Position numbers and translations under genes: made by a program. A DNA stretch of 64,000 nt from assembly GCA_903884425.1 (NCBI GenBank), contig CAISEP010000023.1, positions 371,726-435,725 on the forward strand, written 5' to 3'. Positions 1 through 64,000 of the stretch are shown piece after piece. Below the pieces are notes generated by a model. The model was not told where the DNA came from, did no database searches, and saw nothing but the letters and a program-made list of their open reading frames with translations. The DNA comes from an uncultured Caulobacterales bacterium. GTDB lineage: Bacteria > Pseudomonadota > Alphaproteobacteria > Caulobacterales > Caulobacteraceae. Within the stretch, counting starts at the first letter, position 1. Every line of letters starts with the position of its first letter.

Positions 1-1
1 C

Positions 2-577
2 ATGGCGGGCAGCGGCATGTGCGATGCCGGCCGCATCCGCCGCCATCTCAAGCGCCTGCTGTGGAAGCGCGAGACTACCGTCCTGCTCACCGGCTTCCAG
101 GCCGCGGGCACTCTGGGACGGCTGCTGCAGGACGGGCACACCGCCGTGCACATCCAGGGGGAACCGATCTCGGTCAAGGCCCGGATCCGGTCCCTGGACA
201 TCTATTCCGGCCATGCCGATGCCGTCGGCCTCGAGGCCTGGGCCCGCGCCCGGGCCCCGGTGCGGGGCAACCTGATCCTCACCCACGGGGAGCCGGACTC
301 GATCCGGGCCCTGAAGCGCCGCCTGGCACCGCTGTTCGACGACCGCATCCTGACGCCGGAGCTGGATGAGTGCCTCTCCCTGGAAGCGACCCATGCCGCG
401 CCGGAGCCCTCCACCCCGCGCCTGCCGGCGGAGGCCGCCACCACCCTGGACTGGCACAACCGGCGGAGCGACTTCCTCAGCCACCTCGACGCGCACCTCG
501 AGGGCCTGTCCGACGACACCCAGCGCACGGCGGTGCTGCTGCGCCTGCAGGACGTGCTGGGCGGGCGGCGGTCCTGA
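2..577 (+). CDS. MBL-fold/beta-CASP RNA-processing exonuclease, C-terminal part (5' truncated by window edge)
   Basis: Translation MAGSGMCDAGRIRRHLK...VLLTGFQAAGTLGR...IYSGHAD...LTHGEPDS matches beta-CASP/RMMBL motifs. Confidence 0.85.
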   Translation: MAGSGMCDAGRIRRHLKRLLWKRETTVLLTGFQAAGTLGRLLQDGHTAVHIQGEPISVKARIRSLDIYSGHADAVGLEAWARARAPVRGNLILTHGEPDSIRALKRRLAPLFDDRILTPELDECLSLEATHAAPEPSTPRLPAEAATTLDWHNRRSDFLSHLDAHLEGLSDDTQRTAVLLRLQDVLGGRRS

Positions 578-600
578 GGGATGGGCCGCCCGGCCTGTCC

Positions 601-1617
601 TCAGAGCAGGCGCTGCAGGCGCAGCACGGTCAGCACGTCGATCACCGATCCGACCATCAGGGCGCAGGCATAGGCAAAGCCCAGGGGGTCGTTGTGGAAC
701 GGCAGGCCCGGCACCCCCATGCCGAACAGGCCGGTGATGAAGGTCGGGGGCAGCAGGACCGCCGACAGGACCGACAGCACGGTCAGCCGCTTGTTGGTCT
801 TGATGGCCTCCAGTCCGTTCAGCTCGTCAGTGAGGGCCCGGGCCCGCTCCCGAAGGGCCGACAGGTCCTCCGCCAGGCTGTCCATCCGCTCCGCCACCCG
901 GCGGCAGTCGGCGGCGGCGGCGTCGGTGAACCAGGCCGGCCGACGGGTGGCCATGTGCACGAGCACCGCCCGGAGCGGGATGGCCTGCCGGTGCAGGCGC
1001 ACGAGGCTGGCCCGCACATGGCCCAGAATCTCCGGGGCCGAGGCGTCCGGCCGGTCGATCAGCTGTTCCTCCAGCGCGTCCAGCTGCCGGGCCAGCTCGT
1101 GCAGCAGCATGGACGTCGCGGAGGTGAATTCGTGGATCAGGGCCGTGAACAGGTGCAGCGGACCGGGAAAGGCCCGGCCGTGCTGCAGGTCGAGATGGAC
1201 CTGGTGCAGGGTGTGGCCGGGCTGGTGCCGCGCGGAGACGAACAGGTGCGCGGCCATGACGAACTGCCAGTGGACCACCCGCCGCAGGTCCGGGCGCGCC
1301 TCCTGCTCGAAATCCGCCACCACCCCGGCGATCACGTCGCCGAAGATCTCCACATGCTGGCGGTCGCTGGGGGTGAGCAGCATGTCCACCGCTTCCCGGG
1401 GCAGATGGGGCAGGGCGGCGATCTCCAGCGGGGCCCGGGCGTCGCTGAGGTCGAAGTTCAGCCACAGCCAGCCGTCCTTCCGCTCCAGCGCCTCCCGCAG
1501 CACAGGCCCCTGGAGGATCTCCGCCGCGCCGCTGTCAAAGACCCGATAGGCCCAGACCAGCCCCTCGAAGTCCGGCCCGGTGTCGGTGACCGGGGGGATC
1601 GGGTCCGTCGCCGCCAT
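601..1617 (-). CDS. CorA/ZntB-family divalent cation transporter
   Basis: Two C-terminal TM segments with LLPPTFITGLFGMGVPGLPF at the position of the GMN motif; long helical N-terminal domain. Confidence 0.85.
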   Translation of the reverse strand: MAATDPIPPVTDTGPDFEGLVWAYRVFDSGAAEILQGPVLREALERKDGWLWLNFDLSDARAPLEIAALPHLPREAVDMLLTPSDRQHVEIFGDVIAGVVADFEQEARPDLRRVVHWQFVMAAHLFVSARHQPGHTLHQVHLDLQHGRAFPGPLHLFTALIHEFTSATSMLLHELARQLDALEEQLIDRPDASAPEILGHVRASLVRLHRQAIPLRAVLVHMATRRPAWFTDAAAADCRRVAERMDSLAEDLSALRERARALTDELNGLEAIKTNKRLTVLSVLSAVLLPPTFITGLFGMGVPGLPFHNDPLGFAYACALMVGSVIDVLTVLRLQRLL

Positions 1618-1835
1618 GATCTGCGCCTCCCTCGCGCGCGCTCACCGGCCCCTGCCGACCGGTCCGATCTGGCCGCGAACGGTCGGAGGTCGCCTTGTCC
1701 CGCATCAATCCGGCCCGAGCGGCAGGGGACCGGCGCCTTGACCATGGCGCGCGGCACCGGGATGTGCTCAATCCCACCCCGCGCCATCCCGTCCGTCCAG
1801 GACCGGACAGGGCCGGGCCCGAATTGCGAGCACGA

Positions 1836-2099
1836 ATGACTCACGCTGATCTGGTGGAGACCCTCGGCATGGCGGCCGCGGCCCTGACGACCCTGTGCTG
1901 GGTGCCCCAGGCCGTCCGGATCCTGCGCACCCGGGACACCCGGTCGATCTCGCTCGTGGCCCAGACGGCGTTCGCGGCGGGGGTGGCCCTGTGGCTGGTC
2001 TATGGCCTGATGATCACAAGCTGGCCCGTCATCCTGGCCAATGCCGTGACCCTCCTGCTCGCACTCGCCATTCTGACGATGAAGATCCGCTACCGATAG
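1836..2099 (+). CDS. SemiSWEET-family sugar transporter
   Basis: 87-aa three-TM protein; MTHADLVETLGMAAAALTTLCWVPQAVRILRTRDTRSISL is the typical PQ/SemiSWEET pattern. Internal ATG used. Confidence 0.85.
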   Translation: MTHADLVETLGMAAAALTTLCWVPQAVRILRTRDTRSISLVAQTAFAAGVALWLVYGLMITSWPVILANAVTLLLALAILTMKIRYR

Positions 2100-2124
2100 G
2101 CGCGGCCCGCGGGCGCGACCGGGC

Positions 2125-2802
2125 CTAGCCCTTGGGGGTGGCCAGCCACACCACGTGGCGCGGCCCGCTGTTGCGGCCGTTGGCGCGCACGCGGTGCTCC
2201 TCGACCCGGAAGCCGACCGAGCCCAGCCGCCGGGCGAAGGCGGGCTCCGGCGCGGCGGACCAGATGGCGAGGATGCCCCCCGGCCGCAGGGCCGCGCGCG
2301 CCTCGCTCAGGCCGAGGGCGTCATAGAGGTCGTCATTGGCCGCGCGCATCAGCCCGGCCGGTCCGTTGTCCACATCCAGCAGGATCGCGTCGTAGCGCGC
2401 CGCGGCACCGGCGATCAGCTCGCCCACATCGCCCAGATGCAGCGCCACCCGGGGATCGGACAGGCTGTCGCCATGGATGCCGGCCAGCGGCCCCCGGGCC
2501 CAGTCCACCACCTCGGGAACCAGTTCGGCGACGGTCACGCTGGCCCGGGGCCCGAACCGGGCGAGGGCCGCGCGCAGGGTGAAGCCCATGCCCAGCCCGC
2601 CGATCAGGATCGCCGGCCGGGCCCGGTCCTGCAGCCGGTCGGCGGTCAGGGTGGCGAGGGCCTCCTCGGAGCCGCTGAGGCGGGTGCCCATCAGCTCGTC
2701 GGCCCCGGCGAAGATGGCGAACTCGGTGCCGCGCTGCCTCAGGCGCAGCTCGCCCGTCCCGCCCGGCACCCGCGCCGTCCCCAGTTCCACCCATCGGATC
2801 AT
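2125..2802 (-). CDS. Spermidine synthase-like / class I SAM methyltransferase fold protein
   Basis: MIRWVELGTARVPGGTGELRLRQRGTEFAIFAGADELMGTRLSGSEEALA...ILIGGLGMGFTLRAAL...LLDVDNGP. Confidence 0.8.
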   Translation of the reverse strand: MIRWVELGTARVPGGTGELRLRQRGTEFAIFAGADELMGTRLSGSEEALATLTADRLQDRARPAILIGGLGMGFTLRAALARFGPRASVTVAELVPEVVDWARGPLAGIHGDSLSDPRVALHLGDVGELIAGAAARYDAILLDVDNGPAGLMRAANDDLYDALGLSEARAALRPGGILAIWSAAPEPAFARRLGSVGFRVEEHRVRANGRNSGPRHVVWLATPKG

Positions 2803-2867
2803 CTTTGCCCTGACTTCGCCTGACGCCCGGTCGGACCGATGCGGACCGGTTCCTGTAGCGCGGAATG

Positions 2868-2912
2868 GGTCGGAGTCTAAGGGGCCGGAATCTGAGGGCC
2901 CGGAGTCGAACG
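2868..2912. repeat. Three degenerate 15-bp tandem repeats (consensus GGNCGGARTCTRAGG)
   Basis: GGTCGGAGTCTAAGG / GGCCGGAATCTGAGG / GCCCGGAGTCGAACG read directly. Confidence 0.8.
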
Positions 2913-2938
2913 GCGCAGGCAAGGCGGCGCGCGCAGCT

Positions 2939-4021
2939 TCAGGCCAGGGCCCGCAGGGCCTGGCGGCAGGCCAGCTCGAACTGGGCGACCACCATGCCCT
3001 TCCAGTCATCGCTCTCCACATAGAAGGCGGCACGGATGTCCCGCTTGATCGCGCGGGCGAGGGGGCCCTGCGGATCGCCATGGGCGTGCAGCCAGTTGTC
3101 GGCGATCAGGGACCAGATCACCTGCTCCCCCGGCAGGGTGCCGAACTCCAGGGCCATGGCCGTCACCTCCGCGTGGCGCAGCAGGTCCGCAGCGGCGGTG
3201 AGGCCGTCCCCCACCAGGGGGCTGGAGGACGAGGACCCGTCCCGGGTGGAGGTCACCGCCGCACCGTACCAGGCCCTGGCCCGGCGGAAGGCGTCGGAGG
3301 TCCGGGGCGCGGTGACGATCTGCTCCCCGATTCCGCGGGCCCCCAGGCCCGAATGCACGTCGATCAGCGCCACCCGGCCCGCCTGGCCCAGATAGTGGGC
3401 GAAGATCGCCGTCTGGGTCCGGCGGGACCAGGTGGGGGCGTCTCCGCCATAATAGATGCCCCGGGGATGGCGGTACTGCCCGCCGCTGAGCGCCACGCCG
3501 AGCGCCGCCGGACCGTGCGCGGCCGCATAGGCCTGGAAGGCGGCCTCCGCCTCCGGCCGGGCGCGGTCGGTCCAGACGGCGGGGGAGATCACGCCGGCGA
3601 GCTGGTCATAGCCCGGGTTTTCCGGCAGCGGCGCGGCGAAGTCGATCCAGTTGCGGTTCATGTCCACATTCTCGTGGGTCACCCGCCGCTCCCAGGCAAA
3701 GCCGTGGGGGTTCACCCCGTGGATCATCAGCACTGCAAGCCCGGGGGGCAGCCGGGACGCCCCTCCGCTGCGCCGCAGCCAGTCTACCTGCGCCCCCGAT
3801 CCGGCAAAGCCCTCCACCCCGTGGGTCCCGGACAGGACCACCAGCAGCGCCTCGGCCTCCGCCGGGCCGAACCAGGCCACGTCACAGGAGACCGAACCGC
3901 CGTCGGGGCCGGGCTCTGGATGGGTCAGCCGCTCCAGCCGTCCCTGGGCGGCGGTGGCGGCGGCGGTGAACCGGTCGCGGGCCCCGGCATAGTCCGGCGC
4001 GAAGCTGTCGGCGGTGGTCAT
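2939..4021 (-). CDS. DUF2817 (M14-like metallocarboxypeptidase-related) protein
   Basis: VVLSGTHGVEGFAGSGAQVDWL, MIHGVNPHGFAWERRVTHENVDMNRNWIDF and IDVHSGLGARG motifs typical of DUF2817. Confidence 0.85.
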   Translation of the reverse strand: MTTADSFAPDYAGARDRFTAAATAAQGRLERLTHPEPGPDGGSVSCDVAWFGPAEAEALLVVLSGTHGVEGFAGSGAQVDWLRRSGGASRLPPGLAVLMIHGVNPHGFAWERRVTHENVDMNRNWIDFAAPLPENPGYDQLAGVISPAVWTDRARPEAEAAFQAYAAAHGPAALGVALSGGQYRHPRGIYYGGDAPTWSRRTQTAIFAHYLGQAGRVALIDVHSGLGARGIGEQIVTAPRTSDAFRRARAWYGAAVTSTRDGSSSSSPLVGDGLTAAADLLRHAEVTAMALEFGTLPGEQVIWSLIADNWLHAHGDPQGPLARAIKRDIRAAFYVESDDWKGMVVAQFELACRQALRALA

Positions 4022-4920
4022 GGCACCCCCGCGGCGTCGAAGCCGAGGGCGAAGGTCAGGGCCCGGCCGAGGGCGGCGGGAATGACGCTCACATGCCCCT
4101 CGCCCTCGAACACCACCGTGGCCACCTCCGCCCCCGGGCGGGCGGCGAGACGGGCCCCCAGGCTGCGGACATTCTCCACCATCCGCGAGCGGGACATGGC
4201 GGCCTCCGCGGCGGGGCGGGAGCCGAAATGGGCCAGCGCCGCCCGGTCGGGATGGGCCTCCAGGGCCCCGGCGGTGAGCAGGAGGCGGCGACCGGCCAGG
4301 TCAGGGTCGGACAGGGTCCGCTCCCCCGCCAGGACCGCGTCGTCGGCCCACCAGATGGACGGGCTGGAGGCGATGACCGTCCGCCAGTCCCCCGGCGACC
4401 GGAACAGGGCGTGCAGGGCCGCGTGCCCCGCCAGGGAATGGCCGAACAGGGTCTGGTCGGCGGGATTGACCGGTGCCAGCTGCGCCAGCGCCGGGCGGAT
4501 CTCGTCCCGCAGCACGTCGAGAAAGGCGTCGAGGCCGCCGGTGGTCTCCACGGTCATGCCCGGCGCCGACCAGCCCAGCCCCGCCAGCCAGTCCGCCCGG
4601 GCCGGAAGGGACAGGTCCTGGAACCGCAGGGTGAGGGCGGCGAACAGGTCCTCGGTGGGATAGCCGATCCCCACCACCACCGCCGGGCGCGCCTCCCCGG
4701 CCAGGACCAGGCTGCGCTGCAGTCCCGCCGCCAGGGGGAAGTGCAGGTTGCCGTCGAGGACCGTGATCACCGGAAAGCCCTCCGGCGGCGGCGGGGTGGG
4801 GGGAATGTCGACGAACAGGCGATAGGCCCGGCCATTGCCCGATGCCGTGACGTCGAATGTCTGGCCGGTCGTGGTGACGAAGGGGCGGCCGTCGGCCAGG
4901 GCGAGGGGGGAGGGGGTCAT
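4018..4920 (-). CDS. Alpha/beta-hydrolase, putative esterase (siderophore-esterase/IroE-BesA-like)
   Basis: PVITVLDGNLHFPLA, nucleophile elbow LFGHSLAGHAALHALF, SPSIWW, VFEGEGHVSV. 4-nt overlap with both neighbours. Confidence 0.8.
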   Translation of the reverse strand: MTPSPLALADGRPFVTTTGQTFDVTASGNGRAYRLFVDIPPTPPPPEGFPVITVLDGNLHFPLAAGLQRSLVLAGEARPAVVVGIGYPTEDLFAALTLRFQDLSLPARADWLAGLGWSAPGMTVETTGGLDAFLDVLRDEIRPALAQLAPVNPADQTLFGHSLAGHAALHALFRSPGDWRTVIASSPSIWWADDAVLAGERTLSDPDLAGRRLLLTAGALEAHPDRAALAHFGSRPAAEAAMSRSRMVENVRSLGARLAARPGAEVATVVFEGEGHVSVIPAALGRALTFALGFDAAGVP

Positions 4921-6413
4921 GCGGAAGGCTCCGGTGAGGTCGCGGCGCGGGCGATGCTGGCGAGACGGGACAGGTGGCTGGCGCGGTCGATGCGGTAGAA
5001 GGCGATCATGCAGATGGCCAGACCGCTGGTGACCGCGGTGATGGGAAGATAGATGAGGGCCAGGTGGCGCAGCACCTCCGCCGGGACATGGCCGGGGATC
5101 GCCCGCTCTGGAAAGCGGACGAACTGCAGGATCAGGCCGGTGCCCATGGACCCGATGCCGGTGACGATCTGCTTCAGCATGGTGTCCGCGGAGAACAGCA
5201 GCCCCTCCGACCGGCGGCCGGTGGCGGCCTGCACGTCCTCGACGATGTCGGCCATCATCGAGGTCACCAGGACCAGCCCGACAATGGCCAGCGTCGCTCC
5301 GAACAGGCCGTCGACGACCAGCAGCGGCAGGATCACCGGCGCGCCGTTGGGGGGCAGCACGCCGAGCAGGCGCAGGCTGATCGGCATGACGCCGAACAGG
5401 GACGCCAGGGCGAAGGTGCTGATGATCGCCCGCTTCTTGCCCAGCCGTGCCCCGAGCGCGGGGGCCAGCAGGAAGGCGACCAGCGGGGTGATCCCCACCG
5501 AGCCGGTGATGGCGGAGACCTCCTTCGCGCTCAGCTCCCAGAGATAGGTGTTGAAATAGTCGCCCAGCCCGCCGACCAGCCCCGTGCCGATGCCGGAGAT
5601 CACGCCGGACAGGGTCAGGGCCAGGAAGTTGCGGTTCAGCAGGGTCCCGCCGATGGTGGCCAGCAGGTCGCGCAGGGTGCCGTGGGGCTCCGGACGGCTC
5701 AGGCGGCGGATCTGCCCGTGGGTGCCCGCCGCACAGACCAGGATCGACACCAGGATCATGCCCGCCAGCGCCGTGCCGTAGCCGGCATAGCCCGCCGGGT
5801 TCAGCTGCCCCGGCAGGGCGTGGCCCCGGGTATCGACGAACGGCCGCAGCAGGACCGTCAGGGCGAAGACGATCATCCCCACCGGCGCGATGATGCCGAA
5901 CAGGTAGCGCCACCCCGCCAGGCGGGTCCGCTCGTCATAGTCCGGCGCCAGCTCCGGCAGCAGGGAGGCGCTGGGGATCTCGAACAGGGCGATGGAGAGG
6001 CGGGCGCAGATGATGCAGCCCAGCATCCAGCCGAACAGGGGGCCGCGCTCCAGATGGCCCGGGGGATTGAGCAGCGCCCAGACCGATGCCGCCGCGGGCA
6101 GGGCGGAGGCGTACATGAAGGGGTGCCGCCGCCCCCAGGCCGATCGCCACATGTCCGACAGCTGGCCGATCACCGGGCTGGCCAGGGCATCCACGATCAG
6201 GGCCAGGCCGATGGCCCCCGACACCCAGACCGACGGCAGGCCCAGCACCTGGTTGTAGAACAGCATGACCGCGCCGATGGCCACCGCCTTCATGCCGAAC
6301 GCCGCCGAGCCCGCCGCATAGGCCAGCCGCACGCCCAGGGCCAGACGCGGCGGGGGGCGCAGGCCCTGCGGCGGCGGTCCGGTCATCTCCCTCGTCTCCC
6401 CGCGGCCGGTCAC
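4917..6413 (-). CDS. MFS transporter, glycoside-pentoside-hexuronide:cation symporter-like
   Basis: 12-TM pattern; LIVDALASPVIGQLSDMWRSAWGRRHPFMYASALP motif of MFS_2. GTG start at 6413 overlaps upstream stop; ATG at 6386 is an alternative. Confidence 0.85.
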   Translation of the reverse strand: MTGRGETREMTGPPPQGLRPPPRLALGVRLAYAAGSAAFGMKAVAIGAVMLFYNQVLGLPSVWVSGAIGLALIVDALASPVIGQLSDMWRSAWGRRHPFMYASALPAAASVWALLNPPGHLERGPLFGWMLGCIICARLSIALFEIPSASLLPELAPDYDERTRLAGWRYLFGIIAPVGMIVFALTVLLRPFVDTRGHALPGQLNPAGYAGYGTALAGMILVSILVCAAGTHGQIRRLSRPEPHGTLRDLLATIGGTLLNRNFLALTLSGVISGIGTGLVGGLGDYFNTYLWELSAKEVSAITGSVGITPLVAFLLAPALGARLGKKRAIISTFALASLFGVMPISLRLLGVLPPNGAPVILPLLVVDGLFGATLAIVGLVLVTSMMADIVEDVQAATGRRSEGLLFSADTMLKQIVTGIGSMGTGLILQFVRFPERAIPGHVPAEVLRHLALIYLPITAVTSGLAICMIAFYRIDRASHLSRLASIARAATSPEPSA

Positions 6414-8656
6414 CAGTTTGCGGCGAGGGACAGGCCGAAGGTGCGGGGCTGGTACAGGGTCGCCGACTGCGGCCCGAAGCCCCCCGCCAGGGTATTGGAG
6501 CTCAGGGAATTGATCGCCAGGGTGTTTCCCGCGTTCTTCACGAAGGCGGTCAGGGTCCAGCGGTCGGTGGCCAGCCCGGCCTTGAGGTCCGTCAGGCTGT
6601 AGGCAGGCGTGATCTGCCGCCCCCCGGTGAAGTCGAAGTCCGCATAGCGCGAGCCGGTGGTGCGCCAGTTGACCCCCACGAAGCCGGACCAGGGGCCGGC
6701 CAGGTGGCGCTCATAGTCCGCGCTGACGGAGGTGCTCAGTCGGGGCACCACCGGCAGCCGGTCGCCGGAATGGCCGTTGACGCTGGCCGGCGTGTCCGAG
6801 GTCAGGTGCGCGTCGGTATAGGCTCCGTTGACGTCCAGGTTCAGGCCCGCCAGGGGCCGCCAGCCGAGGTTCCATTCCAGCCCGGTGCTGCGGGCCTCGC
6901 CCCCGTTGACCACCGCGCTCTCCCCGCCGAAGGCCGCCGAGAGCTGGATCTTGCGCCATTCGATGTCGAAGGCCGAGACCTCGGCGACGATGCGGCCGTG
7001 GTCCAGGCTCGCCTTCACCCCGGTCTCGTAGTTCAGCGTGGTGGAGGAATGAAAGACGACGGGGACGGTGTTGTCGGCCGTGGGGATCACCGCGTTCGGC
7101 CCGCCGGGGACGAAGCCCTCGGCGACCCTCGCATAGACCATCACCGAGGGCCGCAGGTGCCAGCGGGCATCGGTCGAGAAGGTGAACACCCCCTCCGACG
7201 AGGGCGCGCCGAAGACCGCAGTCCCGCCCAGCAGGCCGAAGCCCGCCTCGTGGAAGGACTGGTCGTTGTGGCTGTAGCGGCCACCTGCGGCCAGGTCGAA
7301 GGTCGGGGTCACGTGCCAGTCGGCATCGGCGAAGACCGCCGTCTCCCGGTAGCTGTTGCGGAAATAGAAGCCGCCGCTGCTGATCGGGAAATTGTACAGG
7401 ATCTGCCGGCTGGTGGGGTCGATGGGATAGGTGAACTGGTCCAGCCGCCCCTTCTGGTCGGCGTAATAAGCCCCCAGCTGCCATTCCAGCGGCTGGTCGG
7501 GCAGGGAGGACAGGCGCAGCTCCTGGGTCACCTGGTGGTTGCCCGCCGGTTGCGGCAGGGCCAGGCCATAGGGGACGTAGGTGCCGAGGATCGCGGCGAA
7601 GATCGGGTTCAGGATCGGGCTGTAGAGGGACGAGGCGTCCGACTGCAGCACGCTGTCATAGCGCGTGTAGCTGGTTGACGAGACCAGCCGCGCCCAGGAC
7701 AGGGCGTAGTCCACGGTCAGGTTGTAGATCGCATTGTCCACATGCCCCGGATTGCCGATCAGGGTGGACTTGGCCAGGGGGGCAATGGTGGGTTGCAGGG
7801 TGAAGGGCTGCACCGTCTCGGCCGCCGCGTCGTCGAACGCCCGCCGCTGCAGGGCGGCGCTGAGCCGCAGCGAGAGGCTGTCCGTCGGCTTGAACAGCAG
7901 GGACAGCCGCCCGCCCCGGGTGGAGGCGGTATTGATGTCCTTCAGCCCGCGGGAGGGATCGTTGATGAAGCCCGGCGCGTCGTTGCTGTAGCCCACCATC
8001 CGCAGGGCCAGCCGGTCCCCCAGGGGCAGGTTGACCATGCCGTGCAGGTCGTGGCCGGACCCGCCCCCGTCCACGGTGTTGATCCCCGCCTCGGCGGCGG
8101 CGGCGAAGTGCGTCGGGTCCGGGGCGTTGGTGACGTACTTCAGCAGCCCGCCCAGGGCATTGGCGCCATAGAGCGTGCCCTGCGGCCCGCGCAGCACCTC
8201 CACCCGCTGCAGGTCGAAGGTGTCGATGTTCGGGGTGACGAAGTCCGACAGGCCCACCGTGCCGTTGGCCGTGTAGGGCGTCTCGTCGATATAGGTCGCC
8301 ACCGAGCTGTTGACGCTCAGCGTACCGGTGGTCAGGCCGCGGATGACCAGCTGGCTGCCGAAGCCGCCCACCCCCACCATCTGCAGGCCCGGCACCGTGG
8401 CCACGAAGTCCTCGAGGCGGAAGCTCGCCGACCGGACCAGGTCCGCGCCCCCGAGGGCGGTCAGGGACATGGGCACGTCCAGGGTCTTTTCCCCGCGCTT
8501 CTCGGCGGTGACGATCACCTCCGCCACCGTCGCGGGGGCCTCCGCCGCCGCCTCGGCCGCCTCGGCCCGCGCCCGCGGTGCCGCCAGGCTGACGGTCGCG
8601 GCAAGGGCCAGCGTGGATGCACATGTGACGAGGCCGCGTCGTGTCGAGCTGTTCAT
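6410..8656 (-). CDS. TonB-dependent receptor
   Basis: Signal peptide, VAEVIVTAEKRGEKTLDVPMSLTAL plug, RVEVLRGPQGTLYGANALGGLLKYVT, C-terminal beta-barrel ending PRTFGLSLAANW. Confidence 0.95.
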   Translation of the reverse strand: MNSSTRRGLVTCASTLALAATVSLAAPRARAEAAEAAAEAPATVAEVIVTAEKRGEKTLDVPMSLTALGGADLVRSASFRLEDFVATVPGLQMVGVGGFGSQLVIRGLTTGTLSVNSSVATYIDETPYTANGTVGLSDFVTPNIDTFDLQRVEVLRGPQGTLYGANALGGLLKYVTNAPDPTHFAAAAEAGINTVDGGGSGHDLHGMVNLPLGDRLALRMVGYSNDAPGFINDPSRGLKDINTASTRGGRLSLLFKPTDSLSLRLSAALQRRAFDDAAAETVQPFTLQPTIAPLAKSTLIGNPGHVDNAIYNLTVDYALSWARLVSSTSYTRYDSVLQSDASSLYSPILNPIFAAILGTYVPYGLALPQPAGNHQVTQELRLSSLPDQPLEWQLGAYYADQKGRLDQFTYPIDPTSRQILYNFPISSGGFYFRNSYRETAVFADADWHVTPTFDLAAGGRYSHNDQSFHEAGFGLLGGTAVFGAPSSEGVFTFSTDARWHLRPSVMVYARVAEGFVPGGPNAVIPTADNTVPVVFHSSTTLNYETGVKASLDHGRIVAEVSAFDIEWRKIQLSAAFGGESAVVNGGEARSTGLEWNLGWRPLAGLNLDVNGAYTDAHLTSDTPASVNGHSGDRLPVVPRLSTSVSADYERHLAGPWSGFVGVNWRTTGSRYADFDFTGGRQITPAYSLTDLKAGLATDRWTLTAFVKNAGNTLAINSLSSNTLAGGFGPQSATLYQPRTFGLSLAANW

Positions 8657-8727
8657 GGTCCCCTCCCTGTTGGTGTCGGCCTGATCCCGACGTCTCGCCG
8701 GTCGCCGTCTTGATCGGGAGTAAAAAG

Positions 8728-8743
8728 CAATATGTATTTATTG
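8728..8743. promoter_or_regulatory. Operator-like palindrome CAATA-TGTATT-TATTG between divergent TonB receptor and TetR genes
   Basis: Perfect 5-bp arms, 6-bp spacer, AT-rich in a GC-rich context. Confidence 0.5.
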
Positions 8744-8850
8744 TAAATGGCACCTCCGGACCTTTTTTGGGCTGCGTCGGATCGGAAAATCCGGCTAGAG
8801 TCCCGTCAGGTTCCGGGGCGGGTGCCCGAGACCCGACGAAAGCACACCGG

Positions 8851-9540
8851 ATGACACAGACGGCTTCCCCCCCGGCGCGCCCGCCACGGTCGAGACGATC
8901 CCAGGCGGAGCGCAGCACCGAATCCCGCGAACGGCTGCTGACGGCGACCATCCGGCTGCTGCGGGACGGCGGCTATTCCGCGGCCAGCGTGAAGGCCATC
9001 GCCGCGGAGGCGGGCATGAGCCTGGGCTCCCTGCAGCACCACTTCCCCACCAAGGCCCGGCTGATGACGGCGGTGGTGGAGCGGCTGGCGGAGAAGCGGC
9101 TGGACGTCTACCGGGCCCAGGCCGAGGTCATTGCCGACCCCCTCGCCCGCTATGTGGGCTCGTTCGATTCCACCTGGGCCCTCGTGAAGGAGCCGGAATT
9201 CGTCGCGGTGCTCGAGATCCTGCTGGCCCGGCGCAGCGACCCGGAGCTGCGGGCGGAATCCGAGGCGGCCATCGAGGGCAACGAGACCGCCATGAAGCAG
9301 TGGGTGAGCCGCCTGGCCGCCGATGTGGGAGATCCCCCCGCCGTCGCCCATTTCCGCCGCAGCCTCAGCAACACCTTCCTCTACGGGCTGGCCATGCAGC
9401 TCACCGTCGGCATGGACCCGGCGGAGGCGGAGGAACTGGCCGCCTTCTGGAAGGCGCTGATCCTCCTGGCCGGTCGGCATCCGGAGTTGCTGCCCCCGCA
9501 CCTGTGGACCGCGCCCCCGGCCGGGGCACAGGAGCCCTGA
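8851..9540 (+). CDS. TetR/AcrR-family transcriptional regulator
   Basis: RERLLTATIRLLRDGGYSAASVKAIAAEAGMSLGSLQHHFPTKARLM HTH. Confidence 0.92.
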   Translation: MTQTASPPARPPRSRRSQAERSTESRERLLTATIRLLRDGGYSAASVKAIAAEAGMSLGSLQHHFPTKARLMTAVVERLAEKRLDVYRAQAEVIADPLARYVGSFDSTWALVKEPEFVAVLEILLARRSDPELRAESEAAIEGNETAMKQWVSRLAADVGDPPAVAHFRRSLSNTFLYGLAMQLTVGMDPAEAEELAAFWKALILLAGRHPELLPPHLWTAPPAGAQEP

Positions 9541-9613
9541 CGTCTTGACGCGGCCAGGGGACTGATGGCGCGATGAGCCATCCGTTCGAACCTCGCTGTC
9601 CAGGAGACCCGAC

Positions 9614-10588
9614 ATGCCCCAGTCCCCCGTTTCGCCCCCGGTCCTGTCGCGGCGAAGCGCTGTCGGTGGCCTGGGCGCCGCGGCCCTGCTGGCCGGTGCC
9701 GCCCCGGCCCTGGCCGCCGCAGATGCCATGTCGTGGGAGCGCCGGGTGGTGTCCTACCGGCGGCCGGGCGCCACAACCGCGGCGGACGACCGGGTGGAGG
9801 TGGAGGTGCTGCTGCGCGGTGCCGGTCCCCTGGTGCTGCTGCTGCCGTCCCTCGGGCGCGGGGCGGAGGACTTCGACGACCTGACCCAGCGGTTGGCCCG
9901 GGCCGGTTTCCGCACCGCCGCGGTCAATCCCCGCGGCATCGGGCGCAGCCGGGGCGCGGCGGCCATGTCGCCGTCATTGGCCGACTATGTGGAGGACGTG
10001 GCCCAGGTGATCGTCAGCCTCACGGGCCTGGACTGCGGCGGCCGCGGTGCGCCGGTGCCGATCATCGGCCACGCCTACGGTAACCGCCTGGCCCGGGCCG
10101 TGGCGAGCCAGCGCCCGGAGCTGGTCTCCGCCCTCGTGCTGCTGGCGGCGGGGGGACAGGTGGCCATGAAGCCGGAGGTCGCCCGGGCGCTGTTGGGCGT
10201 GTTCGATCCGGCCCTGTCGCCGGCCGCGCACCTGCAGGCGGTGCGCACGGCCTTCTTCGCCCCCGGCAATGATCCACAGGTCTGGCGGGACGGCTGGTAT
10301 GCGGCCGTGGCGGCGGACCAGCGAAAGGCCCTGGCCGGGGCCGGGGCCGACACCTGGACCTCCGGGGGCACCGCCCCGATCTTCATCGTCCAGGCGGCGG
10401 ACGACGCCGTCGCGCCACCGGCCAATGCGGAGGCGCTCAAGGCCCAGCACCCCGACCGGGTCGAGATCGCCGTGGTCGACCATGCCGGACACGCCATGCT
10501 GCCGGAGCAGCCGGACCGCCTGGCCGCTCTGGTGATCGGGGCCCTCCGCCGGATGCCCGGCTCGGCCTGCGCGGCCCCCGGACGCTGA
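9614..10588 (+). CDS. Alpha/beta-fold hydrolase with Tat-like signal
   Basis: N-terminal LSRRSAVGGLGAAALLAGAAPALA; LLLPSLGRGAEDFDDL, PIIGHAYGNRLARAVAS, HAGHAMLPEQP. Confidence 0.85.
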   Translation: MPQSPVSPPVLSRRSAVGGLGAAALLAGAAPALAAADAMSWERRVVSYRRPGATTAADDRVEVEVLLRGAGPLVLLLPSLGRGAEDFDDLTQRLARAGFRTAAVNPRGIGRSRGAAAMSPSLADYVEDVAQVIVSLTGLDCGGRGAPVPIIGHAYGNRLARAVASQRPELVSALVLLAAGGQVAMKPEVARALLGVFDPALSPAAHLQAVRTAFFAPGNDPQVWRDGWYAAVAADQRKALAGAGADTWTSGGTAPIFIVQAADDAVAPPANAEALKAQHPDRVEIAVVDHAGHAMLPEQPDRLAALVIGALRRMPGSACAAPGR

Positions 10589-10621
10589 CACGGCAGCGGA
10601 GGGGCGCGGACCTCGTCCGCC

Positions 10622-11815
10622 TCAGCCGCGGAACAGGCCGGACAGGACCGGGGCGGCGCGGCTGTCGGGAAAGACCACCCGCTCGATGAGGCCGGGGTCG
10701 GCACCCATGTGCTCGACCAGCGCGGCCTTCATGACCGAGCGCAGGTCCGCCGTCGGCTTCAGGTCCCGTCCGGCGTGGAGGTCGCCCGGCTTCAGGCCCG
10801 GCCAGTCGGCGATCACCCGGCCGCCCTTGACGGCGCCACCCACCAGGAAGGCCGCCCCGGCCGTCCCGTGGTCGGTGCCGCGGGTGCCGTTCATGGCGAC
10901 GGTGCGCCCGAACTCGGTCACGACCAGCACCGCGGTGTCCCGCCAGCGGTCGCCGAGGCCCGCGGCCAGGGCGTCGATGCCCCGGTCAAGCGCGGCGAGA
11001 TTGCGGGACAGCACGCCGAACGCCCCCAGCTGGTTGGCGTGGGTGTCCCAGCCGGTGGACTCGACCATGGCCAGGCACGGCCCGTCCGGTGAGGTCATGA
11101 ACCGGGCGGCGGCCCCCATCAGGGCGGCGAAGGCGTCATCGCCCCGCGCCGAGGGACCGGCCGCCCCGTTGGCCTCCGCCGCGGCGACCAGGGCCCGGGC
11201 CAGCGCCGGGTCGCCGGCCTCGTACATGGACCGGATCCGCGCCACCAGGTCGGCACTGGGCGCGGGCAGCACCGACGGCGACCAGGATGTCACCGGGGCC
11301 GCGCCGCGCATCATCAGCGGCATGGAGGGGGCGATGGCGATGCCCAGGTCCTTGCGCCCGGACCGGGTGGCCTCGGGCAGGGCCGCCAGCGACCGGTTGG
11401 CCCAGCCGTCGGCCAGCCCGAACGGGGTCGCCGACCCGTTCTCGAGCAGGTTCTGGCCATCGAAGTGGGAGCGGTCGCGATAGGGCGAGGCGATGGCGTG
11501 AAGCACCACCAGCTCCCCCCTGGCATAGCGCCCGTGCAGCCCCCGGAGGGCGGGGGACAGGCCGAAGAAGCCGTTCAGGTCCAGCGCCGCATCGGCCCCC
11601 GCGCCCGGCGGCGGCGTGCCGATGCCGTTGCGCGCGGCCTGGTAGTCCCTGTCCCCGAAGGCCGGAACCGCGCTCAGGCCGTCCATCGCGCCCCGCAGCA
11701 GGACGATGACGAGGCGCTTGTCCGTCGGGACCGAGGCAAAGGCGAACCGCGGCGCGGCGGTGGCGGCGAGCCCGGCGGCGAGGACGCCCCGGCGGCTGAA
11801 ATCCGAGGCGCTCAT
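10622..11815 (-). CDS. DUF1501 protein (exported, Tat-like)
   Basis: FSRRGVLAAGLAATAAPRFAFA; LVIVLLRGAMDGLSAVPAFGD; VVTEFGRTVAMNGTRGTDHGTAGAAFLVGGAVKGG. Confidence 0.92.
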   Translation of the reverse strand: MSASDFSRRGVLAAGLAATAAPRFAFASVPTDKRLVIVLLRGAMDGLSAVPAFGDRDYQAARNGIGTPPPGAGADAALDLNGFFGLSPALRGLHGRYARGELVVLHAIASPYRDRSHFDGQNLLENGSATPFGLADGWANRSLAALPEATRSGRKDLGIAIAPSMPLMMRGAAPVTSWSPSVLPAPSADLVARIRSMYEAGDPALARALVAAAEANGAAGPSARGDDAFAALMGAAARFMTSPDGPCLAMVESTGWDTHANQLGAFGVLSRNLAALDRGIDALAAGLGDRWRDTAVLVVTEFGRTVAMNGTRGTDHGTAGAAFLVGGAVKGGRVIADWPGLKPGDLHAGRDLKPTADLRSVMKAALVEHMGADPGLIERVVFPDSRAAPVLSGLFRG

Positions 11816-13308
11816 CGGCGTTGAAACTCCGGCGCGGTGAGGAACAGGGCGAGGCCCTGGGCGGGGCTCTCGGCCAGGGTGATCGCATGCAGGGTTGCGG
11901 GCGTCAGGGTCGGCCCCAGCGCCTCCTGAGCTATCAGGGCGGGGGCGATCTTGGCGTCGGCCACGCCCTTGGCCAGGGCGTCGGCCCATTCCACCCGCTT
12001 CCAGACCGCATCGGGGGAGATCCACTCGCCGGAAATGTCCGCCCAGCCATCGGGGCCCGGCGCGTAGAAGGGTCTCTGGCCCATCCGCCCGAGGAGGGCG
12101 ATCAGCTGCGGGCCGGTCAGGGGCACCCGCCCGCCCATCGCCCGCAGCGCGGAGGTGATGTAGTCCTCCGGCGGCTTGAACTTCCTCTGGTCCGGTGCCC
12201 AGGCCTCGGGCAGGTCCACCAGGGCCGTCGCCACGGCCCCCAGATCGCCCTCGGTGTCGCGGAACACGGCGGCGATCCGCTCCACCGCCGCGGGCGGGGG
12301 CTCGTCCGCCACGAAGTGCCGGACAAGCTTGCCGGCGATGAAGTGCGCCGTGGCCGGATGGCGGGCCAGGTCGCCCAGCGCCGCCTCGCCCTGGGCCAGG
12401 CCCGCCTGGGGATAGGTCCGGCCCAGCAGGGTCTGGGCCCCCGGTTCGTGCGCGGCGCTGCGGAAGATGAACATCGAGGAGGCGTCGTCGCCTCCGCCCC
12501 CGGCCATCCGCTCGGGACCTTCCCGCTGCCGGACCATCCAGCCGGTGATGATCCGCGCCAGGCTCGTCACGTCGGCCTGGGTGTAGCCGGATCGGACGCC
12601 CAGGGTGTGCAGCTCCAGGATCTCCCGCCCCAGGTTCTCGTTCAGCCCCTTGAGGATCTCCCGCAGGTACGGGGGCAGCAGGGCCGGGTTCCGGGCGATC
12701 ACCGAATTCGGCCCGACGGAGATGTAGTTGTCGAGATAGATCAGCATGCCCGGATGCTTGCAGGAGGCCAGCAGCATGTCGCGGAAATGCCCGGTGCAGC
12801 GGGGGCGCACCACGTCGCGCTCGAAGATGCCGGCTATGGGAAAGGCATTGGGCTTGGAGGCCGACAGGGTGAAGTGGTTGCCCCAGAACCGCACCAGCCG
12901 CTCGAAATACGGCCGCTCGGTGGACACGGCCACGTCCATGCGCGCGGCCACGGCCTGGGCATAGCCCGGTCCCAGCGTGCGGGCGAAGGACTGCTCGATG
13001 CTGACCCCCGGGGGCAGGCCCGGCGCACCCATGGCCGCACCGCCGCCCATGGCCGCCACCCCGCCGCGCTTGTCATAGAGGCCGGAGGCGCTGGCAGGCG
13101 TCAGGCCGATGGAGGCGAGCCACCGGTTGAAGGCCCCCGTCGCGGCCTCGGTGGAGGGCAGGGCGGCGAGGGGCGCGGGCGGTGCCGTTTCCGGCGCGAT
13201 CTGCGCCTTCAGCCAGCCCCGCGGGTCGCCGGCGATGGCCCGCAGTTCGCCGGGCCGGGCGCCGAGCCCGAACCGGTTCGCGGCAATCGCTGCATCAAGG
13301 AGGCTCAT
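11812..13308 (-). CDS. DUF1800 protein
   Basis: AIAANRFGLGARPGEL; VRFWGNHFTLSASK; NLGREILELHTLGVRSGYTQADV; 4-nt overlap with DUF1501 gene. Confidence 0.92.
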   Translation of the reverse strand: MSLLDAAIAANRFGLGARPGELRAIAGDPRGWLKAQIAPETAPPAPLAALPSTEAATGAFNRWLASIGLTPASASGLYDKRGGVAAMGGGAAMGAPGLPPGVSIEQSFARTLGPGYAQAVAARMDVAVSTERPYFERLVRFWGNHFTLSASKPNAFPIAGIFERDVVRPRCTGHFRDMLLASCKHPGMLIYLDNYISVGPNSVIARNPALLPPYLREILKGLNENLGREILELHTLGVRSGYTQADVTSLARIITGWMVRQREGPERMAGGGGDDASSMFIFRSAAHEPGAQTLLGRTYPQAGLAQGEAALGDLARHPATAHFIAGKLVRHFVADEPPPAAVERIAAVFRDTEGDLGAVATALVDLPEAWAPDQRKFKPPEDYITSALRAMGGRVPLTGPQLIALLGRMGQRPFYAPGPDGWADISGEWISPDAVWKRVEWADALAKGVADAKIAPALIAQEALGPTLTPATLHAITLAESPAQGLALFLTAPEFQRR

Positions 13309-13374
13309 CCCCTGTCTCCCGCCGTTTCCGCAGCATAACCCGGCGAACGGCCCTGCGCCACGGGGTCGGGCCCC

Positions 13375-14001
13375 TCAGGGCGTGCGGTGGCACCCGCGGG
13401 CCAGATCGGTCACCCGCGCCGGATCGACCCCGAGGCCGGTCAGGCCCAGCCAGACCATGTCCTGCGCCCGCTGTCGGAGGGTGGGCGGGTCCATTCCCGG
13501 GTCAAGGCCGCTGGCCATCAGCGCCTGGCACAGGCCGACCCAGAAGAGCACGCCGGTGCGCGCCGCCTGGGCGCTGATCAGGCCAAGGGTCCCGGCATCG
13601 TCGAAGTCCCGCGACACCCCCCGGTTCAGGGGATGGGACCTGGCCGTGATGTTTCCCGACGCCCGCAGGAGGACCGCCGTCCGCTTGGGGTGGTGGATGA
13701 CGAACTCCGCACAGACCCACATGCCGTTGGCGATCCGCGCCACGGGATTGTCGATCCCCTGGTTGATGGCGGTGATCTCGTCTTCCAGTTCCTGGCGCAC
13801 CACGCCCGCGATGGCACCGGCGAAGGCGTGCTTGTCGGCGAAGTGATTGAAGAAGCTGCCCTTGGCCACGCCGGCCGCCGCGACGACCTCGTCGATGGTG
13901 AGGGCGTCGATGGGCTTGGCGGCCAGCAGGTCGAACCCTGCGGCGACCAGGGCAGTGCGCGTTCGCGCCGCGCGGGGGGACAGACCGGACATGGGACGCA
14001 C
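13375..14001 (-). CDS. TetR/AcrR-family transcriptional regulator
   Basis: RTALVAAGFDLLAAKPIDALTIDEVVAAAGVAKGSFFNHFADKHAF. Confidence 0.92.
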   Translation of the reverse strand: MRPMSGLSPRAARTRTALVAAGFDLLAAKPIDALTIDEVVAAAGVAKGSFFNHFADKHAFAGAIAGVVRQELEDEITAINQGIDNPVARIANGMWVCAEFVIHHPKRTAVLLRASGNITARSHPLNRGVSRDFDDAGTLGLISAQAARTGVLFWVGLCQALMASGLDPGMDPPTLRQRAQDMVWLGLTGLGVDPARVTDLARGCHRTP

Positions 14002-14014
14002 GATGCTACCCTAC

Positions 14015-14030
14015 TTGACTGAACGGTCAA
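14015..14030. promoter_or_regulatory. Operator-like palindrome 1: TTGAC-TGAACG-GTCAA
   Basis: Perfect 5-bp arms with 6-bp spacer in the TetR/VOC divergent region. Confidence 0.65.
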
Positions 14031-14041
14031 TTGCAACTTAA

Positions 14042-14057
14042 GTGACCAAATAGTCAA
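14042..14057. promoter_or_regulatory. Operator-like palindrome 2: GTGAC-CAAATA-GTCAA
   Basis: Same 16-bp geometry as 14015-14030, with one mismatch in the arms; starts 27 bp downstream of the first. Confidence 0.6.
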
Positions 14058-14078
14058 ATTGCGGATCGGGGGTCCCGC

Positions 14079-15098
14079 TTGTCCGTCATCAGGATCGAAG
14101 ACATCGCCCACGTCCGGTTCGCTGCGCCGGACACCGGCCGGATGCGCGCCTTTCTGGAGGACTTCGGCCTCGAGGTGTTCGAGGCGCAGGGTCGACTCTA
14201 TGGCAAGGGTGGCGACGGTCGTCCGTTCGTGCACGTTACGGAATTGGGCGAGGCGCGGTTCCTCGCCGTCGGCCTCCGCGCCGCGGATGTGGCCGACCTC
14301 GACCGGCTGGCGGCGGAGGAGGGCGTGACGGTCGAGGACCTGGACGAACCCGGCGGCGGCCGGATCGTGCGGCTGACCGATCCCGACGGCTATCGGGTGG
14401 AGGTGGTGGCCGGACAGGCCAAGGCCCCGCCGGAGCCCCTTCCCGAACCGGCCGCCTGGAACACGGCGGCGGTCCGGTCCCGGTTCCGTCGGCCCGTGCG
14501 CCTGTCGCCCCGCCCCGCGCGGGTCTGGCGCATCGGCCATGCGGTCCTGAAGGTGACGGACTTCCGGCGGTCCGAGCTCTGGTACAAGGCGCGCTTCGGC
14601 TTCCTGACCTCCGACGAGGTGCAGGCGGCGGAGGGGGTGCCCGTCGGCGCGTTCCTGCGCTGCGACCGGGGAGACAGGCCCGCGGACCACCACACCCTGT
14701 TCCTGGCCCAGCTGCCCGGACCGCTCGGCCTGCTGCACGCGGCCTTCGAGGTGACCGACCTCGACGACCTGATGCTCGGCCACCAGTATCTGAAGTCGCG
14801 GAAGTACCGCTCCGCCTGGGGCGTGGGTCGGCACATCATGGGCAGCCAGGTGTTCGACTACTGGAAGGACCCCTTCGGCAACGAGCTGGAGCACTGGACG
14901 GACGGGGACCTGTTCACCGCGGCGGACCCGCCCCAGACCCAGCCCATGAGCGCGCTGCTGGCGGTGCAGTGGGGCAGTCCGCACCCGATGTTCGCCGGGA
15001 AGCGTCCGCCGCCGCCCGGCCTTGTCTCCTTCTTGCTGGCGGTGCTGCTGCGCCTCCAGCGCCTGTTCCATCGCCCGCCGCAGAGGACCCCCGCATGA
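14079..15098 (+). CDS. Two-domain VOC / extradiol ring-cleavage dioxygenase-like protein
   Basis: Two VOC modules; second carries IGHAV, LLHAAFEV and NELEHW, consistent with a 2-His-1-Glu metal site. Confidence 0.88.
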   Translation: MSVIRIEDIAHVRFAAPDTGRMRAFLEDFGLEVFEAQGRLYGKGGDGRPFVHVTELGEARFLAVGLRAADVADLDRLAAEEGVTVEDLDEPGGGRIVRLTDPDGYRVEVVAGQAKAPPEPLPEPAAWNTAAVRSRFRRPVRLSPRPARVWRIGHAVLKVTDFRRSELWYKARFGFLTSDEVQAAEGVPVGAFLRCDRGDRPADHHTLFLAQLPGPLGLLHAAFEVTDLDDLMLGHQYLKSRKYRSAWGVGRHIMGSQVFDYWKDPFGNELEHWTDGDLFTAADPPQTQPMSALLAVQWGSPHPMFAGKRPPPPGLVSFLLAVLLRLQRLFHRPPQRTPA

Positions 15099-15934
15099 AG
15101 CTCGCAACCTATACCGTCGAGGACCGCACCCGCACCGGCGTGGTGGTCGGGGACAGGGTGATCGACACCGGCGTGCCCGGGACCATGACCGACCTGATCC
15201 GCGACTGGGACACCCACCGTCCCGCGGTGGAGGCGCGGGCCGCGGCCGGGGGCGGCGTTCCCCTGTCGGCGGTGAAGCTGGAGGCCCCGGTGCCACGCCC
15301 CGGCAAGATCTGGGCGATCGGCCTGAACTATGCCGACCACATCGCCGAGTCGAACATGGAGACGCCCCAGCGGCAGGTCTGGTTCACCAAGGCCCTGACC
15401 AGCGTCAACGGGCCCTTTGACGGCATCGAGATCGCCCGCGGGACCATGACCACGGACTACGAGGTGGAACTGGTGGCAATCGTCGGCCGGGGCGGCAAGC
15501 ACATCGCCGCGGCGGACGCTCCGGCCGCGATCTTCGGCTACTGCGTCGGCAACGACGTCACCGAGCGCATGTGGCAGCACGCCAGCCCGCAATGGTCCCT
15601 GGGCAAGAGCTTCGACACCCACGCGCCCATGGGCCCCTGGATCGTCACCGCCGACGAGGTGCCCGACCCGCACGCCCTGGGCCTGCGCTGCTTCGTCAAT
15701 GGCGAGAAGCGCCAGGACTCCAATACCCGCCACCTGGTGTTCGACATCTGGCAGCAGGTGGAACACCTGTCGGTGGGCATGACCCTCGAACCCGGCGACT
15801 GCCTGTTCACCGGCACGCCCGGCGGAGTCGGCGCGGCCATGGACCCCCGCCAATTCCTCAAGCCCGGCGACGTGGTCCGCTGCGAGGTCGATGGCCTCGG
15901 ACATATCGAGGGCGTCATGGTCGCCGAGGCCTGA
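15095..15934 (+). CDS. Fumarylacetoacetate hydrolase family protein
   Basis: KIWAIGLNYADHIAES, YEVELVAIVGRGGKHI, GYCVGNDVTER, LFTGTPGGVGAAMDPRQFLKPGD. ATGA overlap with upstream gene. Confidence 0.93.
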   Translation: MKLATYTVEDRTRTGVVVGDRVIDTGVPGTMTDLIRDWDTHRPAVEARAAAGGGVPLSAVKLEAPVPRPGKIWAIGLNYADHIAESNMETPQRQVWFTKALTSVNGPFDGIEIARGTMTTDYEVELVAIVGRGGKHIAAADAPAAIFGYCVGNDVTERMWQHASPQWSLGKSFDTHAPMGPWIVTADEVPDPHALGLRCFVNGEKRQDSNTRHLVFDIWQQVEHLSVGMTLEPGDCLFTGTPGGVGAAMDPRQFLKPGDVVRCEVDGLGHIEGVMVAEA

Positions 15935-15948
15935 CCGGGAGACCCGCC

Positions 15949-17427
15949 GTGGACGATACCGATTGCGATGTGCTGATCGCCGGCGGGGGCCCCACCGGCG
16001 TGACCCTGGCCATCCTGCTGGCGCGCCTGGGCGTCAGGGTCGTGGTGGCGGAGCGGGAGGCCGCCATCTATCCCCTGCCGCGGGCCGCCCATCTCGACCA
16101 CGAGGCCATGCGGATCCTGCAGGCCGCGGGCGCGGCCGACGAGGTGTTCGCCACCAGCCGCCGGGCCGCGCGCTATGACTTCCTCACCGCCCGCCGGGAC
16201 GTGCTGATGCGCCTGGAGGGGGCCGACCGCCCCGGTCCCGGCGGCTGGCCCGCCGCCAACATGATCCACCAGCCCTCGGTGGAGGCGGCGCTGCACCGGT
16301 CCCTCGCCCGCCTGCCCGAGGCCCGGCTGCAGCAGGGGTGGGAGCTGCTGGGCTTCGTCGATGACGGCGCGCAGGTGGTCAGCCAGATCGCCACGCCGGA
16401 GGGCCCCCGGACCGTGCGCAGCCGCTTCCTGGTCGGTGCCGACGGCGCACGCTCCCCGGTGCGGACGGCCGCCGGGATCGCCTTCGACGACCTGCGCTTC
16501 GAGGAGCCCTGGCTGGTGGTCGACGCGCTGGTGGACGATCCCTCCCGCCTGCCGACGGCCAACCTGCAGATCTGCGATCCGAAGCGGCCGACCACCTGCG
16601 TGCTGATGGGGGAGGGACGCCATCGCTGGGAGTTCATGATCCTGCCCGGGGAGACGCCGGAACAGGTGAGCGAGGACGCCTTCATCGAGACGCTGCTGGC
16701 CCCCTGGGACGTGAAGGGCGCCGTGCGGATCGAGCGCAAGGCCGTCTACACCTTCCGCGCCCGGATCGCCGAGCGGTGGCGCAAGGGACGCGTGCTGCTG
16801 GCCGGCGATGCCGCGCACCAGACCCCGCCGTTTGCCGGACAGGGGCTGTGCTCGGGCCTGCGGGATGCCTCGAACCTCGCCTGGAAGCTGGCGGCAGTGA
16901 TCCGCAACGGGGCCCCGCCCGACCTGCTGGACAGCTACCAGCCCGAGCGCGGACCCCATGTGCGCGCGACCATCGACATGGCGATCATGATGGGGCGGCT
17001 GGTCTGCACCACAAACCCCGTGGCGGCCTGGTTCCGCGACCAGTCCATGCGTCTCGGCCGCGCCCTGGGACGGGCCCCCGCCGGGCCGCCCGGCTACCCC
17101 GACCTGTCGACCGGCCTCATCCTCGCGGGGAGCCCGGGGGCGGGGAGCTACTTCCCCCAGGCCCTGGCCGCCGACGGCACCCGGCTGGACGACGTTCTCG
17201 GCACTGATGCCTGGCTGCTGCGCCGCGCCGACCTGGACGGCCCGCTGCTCGCGCCGTTCTCCCGGGCGATCACGCGCTGGCTAGACGCCCACGCCGCCGA
17301 GGCCGTGCTGGTGCGCCCGGACCGCTACGTGTTCGGCTCAGGCGCGCCCGGGCCGCTGGTCGAGGCCTGGACCGCAGCCACCCACCTGCCCGGGCCGGGG
17401 CCGGTCGCCGCCGGAGTTGCCGCCTGA
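15949..17427 (+). CDS. FAD-dependent aromatic monooxygenase (MhpA/PheA-like)
   Basis: GTG start; DVLIAGGGPTGVTLAILLARLG Rossmann, VGADGARSPVR, VLLAGDAAHQTPPFAGQGLCSGLRDASNLAWKL. Confidence 0.93.
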   Translation: MDDTDCDVLIAGGGPTGVTLAILLARLGVRVVVAEREAAIYPLPRAAHLDHEAMRILQAAGAADEVFATSRRAARYDFLTARRDVLMRLEGADRPGPGGWPAANMIHQPSVEAALHRSLARLPEARLQQGWELLGFVDDGAQVVSQIATPEGPRTVRSRFLVGADGARSPVRTAAGIAFDDLRFEEPWLVVDALVDDPSRLPTANLQICDPKRPTTCVLMGEGRHRWEFMILPGETPEQVSEDAFIETLLAPWDVKGAVRIERKAVYTFRARIAERWRKGRVLLAGDAAHQTPPFAGQGLCSGLRDASNLAWKLAAVIRNGAPPDLLDSYQPERGPHVRATIDMAIMMGRLVCTTNPVAAWFRDQSMRLGRALGRAPAGPPGYPDLSTGLILAGSPGAGSYFPQALAADGTRLDDVLGTDAWLLRRADLDGPLLAPFSRAITRWLDAHAAEAVLVRPDRYVFGSGAPGPLVEAWTAATHLPGPGPVAAGVAA

Positions 17428-17458
17428 GCGCCTGCCCGGAATGGCCGCACCCGGCGGG

Positions 17459-18283
17459 TCAGGGGGCGCGGAAGTCGTATCTCACGCAGACGGTGACCGA
17501 CGCCTCGGCCCCGGAGGCGCTGCGGCTGAACACCGTCACCTGACGCACCGCGCCCAGGGACCGTCCGGACGCCCCGGCGATCACCTCCGCCTCCCGCCGC
17601 GCTTCCGCCAGGGCCGCCTTGGTGGCGTCGTCCCAGATCGCAGGCGCCACCTGGTCCGCCTGGCCGAGGCCGAAGATCTGGGTGGCATTGAACAGGCCGC
17701 CGGGACTGGCCACGGTGCCGTTGGACGCCACCAGCCCGATCCCCGCCTTGCGCAGATCGTCGAGGAACGGCGCCAGGTCCCGGCCCCCCGGCGCACTGAA
17801 CTTCAGGGTGGACCGGGCCACGAAATGCACTTCGCTCTCCAGGGGCGACGACGGTTCCGTCACGCCGGTGGCCGCCGTCTTCCGGCGCCGGGCCGCCACC
17901 GCCGCCTGGTCGATCACCGGGGTGATGGTCGACTGTCCGTAGTCGATGCCGATCTGGTGCCGCGCCGCTGTCGCCTTGACCACCGACAGCTTCTGGTCGC
18001 GCAGGCGGCTCGCCTCCACCGCGGAGTCGGACGTCCCCTCGATGTTCAGTTCGAAGGTCTCGACCAGGGGGGTGGGCAGGTGGGCCTTGCCGGTGGCCGT
18101 CACCAGGATGGACGCCCCGCCCCGGGCGGCCTCTCCCAGACCCTCGCCGGTGAGTTCGAGGAGGCCCGCGGCGGATCGGGCGAAGTTGGTGGCATCCTGG
18201 GCCGCGGCGGCCCCTGACCACAGGGCGACACTGAGGGCGGCACCCAGGCCGAAGAGTCTGCGATATCCCATGGTCCACTCCAT
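17459..18283 (-). CDS. SIMPL (DUF541) domain periplasmic protein
   Basis: Signal peptide; ILVTATGKAHLPT..., VVKATAARHQIGIDYGQSTITPVID, VRYDFRAP C-terminus. Alternative ATG at 18271. Confidence 0.8.
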   Translation of the reverse strand: MEWTMGYRRLFGLGAALSVALWSGAAAAQDATNFARSAAGLLELTGEGLGEAARGGASILVTATGKAHLPTPLVETFELNIEGTSDSAVEASRLRDQKLSVVKATAARHQIGIDYGQSTITPVIDQAAVAARRRKTAATGVTEPSSPLESEVHFVARSTLKFSAPGGRDLAPFLDDLRKAGIGLVASNGTVASPGGLFNATQIFGLGQADQVAPAIWDDATKAALAEARREAEVIAGASGRSLGAVRQVTVFSRSASGAEASVTVCVRYDFRAP

Positions 18284-18558
18284 CGCCGCTCGCGGGCGGG
18301 TGGACTATAGGAAGCCGCTCCCCCGGGGTCGAGACGATCCTGCGATCCGACGGGGCCCCCGCGGCAAGGCGCACACCCGGTCAGGCAGCGCGGGACCGGC
18401 GGGGCTGCCTGATCCGGAATGTCCGGTGCCTGGCCCGGATCGGGGCGGCGGTATCGACCCACGGCTGACTCTCGGCAAGAGGGCAGTTCCGCGCCGCGTG
18501 CTTCTCTGCCATTCCAGCGCCTGATATGACCCGACGGCGCAGGAGTGCGGGGAACACG

Positions 18559-19278
18559 ATGGATATCCACAAGCCGAAGCCGGTTCACAATCTCAAGGAG
18601 TTCCTGTCTGAGATCAGCGTGATTGTCTGCGGCATCCTCATTGCTCTGGCCGGGGAGCAGATAGTCGAACGAATCCACGAGCACCATGTGGCCGCCGAAG
18701 CCCGGGAGCAGATCGCGAAGGAAGTCGCCACGAACCTGGCCGTGTTGAGCAACCGGGTGAAGTCCGAGCCCTGTCTGGACAAGAGGTTTTCAGAATTGCG
18801 GCGGACGCTCGCCAAGGCGAATACCCCGGGCTATGTCGCGCCGAATTGGATCGGTCGTCCCGATGCGTGGGATAATCAGAGCGGGCGCTGGCAGGCGGCA
18901 TCCCAGAGCGGTCGGGCCGCCCTGCTGAGCACTGAAGAGCAAAAGGGGTTCAGTTTCATCTATGGGCAGCTCGCCCAAATTCTTCTTCTCGAAGCCGACG
19001 AGCGCCAGCAATGGTCGCACCTCGAGGCCCTTCAGGGCGTGGCTCACCCGTCCGCGACGCTGATCGATCCAGCTCGCTCGGCGCTGAGTGAGGCCATGGC
19101 CGACGATGCGGCCATCAGGGTCCGCATCGCGGAGTCCTCGTCTGCACTCCGCGAAATTGGAATAGCCCCTGTTCGCTCTCCGGTGGAATCCTCGTTCGAC
19201 TCGGTTTGCCTCCCGACCGACACGCCCACGGAAGTTGGATACCAGAGGCGGTACGACGCGATCCGCTCGACTCAATGA
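18559..19278 (+). CDS. Uncharacterised single-TM protein, MDIHKPK family, copy 1
   Basis: MDIHKPKPVHNLKEFLSEISVIVCGILIALAGEQIVERIHEH; N-terminus nearly identical to the protein at 22900. Confidence 0.75.
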   Translation: MDIHKPKPVHNLKEFLSEISVIVCGILIALAGEQIVERIHEHHVAAEAREQIAKEVATNLAVLSNRVKSEPCLDKRFSELRRTLAKANTPGYVAPNWIGRPDAWDNQSGRWQAASQSGRAALLSTEEQKGFSFIYGQLAQILLLEADERQQWSHLEALQGVAHPSATLIDPARSALSEAMADDAAIRVRIAESSSALREIGIAPVRSPVESSFDSVCLPTDTPTEVGYQRRYDAIRSTQ

Positions 19279-19475
19279 CCTAGCCACCGCCGGCTGATTT
19301 CCGCGCGTCACCGACCGCGTTCCACCCATCCCCACCGTCCGGCACGTCCGATTTCGGGGCGGATCACGGGCTGTGGTCCCATGGCGGGCGAGGTGCCCGG
19401 GACGGGGAGCGGCCCTTGGTCCAGGCGCGCAAGTCCGGCTATGTTCCAGGACGTGACGGCTCCGGGGGACCTGGG

Positions 19476-19940
19476 ATGTATATCGCGATCGTCGCTCTGA
19501 CCATGTTCCTGCTGCCGTCGGCCTCGGTGCTGATCGAGCATGCCCAGCAACCGGCCACCTCCATCGTCTTCCTGATGGGCCGATGGTTCGTGTTCTGGGG
19601 CGTCGGTGTCCGGCTGGGCCTGGCGGGCCTTCGTCAGTTCCTGCAGCCGGCCTTCACCGCCAGGGAGATCTTCCACATGACCAGCGATGAGGCATTGCCG
19701 CTGGTGCGGGAACTGGGGGTCGCCAATCTCGCCACCGGGCTGGTGGGCGTGCTCTCCCTCACCCTGCCGGGGTTCATCCTGCCGGTGTCGATCTCGGCCG
19801 GTGTCTTCTATGGCGTCGCCGGGGTGAGACACGTGGCGGAGCGCGGCCGGTCGCTCAACGAGACCGTCGCCATGGTCAGCGACCTGTTCCTGGCGGCGGT
19901 GCTCGCGGTCTCCGTCGCCGCGACCTTCCTGTCGCACTGA
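19476..19940 (+). CDS. Small multi-pass membrane protein, function unknown
   Basis: About four hydrophobic segments in MYIAIVALTMFLLPSASVLIE...AVSVAATFLSH. Confidence 0.65.
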   Translation: MYIAIVALTMFLLPSASVLIEHAQQPATSIVFLMGRWFVFWGVGVRLGLAGLRQFLQPAFTAREIFHMTSDEALPLVRELGVANLATGLVGVLSLTLPGFILPVSISAGVFYGVAGVRHVAERGRSLNETVAMVSDLFLAAVLAVSVAATFLSH

Positions 19941-20042
19941 CCCTCCCCCGCCCGTCGGGAATGCCGTCCACGCCGGGCCGGTCCGTCGGGGTCCAGGGCG
20001 GTGACGCGGCGCCTGAACGGCCGTCCGTCCGCGGTCAGGCCG

Positions 20043-20336
20043 TCACTCCCCCGCTGGATCGGGGCCTGTCTTGCCCCCGCGGGTCAGCTTCCGTCGGCGT
20101 TCCAGATGGTGGGACAGGGCGCCGACCTGGTGGATGAGCAGGGCAAGCTCCATGGCGATGGTGAAGCCGAGGCCGGCCACCCGCGGCGGATCGGTGATCC
20201 GCTCCATGATCTCCCCGCCCCGGTGCACGATCTCGATGATCAGGCCGACGCCGAGGAGCGCGTTGTACGGTCGGCCGAGATGATCCTGCAGCCAGGTGTC
20301 GAGCCAGAGTGCGCCACGCGCGATGCCGTTCAGCAT
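20043..20336 (-). CDS. Small membrane protein, function unknown
   Basis: 97 aa, MLNGIARGALWLDTWLQDHLGRPYNALLGVGLIIEIVHRGGEIM...; hydrophobic segments and GC3-consistent codon use. Confidence 0.55.
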   Translation of the reverse strand: MLNGIARGALWLDTWLQDHLGRPYNALLGVGLIIEIVHRGGEIMERITDPPRVAGLGFTIAMELALLIHQVGALSHHLERRRKLTRGGKTGPDPAGE

Positions 20337-20410
20337 CCTTTCGCCTCCTGATGTCGCCGGGTCCGGCACCGAATTGTTCTCCACCCGGACCGGATTGGAA
20401 AGCCCTCGCC

Positions 20411-20848
20411 TCAGCGCAGACAGGGAATCCGCGCCGCAACATCGGCGAGACCGAATTTGCGGATGTCTTCGTCCGTCAGGCACAAGCCGTCCCTTCGAGG
20501 ACCGGCCCATTCGATGGTCTGCTTTCCCTCCCGGCGCGCCACGACCAGCAGATACCGGAGATTCACGCGGGGCCTCGCCGAGGCTTGATCCCGAAACAGA
20601 GGCGTTGAAACCGGATCGCCCGACAGGGTGCGATCAACGGTGAATTTCACCCGCCAGGAGCCGTCCAGACCCATTGTGCAGCTTGCATCGAGGCATATGC
20701 GGGGAGCGCCGGGCTCATCGGATATGTCCTTCACATCGGTCGATGTTGCTTCGACCAGCGACCAGCCCGGGGTCTGCGCCCGCGCGCCCCCGGCAGCGTC
20801 GGCCCCGGCGATGGCTACGCCCAGTGCGATGGCCAGGATCGGTCTCAT
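20411..20848 (-). CDS. Secreted hypothetical protein
   Basis: Signal peptide MRPILAIALGVAIAGADAAGGARAQ; two Cys pairs. Confidence 0.65.
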   Translation of the reverse strand: MRPILAIALGVAIAGADAAGGARAQTPGWSLVEATSTDVKDISDEPGAPRICLDASCTMGLDGSWRVKFTVDRTLSGDPVSTPLFRDQASARPRVNLRYLLVVARREGKQTIEWAGPRRDGLCLTDEDIRKFGLADVAARIPCLR

Positions 20849-20986
20849 CCGGCCAGCTTAGCAGAGGGAAGGGACGACGCCAGCGGCGTGCTTGCGCTGA
20901 TCCGCCGACCCTGAACCCATGCCTTGACGGGGCGCGCAGCTTCAGCCCCTGGGCGGAACCATCGATCTCCTGAGGACGAACCTGGT

Positions 20987-21013
20987 CCCCCTCCCCCTGC
21001 CCCTCCCCCTCCC
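20987..21013 (-). other. Potential G-quadruplex (five G-runs on the minus strand)
   Basis: CCCCCTCCCCCTGCCCCTCCCCCTCCC on plus strand, i.e. GGGAGGGGGAGGGGCAGGGGGAGGGGG on minus strand. Confidence 0.6.
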
Positions 21014-21135
21014 GTCACGGCCATTGCCAGCCGGCCCGGTCCGGCGGATGGTGGTCCGCGGGGTTGTCCGCCGCGCTGCCGTGTCGCGCCCGCTTGCGCG
21101 CGAGATGTTCGGACACAATCGACGGGGTGTGTCTG

Positions 21136-22128
21136 GTGAAGTCCGCAGGGCCTTTGAGCAGAGCCGGGGTTCTGGCGCTTGGCGTGGTGGCCGCGATGCT
21201 GCTTGCGGCCTTTTCCCGGGCGGAGGGCTTTCCGCAATGGGCCTACCCGCCCGCCAACAAGCCGAAGCCCGGTCCCGCAGATGCGGCGGAGGTCAGCCCG
21301 CCGGTCGGACTGCCCGGCACCGATCTCCGGTTCGCCGAAGGGGCGCTCCACGATGGTTACCTGGCGCCGGACTGGTTTCCGGACAGCCACCCGCCTGCGC
21401 CGACGCCGGTCCTGAAGGGGCGACGGGGCGAGGTGGCGGCCTGCGGCTACTGCCACTTGCCGGATGGCTCGGGCAGGCCTGAAAATGCCGGCCTGAGCGG
21501 CTTGCCGGCCGACTATATCCGCCGCCAGGTCGCGGCGTTCCGGGCCGGGACGCGCACCTCCGCAGCGCCGGACTATGTGCCGACCCGGCTGATGGCGCAG
21601 GTCGCCGCCAACGCCACGGACGCGGAGATCGACGCGGCCGCCGCCTATTTCGCCGCCATACCGGCACGGGCGCATGTCCGGGTGGTAGAGACCGACCGGA
21701 TCACCGGCGTCGAGGCGAAGGCCTTTCTCCTGCGCGCCGTGCCGGGCTCAGGCGAGCCACTGGGCGACCGGATCGTGGAGGGGCCCGAGGATTTCGAACG
21801 GTTCGAGCGGCGGGACCCCCGGCTCGTCTACACGGCCTGGGTTCCAAGGGGCGCGCTGAAGCGGGGGGAGGGCCTGGCCCGGACGGGTGGGTCGGGACGG
21901 ACCGTTGCCTGCAGCACCTGCCATGGAAGCGATCTGTGCGGCGGGGCCGGTGCCGCAGGCCCGCCCCTGGCCGGTCGCTCGCCCAGTTACATCTTCCGGC
22001 AGCTCTACGGCTTCTCGACCCATGCGAGAGGCGGCGAGGCGGCCTTGCCCATGCAGGCGGTCGTCGCCCGGCTGACCCAGAGGGACATGATCGCCCTGGC
22101 GGCCTATGTGGGGTCCCTGACCCCCTGA
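21136..22128 (+). CDS. Diheme c-type cytochrome (cytochrome c553-like)
   Basis: Signal peptide, CGYCH and CSTCH haem motifs, two cytochrome c-like domains. GTG start is a guess. Confidence 0.85.
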   Translation: MKSAGPLSRAGVLALGVVAAMLLAAFSRAEGFPQWAYPPANKPKPGPADAAEVSPPVGLPGTDLRFAEGALHDGYLAPDWFPDSHPPAPTPVLKGRRGEVAACGYCHLPDGSGRPENAGLSGLPADYIRRQVAAFRAGTRTSAAPDYVPTRLMAQVAANATDAEIDAAAAYFAAIPARAHVRVVETDRITGVEAKAFLLRAVPGSGEPLGDRIVEGPEDFERFERRDPRLVYTAWVPRGALKRGEGLARTGGSGRTVACSTCHGSDLCGGAGAAGPPLAGRSPSYIFRQLYGFSTHARGGEAALPMQAVVARLTQRDMIALAAYVGSLTP

Positions 22129-22218
22129 TCCGGACCGGGGACCTCGACCCCTGACGCTTGTCGTGGCGGGCAATCGCCCTCATAGCTGGGTGGCCGCCAC
22201 GGCTCGGAGGGGTCCCCC

Positions 22219-22692
22219 ATGTTCGAACGTCACCGTCCTTTCATCGCGTTGTGGGGGGCCGCGGCCCTGGCCCTGGCCGCCAGTGTCGGCACGGCCGCCG
22301 CTCAGACCTGCGCCCCCGCCTCTGCCGAGCCGGTGGACGCGGTCCGCCAGATGTATGCGGCGGCCATGGCGGGCGATCGGGCGAAGACGGTCGCCGCCTT
22401 CACGTCGGAGGGCTATCTGTTCGACGGTGGCGCGCGCTTTACGCCGGAGGGGATCGCCGACTTCATCCTGAAGGCCGAGGCGGCCGGGGTGAAGCCCCGC
22501 TGGAATGTGGTCGCCCCGGAAAGCCACGTCACCTGCGACCTCGCCTGGGCCACCTGGACGAACCGGGGAACCTTCACCACGGCCGCCGGCGACGAACCGA
22601 AGCTGTGGCTGGAGTCCGCCGTCCTCGTCTGGCGGGACGGGGCCTGGAAGATCCGGTTCTTCCATTCGACGGCCGTCGCCCCGTCTCGCTGA
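22219..22692 (+). CDS. Secreted NTF2/SnoaL-like protein
   Basis: Signal peptide; EPVDAVRQMYAAAMAGDRAKTVAAFTSEGYLFDGGARFTPEGIADF...WRDGAWKIRFFHST. Confidence 0.75.
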   Translation: MFERHRPFIALWGAAALALAASVGTAAAQTCAPASAEPVDAVRQMYAAAMAGDRAKTVAAFTSEGYLFDGGARFTPEGIADFILKAEAAGVKPRWNVVAPESHVTCDLAWATWTNRGTFTTAAGDEPKLWLESAVLVWRDGAWKIRFFHSTAVAPSR

Positions 22693-22713
22693 GGGGGGGC
22701 AGGGAGGCGTTCC

Positions 22714-22845
22714 ATGCCCGATCACGAGACCGAGGCGCAGACCCGGCCGTCATCGCCGCCGAATCTCTTGTGGCGTCTGGCGCGGGCAGCAATCATCGGA
22801 CTGCTGGTCGGCGCGCTGCTGGTCGTCGCCAGACTGGTCCATTGA
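22714..22845 (+). CDS. 43-aa single-TM small protein
   Basis: MPDHETEAQTRPSSPPNLLWRLARAAIIGLLVGALLVVARLVH, translated by hand; below the ORF-track length cutoff. Confidence 0.5.
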   Translation: MPDHETEAQTRPSSPPNLLWRLARAAIIGLLVGALLVVARLVH

Positions 22846-22899
22846 TCGCGGTAGCCGGGGTCACGGGGTGAGAGGGTCACGGGGGGCAAGGGGGAACGG

Positions 22900-23619
22900 A
22901 TGGACATTCACAAGCCGAAGGCCGCGCACAGCTTCCGCGAGTTCCTGATCGAGATCGGCACGATCACCTGCGGCATCCTGATCGCCCTCGGCCTCGAGCA
23001 GGCGGTCGAAGCCATCCACTGGGCCGAAAAGGTGCATGAGGCGCGGGAGGCCATCCACCAGGAACTGGTGCAGGCGACGGTGTTCGCCGAGGAGCGCATC
23101 GCCCTGGAGAACTGCCGGGATACCTATCTGGCGGACCTCGCCACCGCCATCGCCGCTTCTCCCAACCATTGGACGCCGAGGCCGCAGACCTGGTGCGGGG
23201 TGCCGCACGGCACCGTCTTTGCCGGCACGGAGCGCCCCTGGCCCACGGAAGCCTGGCGGTCCATCGTGTCCGAAGGGACCGTGTCGCACTTTCCGGCCCG
23301 CTACCGGCGCCAGGCCCCCTTCACCTTCAACTTCATCGGCATGATCAATGACCGGGCCATCGAGGAAACGCAGGAGGCCTCCAATCTGGGGGCCCTCCAC
23401 TATCCGGTCGAGCTGACCCCCGACGCCAGGATCCGCTTCCTGAACACCATCACCCGGCTGCGCGGCCAGAACGCCCAGGCGGCGCTGGTCACGCACCAGC
23501 TGGAGCGCCAGATCGCCGCCATGGGAGAAGCGCCGACGGAGGCCGAGCTGGAGGACGCGCGGGCCGGCACGCCCTTCTACCGGGGCGGCCTGCCTGCGAA
23601 ACACGGCACCGCGCCCTGA
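22900..23619 (+). CDS. Uncharacterised single-TM protein, MDIHKPK family, copy 2
   Basis: MDIHKPKAAHSFREFLIEIGTITCGILIALGLEQAVEAIHWAEKVHEAREAIHQEL. Confidence 0.78.
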   Translation: MDIHKPKAAHSFREFLIEIGTITCGILIALGLEQAVEAIHWAEKVHEAREAIHQELVQATVFAEERIALENCRDTYLADLATAIAASPNHWTPRPQTWCGVPHGTVFAGTERPWPTEAWRSIVSEGTVSHFPARYRRQAPFTFNFIGMINDRAIEETQEASNLGALHYPVELTPDARIRFLNTITRLRGQNAQAALVTHQLERQIAAMGEAPTEAELEDARAGTPFYRGGLPAKHGTAP

Positions 23620-23722
23620 GTTGCCGGCACGGGTCGATGGCCCGGGTCGAGGCACAGGCCGGAGACGGGCGGCGGCGGCCTGCCGGGTTCAGGGCGTCAC
23701 CCCGGGATGGCCTGTTCCAGCC

Positions 23723-24859
23723 CTATCTTGCCGCCTCGAGCGCGAGCACGGCATAGCCCGTCGCGGCATCGCTCATGAACAGCCCGATGTCGGATTTCGG
23801 ATCACGCTGCTTGTTCAGCGACCAGGCGTGCCACTGTCCCGTCTCCGGGTCCTGCGCCGAGCGGATCCAGGCCAGTCCCTTCGCGATGGCGGGACGCGGA
23901 CGCGCCTCCGGCGGAAGGGATTCAAGGGTCAGGACGACGAGCCCCGTGGCATAGCCGTCAGGCCGCGGGTCGATCTCCGTCATGTCGTTCCGCACCCAGC
24001 CGCCGAGATCTGAAAGGCTCCAGCCTCCGTCCGGCCGCTGCAGTTTCACAAGCTGCGCGATCACCTGCCTCTGCTCGGCGGGGGTCATCAGGTCCGGCAA
24101 CCCGGTGGAGGCCTGCAGGAGCACCACCTTGTTGAGCAGGGGCTGCCGGGCCAGGTGCGACCGCAGATACCCCCTGAGCAGGGCCAGGCTGGCGGCGATC
24201 TTCGGATCGTCCCGATAGTGGTCCGGGGCCATCCCCACGGCCCCCGCCATCAGGGCGGACCAGTGATAGGCGGACGTGTCCCCTTCCCAGGGGGAATAGC
24301 TGAAGTTCTGCCACACCCAGGTCCCCGCCTCCGGTCCCGTGCGGGACTGGAGCTCCCAGGCGTGGTCGAAGGCCAGGCGCGTCGTGTCGGTCAGATGCCC
24401 GGTCTCCCGGTCATAGCCCGCCAGGATGATGGCGTTCAGGACCGCTTCGGCATTGTGGGCCTCCACCTCCTTGCCCGGGCCGGAGATGATGTCGCTGTAG
24501 AAAGGCTGCATCACCGTCCACTGCTTCACCCGCTTGACGATGCTGGCGAGCATCGCCTTTTCCGGGTCGGTCCGGCCGTCCTGGCCGAGCCGGTGGCGCA
24601 GGACCGGCCGGGCCAGCGCATAGGGTGCCTGGGTGTGGCAGGAGACGCAGACCGTCCCCCGGTCCTTCTGCGCCCGGTCCCAGGACTGCCACCACACCTC
24701 CCGGCGGTCCAGGTAGCGCGCCGCCGCCTCGGGGTTCCAGGCGGTCTGCGGGCCTGAGGATCCGGGGTCGCCGGAGGGGGACCCCGACGCGGACACCATC
24801 GATGACACCGACAGTGATGCGCACAGGGCGGCGGCCAGCAATCGAAGGTGGGTTGTCAT
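23723..24859 (-). CDS. Secreted alpha/alpha-toroid (squalene/terpene cyclase-like) protein with CxxCH haem motif
   Basis: Signal peptide; GTVCVSCHTQAPYALARPVLRHRLG; QW-like LVKLQRPDGGWSL and IRSAQDPETGQWHAW. Confidence 0.75.
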   Translation of the reverse strand: MTTHLRLLAAALCASLSVSSMVSASGSPSGDPGSSGPQTAWNPEAAARYLDRREVWWQSWDRAQKDRGTVCVSCHTQAPYALARPVLRHRLGQDGRTDPEKAMLASIVKRVKQWTVMQPFYSDIISGPGKEVEAHNAEAVLNAIILAGYDRETGHLTDTTRLAFDHAWELQSRTGPEAGTWVWQNFSYSPWEGDTSAYHWSALMAGAVGMAPDHYRDDPKIAASLALLRGYLRSHLARQPLLNKVVLLQASTGLPDLMTPAEQRQVIAQLVKLQRPDGGWSLSDLGGWVRNDMTEIDPRPDGYATGLVVLTLESLPPEARPRPAIAKGLAWIRSAQDPETGQWHAWSLNKQRDPKSDIGLFMSDAATGYAVLALEAAR

Positions 24860-25143
24860 CCTGGACCTTTCGAAAATCCGGCGAGGCCCGATGGGTGGGT
24901 CCGATCGCCGGTCCTGGCAAGTCGTCGGCCACGGTACGGGCCGGTCGTCCATCGGGAAAGCCCGAAGCTGCCTGTGACGTCGCCGGAATTGCCCGCCGAT
25001 CGGACAGGGATGCGGGGGGCAGGCCCGCGGCCGCCCGGATGGCCCTTTACCCGGGCTCAAACGCCTTTGACCGCGCCGCACCCTGGGATAGCGTGGCGAC
25101 AAGGCGGACGCACCGACGTGGACGGCGTCGGGGAGGCCATGCC

Positions 25144-26895
25144 GTGTCGACAGTCCGGTCCGGATGGGCGTTCAAGAGCCTGATCAGCCTCGCCTGCGCC
25201 CTGGGCCTGGCGGTTTCCGCCGTCGCCTTGCCCCGGGTGATCGACGTGGCGCGGTCCGGAAAGGTCTTCGGCGTCGGACTTGAGCGGAGCGACGATGGGC
25301 CCGCCACGGGCTCGGCCGAGGTTGTCGTCGCGAAGCTGCGCCCGGATGGCCCGCTGGCCCGCGCCGGCGTCGTTCCCGGCGATCGTGTCCAGCTTGATCC
25401 CGCAGATGTGCGTCTGGGCTATGTCGACATCCGCGGCTCGGATGTCGTGCGAGCCGGCAAGCAGGTCCGTTTCCGCGTCGTGCATGCCGGCCGCGCGCGC
25501 ACCGTGGCGGTCCGGCCCGAGCTGGAGCGGTATCCGTCCGACGCGCTGCTGGTCAATTGCGTGGCCTACGCCCTGGCACCGGTGCTGTTGGGTTTCGCGC
25601 TCATCCTGGCATGGCGCGCACCGCCGTCCCGGGCGAACCGGGCCCTGACCCTGATGCTGCTGGCGCGGGGCCTTTCGACCCTGCCGGGCGGTGATCTAGC
25701 GCAGCCTTCCCTCCCGGCCATCATCAGCGGGCTGACCATCGGGTTCGGCGCGGTTGCCTTCTATTTCCTGGCCGTCTTCGTGGTCTCGTTTCCGCAGGAC
25801 CATCCGCGGGATCGACGGCGCTTTGTCCGGCGTGGATTGCCGGCCTACGCCCTGCTGGTGGGGGCGGTCGGCCTGTTCGACGCCCTGTCCTGGTGCGGAT
25901 GGTCGATGCGGGTCCTGGCGCCGTGGGCCCTGCCGGTCCAGGTGCTGGTCGCCGCCGTCCCGTTGCTGGCGCTGGTCGAAGGCTGGCGCAACAGCACCGG
26001 TGCCGTGCGGGAGCGCTTCCGCTGGATCGGGCTCGCATTGTTCAGCCTGTTCGGCGTGCCCCTCGTGCTGGGCAGCGGCTGGACGATCAACGGATTCCTG
26101 GTGGGCGCGGTCGTCCAGCCGGCGGCCGTCGTCATCGGCGCGGCCCTGCTGACCTATGCCGTGTTGCGCCACCGCACGGTCGACCTCGGCTTCGCCCTGA
26201 ACCGGGCCGCGGTCTACGCCGTCACCAGCATGGTGCTGCTGGTCGGCTTCGGACTGCTGGAATGGGCGGCAGAGCGGCTGCTGGCGTTCGAGGGGCGCGA
26301 GGAAAACATGGCGCTGGATGCGGCGGTGGCGCTGGGCGTGTTCCTCACCTTCCACCGGGTGCGGGACCTGGTCAGCGAAGGCATCGAACGCATCTTCTTC
26401 CACCATTGGCGGGTGCGGGAGGCCGCGCTTCGCGGCTTCGTGCGCGAGGCAGGCTTCTATGCCCGCGCCGACGCCCTCATCGCGGCGCTGCATCGTGCCC
26501 TCGGGGACTATCTCGGTGACGCCGATGTCGCGGTCTATCTCCGCGATCCGTCCGGCGCCCTGGAGCGGGCGACGGGCACCGGCGCGCCCAGGCTGGAGGT
26601 CGATGCGCCCCTGTCCGTTCGCCTGCGCGCAAGCCCCGGGGTGACGGTCCACGACAGCCCCGACGTCGCCCTCGCCGCACCGATGGTCGTCGGCCATGAG
26701 CTGGCCGGCGCGGTCCTGGTCGGTGCAAGGCCCGATGGATCCGACTATCGCCCGGACGAGGTCGAGCTGATCGGCTGGGCGGTCGAGCGGGTCGGACTGG
26801 CGCTGAATGTCATGCGGGTCCGTGACCTGGAGGCGGCGGTGACCCGGCTCGAAATCCGCAATGAGGAGCTGTCACGCGTCCTGCGCGGGGCCTAG
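25144..26895 (+). CDS. Membrane sensor: PDZ-like domain, multi-TM region, GAF-like C-terminus
   Basis: GPLARAGVVPGDRVQLDPADVRLG PDZ-like segment, about 8 TM segments, GAF-like ALHRALGDYLGDADVAVYLRDPSG... and a terminal coiled coil; GTG start. Confidence 0.7.
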   Translation: MSTVRSGWAFKSLISLACALGLAVSAVALPRVIDVARSGKVFGVGLERSDDGPATGSAEVVVAKLRPDGPLARAGVVPGDRVQLDPADVRLGYVDIRGSDVVRAGKQVRFRVVHAGRARTVAVRPELERYPSDALLVNCVAYALAPVLLGFALILAWRAPPSRANRALTLMLLARGLSTLPGGDLAQPSLPAIISGLTIGFGAVAFYFLAVFVVSFPQDHPRDRRRFVRRGLPAYALLVGAVGLFDALSWCGWSMRVLAPWALPVQVLVAAVPLLALVEGWRNSTGAVRERFRWIGLALFSLFGVPLVLGSGWTINGFLVGAVVQPAAVVIGAALLTYAVLRHRTVDLGFALNRAAVYAVTSMVLLVGFGLLEWAAERLLAFEGREENMALDAAVALGVFLTFHRVRDLVSEGIERIFFHHWRVREAALRGFVREAGFYARADALIAALHRALGDYLGDADVAVYLRDPSGALERATGTGAPRLEVDAPLSVRLRASPGVTVHDSPDVALAAPMVVGHELAGAVLVGARPDGSDYRPDEVELIGWAVERVGLALNVMRVRDLEAAVTRLEIRNEELSRVLRGA

Positions 26896-27070
26896 TCGCC
26901 CCCGGGATCGCGGAGACCTTCGCCGACCGGGCAGGCGGGGTCCGCTCCGCCGGGCCGCGGCCGGTCCCGACCGCGAGGGCCGCCGGGAAGGGTCGCTTGC
27001 CTGGCACCCTCATTGTGTTAGCGGTTCTCCCAAGGTGCCGGGCCGGGCACCTGGGCACGTGAGAGGTCGC

Positions 27071-27586
27071 ATGTCCTGGTCCACGGAGGCACCGAACGAG
27101 ATGGATGCGGAGAGCCGATTTCGAGAGGGCGGCTGCCGCTGCGGGCAGTTGCGCTTTCAGTTCACCGGGGCCCCCCTCATCACCCTGGCGTGCCACTGCC
27201 GGGGGTGCCAGCGCATGACCGGCGGGCCGTACTCCACCAGTGTCACCGTGCCCACCGGGCGCTTTGCCGTCACGGCGGGACAGGCGGTCATCGGTGGGGT
27301 CGGCGACCCGGCCATGCACCACCATTGTCCGAAATGCTTCAGCTGGGTGTTCACGCGAATGGAGGGGTGGTCCTTCGTCAACCTCCGCACGTCGATGCTC
27401 GATGATCCCACCGGTCTCGACCCCTTTGTGGAGACCCAGACCGCCGACCGCCTTCCCTTTGCCACAACGGGTGCTGTCAGGAGCTTCAAGGGCTTCCCGG
27501 ACGACGCGGAGTGGCCGGAGCTCATGAAGGACTATGCCCTGGCGTCTGCCGGGCGCGCGCCCTGGACGACCGGCATCAATCCCTGA
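27071..27586 (+). CDS. GFA (glutathione-dependent formaldehyde-activating enzyme-like) family protein
   Basis: GGCRCGQLRFQF, CHCRGCQRMTGG, HHHCPKCFSWVF zinc-site motifs. Confidence 0.9.
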   Translation: MSWSTEAPNEMDAESRFREGGCRCGQLRFQFTGAPLITLACHCRGCQRMTGGPYSTSVTVPTGRFAVTAGQAVIGGVGDPAMHHHCPKCFSWVFTRMEGWSFVNLRTSMLDDPTGLDPFVETQTADRLPFATTGAVRSFKGFPDDAEWPELMKDYALASAGRAPWTTGINP

Positions 27587-27597
27587 CGGGGCAGCCG

Positions 27598-28116
27598 TCA
27601 GAGCGCCCTTTCCATGAAGACCAGGTGGGGCATCAGGGTCTCGGGATAGGACTGGTATGGCGCAATGGGGGCGAAGCCCATCGACCGATACATCGAGATC
27701 GCCTCCACCAGACGGTCGGCCGTGTCCAGCCGCACACGCCGGTAACCGTCCTGCCGGGCCGCGGCCATCAGGGCCTCCGAAAGCCTGCGGCCGATCCCCA
27801 GCCCCCTGGCGTCGTCGGTGACATAGAGCCGCTTCAGTTCGCAGACCCCGGCGGCCAGATGCCGGTAGGCCCCGCCCGCAATGACCTTGCCATCCCTTTC
27901 CACGATCAAGGTCCGACCGTTGGGCGGGCCGTAGGTCACCGGCAGACGCTGCAGTTCGGCCTCGAAGGACTGGTGACCGAAGACCGCCTCGACGAACCAG
28001 GGCATGTCGCCGTACCGCTCGCGACACCAGGCGAGATAGAGTCGGCAGATGCCGCCGAAGCCCTGATAGTCCGCATCGGTCTCCGCCGACCGGATCGAGT
28101 CAGTCGCATCACCCAT
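27598..28116 (-). CDS. GNAT family N-acetyltransferase
   Basis: ELKRLYVTDDARGLGIGRRLSEALMAAARQDGYRRVRLDT acetyl-CoA binding motif. Confidence 0.92.
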   Translation of the reverse strand: MGDATDSIRSAETDADYQGFGGICRLYLAWCRERYGDMPWFVEAVFGHQSFEAELQRLPVTYGPPNGRTLIVERDGKVIAGGAYRHLAAGVCELKRLYVTDDARGLGIGRRLSEALMAAARQDGYRRVRLDTADRLVEAISMYRSMGFAPIAPYQSYPETLMPHLVFMERAL

Positions 28117-28273
28117 GGCAATCAAGGTCCGTGGCCCGCCGCCACAGGGGCGTGGGGGCAGCCTATCCCCGTTGCCGGGCGGATGAAACCGGGCGAGGTT
28201 GGGCGAGCGCGCGGCCTCTGAGGCCGACGCGCCCGCCCGGGGTTGTTCCGTTTCCTGATGGGGAACGACGGCC

Positions 28274-28714
28274 TCAGGCGCCGGCCGGCCAGACGAAGTC
28301 GGGGCGCAGACCCTCGTAGACCGGACGGCCGTCCTTCGGCGCGGGATAGCCCTTCGTCTCGTCCCAGAAGGCGTGATAGCTCGCCTTGGGGAAGGCCGCA
28401 TCGTCATAGCCCATCACGTTCGGCACGGCGACGCGGATGCGGCCCATCTTGTCGTCCAGCATCAGCACCGCGCCGCAGTCGGTGCACAGGCAGATTTCCA
28501 GCGGTCCGGCGGGGTTTTCGGCGTTGAACGGCACCCGCTTGATCTTCTCGGGGTGATCCACCTTGACCTTGCCGTAGTCGAAGAACGCCACATGGGTGGA
28601 ATGCTGGCCGGTGACGGCCTTGCAGACATTGCAGTGGCACTCGTGATTGTCGATGGGCTCGCCGGACGCCGTGACATGCACGTGGTCGCAGCCCCCCGAA
28701 TATTCGCTCGCCAT
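28274..28714 (-). CDS. GFA family protein, divergent
   Basis: SGGCDHVHVT, HCHCNVCKAVTGQHSTHVAFFD, CLCTDCGAVLML. Confidence 0.85.
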   Translation of the reverse strand: MASEYSGGCDHVHVTASGEPIDNHECHCNVCKAVTGQHSTHVAFFDYGKVKVDHPEKIKRVPFNAENPAGPLEICLCTDCGAVLMLDDKMGRIRVAVPNVMGYDDAAFPKASYHAFWDETKGYPAPKDGRPVYEGLRPDFVWPAGA

Positions 28715-28799
28715 GGATTGTTCCTCCCATATCTTTTTTAGCGGACTCGGTTTGGTCCGCCCGCGCAGGCTAGCATGGCGTCCGCTCCGGCGCAGCGGC

Positions 28800-28841
28800 G
28801 GTCTCCGGGCATCGGTCTCCGGGCATCGGACTCCGGACACC
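28800..28841. repeat. 14-bp tandem repeat (two identical copies plus one diverged)
   Basis: GGTCTCCGGGCATC x2, then GGACTCCGGACACC. Confidence 0.85.
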
Positions 28842-28925
28842 GTCCCCCGGGTCGCCAGGCCATCGCCGTCATGCCATGATCACCGGCCCTTCAGCACCGA
28901 GCGGGGCCATGTGTTGGGCGGGGAC

Positions 28926-30959
28926 ATGAGCATGCTGACCACATCGGACCGCGGGACCGCCCGCATCGCGAAGGGCCTTTTCTCCGCAGGCGTCGCGCTT
29001 GCGGCCCTGTGGCTCGTGACCTCGACGGCGAGCGCGGCGACGACGCTGATCGTCCATGCGCGCCTGGTGGATGGCACGGGTGCCCCCGCGCGAGCCGCCG
29101 CAGTGCGGATGGAGGGGGCCCATGTGGTCGCCGTCGGCGACCTTGCCCCCGCGCCGGGGGAGGAGGTGGTGGACGCCCGCGGCCTCGTCCTCGCGCCCGG
29201 CTTCATCGACACCCACAGCCACTTCGACAGCGACCGGTTCGCCTCGCGGGACATGGCACCGCTGCTGGCGCAGGGGGTGACCACCTTCGTGGTCGGCAAT
29301 GACGGCTTCAGCGGCATGGGCTCCTTCGCCGAGACCGCGGCGGCGCTGGCGGCTGCCCCGATCAGCGTGAACGTCGCGAGCTACACCGGCCACGGGACCC
29401 TCCGCGCCGCGGTCATGGGTCCGGACTACAGGCGCGCCGCGACCCCGGACGAGATCCGCCGCATGGGGGACCTCCTGGCCCGGGACATGGCGGCGGGGTC
29501 GCTCGGTCTGTCGACCGGCCTCGAATACGACCCCGGCATCTACTCCACCCACGAGGAGGTGCTGCAGCTGGCCGCCGTCGCCGCCGCCGCGGGGGGGCGC
29601 TACATCAGCCACATGCGCAGCGAGGACGTGCGCTTCGACGCGGCCCTGGACGAGCTTCTGGACATCGGCCGGAAGACCGGGATGCCGGTGCAGGTCTCCC
29701 ACATGAAGCTCGCCATGGTCGACCGCTGGGGGGGCGCGGCGGCGGTCCTGGCCAGGCTCGACCGCGCGCGGGCGCAGGGCGTCCGGGTCACGGCGGACGT
29801 CTACCCCTACGAATACTGGCAGTCGACGCTCACCGTCATGCTGCCGGAGCGGGATTTCACGGATCGCAAGGCGGCGCGCTTTGCCCTCACGCACCTGACG
29901 ACGCCGCAGGGCGCCATCATCGGTGCCTTCCTCCCGGACCCGCAGGTGGTCGGCAAGACCATCGCAGAGGTGGCGGCGGCCCGGCACGAGGACCCGGTCG
30001 AGACCTATCTGTCCCTCATCCAGCAGTCGCAGGCCTGGGAGAAGACCCATGCCGACGACCCCAGGGTGCGCGCCGGCGCGCCGGTGGAGAGCGTCATCGC
30101 CACCTCCATGGCCAGCGCGGACGTGGCGGCCTTCATCGCCTGGCCGAACGCGAACATCTGCTCCGACGGCGCGCTGGGCAGCCTCCATCCCCGGGGGGCG
30201 GGCACCTTCGCCAGGATCCTCCGGCAATATGTGCGGGAGGATCACCTCCTGACCCTGGAGACGGCGATCCACAAGATGACGGAACTGGCGGCGGAGCATG
30301 TGGGCCTGGCAGATCGCGGGGTCATCCGGCCGGGTGCCTTCGCCGACCTGGTGCTGTTCGATCCGGACAGCATCGCCGATCACGCGACCCCCGCCACGCC
30401 CGGGGCACCGGCGACGGGGGTGGAGCGGGTCTGGGTGAACGGGGAGCTTGTCTATTCCGCGGGGCAGGCGACCCACAGGCGCGCCGGGCGCTTCCTGACC
30501 CGCGGGATCGACGCCAATACGGGCACTTCACCAAAGGCCACGGCGGAGGCGCAGACGGCGATCCGGGCGCTGCGCCTTGCCAGCAACGCCGCGATCGCCG
30601 CCCGCGATCCCGTGGGGACCCTGGCGTCCATGTCGCCGGACATCACCCTCATCGACAGCGCTGGCACGGTCTTCAAGGGCGCGAAGTTGCTGGTCGATGA
30701 CTATGCGTCGCACGAGTTCCAGGACCCCGCCTTCATCTCCTACGACCGGGTCACCGACCGGGTGGAGGTGGGTGCCGGTGGAGAACGGGCGGCGGAGTTC
30801 GGCCGGTGGACGGGCCGCTACCGCCAGGCGGGCGGCGGCGAGCGCCAGCGCAGCGGCGTCTACCTCGCCGAATGGGTGAAGTCGGATGGTGCCTGGAAGG
30901 TCCGCGCCGAGACCTATGTCGGCCTGGGATGCGGGGCGATGGCCGCCTGCCACCGCTGA
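28926..30959 (+). CDS. Secreted D-aminoacylase/N-acyl-D-amino-acid deacylase family amidohydrolase with C-terminal NTF2-like domain
   Basis: Signal peptide; LVLAPGFIDTHSHFDSD; CSDGALGSLHPRGAGTFARIL; C-terminal RDPVGTLASMSPDITLIDSAGTVFKG...SDGAWKVRAETY (DUF4440/NTF2-like). Confidence 0.88.
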   Translation: MSMLTTSDRGTARIAKGLFSAGVALAALWLVTSTASAATTLIVHARLVDGTGAPARAAAVRMEGAHVVAVGDLAPAPGEEVVDARGLVLAPGFIDTHSHFDSDRFASRDMAPLLAQGVTTFVVGNDGFSGMGSFAETAAALAAAPISVNVASYTGHGTLRAAVMGPDYRRAATPDEIRRMGDLLARDMAAGSLGLSTGLEYDPGIYSTHEEVLQLAAVAAAAGGRYISHMRSEDVRFDAALDELLDIGRKTGMPVQVSHMKLAMVDRWGGAAAVLARLDRARAQGVRVTADVYPYEYWQSTLTVMLPERDFTDRKAARFALTHLTTPQGAIIGAFLPDPQVVGKTIAEVAAARHEDPVETYLSLIQQSQAWEKTHADDPRVRAGAPVESVIATSMASADVAAFIAWPNANICSDGALGSLHPRGAGTFARILRQYVREDHLLTLETAIHKMTELAAEHVGLADRGVIRPGAFADLVLFDPDSIADHATPATPGAPATGVERVWVNGELVYSAGQATHRRAGRFLTRGIDANTGTSPKATAEAQTAIRALRLASNAAIAARDPVGTLASMSPDITLIDSAGTVFKGAKLLVDDYASHEFQDPAFISYDRVTDRVEVGAGGERAAEFGRWTGRYRQAGGGERQRSGVYLAEWVKSDGAWKVRAETYVGLGCGAMAACHR

Positions 30960-30985
30960 ACGGCGAAGGATCGCCGCGAACGGCG

Positions 30986-32371
30986 CTACAGGAACATCCG
31001 GCGCTCCGCCCGCAGTGCCGCTGCCAGGGCATCGACATCCCCCGGTCGGGAATAGAGACCCGGGGTCACCCGGATCACCGGCCCCCTGGCCGGGCCGGTG
31101 CGCCAGATGGTGTGGATGCGGTGACGGTCCAGGAGGACCTTCTGCAGGGCCCGGGCCTGGGCGTCCGTCGCCATGCCCTTCAGGCGGAAGCTGGTGATGG
31201 CGCAGTACCGGGCCGGGTCGTCCGGCACGCAGATCTCCACCTCGGGCGTGTCGCGCAGGGCCTGCACCCAGCGGTCGCGCAGGCCCCGCAGATGCTGCTC
31301 CTTGGCCCGGGCACCGACGGCGAAGTGAAAGTCCACCGCCACCGGGATGGTCGTCACCGCGGCGAAGTCCACCGTGCCGGCGGGCGTCCGCGCGGTGATG
31401 TCGTGGGGGTCGGGGTCGGGTTGGTCGGGGGCCGGGTCGATGTCCTGCAGGCGCTCCCGACGGATATACATCGCCCCCGTGCCCAGGGGGGCCGCGGTCC
31501 ATTTGTGCACGGACCATCCGACGAAATCAGCGCCCAGGTCCCCGATCCGGAAATCGAGGCAGGCCACCCCGTGGGCGGCGTCGACCACCGTGTCCACCCC
31601 CCGCGCCCGCGCCATGGCGACGATGTCGCGCACGGGGGTTACGAGGCCGGTCTTGTTCGAGACCTGGGTGACCAGCAGCAGCCGCGCGTGGGGCGTCCGC
31701 GTCAGCACCGCGTCGTAGGCGGCGAGGATGTTGGCGGTGGTGGCGGGCTCCGGCATGGCGAAGCGGACCAGCTCCACCCCCCGCCGGGTCACGAGGCCCT
31801 CGAGGCTGGCGACCATGTCGTCATAGTCGAGGTCGCAGCAGATGACGGCGTCCCCCGCCTTCAGCCGCCGGTACTGGGTCAGCAGGGCGTTCAGGGCTTC
31901 CGCGCCGGAGCGGGTGATGGCGATCTCGTCGGTCCCGGCCCCGACCTGCCGTGCGATCGCCTCCCGTGCCGCGCGTCCGCCCGCCGACAGGCAGGCGCCG
32001 CCGGTCAGCACGTTCCGCGCCCAGATGGAATTGGTGCGGTTGATGAACAGGGTCTGCCGCACATAGTGCTCGGCCACCGGTCGCGGCATGATCCCCCAGT
32101 AGCCGTTCTCGAGATTGTGCACCCCCGGCTCGACATCGAACTGGTCGGGCAGGGCACTGACCGGGATGGACCCGGGGGCGAGGCTGGGTGCCAGCGGCGG
32201 GGCACCGACCGCGGGGGGCTGGGTGGCCGGGGTCTGGGCGGTGGGAGTCTGGGCGGCGGGAGTCTGGGCGGCGGCACCGGCGGTGAGGGCACCGGCCAGG
32301 AGCGGGGGCGCGCTCGCCGCCGCCAGCAGCACTTGCCGGCGGTGCGGGGTCGGGCCGGGCGGGTTTTCCAT
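30986..32371 (-). CDS. Class V aminotransferase (isopenicillin-N epimerase-like) with Tat-like signal
   Basis: HRRQVLLAAASAPPLLAGALTAGAAAQ; VVDAAHGVACLDFRIGDLGADFVGWSVHKWTAAPLGTGAMY contains the PLP-lysine motif. Confidence 0.9.
   Translation of the reverse strand: MENPPGPTPHRRQVLLAAASAPPLLAGALTAGAAAQTPAAQTPTAQTPATQPPAVGAPPLAPSLAPGSIPVSALPDQFDVEPGVHNLENGYWGIMPRPVAEHYVRQTLFINRTNSIWARNVLTGGACLSAGGRAAREAIARQVGAGTDEIAITRSGAEALNALLTQYRRLKAGDAVICCDLDYDDMVASLEGLVTRRGVELVRFAMPEPATTANILAAYDAVLTRTPHARLLLVTQVSNKTGLVTPVRDIVAMARARGVDTVVDAAHGVACLDFRIGDLGADFVGWSVHKWTAAPLGTGAMYIRRERLQDIDPAPDQPDPDPHDITARTPAGTVDFAAVTTIPVAVDFHFAVGARAKEQHLRGLRDRWVQALRDTPEVEICVPDDPARYCAITSFRLKGMATDAQARALQKVLLDRHRIHTIWRTGPARGPVIRVTPGLYSRPGDVDALAAALRAERRMFL
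32216..32275. repeat. Degenerate 15-bp tandem repeat inside aminotransferase gene (AQTPx linker)
   Basis: GGTCTGGGCGGTGGG / AGTCTGGGCGGCGGG / AGTCTGGGCGGCGGC plus one diverged upstream unit; encodes AAQTPAAQTPTAQTPATQPPA. Confidence 0.85.
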
Positions 32372-32552
32372 GCTGTCTCCGGGTCGGGGCCGCGCGACCG
32401 GGCGCGCCTCGCCGGAGGCTAGGGCCGTCCCTGGCTCCGGTAAACCACCGCCGCCGCTCCCTCGCCGCGACCGCCGCCTTGTGCCTGTCCTGGAGGCAGA
32501 AGGCCGACAAGGTCCGAAATCCCGTACACGCCCTGCCCGAACCCTGCGGGTC

Positions 32553-32684
32553 CTATCGCCCCATGAACAGGAGTCCACGCAGGACATAGGCGATCAGCAT
32601 CGTCACCCCGGCTCCGGCGAGGTACAGACCGACAAACCAGGTCAGACGCTTGCGCCAGTCGGGCGGGGGCTCAGTGGTAGCCAT
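32553..32684 (-). CDS. DUF2474-like small membrane protein (bd-oxidase associated)
   Basis: Hand translation MATTEPPPDWRKRLTWFVGLYLAGAGVTMLIAYVLRGLLFMGR; overlaps cydB 3' end by 14 nt. Confidence 0.8.
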   Translation of the reverse strand: MATTEPPPDWRKRLTWFVGLYLAGAGVTMLIAYVLRGLLFMGR

Positions 32685-33696
32685 GCTCGGCCTTCGCCTT
32701 GCCGCGGAAGATCCAGTAGACGAAGCCGGTGTAGCCGAGGATCACGGGCAGCATAATCACGACGCCCACCAGCATCAGGGCCAGCGCGTTGTCCTTGGCC
32801 GCGCAGTCCCACAGGGTCAGCTGGTAGGGTGCCACATAGGGCGCGATGGAGATGGCCAGCCCCAGATAGCCCGCGAGAAATGCCACTGCTGCCGAGGCAT
32901 AGGGGGCGTAGGTCGTCTGGTCCCGTCCGGCGGTGAGGTAGAGCCACGCCAGGGCCAGACCGCCCAGCAGCGGCGCGGGCGACAGGGGCGCGAGCTTCGA
33001 CCAGTCGATGTGGCTCATGGAAACGCCCCACCGCGCAGTCACCGCCGGATTGACGGACAGGGTCGCGACGCTGACCAGGGCCATGCACACGGCGACGGCG
33101 ACGGTCAGCCGCCGGGCCCATCGGCGGGCCTTCCGCTGCAGCTCGCCCTCCGCCTTGGCGATCAGCCAGCAGGCACCCAGCAGCGCATAGCCCAGGGTCA
33201 GGGCGACGGCGGTCAGGCAGCTGAACGGGGTCAGCCAGTCCAGCGGCCCGCCGGCAAAGGCCTGGTCGCGGACCTTGATCCCCTGGACGAAGGCGCCCAG
33301 CACGAAGCCCTGGGCCAGCACGGCTGTGATCGACCCGGCAGAGAAGGCAAAGGTCCAGAAGCGCCGACCGCTGCGCCGTCCATGGGCCCGGAACTCGAAC
33401 GCCACGCCCCGGAAGATCAGCGCCCCCAGCATCAGCATGATCGGCAGGTAGAAGGCCGGCATGACCACCGCATAGGCCAGCGGGAAGGCTGCGAACAGGC
33501 CGCCGCCGCCCAGCACCAGCCAGGTCTCGTTGCCGTCCCAGACCGGGGCGATGGAGGCGGTCATCACGTCCCGCTCCTCGGGCGTCGCAAGGGCGAACAA
33601 GGCACCCACGCCCAGGTCGAACCCGTCGAGCAGCACATACAGCAGGACCGCGACGGCGAGGATCGCCGCCCAGACGAGGGGAAGGTCGAGGCTCAT
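32671..33696 (-). CDS. cydB: Cytochrome bd-type ubiquinol oxidase subunit II
   Basis: LPLVWAAILAVAVLLYVLLDGFDLGVGALFALATPEERDVMTASIAPVWDGNETWLVLGGGGLFAAFPLAYAVVMPAFYLP. Confidence 0.97.
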   Translation of the reverse strand: MSLDLPLVWAAILAVAVLLYVLLDGFDLGVGALFALATPEERDVMTASIAPVWDGNETWLVLGGGGLFAAFPLAYAVVMPAFYLPIMLMLGALIFRGVAFEFRAHGRRSGRRFWTFAFSAGSITAVLAQGFVLGAFVQGIKVRDQAFAGGPLDWLTPFSCLTAVALTLGYALLGACWLIAKAEGELQRKARRWARRLTVAVAVCMALVSVATLSVNPAVTARWGVSMSHIDWSKLAPLSPAPLLGGLALAWLYLTAGRDQTTYAPYASAAVAFLAGYLGLAISIAPYVAPYQLTLWDCAAKDNALALMLVGVVIMLPVILGYTGFVYWIFRGKAKAEHGYH

Positions 33697-35075
33697 GCGC
33701 CTTGCTCCGTGGAGGTCACCAGCACCCGGCGCACAGGCATGGGGTGTCCGTCAGGCTCTGGCTCGGAGGGCTGCGGACCCAGCACGAGCAGGCGGCCGAT
33801 ATAGAGCACGCCGGCGCTGAACACGATCGCGTAGACGACCATGAAACCGGCCAGGGACGCCTGCACCGCGACGGCCGCCACCGGCGAGACCGCGTCGGCG
33901 GTGCGGAGCAGTCCGAACACCACGAAGGGCTGGCGGCCCACTTCCGTGGCCATCCAGCCGCAGATCACCGCGGCAAAGCCCGACGGCCCGGACGCAAGGG
34001 CCGCCCACTGGAACAGCTTCGACCGATCCAGCCGTCCGGTCGCCCAGAGCGCCGCGCCGCCCAGACCGACGGCGATCATCAAGAGGCCGAGGCCGACCAT
34101 GAAGCGGAAGGCCCAGAACGGGATCAGGCTGGGGGGGCGGTCCGCCTTCGGCCAGGCCTTGAGGCCCTTCAGCTCCGCGCTTGCGTCGCCCGCCACCACC
34201 CAGCTGCCGAAGCCCTTCGGCGTCTGCAGCAGCACGTGGGTGGTCTCGGCCTTGTCGTCGGGCCAGCCGATCAGGATGGTGGGTTGACGCCCGGTGTCCC
34301 ACCAGCCCTCCATCGCCGCGACCTTTGTCGGCTGGTATTCGTGGGCGACCTTGCCGCTCTCGTGGCCGATCAGTAGCTGCAGCGGGGCAAGGATCGCCAC
34401 CAGGCCGATGGCCATGCGCTGCATGGTCCGGCTCTCCGCCGTGGCGCGGCCGCGCAGGGCCAGCAGCCCGCTGGCGCCCAGCACGGTCATTCCCGTGGTC
34501 AGATAGGCTGCGGTCACCATGTGGGCGAAGCGGGACGGGAAGGAGGGGTTGAAGATCACCTTCAGCCAGTCCACGGCCACATAGCGCCCGTGCTCGACGG
34601 CGTAGCCCGCCGGGGTCTGCATCCAGGAATTGGCGGACAGGATCCAGAAGGCCGAGAACAGGGTGCCGCCGGCCACGAAGCAGGTGGCGGTGTAGTGCAG
34701 CCCCGGCCCGACCCGCTTCCAGCCGAACAGCATGATGCCCAGGAACGACGCCTCGAGGAAGAAGGCGGTCAGCACCTCGTAGCCGAGGAGCGGCCCCAGC
34801 ACGCTGCCGGTCTTCACGGCGAACACGCTCCAGTTGGTGCCGAACTGGTAGCTCATCACCACGCCGGACACGACGCCCATGCCGAAGGCGAGCGCGAACA
34901 CCTTTATCCAGAACAGGTAGAGGTTGCGGAACACCTCCCGCTTCGTCAGCAGCCACAGCCCCTCCAGCACCGCCAGATAGCTGCCCAGACCGATGGTGAA
35001 GGCCGGGAAGATGATGTGGAACGCCACGGTGAAGGCGAACTGGATGCGGGAGACGATGAAGGGATCGAGGTGCAT
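33693..35075 (-). CDS. cydA: Cytochrome bd-type ubiquinol oxidase subunit I
   Basis: SRIQFAFTVAFHIIFPAFTIGLGSYLAVLEGLWL; FGMGVVSGVVMSYQFGTNWSVFAVKTGSVLGPLLGYEVLTAFFLEASFLGIMLFGW. Confidence 0.97.
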   Translation of the reverse strand: MHLDPFIVSRIQFAFTVAFHIIFPAFTIGLGSYLAVLEGLWLLTKREVFRNLYLFWIKVFALAFGMGVVSGVVMSYQFGTNWSVFAVKTGSVLGPLLGYEVLTAFFLEASFLGIMLFGWKRVGPGLHYTATCFVAGGTLFSAFWILSANSWMQTPAGYAVEHGRYVAVDWLKVIFNPSFPSRFAHMVTAAYLTTGMTVLGASGLLALRGRATAESRTMQRMAIGLVAILAPLQLLIGHESGKVAHEYQPTKVAAMEGWWDTGRQPTILIGWPDDKAETTHVLLQTPKGFGSWVVAGDASAELKGLKAWPKADRPPSLIPFWAFRFMVGLGLLMIAVGLGGAALWATGRLDRSKLFQWAALASGPSGFAAVICGWMATEVGRQPFVVFGLLRTADAVSPVAAVAVQASLAGFMVVYAIVFSAGVLYIGRLLVLGPQPSEPEPDGHPMPVRRVLVTSTEQGA

Positions 35076-35169
35076 GCCGCTCAGTCTCCAGGTCCGCGGA
35101 AGCGGCGGATGAGGCCCGAAGGCCCCTGCTGCTTCCCGGCAAAATTGCTAACACGATGCAGGGTTTTCG

Positions 35170-36444
35170 TCATGGGTTCGACGACCCCAGCAGGGCGGCG
35201 AGCTGGTAGGACGCGACGGTCCGGGCTGCCGCCGCCTGGGACAGCTTGGCACGGGCCTCCAGGACGTCGCGCTCGGCATTCAGCAGGTCGAGGATGGGCT
35301 TTTGCCCGACCCGCACCTCGTGGCGCAGGCTGTCCCGCGCCGATTCGGCAGCCGTGACCTGGTCCCGAGCCGCGCGCTCGGCTGCGGCGGCGGTGCGGGC
35401 GGCGTTCCAGGTGCGGATGACCGCTGTCCTGAGGTCGGAGCGGGCGCGGGCGAGAACGGCCTCGGCCTTGTGCAGCTCGGCGCGAGCCTCGCTGATCCGG
35501 GCGCTGGTGCCGCCGGACGAGAACAGGCTCCAGCGTCCCTGCACGCCGATCATCGAGCCATCCGCCCGGTAGCCGGGGAAGAACTGATCCCGCGCGCTCG
35601 ACACGCTGGCGGTCAGGGCGACATTCGGCAGCCGCTCGGCCTGCGCCACCCGGACGCCGGCCCGGGCCGCCTGGACCCTCGCATCGGCGGCGGCGAGGTC
35701 GGGGTTGCCCTGCTCGGCCGCGGCAATCAGTCCGTCGAGATCTGCGGACAGGGGGGCGGGTGGCGGAAGCGGATCGAGCGGGTCCGGCGGCACACCGACC
35801 CAGGCGGCATAGTCGGCGGCGGCATCAGCGGACGCGCCCTGCGCCGCCGCCAGCCGGGCGGCGCCGTCCGCCTGCCTCGCCTGCGCCTGCGAGAGCTCGG
35901 AGAGGGGTATCTCACCCGCCTTGAAGCGCAGCGCGGCCTGGCGGGCGATCTCGGCCGTGGCTGAGGCATAGGTCGCCGACTGCGCCAGATTGTCCCGCGC
36001 AGACAGGACCGCGCCGTAGGCCTGCGCCACGCGGGCGGCGAGCTTGAGCCCTTGCCCCCGAGACAGGGTCGCGGCGGCCCTGCGACCCTGCCGGGCCTGT
36101 TCCATGCCGCCGAGGACCGCGCCTCCGGAGAACAGGGTCTGGCGGACTTCCAGGGACACGGCCCGCGGATCCACCGTGGACTTGCCGAAGCCGAAGAAGC
36201 CGCCGAGATCGCTCGTTCCATGGCCGGTCTGACCGACCACGGCGACCTGCGGCAGACCGGCGGCCCGGGCCTCAGCCAAGCGGGCGTCGGCCAGGTCGAG
36301 GTCGGCGGCGGCCTCGGCCATGTCCGGGTGCGTCTTGAGGGCGCGGGCAATGGCCTCGTCCAGCGACGTGGCCAGCGATGGCCGCGGGGCCGCCAGGGCC
36401 AGCGCCAGTGCAAGCCCTGAAGCCAGACGGGCGCTGCGGTTCAT
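35170..36444 (-). CDS. TolC-family outer-membrane efflux protein
   Basis: Signal peptide, two OEP repeats (SLDEAIARALKTHPDMAEA...; LDGLIAAAEQGNPDLAAADARVQAARAGVRVAQAERLPNVALTAS). Confidence 0.93.
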   Translation of the reverse strand: MNRSARLASGLALALALAAPRPSLATSLDEAIARALKTHPDMAEAAADLDLADARLAEARAAGLPQVAVVGQTGHGTSDLGGFFGFGKSTVDPRAVSLEVRQTLFSGGAVLGGMEQARQGRRAAATLSRGQGLKLAARVAQAYGAVLSARDNLAQSATYASATAEIARQAALRFKAGEIPLSELSQAQARQADGAARLAAAQGASADAAADYAAWVGVPPDPLDPLPPPAPLSADLDGLIAAAEQGNPDLAAADARVQAARAGVRVAQAERLPNVALTASVSSARDQFFPGYRADGSMIGVQGRWSLFSSGGTSARISEARAELHKAEAVLARARSDLRTAVIRTWNAARTAAAAERAARDQVTAAESARDSLRHEVRVGQKPILDLLNAERDVLEARAKLSQAAAARTVASYQLAALLGSSNP

Positions 36445-36644
36445 CGGAAGGCGACCCCGGGCTTCAGCCCCAGCGCCTTGAACACCATCGCCGCCGGGCA
36501 GAAGCCGGTGAAGGCGGCCTGGATCATGTTCAGGCCGGCAAAGGCAGACAGTGCGATCCACCAGGGATGGACGGTGAGAGAGAGGACGATCCCCGCCAGG
36601 ACGACCAGTCCGGCAAAGACGAAGACTGCGCGATCTACAGACAC
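36441..36644 (-). CDS. DUF2892 (YgaP transmembrane-domain) protein
   Basis: GTG start, VSVDRAVFVFAGLVVLAGIVLSLTVHPWWIALSAFAGLNMIQAAFTGFCPAAMVFKALGLKPG; 4-nt overlap with TolC gene. Confidence 0.88.
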   Translation of the reverse strand: MSVDRAVFVFAGLVVLAGIVLSLTVHPWWIALSAFAGLNMIQAAFTGFCPAAMVFKALGLKPGVAFR

Positions 36645-36661
36645 CTCAATGATCTCCCGCT

Positions 36662-37957
36662 TCAGCTTGCTGATTTGAGCTTGTGAACACCGATCAGTTC
36701 GAGGGCCAACTTCTCGTAGAATGGCTCGGAGATACCCTTCCGGACCTTTCCGAGAAAGTATTTCTCGAAGCCGATCTTGGCGAGGTGGACCCACGCGCCG
36801 TCGGCGGACCAGTTCACATTGCGCGGCGGAATCTGCGGCTGGGCGATGAAGCAGACGCCGCCGTCGCCGAAGTCGGCGAGGCAGATCGCGTTCCAGCTGG
36901 CCTCATGGGTGGGTGCCTGGCCGGCGATGATCTGCTTGAGGTTCAGGGTGATGGCCGTGACCATGCTCTCGATCATGAAGCCGGTCTTGGGCACGCCGAC
37001 GGGCACGGCGGTCTTGCCGGTCGGCGGTATGGCGACGCAGACGCCGAGGGCGAACACGTTCGGGAACTTCGGATTGCGCTGGTGCTTGTCGACGAGGATG
37101 AAGCCCCGGGGATTGGTCAGCCCGTCGATCCCGCTGACGGCCGGAACGCCGCGGAAAGCCGGGAGCATCATCGAGAACTTGAAGGGGACCTGATGCCCCG
37201 CTTTCAGGGCGCCGTCGTCGTTGAGTTCCTCGACATGCATCAGGCCGGGCTCGACCTTGGCCACGCGGGCGTTGGTGATCCACTTGACGTGCCGCTGGCG
37301 CATCTCGGACTCCAGCAGGCCCTTGGTGTCGCCGACACCGTCGAGGCCGAGATGGCCGATATAGGGCTCGGAGGTGACGAAGGTCATCGGCACCCGGTCG
37401 CGGACGTGGCGGCGGCGCAGTTCCGTGTCGAGGATCATGGCGAACTCGTAGGCCGGGCCGAAGCATGAGGCACCCTGGACGGCACCGACCACGATCGGGC
37501 CGGGGTCCTTGACGAGGTCTTCGAAGGCCCGGGCTGCGTCTTCGGCATGGTCCACATGGCAGACCGACTGGGTGAAGCCCCCGTGGGGTCCCAGCCCCTC
37601 GATCTCGTCGAAGGCCAGCTCCGGGCCGGTGGCGATGACCAGATAGTCGTAAGGCAGCACGGCACCATCGTTGAGGACCAGCTCGTTCCGCTCCGGGTGC
37701 AGGCTGGCCGCGCCGCCGGAATTGAAGCCGATCCTGCGCTTGCGGAACACCGGCCCCAGCCGGACCTCTATGGCGTCCCGGTCGCGCCAGTTGACGGCGA
37801 CCCACGGGTTCGACGGCACGAAGTGGAACACGTCGCCCTTGTTGACGACTGTCAGTTCGACCGTATCGCCCAGGGCTTCGCGGAGTTCGAAGGCGGCGAT
37901 GCTGCCGCCCAGACCGGCGCCGAGAATGACGATCCGCGGCTTGGCTGCACGCGTCAT
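36662..37957 (-). CDS. sqr: Sulfide:quinone oxidoreductase-family flavoprotein
   Basis: RIVILGAGLGGSIAAFELREALG; SVCHVDHA; GASCFGPAYEFAMILDTELR; CFIAQPQIPPRNVNW; C-terminal membrane-attachment region. Confidence 0.88.
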   Translation of the reverse strand: MTRAAKPRIVILGAGLGGSIAAFELREALGDTVELTVVNKGDVFHFVPSNPWVAVNWRDRDAIEVRLGPVFRKRRIGFNSGGAASLHPERNELVLNDGAVLPYDYLVIATGPELAFDEIEGLGPHGGFTQSVCHVDHAEDAARAFEDLVKDPGPIVVGAVQGASCFGPAYEFAMILDTELRRRHVRDRVPMTFVTSEPYIGHLGLDGVGDTKGLLESEMRQRHVKWITNARVAKVEPGLMHVEELNDDGALKAGHQVPFKFSMMLPAFRGVPAVSGIDGLTNPRGFILVDKHQRNPKFPNVFALGVCVAIPPTGKTAVPVGVPKTGFMIESMVTAITLNLKQIIAGQAPTHEASWNAICLADFGDGGVCFIAQPQIPPRNVNWSADGAWVHLAKIGFEKYFLGKVRKGISEPFYEKLALELIGVHKLKSAS

Positions 37958-38047
37958 GCTTGAATCCTCCCTGTTTCGCCCCGTCTCACCCCTGTCGCTC
38001 TGGGGCCGCAGGAACCGACATCCCCACGGCGGGCTTGACTTGAATAT

Positions 38048-38076
38048 ACACATACGCGCATATACGCAATATGTGT
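38048..38076. promoter_or_regulatory. Nested inverted repeats in the SQR/rhodanese divergent promoter region
   Basis: ACACATA (38048-38054) with TATGTGT (38070-38076); CATAT-ACGCA-ATATG (38059-38073); ATACGC direct repeat at 38052 and 38062. Confidence 0.65.
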
Positions 38077-38098
38077 TTTTCGGAGTTCGGAGCCCATC

Positions 38099-38437
38099 AT
38101 GTTCGGATCGAAACCCCACCCGGAAATGACCCCGGCCGAGGTCCACGCGGCGCTCGGGACGGGTCGGGTCGTGCTGGTCGACGTGCGCGAGGCGGCGGAG
38201 CACGACGCGGAACGGATCGACGGCGCTCTGCTGCGCCCTCTCTCCAGCTTCCAGCCAAAGGCCCTTCCGGTGACCGAAGGCGCTTCGGTGATCCTGCACT
38301 GCGGGTCCGCCAAGCGGTCGGCCACCGCCCTCGACATGTGCCGTAAGGCCGGCGTGCCGGTGACCACGCACATGGCGGGCGGGTTGATGGGCTGGAAGGC
38401 CGCCGGCCTGCCCACCGTCGTGGGCGGATCGCACTGA
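38099..38437 (+). CDS. Single-domain rhodanese-like sulfurtransferase
   Basis: VVLVDVREAAEHDAERIDGALLRPLSSF...VILHCGSAKRSATALDMCRKAG...MAGGLMGWKAAGLP. Confidence 0.93.
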   Translation: MFGSKPHPEMTPAEVHAALGTGRVVLVDVREAAEHDAERIDGALLRPLSSFQPKALPVTEGASVILHCGSAKRSATALDMCRKAGVPVTTHMAGGLMGWKAAGLPTVVGGSH

Positions 38438-38460
38438 GCGTGCTTGGGGACGTGACAACC

Positions 38461-39516
38461 ATGGCCAATCGACCTGTGACCCTGAGAACCGCGGCGCTCG
38501 CCTCGCTGGCGGCGGTGGCGCTGCTGGCGGGATGTTCCGAGCACAAGCTGGAGAAGGCCGGGGCACCCATCGGCACTGCAACGGATGCGTGGGTTGTGAC
38601 GGCTGGACAGACAGCGGACCTGCGACCGGTCGTGGCGATCTACACCCCGCGTGACGCGGCCGATGCCCGGGCGCGGATCGGCGGAACCCTGGTGTCGCTG
38701 AGCGTGCGGGAGGGAGACAGGGTCCGTCGCGGCCAGGTGATCGGCCAGGTCCGGGACGAGCGTCTCGGCCTTCAGTCCAGCGCCGCGGACGCCATGGTCT
38801 CGGCGGCGGCGGCGGAGGCGGGTCGCGCCGATGCGGATCTGGCCCGGACCCGGGACCTTTTCGAGCACGGGGTCTATGCGAAGGCCCGCCTCGAACAGGC
38901 GGAGGCCAGCGCCCGTGCGGCAAACGCGCAGCTGAAGGCGGCGAAGGCCCAGCATGCCGCCAGCGCCGACCTGGTGGGGCAGGGGGTCCTCCTCGCGCCC
39001 GCTTCGGGCGTCGTGCTGCATGCGCCGATACCGGCTGGGTCGGTGGTCAGCCCCGGACAGGTCATCGCGACCCTCTCCGCCGGACCGCCGGTGATCCGGC
39101 TGCAGCTTCCCGAGGCCCAGGCCGGCGCCGTCAAGCCGGGCCAGTCCCTGCAGATTCGCGGCGACGACGGCGTTCTGAAGCCCTCCGACCGTGTCCTCCA
39201 GGTCTACCCCTCCGTGTCCGGGGGCGAGGTGACCATCGATCTGGCCGCCGACCCGCAGGGTGAGGCCCTGGTCGGACAACGGATCGACGTGCTGGTCCCG
39301 GTGGGGGTCCGCTCCGCCATCGTCGTTCCGAGGCGCATGGTCACGACCCGCTATGGCGTCGACTATGTCCGCCTCCTGCGGACCGACGGCGCGGCGGAGG
39401 ACGTCATCGTCCAGACCGCGCCCGCCGCAGCCGCGGATCAGGTCGAGATCCTGTCCGGGCTGCGGGCCGGTGATCGGATCGTCGGCGCGCCAGCCGAAAA
39501 GGCGACGCCGCGATGA
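38461..39516 (+). CDS. RND efflux periplasmic adaptor (lipoprotein)
   Basis: Lipobox LLAGC; IGGTLVSLSVREGDRVRRGQVIGQV lipoyl-like domain. Confidence 0.93.
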   Translation: MANRPVTLRTAALASLAAVALLAGCSEHKLEKAGAPIGTATDAWVVTAGQTADLRPVVAIYTPRDAADARARIGGTLVSLSVREGDRVRRGQVIGQVRDERLGLQSSAADAMVSAAAAEAGRADADLARTRDLFEHGVYAKARLEQAEASARAANAQLKAAKAQHAASADLVGQGVLLAPASGVVLHAPIPAGSVVSPGQVIATLSAGPPVIRLQLPEAQAGAVKPGQSLQIRGDDGVLKPSDRVLQVYPSVSGGEVTIDLAADPQGEALVGQRIDVLVPVGVRSAIVVPRRMVTTRYGVDYVRLLRTDGAAEDVIVQTAPAAAADQVEILSGLRAGDRIVGAPAEKATPR

Positions 39517-42500
39517 AACTCGGCCTATCCGGGACCCTGGCCCGTTTCGGCCTCGGCTCGCCCCTCACGCCCCTGTTCCTGATCGCCGCCCTTGCGGTGG
39601 GCCTGCTGGCCGTGGCCACCATCCCGAGGGAGGAGGAGCCGCAGATCAGCGTTCCCATGGTCGACATCATGGTGCAGACGCCGGGACTCCGCGCCACCGA
39701 CGCCGTCGAGCTGGCCGCCAAGCCGCTGGAGGCCATCGTCAAGGGCGTGCCGGACGTGGATCACGTCTACACCTTCGTGGACGACGACCACTTCATGGTC
39801 ACCGCCCGCTTCAAGGTCGGGGTCGACCCGGACGCCGCCGTCGTCCGCATCCACGAGAAGCTGCGCGCCAATGCGGACCGGATCCCGCCAGGCGTGTCCG
39901 AGCCTCAGGTCGTCGCCCGCGGCATCAATGACGTGCCCGCGGTGGTCCTGACCCTGTCACCGGCACCGGGCTCCGCCGGACGCTGGTCGGACCAGGCGCT
40001 GCATGACCTTGCCGTGAAGCTGCGTACCGAACTGACCAAGGTCGACGATGTGGGCCTGACCTTCATCGTCGGTGGTCGCCCGGAGGAGGTGCGGATCGAG
40101 CCGGACGCCGGTCGCATGGCCAGCCGCGGCGTCTCCCTCGCCGCGCTCACCGACGCGGTTCGTCAGGCCGGGCGCAGCTTCCCCGGCGGCGTGCTGCGCA
40201 ATGACGGTCACGCGGTGCAGATGGCCGCCGGCGGCAGTCTCGGCAGCGCCGCCGAGGTCGGGCTGATCGCCGTCCCCTCCATCTCCGGCGGGACCATCTA
40301 TGTGCGCGACGTCGCCCGGGTGATCCAGGCCCCCCGCGAAGACCAGACCCACGTGATCCGCACCGCCCTCACAAGGGACGGCTGGACCACGACGCCGGCG
40401 GTCAGCCTGGCCATCGCCAAGCGGCGGGGCGCCAACGCCGTGGTGGTCGGCGAGGCCCTGATGAAGCGCGTCGAGGCGCTCAAGGGCTCGCTGATCCCCG
40501 CCGGCGTCGACGTGGCGGTGACCCGCAACTACGGGGAGTCCGCCAACGAGAAGGCCAATGAACTGCTGTTCCATCTGGCCCTCGCAACCGTCTCGATCGT
40601 CATCCTGATCGGCTTCGCTATCGGCTGGCGGGAAGCCGCGGTCACCGCCGTGGTCATCCCGACCACCATCCTGCTGACTCTCTTCGCGTCCAAGCTGATG
40701 GGCTACACGGTGAATCGGGTCAGCCTGTTCGCCCTGATCTTCTCCATCGGCATCCTCGTCGACGACGCCATCGTGATGATCGAGAACATCGCCCGGCACT
40801 GGGCGATGAACGATGGCCGCAGCCGGATCCAGGGCGCCGTCGAGGCGGTGGCCGAGGTCGGCAATCCCACCGTGGTCGCCACCCTGACCGTGGTGGCGGC
40901 GCTGCTGCCCATGCTGTTCGTGTCCGGCCTGATGGGCCCCTACATGGCGCCGATACCGGTGAATGCGTCGGCGGCCATGCTGTTCTCGTTCTTCGTCGCC
41001 GTGGTCCTGGCGCCGTGGCTGATGGTCCGCTTCGCCCGCAAGGCGATCGCCGGGCATGGACATGACAAGGCCCATGACGCCACGGGCGGACGTTTGGGCC
41101 AGCTCTATCGCCGTGTCGCCGGGCGGGTAATCGCCACGCGATCCTCGGCCTGGAAGTTCCTTGCCTGCGTCGGCGTCGCGACGCTGCTTGCCTGCGCGAT
41201 GTTCGCGACTAAGACGGTCACGGTCAAACTGCTGCCGTTCGACAACAAGTCCGAGCTGCAGGTCGTGCTGGACCTGCCGGCGGGCGCCTCCCTCGAGGAT
41301 ACCGCCCGGATCTTGGCCGACGCCACGGCCATTGCCCGCACCGTGCAGGAAGTGACCGCCGTCGATGCCTATTCCGGCACGGCCTCGCCATTCAACTTCA
41401 ACGGCCTCGTGCGGCACTACTACCTACGCACATCCCCGTCCCAGGGCGACCTGTCGGTCACCCTGTCGCCGAAGGGAGAGCGGTCCCGGGCCAGCCACGC
41501 CATCGCCCTCGACCTGCGGGAGCGGCTGAAGGCCCTGCCCCTGCCGGCCGGGTCGGCGCTGAAGGTGGTGGAGGCGCCTCCCGGCCCGCCGGTGATGGCG
41601 ACCCTGCTGGCCGAGGTGTACGGCCCGGACGCCGCCACCCGCCGCGCCGTCGCCCTGAAGCTGAAGTCGATCTTCCGCTCCGTGCCCTTCATCGTCGATG
41701 TGGACGACAGTTTCGGACAACCTCCGCCCCGCCTGCAGATCACGCCCGACCGGGAGCGGCTGGAGCACCTCGGCGTGCCGGAACGCGACGTGCTTGACTC
41801 CATGGGCGCAGCTTTCAACGGAGCCACAGTGGGCTACGTGCAGCGGGGCGACGGCCGTGATCCGCTGGCGGTCAGTATCCGGCTTGCCCAGTCCGACCGG
41901 ACCTGGAGCGCGGGTCTCGCCGCCCTGCCGGTGGCGGCCGCGTCAGGCCGCCTGGTCTCCCTCGGCGAGGTCGCCAGCCCTGCTCAGACCCAGGGCTCGC
42001 CGCACATCTTCCGCCGCGACGGACGGGACGTGGACATGGTGCTGGGCGAACTCGCCGGAGCCTATGAGGCCCCGATCTACGGCATGGGTGCAGTCGACGA
42101 CGCCATTGCCAGGACCGACTGGAAGGACCTGCCGCGGCCCTCCATCCGCCTGAACGGCCAGCCGGAGGACGAGACCCGCCCGACCGTGCTGTGGGACGGG
42201 GAATGGGAGATCACCTGGGTCACCTTCCGCGACATGGGGGCGGCCTTCGGCGTAGCGATCCTCGGCATCTACATCCTGGTGGTCGCCCAGTTCGGCAGCT
42301 TCAAGCTGCCTCTGGTGATCCTCACCCCGATCCCCCTGACCCTGGTCGGCATCGTCATCGGCCACATGCTGTTCAGGGCGCCGTTCACGGCCACCTCGAT
42401 GATCGGCTTCATCGCGCTGGCCGGGATCATCGTGCGCAACTCGATCCTACTGGTGGACTTCATCCGCCATTCGCAAGGAGACGGTCGCCCCCTGCGCGAG

Positions 42501-42710
42501 GTGCTGTTGGAGGCGGGCGCCATCCGCGTCAAGCCGATCCTGCTGACCGCGCTAGCCGCCATGATCGGCGCGGCGGTGATCCTTACCGACCCGATTTTCC
42601 AGGGCCTTGCAATCTCCCTGCTGTTCGGGCTGGCCTCGTCGACCCTGCTGACCGTGCTGGTGATCCCGGCGATCTACATTGTCCTGAGAGATGAAAGGCA
42701 ACGCTCATGA
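39513..42710 (+). CDS. RND efflux inner-membrane permease (AcrB-type)
   Basis: 1065 aa; IPREEEPQISVPMVDIMVQTPG, IFSIGILVDDAIVMIENI, LTALAAMIGAAVILTDPIFQGLAISLLFGLASSTLLTVLVIPAIY. Confidence 0.97.
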   Translation: MKLGLSGTLARFGLGSPLTPLFLIAALAVGLLAVATIPREEEPQISVPMVDIMVQTPGLRATDAVELAAKPLEAIVKGVPDVDHVYTFVDDDHFMVTARFKVGVDPDAAVVRIHEKLRANADRIPPGVSEPQVVARGINDVPAVVLTLSPAPGSAGRWSDQALHDLAVKLRTELTKVDDVGLTFIVGGRPEEVRIEPDAGRMASRGVSLAALTDAVRQAGRSFPGGVLRNDGHAVQMAAGGSLGSAAEVGLIAVPSISGGTIYVRDVARVIQAPREDQTHVIRTALTRDGWTTTPAVSLAIAKRRGANAVVVGEALMKRVEALKGSLIPAGVDVAVTRNYGESANEKANELLFHLALATVSIVILIGFAIGWREAAVTAVVIPTTILLTLFASKLMGYTVNRVSLFALIFSIGILVDDAIVMIENIARHWAMNDGRSRIQGAVEAVAEVGNPTVVATLTVVAALLPMLFVSGLMGPYMAPIPVNASAAMLFSFFVAVVLAPWLMVRFARKAIAGHGHDKAHDATGGRLGQLYRRVAGRVIATRSSAWKFLACVGVATLLACAMFATKTVTVKLLPFDNKSELQVVLDLPAGASLEDTARILADATAIARTVQEVTAVDAYSGTASPFNFNGLVRHYYLRTSPSQGDLSVTLSPKGERSRASHAIALDLRERLKALPLPAGSALKVVEAPPGPPVMATLLAEVYGPDAATRRAVALKLKSIFRSVPFIVDVDDSFGQPPPRLQITPDRERLEHLGVPERDVLDSMGAAFNGATVGYVQRGDGRDPLAVSIRLAQSDRTWSAGLAALPVAAASGRLVSLGEVASPAQTQGSPHIFRRDGRDVDMVLGELAGAYEAPIYGMGAVDDAIARTDWKDLPRPSIRLNGQPEDETRPTVLWDGEWEITWVTFRDMGAAFGVAILGIYILVVAQFGSFKLPLVILTPIPLTLVGIVIGHMLFRAPFTATSMIGFIALAGIIVRNSILLVDFIRHSQGDGRPLREVLLEAGAIRVKPILLTALAAMIGAAVILTDPIFQGLAISLLFGLASSTLLTVLVIPAIYIVLRDERQRS

Positions 42711-43081
42711 CCTCCGCCCCTACCCACGACTGGCCCGGCGTCGCCGCGTCCCTCAGCCAGGCCATGAAGCCGCTCCGCGGCGGCGCACCGGACGCCATGG
42801 CCGCCTTCAGCGCCCTGGCCAGGGCGGCGCTGGAGCCAAACGCCCTGCCGACGAAGACCAAGGAGCTGATCGCCCTTGGCATTTCCGTCGCGACGCGATG
42901 TGATGGCTGCATCGCGTTCCACGCCGAGGCCGCCGCCCGGCACGGCGCGTCGCGCGAGGAGATCATGGAGACCATGGGCATGGCGATCTATATGGGTGCA
43001 GGACCCAGCGTTATGTACGCCGCCCAGGCCCTCGAGGCCTTCGATCAGTTTACCGCCAAGGCCCCGACGAAGAGCGCATGA
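42707..43081 (+). CDS. Carboxymuconolactone decarboxylase/AhpD-like protein
   Basis: ATRCDGCIAFHAEAAARHGASREEIMETMGMAIYMGAGPSVMYA with CxxCxxxH motif. Confidence 0.93.
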   Translation: MTSAPTHDWPGVAASLSQAMKPLRGGAPDAMAAFSALARAALEPNALPTKTKELIALGISVATRCDGCIAFHAEAAARHGASREEIMETMGMAIYMGAGPSVMYAAQALEAFDQFTAKAPTKSA

Positions 43082-43422
43082 CCCTGACCGCACCCCAGAT
43101 CGCCCCTCCGAGCCCGGCGGCGCTCGCAGAACTCCAGGCCAGCGCCGGACAGGCGACGCGGATGATGAAGCTCCTCGCCAGCGAGCAGCGGCTGATGCTG
43201 CTCTGCCGGCTGCTGGAGGGCGAGTGCTCGGTCCTTGAGCTGGCGCGCGCGTCTGGCCTGTCGCAGACCGCGGCGTCTCAGCACCTCGCCAAGCTTCGGG
43301 CCGAACGGCTGGTGGAGACCCGCCGCTCTGCCCAGACCATCTACTACCGGCTGGAGGACCCGGCCGTGATCCAGCTGCTGCGGACGCTCTGCGACATCTA
43401 TCATCCGGAGGCCGGGAAATGA
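43078..43422 (+). CDS. ArsR-family repressor, SqrR/BigR/YgaV-like
   Basis: MKLLASEQRLMLLCRLLEGECSVLELARASGLSQTAASQHLAKLRAERLVETRRSAQTIYYRLEDPAVIQLLRTLCDIYH. Confidence 0.92.
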   Translation: MTLTAPQIAPPSPAALAELQASAGQATRMMKLLASEQRLMLLCRLLEGECSVLELARASGLSQTAASQHLAKLRAERLVETRRSAQTIYYRLEDPAVIQLLRTLCDIYHPEAGK

Positions 43423-44159
43423 GGCGACGCGTCGCGGCGGCCCTGTGCGGGATCATGGCGCTCGGCCTGTCGGTTCAGGCGGCCCTGGCCGAGCCGACCC
43501 GGCTGATGGTGCGGGCGCTGGCCCAGGACGCGAAGTTCATCGGAACCCATACGGGCGGAGTCGACGTCACCCTCACGGACGTGCGCACCGGCCGGGTGCT
43601 CGCCAGCGGCCGGATTCTGGGCGGGACCGGTGACACGGCCAGGATCATGCAGACGCCCCGCACGCGTGGGCAGACGCTCGCCGACGCCGCCACGGCGGGC
43701 TACGAAGCGGTCCTCGACCTGGCCGAGCCAACCCTGGTGCGCGTCGACGCCCGCGGCCCCCTCGGCGTTCCGGCCTCGACCATCTCCGTATCGTCGACGC
43801 TGTGGATGCTGCCGGGCCGTGACGTGGTCGGCGACGGCCTGGTCCTGACCTTTCCCGGCTTCGCCATCGAGCCGGCCGTCACCCGCGGTGCCGATGGCGC
43901 CCGGACGATCTCGGCCAAGGTCAGCATGATGTGCGGCTGCCCGATCACGCCGGGCGGGCTCTGGGACGCGGCAGACCTCACGGTCAGCGCCGACCTGCTG
44001 GCGGGTGGTCAGGTCGTGGCAACCGTGCCGCTCCACTATGCGGGCCAGCCGAGCCAGTTCGCCTCCGAGCCGGTTGCAGCGCCGTCGACGGTGACGGCCA
44101 TCCGGGTGGTGGCGGCGTCCCGGACAACATCAAACGCCGGATCAGCAAGGGTGCCGTGA
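43419..44159 (+). CDS. Secreted hypothetical protein with MMCGCPITPGG motif
   Basis: Signal peptide AALCGIMALGLSVQAALA; translationally coupled (4-nt overlap) to ArsR gene. Confidence 0.75.
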   Translation: MRRRVAAALCGIMALGLSVQAALAEPTRLMVRALAQDAKFIGTHTGGVDVTLTDVRTGRVLASGRILGGTGDTARIMQTPRTRGQTLADAATAGYEAVLDLAEPTLVRVDARGPLGVPASTISVSSTLWMLPGRDVVGDGLVLTFPGFAIEPAVTRGADGARTISAKVSMMCGCPITPGGLWDAADLTVSADLLAGGQVVATVPLHYAGQPSQFASEPVAAPSTVTAIRVVAASRTTSNAGSARVP

Positions 44160-44206
44160 CCGGCCTCCGCCGTCACGACCTCGAACGGGTCCGACGATCT
44201 GCGTCG

Positions 44207-45349
44207 TCAGTCCAGCGTGGTGCGGTAGCGGAGCATGGCCAGGCTCGTGATGGCGACCAGAAACGCCGCCAGGGCCGCGAGGCTTGCGGTGAGGTCGGCG
44301 AAGGTCTCCCCCTTCAGCACGGTGCCGCGGACGATGCGCAGGAAGTGCGTTACCGGCAGCAGCTGGCCGACATCCCGGGCCCACACCGGCATGCCCTGGA
44401 AGGGAAAGGCGAAGCCTGACAGCAGCACGGACGGCATGATGTAGAAGAAGCTCATCTGCATGGCCTGCAGCTGGGTCTGAGCCAGGGTCGAGAACAGGAA
44501 GCCCAGCGCCAGGCTGCCGATGATGAACAGCACGACGCCGACGCCCAGTGCGCTCCAGGACGCCGCGGTGTCGGGCATCGGGACCCCGAACATCAGATCG
44601 GCGACGCCAAGGATCACCAGGGTCTGGACCAACCCCACTCCCACATAGGGGCTCAGCTTGCCCGCCATCACCTCGATCGGCCGGACGGGCGTGGCGAGGA
44701 GGCTCTCCATGGTTCCGCGCTCCCGCTCCCGGGTGACGCTCAGCGCGGTCATCAGCACCAGGGTCAGGGACAGGATGACCCCGAGCAGTCCCGGCACCAC
44801 ATTGAAGGCCGTGATGTTCTCCGGATTGAAGCGCCGGTGGACGATGACCTCGAAGGGATCGGCGGCCGGGAGCCAGGCGGCTCCCCCCACGAGGTCCCGG
44901 GCCAGGGCGGTCCGCGGCAGGGCGGCAAGCAGGGAGGCCGCGCCGCCCACCGCGGTCGGATCGGCGGCATCCGCCTCCACCAGCACCTGGGCGTGGTCAT
45001 GACGGACCACCCGGCGGGTGAAGTCCGCGGGAATGGTCACTGCGAACAGGGCCTCTCCCTGGCGGATCGAGGCCTCCACGTCGGACTGGCTGTGCGCGAC
45101 CCGGATGATCCGGAAATAGGTGGAGTTGTCGAGCGCGGCGAGGACCGATCGGGCCATGGCCGACTGGTCCTGCACATAGACGATGGTCGGAAGGTGCCGT
45201 GGATCGTTGTTGATGGCGTAGCCGAACAGAAGCAGCTGGACCACCGGCATCAGCAGCATCATCGCATAGGTCAGCCGGTCACGGCGAAGCTGGGTGAACT
45301 CCTTGACGAGCACCGCCAGGATGCGCCGGAAGGCCAGGGGCTGGGTCAT
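44207..45349 (-). CDS. ABC-2 type transporter permease
   Basis: FRRILAVLVKEFTQLRRDRLTYAMMLLMPVVQLLLFGYAINNDPRHLPT; RERERGTMESLLATPVRPIEVMAGKLSPY. Confidence 0.95.
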   Translation of the reverse strand: MTQPLAFRRILAVLVKEFTQLRRDRLTYAMMLLMPVVQLLLFGYAINNDPRHLPTIVYVQDQSAMARSVLAALDNSTYFRIIRVAHSQSDVEASIRQGEALFAVTIPADFTRRVVRHDHAQVLVEADAADPTAVGGAASLLAALPRTALARDLVGGAAWLPAADPFEVIVHRRFNPENITAFNVVPGLLGVILSLTLVLMTALSVTRERERGTMESLLATPVRPIEVMAGKLSPYVGVGLVQTLVILGVADLMFGVPMPDTAASWSALGVGVVLFIIGSLALGFLFSTLAQTQLQAMQMSFFYIMPSVLLSGFAFPFQGMPVWARDVGQLLPVTHFLRIVRGTVLKGETFADLTASLAALAAFLVAITSLAMLRYRTTLD

Positions 45350-46260
45350 CCCGCTTCACCCTCCCGCCCCATCAGCCGGATGAACACGTCCTCCAGGGTC
45401 GGTGCGATCTCGCTCCAGACGACCCCGGTCCTGCGGAAGGGCGCGATGGCGGTCTCGAGGGCGGAGCGGTCGGTTCCGCTCACGTGCAGGGCCTGGCCGA
45501 AGGGCGAGGCCATCAGCACCCCCGGCGCGCGGGACAGGTCGGCGGCCATTCGATAGGCGCCCTCTCCCTCGGCCCGAAAGGTGATCAGGCGGGAGTCGCG
45601 CACCAGCGCCTCCGCCGAGCCGCGGGCGATCAGCCGACCCTGGAAGATGTAGGCGATGTCGTGACATCGCTCGGCCTCGTCCATGTAGTGCGTGGAGACC
45701 AGGACGGTCAGGCCCTCCGCGGCAAGGGCGTGGATCTGGTCCCAGAAGTCCCGCCGCGCCTTGGGGTCGACGCCGGCCGTGGGCTCGTCCAGCAGGAGCA
45801 GCTTCGGTCCGTGCAGGGTACAGCCGGCCAGGGCCAGCCGCTGCTTCCAGCCGCCGGACAACTCCCCCGCCAGTTGCCTGCGACGAGGGCCGAGACCCAA
45901 CTGCTCGATGGCCCCGCTCACCCGCCGCCGACCGTGCTCGAGACCATAGACCCTGGCGATGAACAGCAGGTTTTCCTCGATCGACAGGTCCTCGTAGAGG
46001 GAGAACCTCTGGGTCATGTAGCCGGTCCGGCGCTTGATCTGATCGGTCTCCCGCAGGATGTCGAAGCCCAGGCAGGTGCCTTCGCCGCTGTCGGGACGCA
46101 ACAGGCCGCACAGCATGCGCAGGGTCGTGGTCTTTCCGGATCCATTGGGGCCGAGAAAGCCGCAGATGCGCCCGGCCTCCACCGAGATGGCCACGTCCTG
46201 CACGACCGCCTTGGCGCCGAAGGTCTTGTTCAGGTGACGGACGTCGATGGCGAGGCTCAA
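45346..46260 (-). CDS. ABC transporter ATP-binding protein
   Basis: Walker A GPNGSGKTTTLRM, signature LSGGWKQRLALA, Walker B LLLLDEPTAGVDP. Confidence 0.97.
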   Translation of the reverse strand: MSLAIDVRHLNKTFGAKAVVQDVAISVEAGRICGFLGPNGSGKTTTLRMLCGLLRPDSGEGTCLGFDILRETDQIKRRTGYMTQRFSLYEDLSIEENLLFIARVYGLEHGRRRVSGAIEQLGLGPRRRQLAGELSGGWKQRLALAGCTLHGPKLLLLDEPTAGVDPKARRDFWDQIHALAAEGLTVLVSTHYMDEAERCHDIAYIFQGRLIARGSAEALVRDSRLITFRAEGEGAYRMAADLSRAPGVLMASPFGQALHVSGTDRSALETAIAPFRRTGVVWSEIAPTLEDVFIRLMGREGEAG

Positions 46261-47216
46261 GGCGCGTCCTCGACCGGTGTCACGTCCACCGGGAGGCCCG
46301 GGGTCAGGCGGGCCGCGTCCTGCGGCCGCGCTTCCACGAGGTAGACGAGGCTGTCCCGGGTGCGGCGGCTGTAGATCACCGGTGGGGTGTATTCCGGACG
46401 GGGACTGACATAGTTGATCACTGCGCTGCGGGTCAGGCCGCAGCCGTCGCAGGCAAACCGCACCGTCCGGCCGGGGCGGTAGCGGGCGACCACGGTCTCC
46501 GGCACGAAGAAGCGCAGGCGCACCCGGTCATCGGGCAGCAGGCTCACGATGGCCTGGTTGGCCGGAACCCACTCCCCGGCCTGGAAGAAGACCTCCTCGA
46601 CCCGCGCGGCGGTCGGCGCGGTGGGGGACAGATAGGCGAGCCGGACCGACACATCCGCCAGCCCGCCCCGGGCGCGCTCGGCCCCCTCGGTTGCCGCCGC
46701 TGCCTGTGCCCGCGCCGCGGCGACCTGTGCCGTTGCAGCAGCGGCCTGTGCGCGCGCGGCCGCGGCGTTGGCCATGGCCCGGTCGGCATCCTGCCTTGAA
46801 ACCGCGCCGCTGCCGTTGCGCACCAGGTTCGCGAAGCGGCCGGCATCGACCTCTGCATTGTCCGCCAGCACCCGGGCCGCCGATGCCGCGGCCTCCAGCT
46901 GGGTCAGTGTTCCCCGCGCGGCCTCGACCTGCGCTTCGGCCTGCGCGACTTCGGAGACGGACTGTGCGTGCTGGGCGGCGATCGGGCGTGGATCGACCCG
47001 GAACAACGGGTCTCCGGCCTTCACCCGCTGGCCCCGCACGACCGCCAGGCTTGCCAGCGGTCCGCTGACGGGGGCGGCGAGATAGAGGGCCTCTCCCTCC
47101 ACATAGCCGGACAGGACGGGCGCGTCCCTCGGACGGGCGACCCAGGCATAGGCGACCAGTCCGGCAACCACCGTCGCGACCGGCGCCACCACCCTCAATC
47201 TCCATCGACGGACCAT
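46257..47216 (-). CDS. HlyD-family periplasmic adaptor (YhiI-like)
   Basis: LSGYVEGEALYLAAPVSGPLASLAVVRGQRVKAGDPLFRVDPRP; long Ala-rich coiled coil. Confidence 0.92.
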   Translation of the reverse strand: MVRRWRLRVVAPVATVVAGLVAYAWVARPRDAPVLSGYVEGEALYLAAPVSGPLASLAVVRGQRVKAGDPLFRVDPRPIAAQHAQSVSEVAQAEAQVEAARGTLTQLEAAASAARVLADNAEVDAGRFANLVRNGSGAVSRQDADRAMANAAAARAQAAAATAQVAAARAQAAAATEGAERARGGLADVSVRLAYLSPTAPTAARVEEVFFQAGEWVPANQAIVSLLPDDRVRLRFFVPETVVARYRPGRTVRFACDGCGLTRSAVINYVSPRPEYTPPVIYSRRTRDSLVYLVEARPQDAARLTPGLPVDVTPVEDAP

Positions 47217-47378
47217 TTCGCGTTCCCCGCCGGCCGGGCACCCGGGCACCACAGAACGATGGCACCGACGCAGACCGCTTGCAACGGAGAGGACGGCGTC
47301 CGGACCAGGCGCGCAATGGGATGGATCAACCGGCCGCGACGGCGTCCTTGCGGGAACGGCTCATCTCCGAAAATTTTG

Positions 47379-47392
47379 TAGAGACTCCTCTA
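47379..47392. promoter_or_regulatory. Inverted repeat TAGAG-ACTC-CTCTA flanked by CGAAAATTT direct repeats (47368-47376 and 47414-47422)
   Basis: Read directly in the AT-rich leader of the Rieske-TetR operon. Confidence 0.5.
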
Positions 47393-47439
47393 AAAATAAT
47401 TATACAGTCCAATCGAAAATTTCAGATGGAGGGATTGCC

Positions 47440-48606
47440 ATGCGTCGTGAGGAGCAGGTCCGCGTGATCCGGGCCCTGATGGACCACATCGATCGGGGCA
47501 CCAATGTGGACGAGGGGGTGATCCGCCGGGTCGCCGCCGCCGATTACACGTCTCCGGAGCGGGCGGGGATGGAGTGGGAGGCCTTCTTCAAGGGGCACCC
47601 CCAGGTGATCGGCCTGTCCGGGGACCTGCCCAAGGCCGGGTCCTTCCTCACCTCCAACGACTTCGGCGTCCCGCTGCTGGCGACCCGCGCCGCCGACGGG
47701 CGGTTCCGCGCCTTCGCCAATGTCTGCCGGCATCGCGGGACGATCCTGGAGAGCGCGCCCCGGGGGGAGCGCACGCGCTTCGTCTGCCCGTTCCACGCCT
47801 GGACCTTTGACAATACCGGCGCGCTGATCGGTGTCCCGAAGACGGAGCATTTCGGCGAGATCGACAAGGCCTGTCACGGCCTGGTCGAACTTCCGGCGGA
47901 GGAGCGTCACGGGCTTCTGTGGGTGCATCCGAAGCCGGACGGCCGGCTCGACGCCGCGGAGCTGCTGGCAGGGCTGGACGACGAGTTCGAGGCCTGGGAC
48001 TTCGCCGGCCTCGTGCATATCGGCGACGACACCTACGAGACGCCGATGAACTGGAAGCTCGCCATCGACACCTTCGGCGAGACCTACCATTTCGAGAAGC
48101 TGCACCGGGACACCCTGGCCCCGGTCTTCCATGGCAATGTCCAGCTCTACGACACCTATGGCCGCAATCACCGGATGGCGCTGTGCATCCGCTCCATCGA
48201 GATGATGCGGTCCATGCCGGAAAGCGAGTGGCAGGTCTCGATGGGGGCCTTCCCCGTCTACTACCTGTTCCCCAACATCCAGATCAATGTGGGCCACAAT
48301 GCCGTGATCGTCGTTCGGGTCTATCCCGACGGGGACAACCCGGATCGCAGCCTGTCGCGGGTCTCGTTCTATGCCCGGCCGGACGCGGTGGCGCAGGATC
48401 CGATCGGAGTGCGGGCGGTGCCGCAGCGCTTTGCCGAGATCATCCGGGACGAGGACTATGTGGCCGCGGCGGCGTCCCATCGCGGTGCCCGCTCCGGACT
48501 GGTGGAGCACTTCCTGTTCGGCCGCAACGAACCGGCCCTGCATCACTACCACCGGACCTATCGCGCGGCCCTGGGCCTTCCCCCCCTGGAAACCGCCTCC
48601 GCATGA
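47440..48606 (+). CDS. Aromatic ring-hydroxylating (Rieske non-haem iron) oxygenase alpha subunit
   Basis: CRHRGTILESAPRGERTRFVCPFHAWTFD Rieske site; NWKLAIDTFGETYHFEKLHRDT iron site. Confidence 0.95.
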   Translation: MRREEQVRVIRALMDHIDRGTNVDEGVIRRVAAADYTSPERAGMEWEAFFKGHPQVIGLSGDLPKAGSFLTSNDFGVPLLATRAADGRFRAFANVCRHRGTILESAPRGERTRFVCPFHAWTFDNTGALIGVPKTEHFGEIDKACHGLVELPAEERHGLLWVHPKPDGRLDAAELLAGLDDEFEAWDFAGLVHIGDDTYETPMNWKLAIDTFGETYHFEKLHRDTLAPVFHGNVQLYDTYGRNHRMALCIRSIEMMRSMPESEWQVSMGAFPVYYLFPNIQINVGHNAVIVVRVYPDGDNPDRSLSRVSFYARPDAVAQDPIGVRAVPQRFAEIIRDEDYVAAAASHRGARSGLVEHFLFGRNEPALHHYHRTYRAALGLPPLETASA

Positions 48607-49334
48607 GCCCCGTCGAGGCCGGAGAGCTTTCGCGCCGGGAGCAGAGCAAGGCGGCCCGCCGGTCGGCCATCCTCGGCGCCGCGCGGTCGCTGATCCGCGA
48701 GCACGGCCCCCAGGTCGCCGCCGAGAAGATCGCCCAGCGGGCAGGCGTCTCCACCGCCACCGTCTACAATCTGATCGGCCCGCGGGAGCAGCTGCTCGGC
48801 CTGCTGATCAGCGACCTGTTCGAGGACCTGCGCGCCCGCATCGCGGGGATGAAACTCGTCGACCCGTTCCTGGTCGGCGATGCCGTGGTGGTGGTGTCGG
48901 CGAAGATGTTCATCGCCGACGCGGCGCTCTGGCTGAACGTGATCCCCGAGGTCCGGGGCGCGTTCGGCGTGCGGGTGCAGCCGTTCATCTCGTTCCAGCC
49001 GATCAACCTGCAGCGCCAGGCCATGCAGACCGCCAAGGACATCGGCATGCTGAACCGGTCGGCGGACGCGGAGATGACCGCCACCCAGATCTATGCGGCC
49101 TATACCGGTGCCCTGTTCCTGTGGGCCGGAGGGTATCTGTCGGACGCCGCCTTCATCAACCAGGCCAGGGCGGGCTACTGGGCCGTCCTTGCGGCCCTGG
49201 GGGCCGGGGATCACCGCCGCCGCGCACTCCAGGAACTGAACGCCCTGCACGGTGCCCGCGCCCGCGCCCTGCTGGCCGAGATCGACCTGGCGCACACGAG
49301 GCGCTCCACCGCCGATGACGACACCGGACCCTAG
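48603..49334 (+). CDS. TetR-family regulator
   Basis: RSAILGAARSLIREHGPQVAAEKIAQRAGVSTATVYNLIGPREQLLGLL; 4-nt overlap with Rieske gene. Confidence 0.92.
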   Translation: MSPVEAGELSRREQSKAARRSAILGAARSLIREHGPQVAAEKIAQRAGVSTATVYNLIGPREQLLGLLISDLFEDLRARIAGMKLVDPFLVGDAVVVVSAKMFIADAALWLNVIPEVRGAFGVRVQPFISFQPINLQRQAMQTAKDIGMLNRSADAEMTATQIYAAYTGALFLWAGGYLSDAAFINQARAGYWAVLAALGAGDHRRRALQELNALHGARARALLAEIDLAHTRRSTADDDTGP

Positions 49335-49472
49335 GCACGTCCGGTCGCGTCCGAGGCTTGAACGCGCCTTCGCCACCCGCGGCGGCGGTTACGGCCCGTG
49401 AACTGCGGACGCCATGGCCGCAATCCCTCATGCGGTGAGGCTCGCATCCGTTCTGCCCCTCCAACCGGGGCT

Positions 49473-50984
49473 TCAGACAACGGACGGAGCGTGAGCGTTG
49501 CGAGACCGGACGGCCGCCACGATCACCCCGGCGAGTCCGATCACGCCCAGCCAGGCGAACAGGTCCCCGACAAGGGCGTAGATCGTCCGGACGCCATGAT
49601 CCGGAATGTTCGCGACCATCGTGCGGTCCGCAGCGCTGAAGAAGTCGAGGGTGCCGATGCGACGACCATAGGCGTCGGTTGCGATGGACAGGCCTCGCCG
49701 TGTCGCCCGGACCAGGGCGGCGCCGTTCTCGATCCCCCGGAACACGGCCATTTCCGCATGTAGCGGATCGATCTCCCGCCAGTCGGAGGCGGGGACCATG
49801 AGCACGTCCGCTGCCGACCGACCGACCTGCCGCATCAATGGCGGGAAATCGAGATCGAAGCAGATCGCCGTCGCCATCCGGCCCACTGCGGTGGGCACTA
49901 CGGGGATCGGCCCCTTCCCCGGAAGGTCCGGATCCCCCGGCACGGGCCGGGACTTTTCGTACCGTGCCTCGATCTCTCCGTCCGGTCCGGCCACGACGAC
50001 CTTGTTCTCGGCGAGGGGCGCGCCGGGCGTCAGGACCTGCAGCGCCATGACCAGCGTCACCCGCTGCTCGCGGGCCAGCGCCCGGCCCCGTTCGACAAAC
50101 GCCGGTTCGTCGGCCTTGAAGACCGTGCCGGCGTCCTCGGACCAGAGGATGACCCGGGCACCGGCCAAGGCTTCCCGGCGGCTCTTCTGCAGCAATTCGT
50201 CCTGGATGAGCGCGGCGCGTGTGCGGAAGGGGTCACATCGGTGATCGAGGCAACGGTCCCCCACGGCCTCGATGAAAGGGAAACCGTCAGATGCCCGGGG
50301 CGAGATCGCCGCCACCCGGACCGTCGACGGCGTGCCGGACCCCGCCGGGCGAAGCTCCCCCCAACCGAGGGCTACGACGAAGATGCCGAGGAAGACCAGG
50401 GCCGGGGCGAGGGTCCGTCGCGACACGTCCGCCAGGGTCGCCAGGTCCGCAAGGGTGGAGGCGAGCCAGGCCACCAGGAACGTCACACCCCACAGGCCGG
50501 TGACGGACAGGGTCTGCAGCAGGGCGAGGTTCGTGGACTGCGAATAGGCGATCGATCCGAACGTTCCATAGGGCGACAGGCGGCCCATGGCGAACTCGAC
50601 CGAACAGAGGGCCAGCGGGAAGACGAGGTTGGCGGCGACGCCGGACAGCCTCGGACGGATCATCCGGTCGATCGCATAGGCGATGAAGCCGACCACGCCG
50701 AAACCTGCGCCGATGAGCAGGGACAGGGGCGGATCAAGATTGATCACCCCGGCGGACTGGACGATGTAGACGGCCATGAAGCCAGCCACGCCGACGCCGA
50801 GGGCGAGCCGCGGGGGCAGGGCCCGCAGCCCGACCAGGGCGAGGGGCGCCCCGAGCCAGATTGCGGACGGCACTGCAAATCGCCCGTTCGACACCGACAG
50901 GATGACGAACGCCGCAGCCAGCAGCACCAGACCCACAGGCTTGCCGATCGGGCGGCGTGACGCCATGGCACCGGTTGTCGGCAT
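49473..50984 (-). CDS. Lnt-like membrane carbon-nitrogen hydrolase (divergent apolipoprotein N-acyltransferase paralog)
   Basis: N-terminal TM bundle; VILWSEDAGTVF, YEKSRPVPGD, MATAICFDLDFPPLMRQ, RGIENGAALVRATRRGLS. Confidence 0.85.
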   Translation of the reverse strand: MPTTGAMASRRPIGKPVGLVLLAAAFVILSVSNGRFAVPSAIWLGAPLALVGLRALPPRLALGVGVAGFMAVYIVQSAGVINLDPPLSLLIGAGFGVVGFIAYAIDRMIRPRLSGVAANLVFPLALCSVEFAMGRLSPYGTFGSIAYSQSTNLALLQTLSVTGLWGVTFLVAWLASTLADLATLADVSRRTLAPALVFLGIFVVALGWGELRPAGSGTPSTVRVAAISPRASDGFPFIEAVGDRCLDHRCDPFRTRAALIQDELLQKSRREALAGARVILWSEDAGTVFKADEPAFVERGRALAREQRVTLVMALQVLTPGAPLAENKVVVAGPDGEIEARYEKSRPVPGDPDLPGKGPIPVVPTAVGRMATAICFDLDFPPLMRQVGRSAADVLMVPASDWREIDPLHAEMAVFRGIENGAALVRATRRGLSIATDAYGRRIGTLDFFSAADRTMVANIPDHGVRTIYALVGDLFAWLGVIGLAGVIVAAVRSRNAHAPSVV

Positions 50985-51215
50985 TCAATTGACCCTGTGG
51001 AGCAGCGACTGCAGGAACGCTCGGCCATTCAAACGGCGGCGTCCAGAGAAATGTCCCCGGTTCGCGCCGCCCCCTTCGCGCCAGGGCCTCGGGAATCGTG
51101 TGGAACGCGAGTCCGCGGTCTCGGGAAGGATGACCATCCGACGCTCGAGGATCGGTCATGCCGGTCGGGCAAAACACTCCGAGAGAACCGTGGCACCCTG
51201 TGGTCGGATCGGATT

Positions 51216-51713
51216 TCACCGTCTCAGCAGGGCTGGCGTCGAGAAGTCTGTCCACGCCAGTTCTTCGAAGGGTCGGGTGGCCCCAGAGCCTTGATTTGAC
51301 GCGATCTCATAGAAATTGTTGTCGCGAAACAAGAACGACCGGCCGACGAACACCGGGGTCAACTCGAAGGTCGCGTTGAGGGCGATGCGGAGTTCAGGAT
51401 CCTCGACGTACTGTGCGCCGGAGTTGTTGCCATCGGCGAGCTCTGTCACATCGAAATGCCGACCGGTCGTGACGTCGATATTCCAGGCGTGCTGCAACAC
51501 GGCCGTCTCATCGGAATATCGCAGGACGATCCAGCCGAGGGCGACAGTGTATCTTGGACCGTCGGGTCCGATGCTGTCGTTGCAGACCTTCAGTGCATTT
51601 GCGAAGCAGGTATTTCTCGGGGCAGACCCCACATAGTCCACCTGCCGCAGAAACCGCACGCTGGCACCGCGTTCTCGCCGCCGCCGAACGAGCGCAATGG
51701 TTGCGCGCATCAT
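51216..51713 (-). CDS. Hypothetical protein
   Basis: MMRATIALVRRRRERGASVRFLRQVDYVGSAPRNTCFANALKVCNDS...; plausible globular composition; start uncertain. Confidence 0.5.
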   Translation of the reverse strand: MMRATIALVRRRRERGASVRFLRQVDYVGSAPRNTCFANALKVCNDSIGPDGPRYTVALGWIVLRYSDETAVLQHAWNIDVTTGRHFDVTELADGNNSGAQYVEDPELRIALNATFELTPVFVGRSFLFRDNNFYEIASNQGSGATRPFEELAWTDFSTPALLRR

Positions 51714-52161
51714 GACATGAGATCCCCGCGGCTCCCAATCGAGGTGGAAAATGACTTGAACCAGGATCCAGCCAATGGTGGCTGATTGTGGCGGTGGCGC
51801 AGCCTGAACGTTTCGCTTCGGACACGACGTTTCACGGCTGTAGACTCGCATCCCGGGGATCGGTGTCATCGAGGCGCGCGGCATGAAATGTCGGAGGGCA
51901 CCGGCATTGAAACTCCGCCAGCCCCCGTCAAGGCCTCTACCGTCGATGAAGGACCGCTCGCCACTGGCAAGCAGTCAATGGCCAACCGGACGGAACAAGA
52001 TTTCGTCGTTCGCAAGAGCCGCCATCATCTTCATTCAACTGTACCGTGTGTGCGTCGGGGCTTGTGGATTTTCGTCATACGATTGACTTGCGCTTCGCCG
52101 CGCCCACCAATCACCTATTCGGTGTTCAGGGCCTTCAATCCTTCTGTGTGGGTGGGGAGAC

Positions 52162-55017
52162 ATGTCTGATCAGGGATCGACGGGGGCCGGAGCACGCTAC
52201 CGGGCGTTCATCAGCTATAGTCGGGCGGACCGCGATGCGGCGGCGGCCCTTCAGCGTCGGCTCGAGCGATACGTGCTGCCGAGGACCTTGCGGGTCGTTA
52301 CAGCCGGTGTCAGGCGCGATCCCCGCCCGTTGAAGCCGATCTTTCGTGACGAAAGCGAACTGGTTCCGGGTCAGGATCTTTCGGCCCGTATTCGCCAGGG
52401 GTTGGCGGAGGCGGATTTCCTGATCGTCGTCTGCAGCCCGGCGGCTGCCGCCAGCCGGTGGGTCGAGCGCGAGATCGCGGATTTCATTGCCTTGGGTCGC
52501 ATCGGCAACATTCTGGCTGTCGTGGTCGACGGCGAACCGAACGCCGAGCGCGAAGGGCGGGACCCAGCGCTCGAGTGCCTGCCGCCGTCGCTGCGCGACG
52601 TCGAGCCACTCTGGGTGGACTGGCGAGCAACAGCCGCCGAAGACAGGTCGAACTTCCTTCGCGTCGTCGCGACATTGCTGTCCCTGCGCTCGTTCGATGA
52701 TTTGATCCGCCGCGATGCGCAGTTTCAGCGACGCCAGGCGATCAACCGACTGGTGATCGGTGGCCTAGCAGCCGTCACGATAGCGGGTGTGGCGGTCGGT
52801 TTCGGCGTGATGGCAAGGAACGCTGCCATCGCCCAGTCCGGCGCGCTTGCGGACGCGGCGAGAAAGGCGGCCGGCGACTACGACTACGAGAGCGCAACCC
52901 GCCTGGCGCTGGCAGGCTGGCGCCTGTCACCGGAGCCCAGTGCCGAGGCGGCGCTGGTCGCTGCCGTTGATGCCTCGCGCCGCGTCGGCTCGCCACTTGC
53001 GGTTCCAAAGGACTTCGTGAGTCACCTGGTATTCTCGCCCGACGGCAAGTCCTTCGCGACCGGGGCCTACGGCGAAAAGATCCGGATCTATGACAGTGCA
53101 AGCCGCAAGCCGATCGGAGCGGCCTTTGGCGGCTTCGAGAACGGCGTGTGGAGGGTCGCGTTCTCTCCCGACGGCAAACTGCTGGCCGCATGCGATTTCG
53201 ACACTGTTCGCGTTTTCGATGTCGCGACGCACAAACAGGTCGGCGCGACGATGAGCGGGCACAAGGGCCTCATTTTCAACATCGCCTTTTCCCGGGACGG
53301 AAAGCGGCTGGCGAGCGCCTCGGAAGACACGACCGCACGACTGTGGGACGTCGCCACCGGCCGGATGATCGGGGCGCCGCTCCAGGGACCCGGTGTTGTC
53401 TTCACCGCGGATTTTTCACCCGACGGCAGGACACTCGCCACGGCTGGAGGCGGTGGGTGGCTGAGGCTCTGGGATGCCACCACCGGCAAGCCGAGGCCGG
53501 CTCCGGAACTCAAGGTCGATGAGCTGTGGTACGCGCCGGATGGAAAGACCGTTGCGGCGGTGCACGGGGGTGAAATCGGGATCTGGGACGCAAAGACCTT
53601 CAAACCCGTCGGTGAACCCTTCGTTACGGACAACGAGTTCGCCTTCAAGATGATTGTCTTCTCGCCCGACGGAACGCGCCTCGCCAGCCTGGCGGGCGAC
53701 AACTCCGTCCGTGTCTGGGACGTGGCGACACGCAAGCAGATCGGCGCGCCGTTCGTGGGTCACCGGGAGGTGGTGGCATCTGTCGCGATCTCGCCGGATG
53801 ACAGGCAACTCGCCACAACGTCTGCTGATTCCACGATCCGCTTCTGGGACATCAATGGGCATGGCCAGATCGGACCGCCGCTCACGGGTCATGCAGATGA
53901 GGTGGCTTCGGCGTATTTCCTGCCGGACGGCAAACGCGTGGTCAGCGCATCCCACGACGGGACCCTGCGGCTTTGGGACGTTTCCACCGGCCGTCAGATC
54001 GGGTCTCCGCTCGTCGGTCTTGGGGGCAGTATCGAAGACGCATCTGTCTCAGCGGATGGAAGGCGGGTGGTCGGCTTCCGCAATTCCGGGGGGGAGAAGG
54101 GCGGTCGGAACATGATGGGCGAGGCCCAGGTATGGGATACGGGCACTGGACGGCCAGTCGGAGCCCGCATCACGACACCGCGTGGCTTCGGCTTCGACTC
54201 GGCAACCTTCCCGCGGGATGGCTCGGGCCTTCGTCTGATTACCAGCCGACGCGGCTACGATAACAACTGGGACTTCTGGCTGGCGGATCCGGCGACCGGA
54301 AAGCGGATCGGCGCACCGTTCACCAACCGGGCATGGATCCTCGCGACCCTCGCCTACTCCCCGTCGGGCGATCGTATGGTCACAGGGGAGCTGGATACCA
54401 CGGTCCGTCTGTGGGACATGGCCACCCACAAGCAGATCAAGAAATTTGAGGGACATCTCGCCGTCATCAATTCGGTCGCCTTTTCGCCGGACGCCCGGAA
54501 ACTGGTCAGTGCATCAGGCGACCGGACCATCCGGCTCTGGGACATCGAAACCGGCAAGCAGATCGGTGAGCCGCTTCTGGGCCACGACGGCAAGGTCCTG
54601 TCCGTGGCCTTCTCGCCCGACGGCGCGCGGCTCGCCAGCGCCGCCTGGGACAGGACGATAAGGCTGTGGGATGTGGCGACAGGCCTGCAGATCGGTGCCC
54701 CGCTGACAGGCCACCAAGGCGTCGTCACGTCCATAGACTTCTCTCCGGACGGCAAGACGCTGGTCAGCGCCTCTCGGGACAGGACCGTCCGGCTGTGGGA
54801 CGTGGATCGTCGGGTCCATCTGCGCGGCGAGGCCCTGATCAAGGTCGCCTGCAGCGAAACACTGCCGCAAGACCTGTCCCGTCTCCGGCCGACGGAGGTG
54901 GCGACCGCTGCAAAGATCACGCTCGACTACGAGCTTGACCCCTGCCGGCCGACCCCATGGTGGACGAAGCTTGGGCGCTATCTCGGATGGGACCGGAAGG
55001 ACAGGCCGACATCGTGA
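52162..55017 (+). CDS. TIR domain - TM - WD40 repeat protein
   Basis: YRAFISYSRADRDAAAALQRRLERYVLP...PIFRDESELVPGQDLSARIRQGLAEADFLIVVCSPAAAASRWVEREIADF (TIR); RLVIGGLAAVTIAGVAVGFGVMA (TM); 14 SPDGxxLASxSxDxTxRLWDxxTG-type units. Confidence 0.92.
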   Translation: MSDQGSTGAGARYRAFISYSRADRDAAAALQRRLERYVLPRTLRVVTAGVRRDPRPLKPIFRDESELVPGQDLSARIRQGLAEADFLIVVCSPAAAASRWVEREIADFIALGRIGNILAVVVDGEPNAEREGRDPALECLPPSLRDVEPLWVDWRATAAEDRSNFLRVVATLLSLRSFDDLIRRDAQFQRRQAINRLVIGGLAAVTIAGVAVGFGVMARNAAIAQSGALADAARKAAGDYDYESATRLALAGWRLSPEPSAEAALVAAVDASRRVGSPLAVPKDFVSHLVFSPDGKSFATGAYGEKIRIYDSASRKPIGAAFGGFENGVWRVAFSPDGKLLAACDFDTVRVFDVATHKQVGATMSGHKGLIFNIAFSRDGKRLASASEDTTARLWDVATGRMIGAPLQGPGVVFTADFSPDGRTLATAGGGGWLRLWDATTGKPRPAPELKVDELWYAPDGKTVAAVHGGEIGIWDAKTFKPVGEPFVTDNEFAFKMIVFSPDGTRLASLAGDNSVRVWDVATRKQIGAPFVGHREVVASVAISPDDRQLATTSADSTIRFWDINGHGQIGPPLTGHADEVASAYFLPDGKRVVSASHDGTLRLWDVSTGRQIGSPLVGLGGSIEDASVSADGRRVVGFRNSGGEKGGRNMMGEAQVWDTGTGRPVGARITTPRGFGFDSATFPRDGSGLRLITSRRGYDNNWDFWLADPATGKRIGAPFTNRAWILATLAYSPSGDRMVTGELDTTVRLWDMATHKQIKKFEGHLAVINSVAFSPDARKLVSASGDRTIRLWDIETGKQIGEPLLGHDGKVLSVAFSPDGARLASAAWDRTIRLWDVATGLQIGAPLTGHQGVVTSIDFSPDGKTLVSASRDRTVRLWDVDRRVHLRGEALIKVACSETLPQDLSRLRPTEVATAAKITLDYELDPCRPTPWWTKLGRYLGWDRKDRPTS

Positions 55018-55217
55018 TCGTGGATTCCGGCAGGCGCGGGCCCGTACTCGCGGGCGGAACGACTTGACCCGGCCGCAGGGGGCGGCCGTGCTGTCCCCGG
55101 AGCCCAGGAGATGCGATTGATTTTATATTAATTGCGTTTGACATTGGCAGGAGAAAACGGGGCGAGGCGCAAGTCTGTCTCAGTCAAGTCACTGGATCTT
55201 TGTGTGTCGGGGGCGCC

Positions 55218-58200
55218 ATGAAGACCTTCCTGGATTGGGCGCTGCTCGGCGTGATGTTGTCCGTGGGCGGCGTGACTGCCGCCCAGGATGCGCCCCCCCT
55301 TTCCACCCCCGTGTCGGCACCGGTCGATGTCGCGCCCGTGCTGGTGGTCGGCTCCCGCATCAAGCGCACCGAGTTCACGTCACCTTCGCCGATCCAGATC
55401 ATAACGGCGGAGGATTCGGCGCTCGAAGGCCTTCAGGACACCACCATGATCCTGCAGCAGGCCTCGACCGCCGCCAATTACAGCCAGTTGAACAACTACT
55501 ACAGCGGCTACGTCACGAATGGCGGGCCGGGAACGAACACCCTCAGCCTTCGCGGGCTGGGTGACAATCGCACGCTCATCACTCTTGATGGCCGCCGCAT
55601 GGGGCCCGCCGGGACCAGTGGGACGGTCGGTGCCGTAGATCTGAATACCATTCCGGACGCGATCATCGATCACGTCGAGATACTGAAGGATGGGGCGTCC
55701 TCCATCTATGGATCCGACGCCGTGGCGGGCGTCGTCAACATCGTCACAAAGAAGCGGACCAACGGTGGCGACGCCCACATCTATGTGAAGCCCACGGAGC
55801 GGGGTGGCGGCGAGGAATACGAGGCGGACGCGTCCTCTGGTCGGTCCTTCGAAAAGGGCTACGTCACGTTTGCGGCCTCGATCTACGAGCAGGCCCCCCT
55901 GTATGCAGGTCAGCGCAAGGCGCTTGGCTGCACGCAGGACTACGCGTTCGATCCCGCGACCGGCGCTCGGCTGGACATGATCGATCCGGCTACCGGCCGA
56001 TACAAATGCCAGAATCTGCCCTATCTCAACTCGATCATCGATCCGATATTCACCGGCCTCGACTGGGTTCCGTCGAAGATGGCCGTCAATGGCGGAGGGT
56101 TCGCCGGCCTCGACCTGACGGGACTGCACTCGGTCGGAAATATCTACGGCCTGGACGGCAGCTACGGGTCCCCAGGTTTCGGCGGCGCAAATCCACCTTT
56201 CAACATTGCGGCGTCCCGGGCGTCCCTGGGCGAGTTCCCGACGAGTGATCCGCGGCTCGCGCACAACACAGCCGTATCCCCTGTCCGCCGGTACTCGCTG
56301 ATGGGGACCTCCGAGTATGAGATCGATGCCCGCGACAGCATCTATCTGGACGTTTTTTTTAACAGGCGCGACTCGTCGCAGGATCAGATGGGGGAAATCT
56401 TCCCGATCATAAGTCCGGGAAACGTCTTCAATACGTTCAATCCGGACAACCCGAAATATAATGGGTATGGATTGAATCCAAACATCGGGGCGTCGTTGAC
56501 AGCGCCTCAGGTGGTTCTTCTATATCCGGAGTTCACCCAACAACAGGTTGATTATGAGCGGGTCGTCATTGGGCTTCGGGGGGCGATCAGGGATTATTTC
56601 ACCCTGAAAAATTGGTCGTATGATCTGTACTATCAGTACAGCCGCTCGGCTGGTTATTATAGCGGATCTTTTGTCTACAATGATCGTGTCAACGCAACCG
56701 CGGGGTCGGCAAATGCGGCAGGTTGCGATCCCAATGCGATCGCGATTGGCGGCGGCGGCAAGACACTTGCCCAGATCGAGGGACCCGGTGCCGCATGCCA
56801 GCCTGTGAACTACATCGCCGCCGTCATGAACGGCGGCGCCCTAACGCCCGCCGAGCAGTCCTTCCTGATCGGGACCGATACCGGCCGCACGATCTACGAC
56901 TATGCCTATGTCGAGGGCTCGGCGACCGGCGATCTCTTGGACTTGCCGGCGGGTCCTGTCGGGGTTGCAATCGGGTTCCACATCCGGCGGGAGGATATTG
57001 CCGACGCGCCGCCGCCGAACGCGGTCGCGAACAACTACTACGAGCTGACAGCGGAGGGCGCGACCCGCGGCGCAGACAGTGTCCGGGAAGCCTTCGCGGA
57101 AGTGCGTGCACCGCTGGTCCGCAACGCGCCGTTCGTCGCGGCGCTGGAACTGAATGCGTCGGGTCGGTATTCCAGTTACCGGACCTCTGGCGATGCGCTG
57201 ACCTACAAGGTCGGGCTGGACTGGAAGGTCAATGACTGGCTCCGGTTCCGGGCCACGCAGGGCTCTTCCTTCCGGGCCCCCGCGCTATACGAGCACTTCC
57301 TGGCACCTACAACCGGCTTCGTGAGCGACCAGATTGATCCGTGCATCAACTACGGCGCAGGCCACGTATCGGCGACGGTCGCGGCGAACTGCGCGGCGGC
57401 AGGTATTCCCTCCGACTACGGCGGGAGCCATGCCAGTCTTGCGGTGTACACCGGAGGCGGGGCCACACTGCGTCCGGAGACGTCCTTGGCCAAGACGGCC
57501 GGGATTGTCCTGACGCCCCATGCCTTCGGGTCCGATGTCAGCCTCGCGGTCGACTATTACACCTATCAGGTGAGAAACGAGATCTCGCTATTCGGCGCGT
57601 ACGGAATTCTCCACGCCTGCTACGGGGCCACAAACTATCCCGGCAACCCGTTTTGCCGCCTCTTCACGCGGGACCCGGCCAGCCACGACCTTCTCGCGGT
57701 GAACGATGACTACGTGAACGTTGCGAGCCAAAGGGAGCAGGGCATGGATGTCACGGCCCGCGTCAGCCACGGGCTGCCCTGGGGGGCGAAGATCCGGTTT
57801 GACACTCAGTTGACATGGACCTTCGACACGAAGACCGTGCTCCTCGGCGGCTACACCGGAAATTTCCTGGGCGTTCCCGGGCAGCCGTCCTTCGATGGGA
57901 ACGCGAGTGTCCGCATCGACAAGGGTGACTGGACCGCGAACTGGAGCGTCACCATGGTTGGCGCTTCATCGGTGGCCCGCTTCACCGGGTCACAGCTGAC
58001 GAACTATGCGGGGCTTGGCATCACCGCAAACCTCATCGTCCGGACACCCTTCTACATGGTCAGCAACGTGGCGCTTCGCCGTCGCTACGGGACGTGGACC
58101 CTGGAGGCCGGCGTGCGCAACCTGTTCGACATCCAGCCGCCGGTCCTTTCATCAATTGGTCTTGGCACTTCCGGGAGCGCGGTGCTGGCGTCGCAATACG

Positions 58201-58247
58201 ATTACTACGGCCGGTCCTTCTTCATGGATGTGTCGCGCAAATTCTGA
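55218..58247 (+). CDS. TonB-dependent receptor
   Basis: [58 protein letters not shown]; C-terminal aromatic strand FFMDVSRKF. Confidence 0.95.
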   Translation: [1009 protein letters not shown]

Positions 58248-58290
58248 AACAGGAGCGGGTCCGCGGAATTGCCGACCCTGCGTTCAAGCC

Positions 58291-58740
58291 ATGGATGAAA
58301 ATGGCAATGTCCGTAATCGACGGCAGGCGACAGCGGCTGCAATTCGTTCGGGAGTCAAACTGAGTTCAGTCGACGCGCCGGCTGACGCGTTTGACGACAC
58401 GGTCGAAGCTTCCGAGGGGCGCGTGCTCACGCGGCTCCATCGAACGCGCGAGCGGAGCCGAAAACTCGTTGATCAGAAGAAGAAGCAAGCTATGGCCCGG
58501 ACATCAGCGCTGACGTGCGAGGCTTGCGGGTTCGACTTCGCAGCGACCTACGGCGAGCGCGGTCAGGGATTCATCGAGGTGCACCACAGAAAGCCCGTGC
58601 ATACCCTGGCCGAAGCTGGGGCAACGCGCCTCGAGGATCTCGCCATCGTCTGCGCCAATTGTCATCGAATGATTCATTCGGCCAGGCCTTGGCTGAACGT
58701 TGACCAAGTCAAGCTTCTGCTGGCAGCCAACCGTCGGTAA
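58291..58740 (+). pseudogene. HNH endonuclease, apparently N-terminally truncated
   Basis: GRVLTRLHRTRERSRKLVDQKKKQAMARTSALTCEACGFDFAATYGERGQGFIEVHHRKPVHTL...LAIVCANCHRMIHSARPWLNV is an intact HNH module; upstream sequence lacks an obvious partner domain. Confidence 0.65.
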
Positions 58741-58794
58741 GCGAGCCCACTGATTTTCCGGAAGGACTGGGTGGTGGAGAGCGCAAGCCAACGG

Positions 58795-58914
58795 GAATAT
58801 GTCTCCACCTTCGGGCCACGGATTGCTGCGAATGTCCGCAGCCTCACCGAGCAACGGCCTTGGCACCTGGATGAGGTTTTGGTCAGGATCAAAGGGCAAC
58901 AACTGCGACTCTAG
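58795..58914 (+). mobile_element. IS6/IS26-family transposase remnant
   Basis: Hand translation EYVSTFGPRIAANVRSLTEQRPWHLDEVLVRIKGQQLRL* matches the FGP..A..LR..RP..WHLDE first-Asp region of IS6-family DDE transposases. Confidence 0.7.
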
Positions 58915-59155
58915 CGGCCTGAATCAGGGTGCGGGTCCGGCTATTCGCGCCTCGCTCCCGCCAACTTGTCCCTTCCAGGGCCGGACCGCTTCTTGAAAAT
59001 GTCGATGCCGCGCTCGAACAGGGGGCGTCGACGTTTCGGAGCGACTGTGGGTATCGCGCGGACCCTGGCACTGCTTCCTGAAACGGCCTCGCTGGAGGGG
59101 GCGGATCTGGCTGTAGGACGGCACGGCCGGAAGGGTGTCGCCCATGACTCGCAGC

Positions 59156-59170
59156 GTTCACAATGTGAAC
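59156..59170. promoter_or_regulatory. Perfect inverted repeat GTTCAC-AAT-GTGAAC upstream of the CadC-like gene
   Basis: 6-bp perfect arms, 3-bp spacer, 56 bp upstream of the 59226 ATG. Confidence 0.5.
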
Positions 59171-59225
59171 CACATCAGCTAGTTATTTGATCGGGGCGAG
59201 GATAGCCCGCAGCTCCAGCGGAAGC

Positions 59226-61607
59226 ATGACCCTCGTGGGTGTCGGATCGAATATCGAGATGTCCGTGAATCAGGTGAAACGATTCCGCTTCAGCGTGTTT
59301 TGCCTGGATCTCCCTGCGTCTGAACTTACGCGGGACGGGTGCGCTATCCCGCTTTCGCCCACGCTGTTTGCGGCGCTTCTCTATCTCGTCGAGCGACCCG
59401 ATCAGGTGGTCACGCGGTCAGAGCTGCTGGATGCGATCTGGCGCGATCGCATTGTCGAGGACGCCAACGTCAGCCAGACGATCTTCATGCTGCGAAAGGC
59501 GTTGAGCGTCGACGGCGACACGGGAAGCCTCATCAGGACGGTCCCCCGGCGAGGCTACTATCTGGCCGGCCCGGTCACACTCGAGGTGATGGCAGCGGCG
59601 GGGGCGGCAGACGGCGCTCCTGCGGAGAGGGCGGATACCACACCTATTCCCGGCCCATCTCTGGCGGGCCTGCTTCGCGGACCTCCGCGTGCTGCCTATC
59701 TGGCCGCGGGACTGACCGTCTCCATCATCCTTGCCGTAGGCGCGTGCACACTGTTTCCGAACTGGCTGCTCGGCGCGCGCAATCATCCGCAGGGCATCTC
59801 CGTGATGGCACGGTTCGCCAACAGGTCCGGCGACCCGGTGTTCGATCGGACCCTCGGGGACATCCTTCAGATCGACCTCGCTCAGTCACCCTACTTTTCC
59901 GTCCTCAGCCAGAGGCAGGTGGATGCCACGCTCGACCAGATGGGGCGAACGCCCGGGACCGAATTGACCCAGCAGATCAGTGAGGAGGTGTGCCAGAGGA
60001 ACAATGGCAACGCCTTCGTCGAGGGGGAACTGGTCAAGCCGGGGCGGGCCTACATCATGACCCTGACGGCGTCGGAGTGTTTGACCGGCCGGTTGATCGC
60101 GGCGGAGAAGGCAGAAACCCCGGATCGGGATGGCGTGGCATCGCTGCTGGATCGCCTTCTGTTGCGATTGAGAGAAAGGGTCGGGGAAAGCACGGCCTCC
60201 GCCCAGCGCTACAATGTCCCTCTCATGCCAGAGAAGACCCGCTCCCTTGAGGCCCTGAAGGCCTATTCCGAGGCCAATCAACAAAAGTACCACGGCCATC
60301 ATGCCGAAGCTGTCAGCCTGTTTCAGCATGCGATCGAACTCGATCCTGATTTTGCAGCCGCGTATCTGAATCTTGCAACAGAATATTATAACCTCGATCA
60401 AATTGAATTGGCTCAATCAAATCTTCGAAAAGCTTACGAAAATCGGAGAAACATGAATGAGTCCCTGTCTCTGAATGCGTCTGTTCTATACAATTTGATG
60501 ATTACGGGCGATACGCAGGAAATCATTCGCCTGACGACTGCGACCCTGGATCTCTATCCGATCAATTGGTCTGCCTGGGGGAATCTCGCAAATGCCCAAT
60601 TCACGTTGGGACGTTTCGATGCCGCCGCCGCTGCCGCCCGTCACTGCGTTGCGCTCGGACCCGACCGCGAGGCCGGCTACACCGTGCTGGCGCGGGCCCT
60701 GGTCCGGGCAGGCAGATACAAGGACGCTGCCGACGTCCTCGCCCAGGCGCAGGCGCGAAAACTCGTCGGCGCACAGACCGCCGTCGTCATAGCCGAACTC
60801 GCCATCGCGTCCGGTGACGACGCGGCCCTGCGCCGAGCCCTGGCGGACGCCAAGGGGAAGGACTACGAGGCGGAAATGACGGTCCTCGCCGCGAGAGAGG
60901 CCTACAAGCACGGGGAAATCCGACGGGGTGACGCGCTCTACGCCCGGGCCAGGGATATCTACACGGCAGAGAAGGAAGAGGACGTCTCGGGCTTCGGGCG
61001 CGCCAATGACCTCGCCAGCCTCGGACTGACCGGCGAGGCGCGCGCCGTTCTGGCAAGCCTGCCCCTGGACAGGGATCATGCCTACTTCTCGCTCGTGGAC
61101 AGCTTCCTCGCGTTTGCGATGCTGGGCGATGCGCAACAGGCCAGAACCCTGATGCAGCGCGCGCACGATCAGAGCCCGTCCGACACGCTATTGAAGTTCG
61201 TCTTCATCCCGGCAGCGACGAGCATTCTCGCAGAGAACGATCACAGGCCCGATGATGCGCTCAACGCCCTGGCAATCACGGTTCCGTTCGAAATGCGCGA
61301 TTACACCGTCGCCTATCAGAGAGGCCTTGTGTACCTGGCGGCGCAGAATGGCGCGGCCGCGGCTGCGGAGTTTCGCAAGATCATCGACCGGCCCGGAATC
61401 GATCCGGCTGCGGTCCAGCTCTCGCTCGCGCGCCTGGGGCTGGCGCGGGCGCTCCGGATAAAAGGGGACCCTGAAGGCAGCCGGGAGGCGTATCGAGAGC
61501 TCCTGGACCTCTGGCGAGGTGCGGACCCCGATCTTCCGGTCCTTCAGGAGGCGCGCCGCGAGTATGCGGCGATGGCTGGTGCGACGGCGCGTCGCAGTGG
61601 AACGTAG
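59226..61607 (+). CDS. CadC-type winged-helix regulator with TM segment and TPR domain
   Basis: IPLSPTLFAALLYLVERPDQVVTRSELLDAIWRDRIVEDANVSQTIFMLRKALSVDG...IRTVPRRGYYLAGPV wHTH; TM AAYLAAGLTVSIILAVGACTLF; TPRs HAEAVSLFQHAIELDPDFAAAYLNLATEYYNL. Confidence 0.92.
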   Translation: MTLVGVGSNIEMSVNQVKRFRFSVFCLDLPASELTRDGCAIPLSPTLFAALLYLVERPDQVVTRSELLDAIWRDRIVEDANVSQTIFMLRKALSVDGDTGSLIRTVPRRGYYLAGPVTLEVMAAAGAADGAPAERADTTPIPGPSLAGLLRGPPRAAYLAAGLTVSIILAVGACTLFPNWLLGARNHPQGISVMARFANRSGDPVFDRTLGDILQIDLAQSPYFSVLSQRQVDATLDQMGRTPGTELTQQISEEVCQRNNGNAFVEGELVKPGRAYIMTLTASECLTGRLIAAEKAETPDRDGVASLLDRLLLRLRERVGESTASAQRYNVPLMPEKTRSLEALKAYSEANQQKYHGHHAEAVSLFQHAIELDPDFAAAYLNLATEYYNLDQIELAQSNLRKAYENRRNMNESLSLNASVLYNLMITGDTQEIIRLTTATLDLYPINWSAWGNLANAQFTLGRFDAAAAAARHCVALGPDREAGYTVLARALVRAGRYKDAADVLAQAQARKLVGAQTAVVIAELAIASGDDAALRRALADAKGKDYEAEMTVLAAREAYKHGEIRRGDALYARARDIYTAEKEEDVSGFGRANDLASLGLTGEARAVLASLPLDRDHAYFSLVDSFLAFAMLGDAQQARTLMQRAHDQSPSDTLLKFVFIPAATSILAENDHRPDDALNALAITVPFEMRDYTVAYQRGLVYLAAQNGAAAAAEFRKIIDRPGIDPAAVQLSLARLGLARALRIKGDPEGSREAYRELLDLWRGADPDLPVLQEARREYAAMAGATARRSGT

Positions 61608-61638
61608 CGACCACTCCGGCTTGGATCTCCCTCCGTCA

Positions 61639-61667
61639 ATTTTGAGAAATTTTGATCTGCATTTTGA
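61639..61667. promoter_or_regulatory. Three phased ATTTTGA direct repeats upstream of the adhesin gene
   Basis: ATTTTGA at 61639, 61649 and 61661. Confidence 0.5.
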
Positions 61668-61754
61668 GGCCGCGGCGGAGCCCCGGACCTAGCCTTCGGC
61701 CCTGTGAGCGTCCCATCCACCTCCCGGGACGCCCGTCTTGGGAGCCGACCGCAA

Positions 61755-64000
61755 ATGTCACGTCACCGCACAATTCTCGGAACGAGCGTCTCCCTCCCGG
61801 CTCTGGGAGTGGCGCTTCTGCTCGCGCATTCGGCCCAGGCCCAGTCCGTGGCGGGAGGGTCGGCGACCGGGGCCAACGCCGGCAGCAACCTTGCAGTTGG
61901 AACAAATGCGGTCTCCAGCGCGACCTCCAACGGCACCGCCGTCGGGCAGGGCTCCAGTGTGACGCAGCTCAACTCCACGGCGGTGGGTGCCTTCGCCATC
62001 TCGACAGGTGGCTATTCCACGGCGATCGGCGACAACACGACGGCGTCGGGAAGCGGAGCGACGGCGCTGGGCTATTACGCCAACGCCCTTGCCGACGGCG
62101 CGACGGTCCTAGGATCCAACGCGGGCGCGACCGGCGTCAACAGCCTGGCTGCGGGTTATTCCGCGACGGCAGGCGCGAACGACGCAATTGCCATTGGTGA
62201 CTCGGCTTCCGTGTCGTCCGCGGGAACGAGCGGCGCGGCCGTGGGCGCCTTCAGCTCGGTGACCGGCGTGAACGGCGCTGCGTTCGGTCTCTATTCCACG
62301 GCCAGCGGCGGATCATCGACGGCCATCGGCGAGCACAGCACGGCGTCGGGCTTCGGCACCGCCGCGATCGGTGCCGCCGCCCTGGCGAGCGGAGCGCAGG
62401 CCGTGGCAGTCGGCACCAGTCAGGCCTTGGCAGACTACAGCGTTGCCATCGGCAACGCCGCCGGCGTTGCCTCAGGCGCGACCAACGGAACAGCGGTGGG
62501 AACGGCCAGCCTGGTCGGCGCAGTCGGTGGTGCCGCCTTCGGAGGTTACAGCACCGCCAGCGGCCAGAACAGCACCGCGCTGGGGGCCAATGCGACGGCG
62601 TCCAGGACCGGGGCCACCGCGACCGGGTTCGTTTCGACCGCGGGGGGCGTCTCCAGCACCGCGGATGGCTATGCCAGCATCGCCAACGCCGACTACAGCG
62701 TCGCGGTCGGCGAAGGGGCCCAGGTCATCGGACTGAACGGGATTGCCATCGGCGCCGGCAGCTCCGCCAGCGCAGCGAATAGCGTGGCCATCGGCTACGG
62801 CTCCGTCGCGAACCGGGCGAGCGCGGTCTCCGTCGGAACGGTGGGCGGCGAGCGGCAGATCGTCAATGTGGCCGCCGGAACCAGCGGGACGGACGCGGTC
62901 AATCTCAGCCAGCTCCAGACGGCGATCGCTGCCACGGGCAGCTACCCGATCGCGTCGCCGGACGCCACCTTGACGACGGCACCCGTTGCGTCCGGCGTCA
63001 ACAGTCTCGCAGTGGGATACGGTGCCCAGGCGACCGGGATCGGCGCGCAGGCCCTCGGCTATCTCGCCAATGCGAGCGGGGCCTATTCCGGGGCATTCGG
63101 ACTGGCGGCCGCGGCGTCCGGCACCTCCAGTTTCGCGTCCGGAAATTCCTCGACGGCCTCGGGCGGCTACAGCGTCGCGCTGGGCGGCGGGGCGACCGCG
63201 ACAGCGGTCCAGAGTGTCGCCATAGGCTACAACTCCGTCGCCGATCGGGTGGGGACGGTCTCCGTCGGCAACGCCACTGCCGGCGTCGGCTCCGGTATCT
63301 ATCGCCAGATCGTCAACGTGGCGGACGCGACCCAGGGCCACGACGCGGTGACCTATGAGCAGTTGAATTCCGCAATCGCGGCGCTTCCGAACAGTCTGAT
63401 CGCGGCCGTGAACGGCGTCGGGCTTGCCGCACCGACGGCGACCGGCTCGGAGTCCCTGGCCGTCGGCTACGCCACCCTTGCGACCGGAGCCCAGAGCGCG
63501 GCCCTCGGTCCCGGCGCAGCCGCCAGCGGCATCGGCAGTCTGGCGATCGGGTTCAACACCGCTGCGAGCGCTGACGGCAGCGTGGCGCTTGGCCTCAACT
63601 CCGTCGCCGACCAGGCCAATGTCGTGTCGGTCGGAGCGGTCGGGAGCGAGCGCCGCATCATCAATGTCGCGGCGGGCACCGGGGCCACGGACGCCGTGAA
63701 TGTCAGCCAGCTGAACTCGACCATCGCCGCGGATATCGCCGGCCTGAGCGGAGGGGCGGGCGGGAGCTATCCGGTGGCATCGCTGAACACGTCCGTCTTC
63801 GCCGCACCGTCGGCGACGGGTTCGGACAGTCTCGCGCTGGGCTATGGCGCGCAGTCGACGGCGACCAATTCGGTGGCGATCGGCGTCAACTCCCTGGCGG
63901 ATCAGGCCGGAACCGTGTCGGTGGGTGCCGCGGGTTCCGAGCGTCGGATCGTCAATGTGGCGGATGGCACCCAGGCGCACGACGCGGTGACAGTGGAGCA
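61755..64000 (+). CDS. Trimeric autotransporter adhesin (YadA/Hia-like head-neck repeats), truncated by window end
   Basis: Hand translation MSRHRTILGTSVSLPALGVALLLAHSAQAQSVAGGSATGANAGSNLAVGTNAVSSAT...; repeated SVAIGxxSxAxG head motifs; four necks of the type SVGxxGxERQIVNVAAGTxGTDAVNLSQL beginning at 62829, 63261, 63627 and 63918. Open to the window end, so absent from the ORF track. Confidence 0.93.
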   Translation, partial: MSRHRTILGTSVSLPALGVALLLAHSAQAQSVAGGSATGANAGSNLAVGTNAVSSATSNGTAVGQGSSVTQLNSTAVGAFAISTGGYSTAIGDNTTASGSGATALGYYANALADGATVLGSNAGATGVNSLAAGYSATAGANDAIAIGDSASVSSAGTSGAAVGAFSSVTGVNGAAFGLYSTASGGSSTAIGEHSTASGFGTAAIGAAALASGAQAVAVGTSQALADYSVAIGNAAGVASGATNGTAVGTASLVGAVGGAAFGGYSTASGQNSTALGANATASRTGATATGFVSTAGGVSSTADGYASIANADYSVAVGEGAQVIGLNGIAIGAGSSASAANSVAIGYGSVANRASAVSVGTVGGERQIVNVAAGTSGTDAVNLSQLQTAIAATGSYPIASPDATLTTAPVASGVNSLAVGYGAQATGIGAQALGYLANASGAYSGAFGLAAAASGTSSFASGNSSTASGGYSVALGGGATATAVQSVAIGYNSVADRVGTVSVGNATAGVGSGIYRQIVNVADATQGHDAVTYEQLNSAIAALPNSLIAAVNGVGLAAPTATGSESLAVGYATLATGAQSAALGPGAAASGIGSLAIGFNTAASADGSVALGLNSVADQANVVSVGAVGSERRIINVAAGTGATDAVNVSQLNSTIAADIAGLSGGAGGSYPVASLNTSVFAAPSATGSDSLALGYGAQSTATNSVAIGVNSLADQAGTVSVGAAGSERRIVNVADGTQAHDAVTVE

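Follow-up and report, generated by a model that had tools for sequence, protein, structure and literature searches.

What is an RND efflux pump doing beside the genes for sulfide oxidation in an uncultured Caulobacterales bacterium? A preliminary description of the 64,000-nucleotide stretch analyzed here (the window) had recognized a divergent sulfide-defense cluster, an observation that ORF calls and Pfam and NCBIfam scans confirmed. All of the genes are present, packed tightly around a single AT-rich divergent promoter, and the gene order described for both arms was borne out except for one DUF2474 label. From 38.05 kb, the minus arm reads SQR, YgaP-like_TM/DUF2892, TolC, CydA, CydB, and a 43-aa membrane ORF; the plus arm reads rhodanese, RND adaptor, RND permease, CMD/AhpD, ArsR, and a secreted protein with an MCGCP motif (Table 1). 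Operon-like ATGA-type overlaps of a few bases mark most gene junctions, and the TolC–CydA junction is a 94-bp gap.

Table 1. Features of the locus, in window coordinates, with the evidence for each assignment.
Feature	Coordinates	Strand	Evidence
SQR, type I	36662..37957	-	497 bits to A. ferrooxidans SQR (3sz0)
DUF2892/YgaP-like transmembrane protein	36441..36647	-	PF11127, 42 bits
TolC-family outer-membrane channel	35170..36444	-	PF02321; TIGR01844 241 bits, cut-off 225
CydA, cytochrome bd subunit I, 460 aa	33693..35075	-	PF01654 490 bits
CydB, cytochrome bd subunit II	32671..33696	-	PF02322; TIGR00203 162 bits, cut-off 117
43-aa single-helix ORF, overlaps cydB end	32553..32684	-	Position and size only
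Single-domain rhodanese	38099..38437	+	PF00581 49 bits
RND periplasmic adaptor, lipobox LLAGC	38440..39516	+	TIGR01730 137 bits
RND permease, alphaproteobacterial clade	39513..42710	+	PF00873 499 bits
Carboxymuconolactone decarboxylase/AhpD-like protein	42707..43081	+	PF02627; TIGR00778 59 bits
ArsR repressor (C43, C105, H109)	43078..43422	+	PF01022
Secreted MCGCP-motif protein	43419..44159	+	No Pfam family
Shared divergent promoter/operator element (putative)	38035..38069	.	Sequence pattern; promoter read by eye

The tripartite pump (HAE-type RND) is complete at the locus, with an ACR_tran permease, an adaptor, and a TolC-family channel. Its permease is a member of an RND clade of alphaproteobacteria (at least 58% identity), and D417-D418 in TM4, by analogy with AcrB the paired aspartates of the proton relay, are invariant among the six permeases compared. 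At 67 permease loci with enough flank for neighborhood counts, the partners were ArsR (57 loci), DUF2892 (56), type I SQR (44), and rhodanese (28), often in the same divergent layout. A TolC gene adjoined SQR-DUF2892 in 10 of the 67, and recurrent neighbors included thioredoxin 2 (21/67), AhpD-like (14/67), PDO-like, and TauE genes. Conservation in relatives had been named beforehand as a check on the cluster, and it holds across the alphaproteobacteria. A sample of 114 other genomes contained 4 with this type I SQR and 9 with the permease, the 9 including all four SQR carriers; the two genes are adjacent in three of these four (hypergeometric, about 2e-5). Chance is excluded as the source of the association of SQR, pump, and ArsR.

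The SQR–pump pairing recurs across alphaproteobacteria, which makes a product of sulfide stress the pump’s probable cargo. The earlier suggestion that it may export a sulfur-derived toxin is a plausible one and has gained in motivation; we know of no relative of this permease with a tested substrate. The tie between pump and sulfide is not a strict one: five of the 67 permease loci have none of the partner genes, the pump lies beside a gyrA-like gene at two of these five (L049 and L091), and a TetR gene adjoins it in Shinella (L016). Carriers of the permease include several soil or plant bacteria and many that live in lakes or sediments or belong to photosynthetic groups.

The window SQR is of type I by full-length similarity, with residues 9-431 aligned to the A. 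ferrooxidans enzyme and all three of the latter’s catalytic cysteines (Cys128, Cys160, and Cys356 in A. ferrooxidans numbering) aligned as well. A type II SQR replaces it beside the same pump at L017 and L081. Neither a persulfide dioxygenase (PDO) nor a YeeE/YedE gene was found in the window locus, and the best PDO matches elsewhere in the genome are partial (40-41%).

The ArsR repressor resembles persulfide sensors, and persulfide-triggered release of DNA is its proposed function. Its closest solved relatives are HlyU, YgaV, NolR, and SqrR, and its modeled fold comes closest to the SqrR/BigR/YgaV/HlyU group, at 1.1 Å from SqrR and HlyU. C43 supplies the conserved helix-2 cysteine of SqrR/BigR sensors; the canonical helix-5 position (109 in the window protein) is occupied by H109, and the second cysteine, C105, lies one helix turn upstream in the same helix. 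The protein scores 74.5 bits against the NCBIfam BigR equivalog, for which the cut-off is 155. With its second sensing cysteine displaced and this score, it is not the plain SqrR/BigR relative first described. Of 82 distinct ArsRs, a single one lacks C43; C105 occurs in 32, which form essentially one clade, and none has both C105 and C109. This displaced-cysteine clade belongs to RND-linked modules of Caulobacterales and Sphingomonadales. Canonical-cysteine ArsRs of the same family adjoin PDO genes, with no RND pump beside them in the neighborhood stretches examined, and a few RND-linked ArsRs, such as that of L114, lack the second cysteine.

Between the two arms lies a recurring 35-bp element, TTGAC...AATAT-N9-CGCATATACGCAA, that is present in 28 of 56 divergent regions vs. 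0.03 in shuffles. The AT-rich palindromic region reported at about 38.05 kb is real, an imperfect dyad (ACACATA/TATGTGT). Read by eye, AATAT-N9-CGCATATACGCAA makes up the dyad and TTGACT within the element is a candidate −35 for the plus arm; on the reverse strand, TTGCGT...TATTCA could serve the minus arm. A consensus promoter scan made no call on this by-eye promoter. Conservation of the element does not necessarily reflect repressor binding, given its overlap with the promoter. It is also found at loci with a canonical-cysteine ArsR. In the 3.58-Mb genome the exact pattern has a single occurrence, which makes any regulon deduced from it a local one; a genome-wide regulon was rejected on this single copy and the weakness of the remaining matches. 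Our literature search found no published BigR/SqrR operator sequence for comparison.

Cytochrome bd oxidase had been described as an integral part of the locus, and the neighborhood counts reject it as a core component: CydAB is an occasional add-on. CydA matches its Pfam family and CydB its families in both Pfam and NCBIfam, and this CydA is the only CydA match in the genome. Across genomes, CydA is widespread and mostly unlinked to the module, lying within 5 kb at 2 of the 67 permease loci; CydAB of about 50% identity lies beside the module at L025 and L062, in differing positions. The small ORF after cydB, labeled DUF2474 at first, gave no Pfam match to that family even at E = 10, and its size and place make it a possible small bd-oxidase subunit. 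The secreted MCGCP protein was also rejected as a core part, since another 79 genomes from the family yielded 5 carriers, mostly with the gene in other settings; its relatives occur on sphingomonad plasmids near sulfur-export genes.

The whole locus had been read as one sulfide-responsive regulon. What stands of this is a conserved module for sulfide and persulfide that has a single divergent region for its control and to which the bd oxidase is not integral. The best explanation is probably a locally regulated sulfide/persulfide defense module with a pump for a product of sulfide stress. Entering sulfide would be oxidized at the membrane by SQR, with electrons passing to the quinone pool, and the resulting sulfane sulfur (persulfides and polysulfide) would be handled by rhodanese and, in related loci, also by thioredoxin 2 and persulfide dioxygenase. 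A rise in persulfide would modify C43 and C105 of ArsR, which would then leave the single shared element, co-inducing both arms. The TolC–adaptor–permease pump would then be made and would clear the membrane and periplasm of a hydrophobic or thiol-reactive cargo, for example, S8, organic polysulfides, or thiol adducts. The bd oxidase added in this genome may let quinol oxidation continue while sulfide blocks heme-copper oxidases. More doubtful is a stronger proposal, which we offer tentatively: that the RND pump is dedicated to removing SQR-made sulfane sulfur, whether as S8 dissolved in the membrane or as organic polysulfides, and is controlled by a persulfide repressor of a second structural class, its helix-5 cysteine moved by one turn. 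Efflux would then run alongside the dioxygenase route as a parallel one. Were the pump to act in this way, bacteria could export the sulfur that sulfide detoxification leaves behind, and exposure to sulfide, by switching on a multidrug-type pump, would be tied to drug tolerance. The displaced-cysteine repressors also offer a natural experiment in how widely the two thiols of a persulfide sensor can be separated without loss of sensing.

It is quite possible, if not the reading we favor, that two units adjoin here by happenstance: one would be the SQR/rhodanese/ArsR/RND module, and the other, located behind tolC, a cydAB operon unrelated to it and transcribed from a separate promoter. The gap ahead of cydA and the absence of cydAB from nearly all module loci fit such a division, but a similar CydAB adjoins the module at L025 and L062, and bd oxidase tolerates sulfide and is induced by it in A. 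baumannii (PMC7315123). That ArsR senses metal, peroxide, or general thiol oxidation instead of persulfide is unlikely. Its noncanonical second cysteine and low BigR score would allow this, yet its nearest solved relatives, the near universality of C43, the confinement of C105 to essentially one clade, the mutual exclusion of C105 and C109, and an element common to loci with canonical ArsRs all argue against it.

Defense against organosulfur or electrophilic toxins of plants or microbes (thiosulfinates, isothiocyanates, diallyl polysulfides) would make the toxin itself the pump’s cargo, with SQR, rhodanese, thioredoxin, and AhpD clearing the persulfide and disulfide stress that it causes. Such a role would suit the recurrent AhpD-like and thioredoxin 2 genes, the multidrug-type permease, and the soil and plant carriers, and AhpD is reportedly part of an allicin-resistance island in Pseudomonas. 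We nevertheless regard it as rather improbable: the commonest enzyme partner is SQR, which has no clear role in allicin defense, many carriers live elsewhere or are photosynthetic, and the recurrent families listed include no glutathione reductase, OsmC, or Kef. Highly improbable, and rejected as the main reading, is a cyanide resistance island in which a cyanide-insensitive bd oxidase works with rhodanese, and SQR supplies sulfane sulfur for thiocyanate. CydAB and rhodanese do share this locus, but CydAB is adjacent at only 2 of the 67 loci, more than half have no rhodanese, and the ArsR looks like persulfide sensors rather than a known cyanide sensor.

A sulfide/persulfide module with its own RND pump has partial counterparts among known systems. 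We know of no SQR in the MexAB-OprM operon of P. aeruginosa, which has a MarR-family sensor and a permease of another clade. As an RND pump induced by sulfane sulfur, which derepresses MexAB through MexR, it is nevertheless a precedent for the window pump (PMC9495516). Our literature search found no match to the exact gene set beyond the survey of Li et al. (2025, PMC12423496), which mentions in outline that RND pumps occur close to sulfane-sulfur-responsive ArsR genes and are probable targets, the same general linkage as here. That survey demanded both canonical cysteines, so the displaced type would be left out; surveys of this kind overlook the whole displaced-cysteine group. The type I SQR of A. 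ferrooxidans has a full-length match and its three catalytic cysteines in common with the window SQR, which, unlike it, stands in an operon with an RND pump. SqrR/BigR/YgaV/HlyU repressors are like the window ArsR in fold, helix-2 cysteine, and gene context (sqr, rhodanese, DUF2892) and differ in having the helix-5 cysteine at the 109-equivalent site. The bigR operon (PDO/Blh, YeeE/YedE, DUF2892, BigR) and the PDO-rhodanese-DUF2892-TauE clusters at L112, L113, L115, L119, and L120 share ArsR, rhodanese, and DUF2892 parts and a sulfane-sulfur theme with our locus; they combine a canonical-cysteine ArsR with persulfide dioxygenase, whereas the window locus has SQR and the RND pump instead. In Paracoccus (L017), the PDO-type and SQR/RND-type clusters lie side by side.

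ORF calls and Pfam and NCBIfam scans upheld the gene list of the preliminary description in this alphaproteobacterial genome of 3.58 Mb, save that the 43-aa ORF after cydB, labeled DUF2474, had no match to that family in Pfam. The SQR aligned over its full length with the solved type I enzyme of A. ferrooxidans, including all three catalytic cysteines. TolC, adaptor, and permease make up a full tripartite pump, whose proton-driven, HAE-type permease was distant from every protein of solved structure (best score, 251 bits). Within each arm, most neighboring genes overlap by a few bases; a 94-bp gap precedes cydA. A clear persulfide dioxygenase (PDO) ortholog was not found in the genome, the best candidates being partial 40-41% matches to general metallo-beta-lactamases.

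A permease-alignment scan of GTDB genomes yielded at least 80 loci with flanks of up to 10 kb, a sample of the closest permeases and hence biased toward them. Among the matches listed, all taxonomically named loci were alphaproteobacterial, and many kept the same divergent layout. Partners within 5 kb of the permease were counted in the 67 listed loci with enough flank: adaptor (67), ArsR (57), DUF2892 (56), type I SQR (44), rhodanese (28), CMD/AhpD (14), TolC (10), and CydA (2). Also recurrent among the listed matches were thioredoxin 2, present within 6 kb at 21 loci, PDO-like metallo-beta-lactamases at 8 loci, and TauE at 6 loci; plasmid-borne copies were found in Asticcacaulis, Rhizorhabdus, Azospirillum, and Paracoccus. 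The neighborhood search proposed in the preliminary description thus recovered SQR, ArsR, and DUF2892 as recurrent partners at alphaproteobacterial permease loci. The bd oxidase, taken there as integral, is on these counts accessory: a similar CydA lies near the module in the window and at L025 and L062, and more distant bd genes occur at L014, L023, L068, and L085. In A. baumannii, sulfide induces the bd oxidase (PMC7315123). Five of the 67 listed loci had no sulfide partner, and the pump can therefore serve other uses.

The link between SQR and pump was also seen in an even class-level sample of 114 other genomes (window genome excluded), where type I SQR occurred in four, all among the nine permease carriers (hypergeometric probability about 2e-5, computed by hand). 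The two genes were adjacent in three of these and on different contigs in the fourth (G151). A mitochondrial-type (type II) SQR lies near the same pump and DUF2892 in Paracoccus denitrificans (L017) and a Xanthobacteraceae MAG (L081); this swap of SQR types suggests a linkage to sulfide oxidation rather than to a single gene lineage. The module is patchy, occurring within its own genus in one of five relatives (G004), there at contig ends. In a phylum-level search, permeases of at least 58% identity were confined to the same class, with relatives in other proteobacteria at about 46% or less.

The repressor had been described as SqrR-like, which held for its fold and nearest solved structures (HlyU, YgaV, NolR, and SqrR; AlphaFold model with pLDDT 93.6, 1.1 Å from SqrR and HlyU) but not for the canonical second cysteine. 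Known persulfide sensors pair cysteines in helices 2 and 5 (PMC10509353). The window ArsR has C43 in helix 2 and histidine at the canonical site (H109); its second cysteine, C105, lies within helix 5 (95-108), one turn before that site. Among 82 distinct ArsRs from the listed permease loci, 45 paired C43 with the canonical site and 32 with C105; one had the canonical site alone, four had neither second site, and none had both. A few RND-linked ArsRs, such as L114, have no second cysteine left. On a tree built without the cysteine-site columns, with modest support owing to the short protein, displaced-cysteine ArsRs formed essentially one clade, with two changes between the types. Whether or not C105 is present, the sphingomonad ArsRs L039, L062, and L027 carry a further cysteine at 108, in the motif LCELC or WEIC. 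Genomes of the window's family and one of its order carry a separate, compact, mostly divergent cluster (L112, L113, L115, L119, and L120) of PDO, rhodanese, mostly DUF2892, TauE, and an ArsR with the canonical cysteine; no RND pump was seen in the fetched stretches. This canonical ArsR without a pump indicates an association of the displaced type with the SQR/RND module.

Features of the window outside the coding core of the module
Feature	Position	Strand	Context	Basis
TTGACT	38035		divergent region	sequence reading
AATATACACATACGCGCATATACGCAA	38043-38069		divergent region	sequence reading
Class-V aminotransferase (PF00266), twin-arginine-like signal	30986-32440	-	downstream of cyd genes, same strand	
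Secreted MCGCP-motif family	43419-44159		no Pfam entry	
ABC-2 permease, ATPase, HlyD genes	44207-47252	-	convergent to module	
951-aa WD40 protein, TonB receptor, regulator with TPR repeats	51000-62000		GC falls from about 0.70 to 0.58-0.66	

The pattern ATAT-N9-CGNATATNCGCAA was present in 12 of 56 divergent regions; in 1.88 Mb outside them, its sole matches were homologous promoters, those of L002, L009, and L001 (the copy of the window itself). The window genome holds one copy of the exact element. A looser form, TTGAC-N12-22-ATxT...GCAA, occurred in 28 of the 56 regions; 1.82 Mb of other sequence contained 10 matches, and shuffled sequence gave 0.03. Similar elements lie elsewhere in L017 and L075. 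By eye, a promoter for each arm can be placed within the element, the two overlapping (TTGACT...CATATA in one direction, TTGCGT...TATTCA in the reverse); a simple promoter scan did not call them. A single repressor site could thus control both arms. Because the element overlaps a promoter, its conservation is not in itself proof that the repressor binds there. In Bradyrhizobium (L035-L046), the ArsR start codon follows the predicted -10 box by a few bases, suggesting a leaderless transcript.

Among the neighbors, the apparently exported aminotransferase has a cysteine-desulfurase-like fold. On sphingomonad plasmids, the MCGCP family adjoins other sulfur-export genes, YeiH/LysR (L110) and TauE/TSUP/DsbB (L111). 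ABC-2-type and RbbA genes likewise lie near the Paracoccus pump (L017). The low-GC segment is possibly acquired DNA.

From evidence that is all at the sequence level, we infer a sulfide-induced mechanism in which SQR would turn incoming sulfide into rising persulfide, persulfide would disable ArsR and open both arms, and the pump would then clear a product that is hydrophobic or reacts with thiols. Type I SQRs produce polysulfide or S8, and the periplasm and the outer leaflet are where RND pumps pick up their substrates, making sulfane sulfur a reasonable pump substrate. In P. aeruginosa, MexAB is derepressed by sulfane sulfur via MexR (PMC9495516). The survey by Li et al. 2025 (PMC12423496, section 2.1) lists RND pumps near sulfane-sulfur ArsRs in general terms and demands both canonical cysteines, whereas the window ArsR is of the displaced type. 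Against these systems, what appears new is a defined module with its pump clade, recurrent control element, and displaced-cysteine repressor group.
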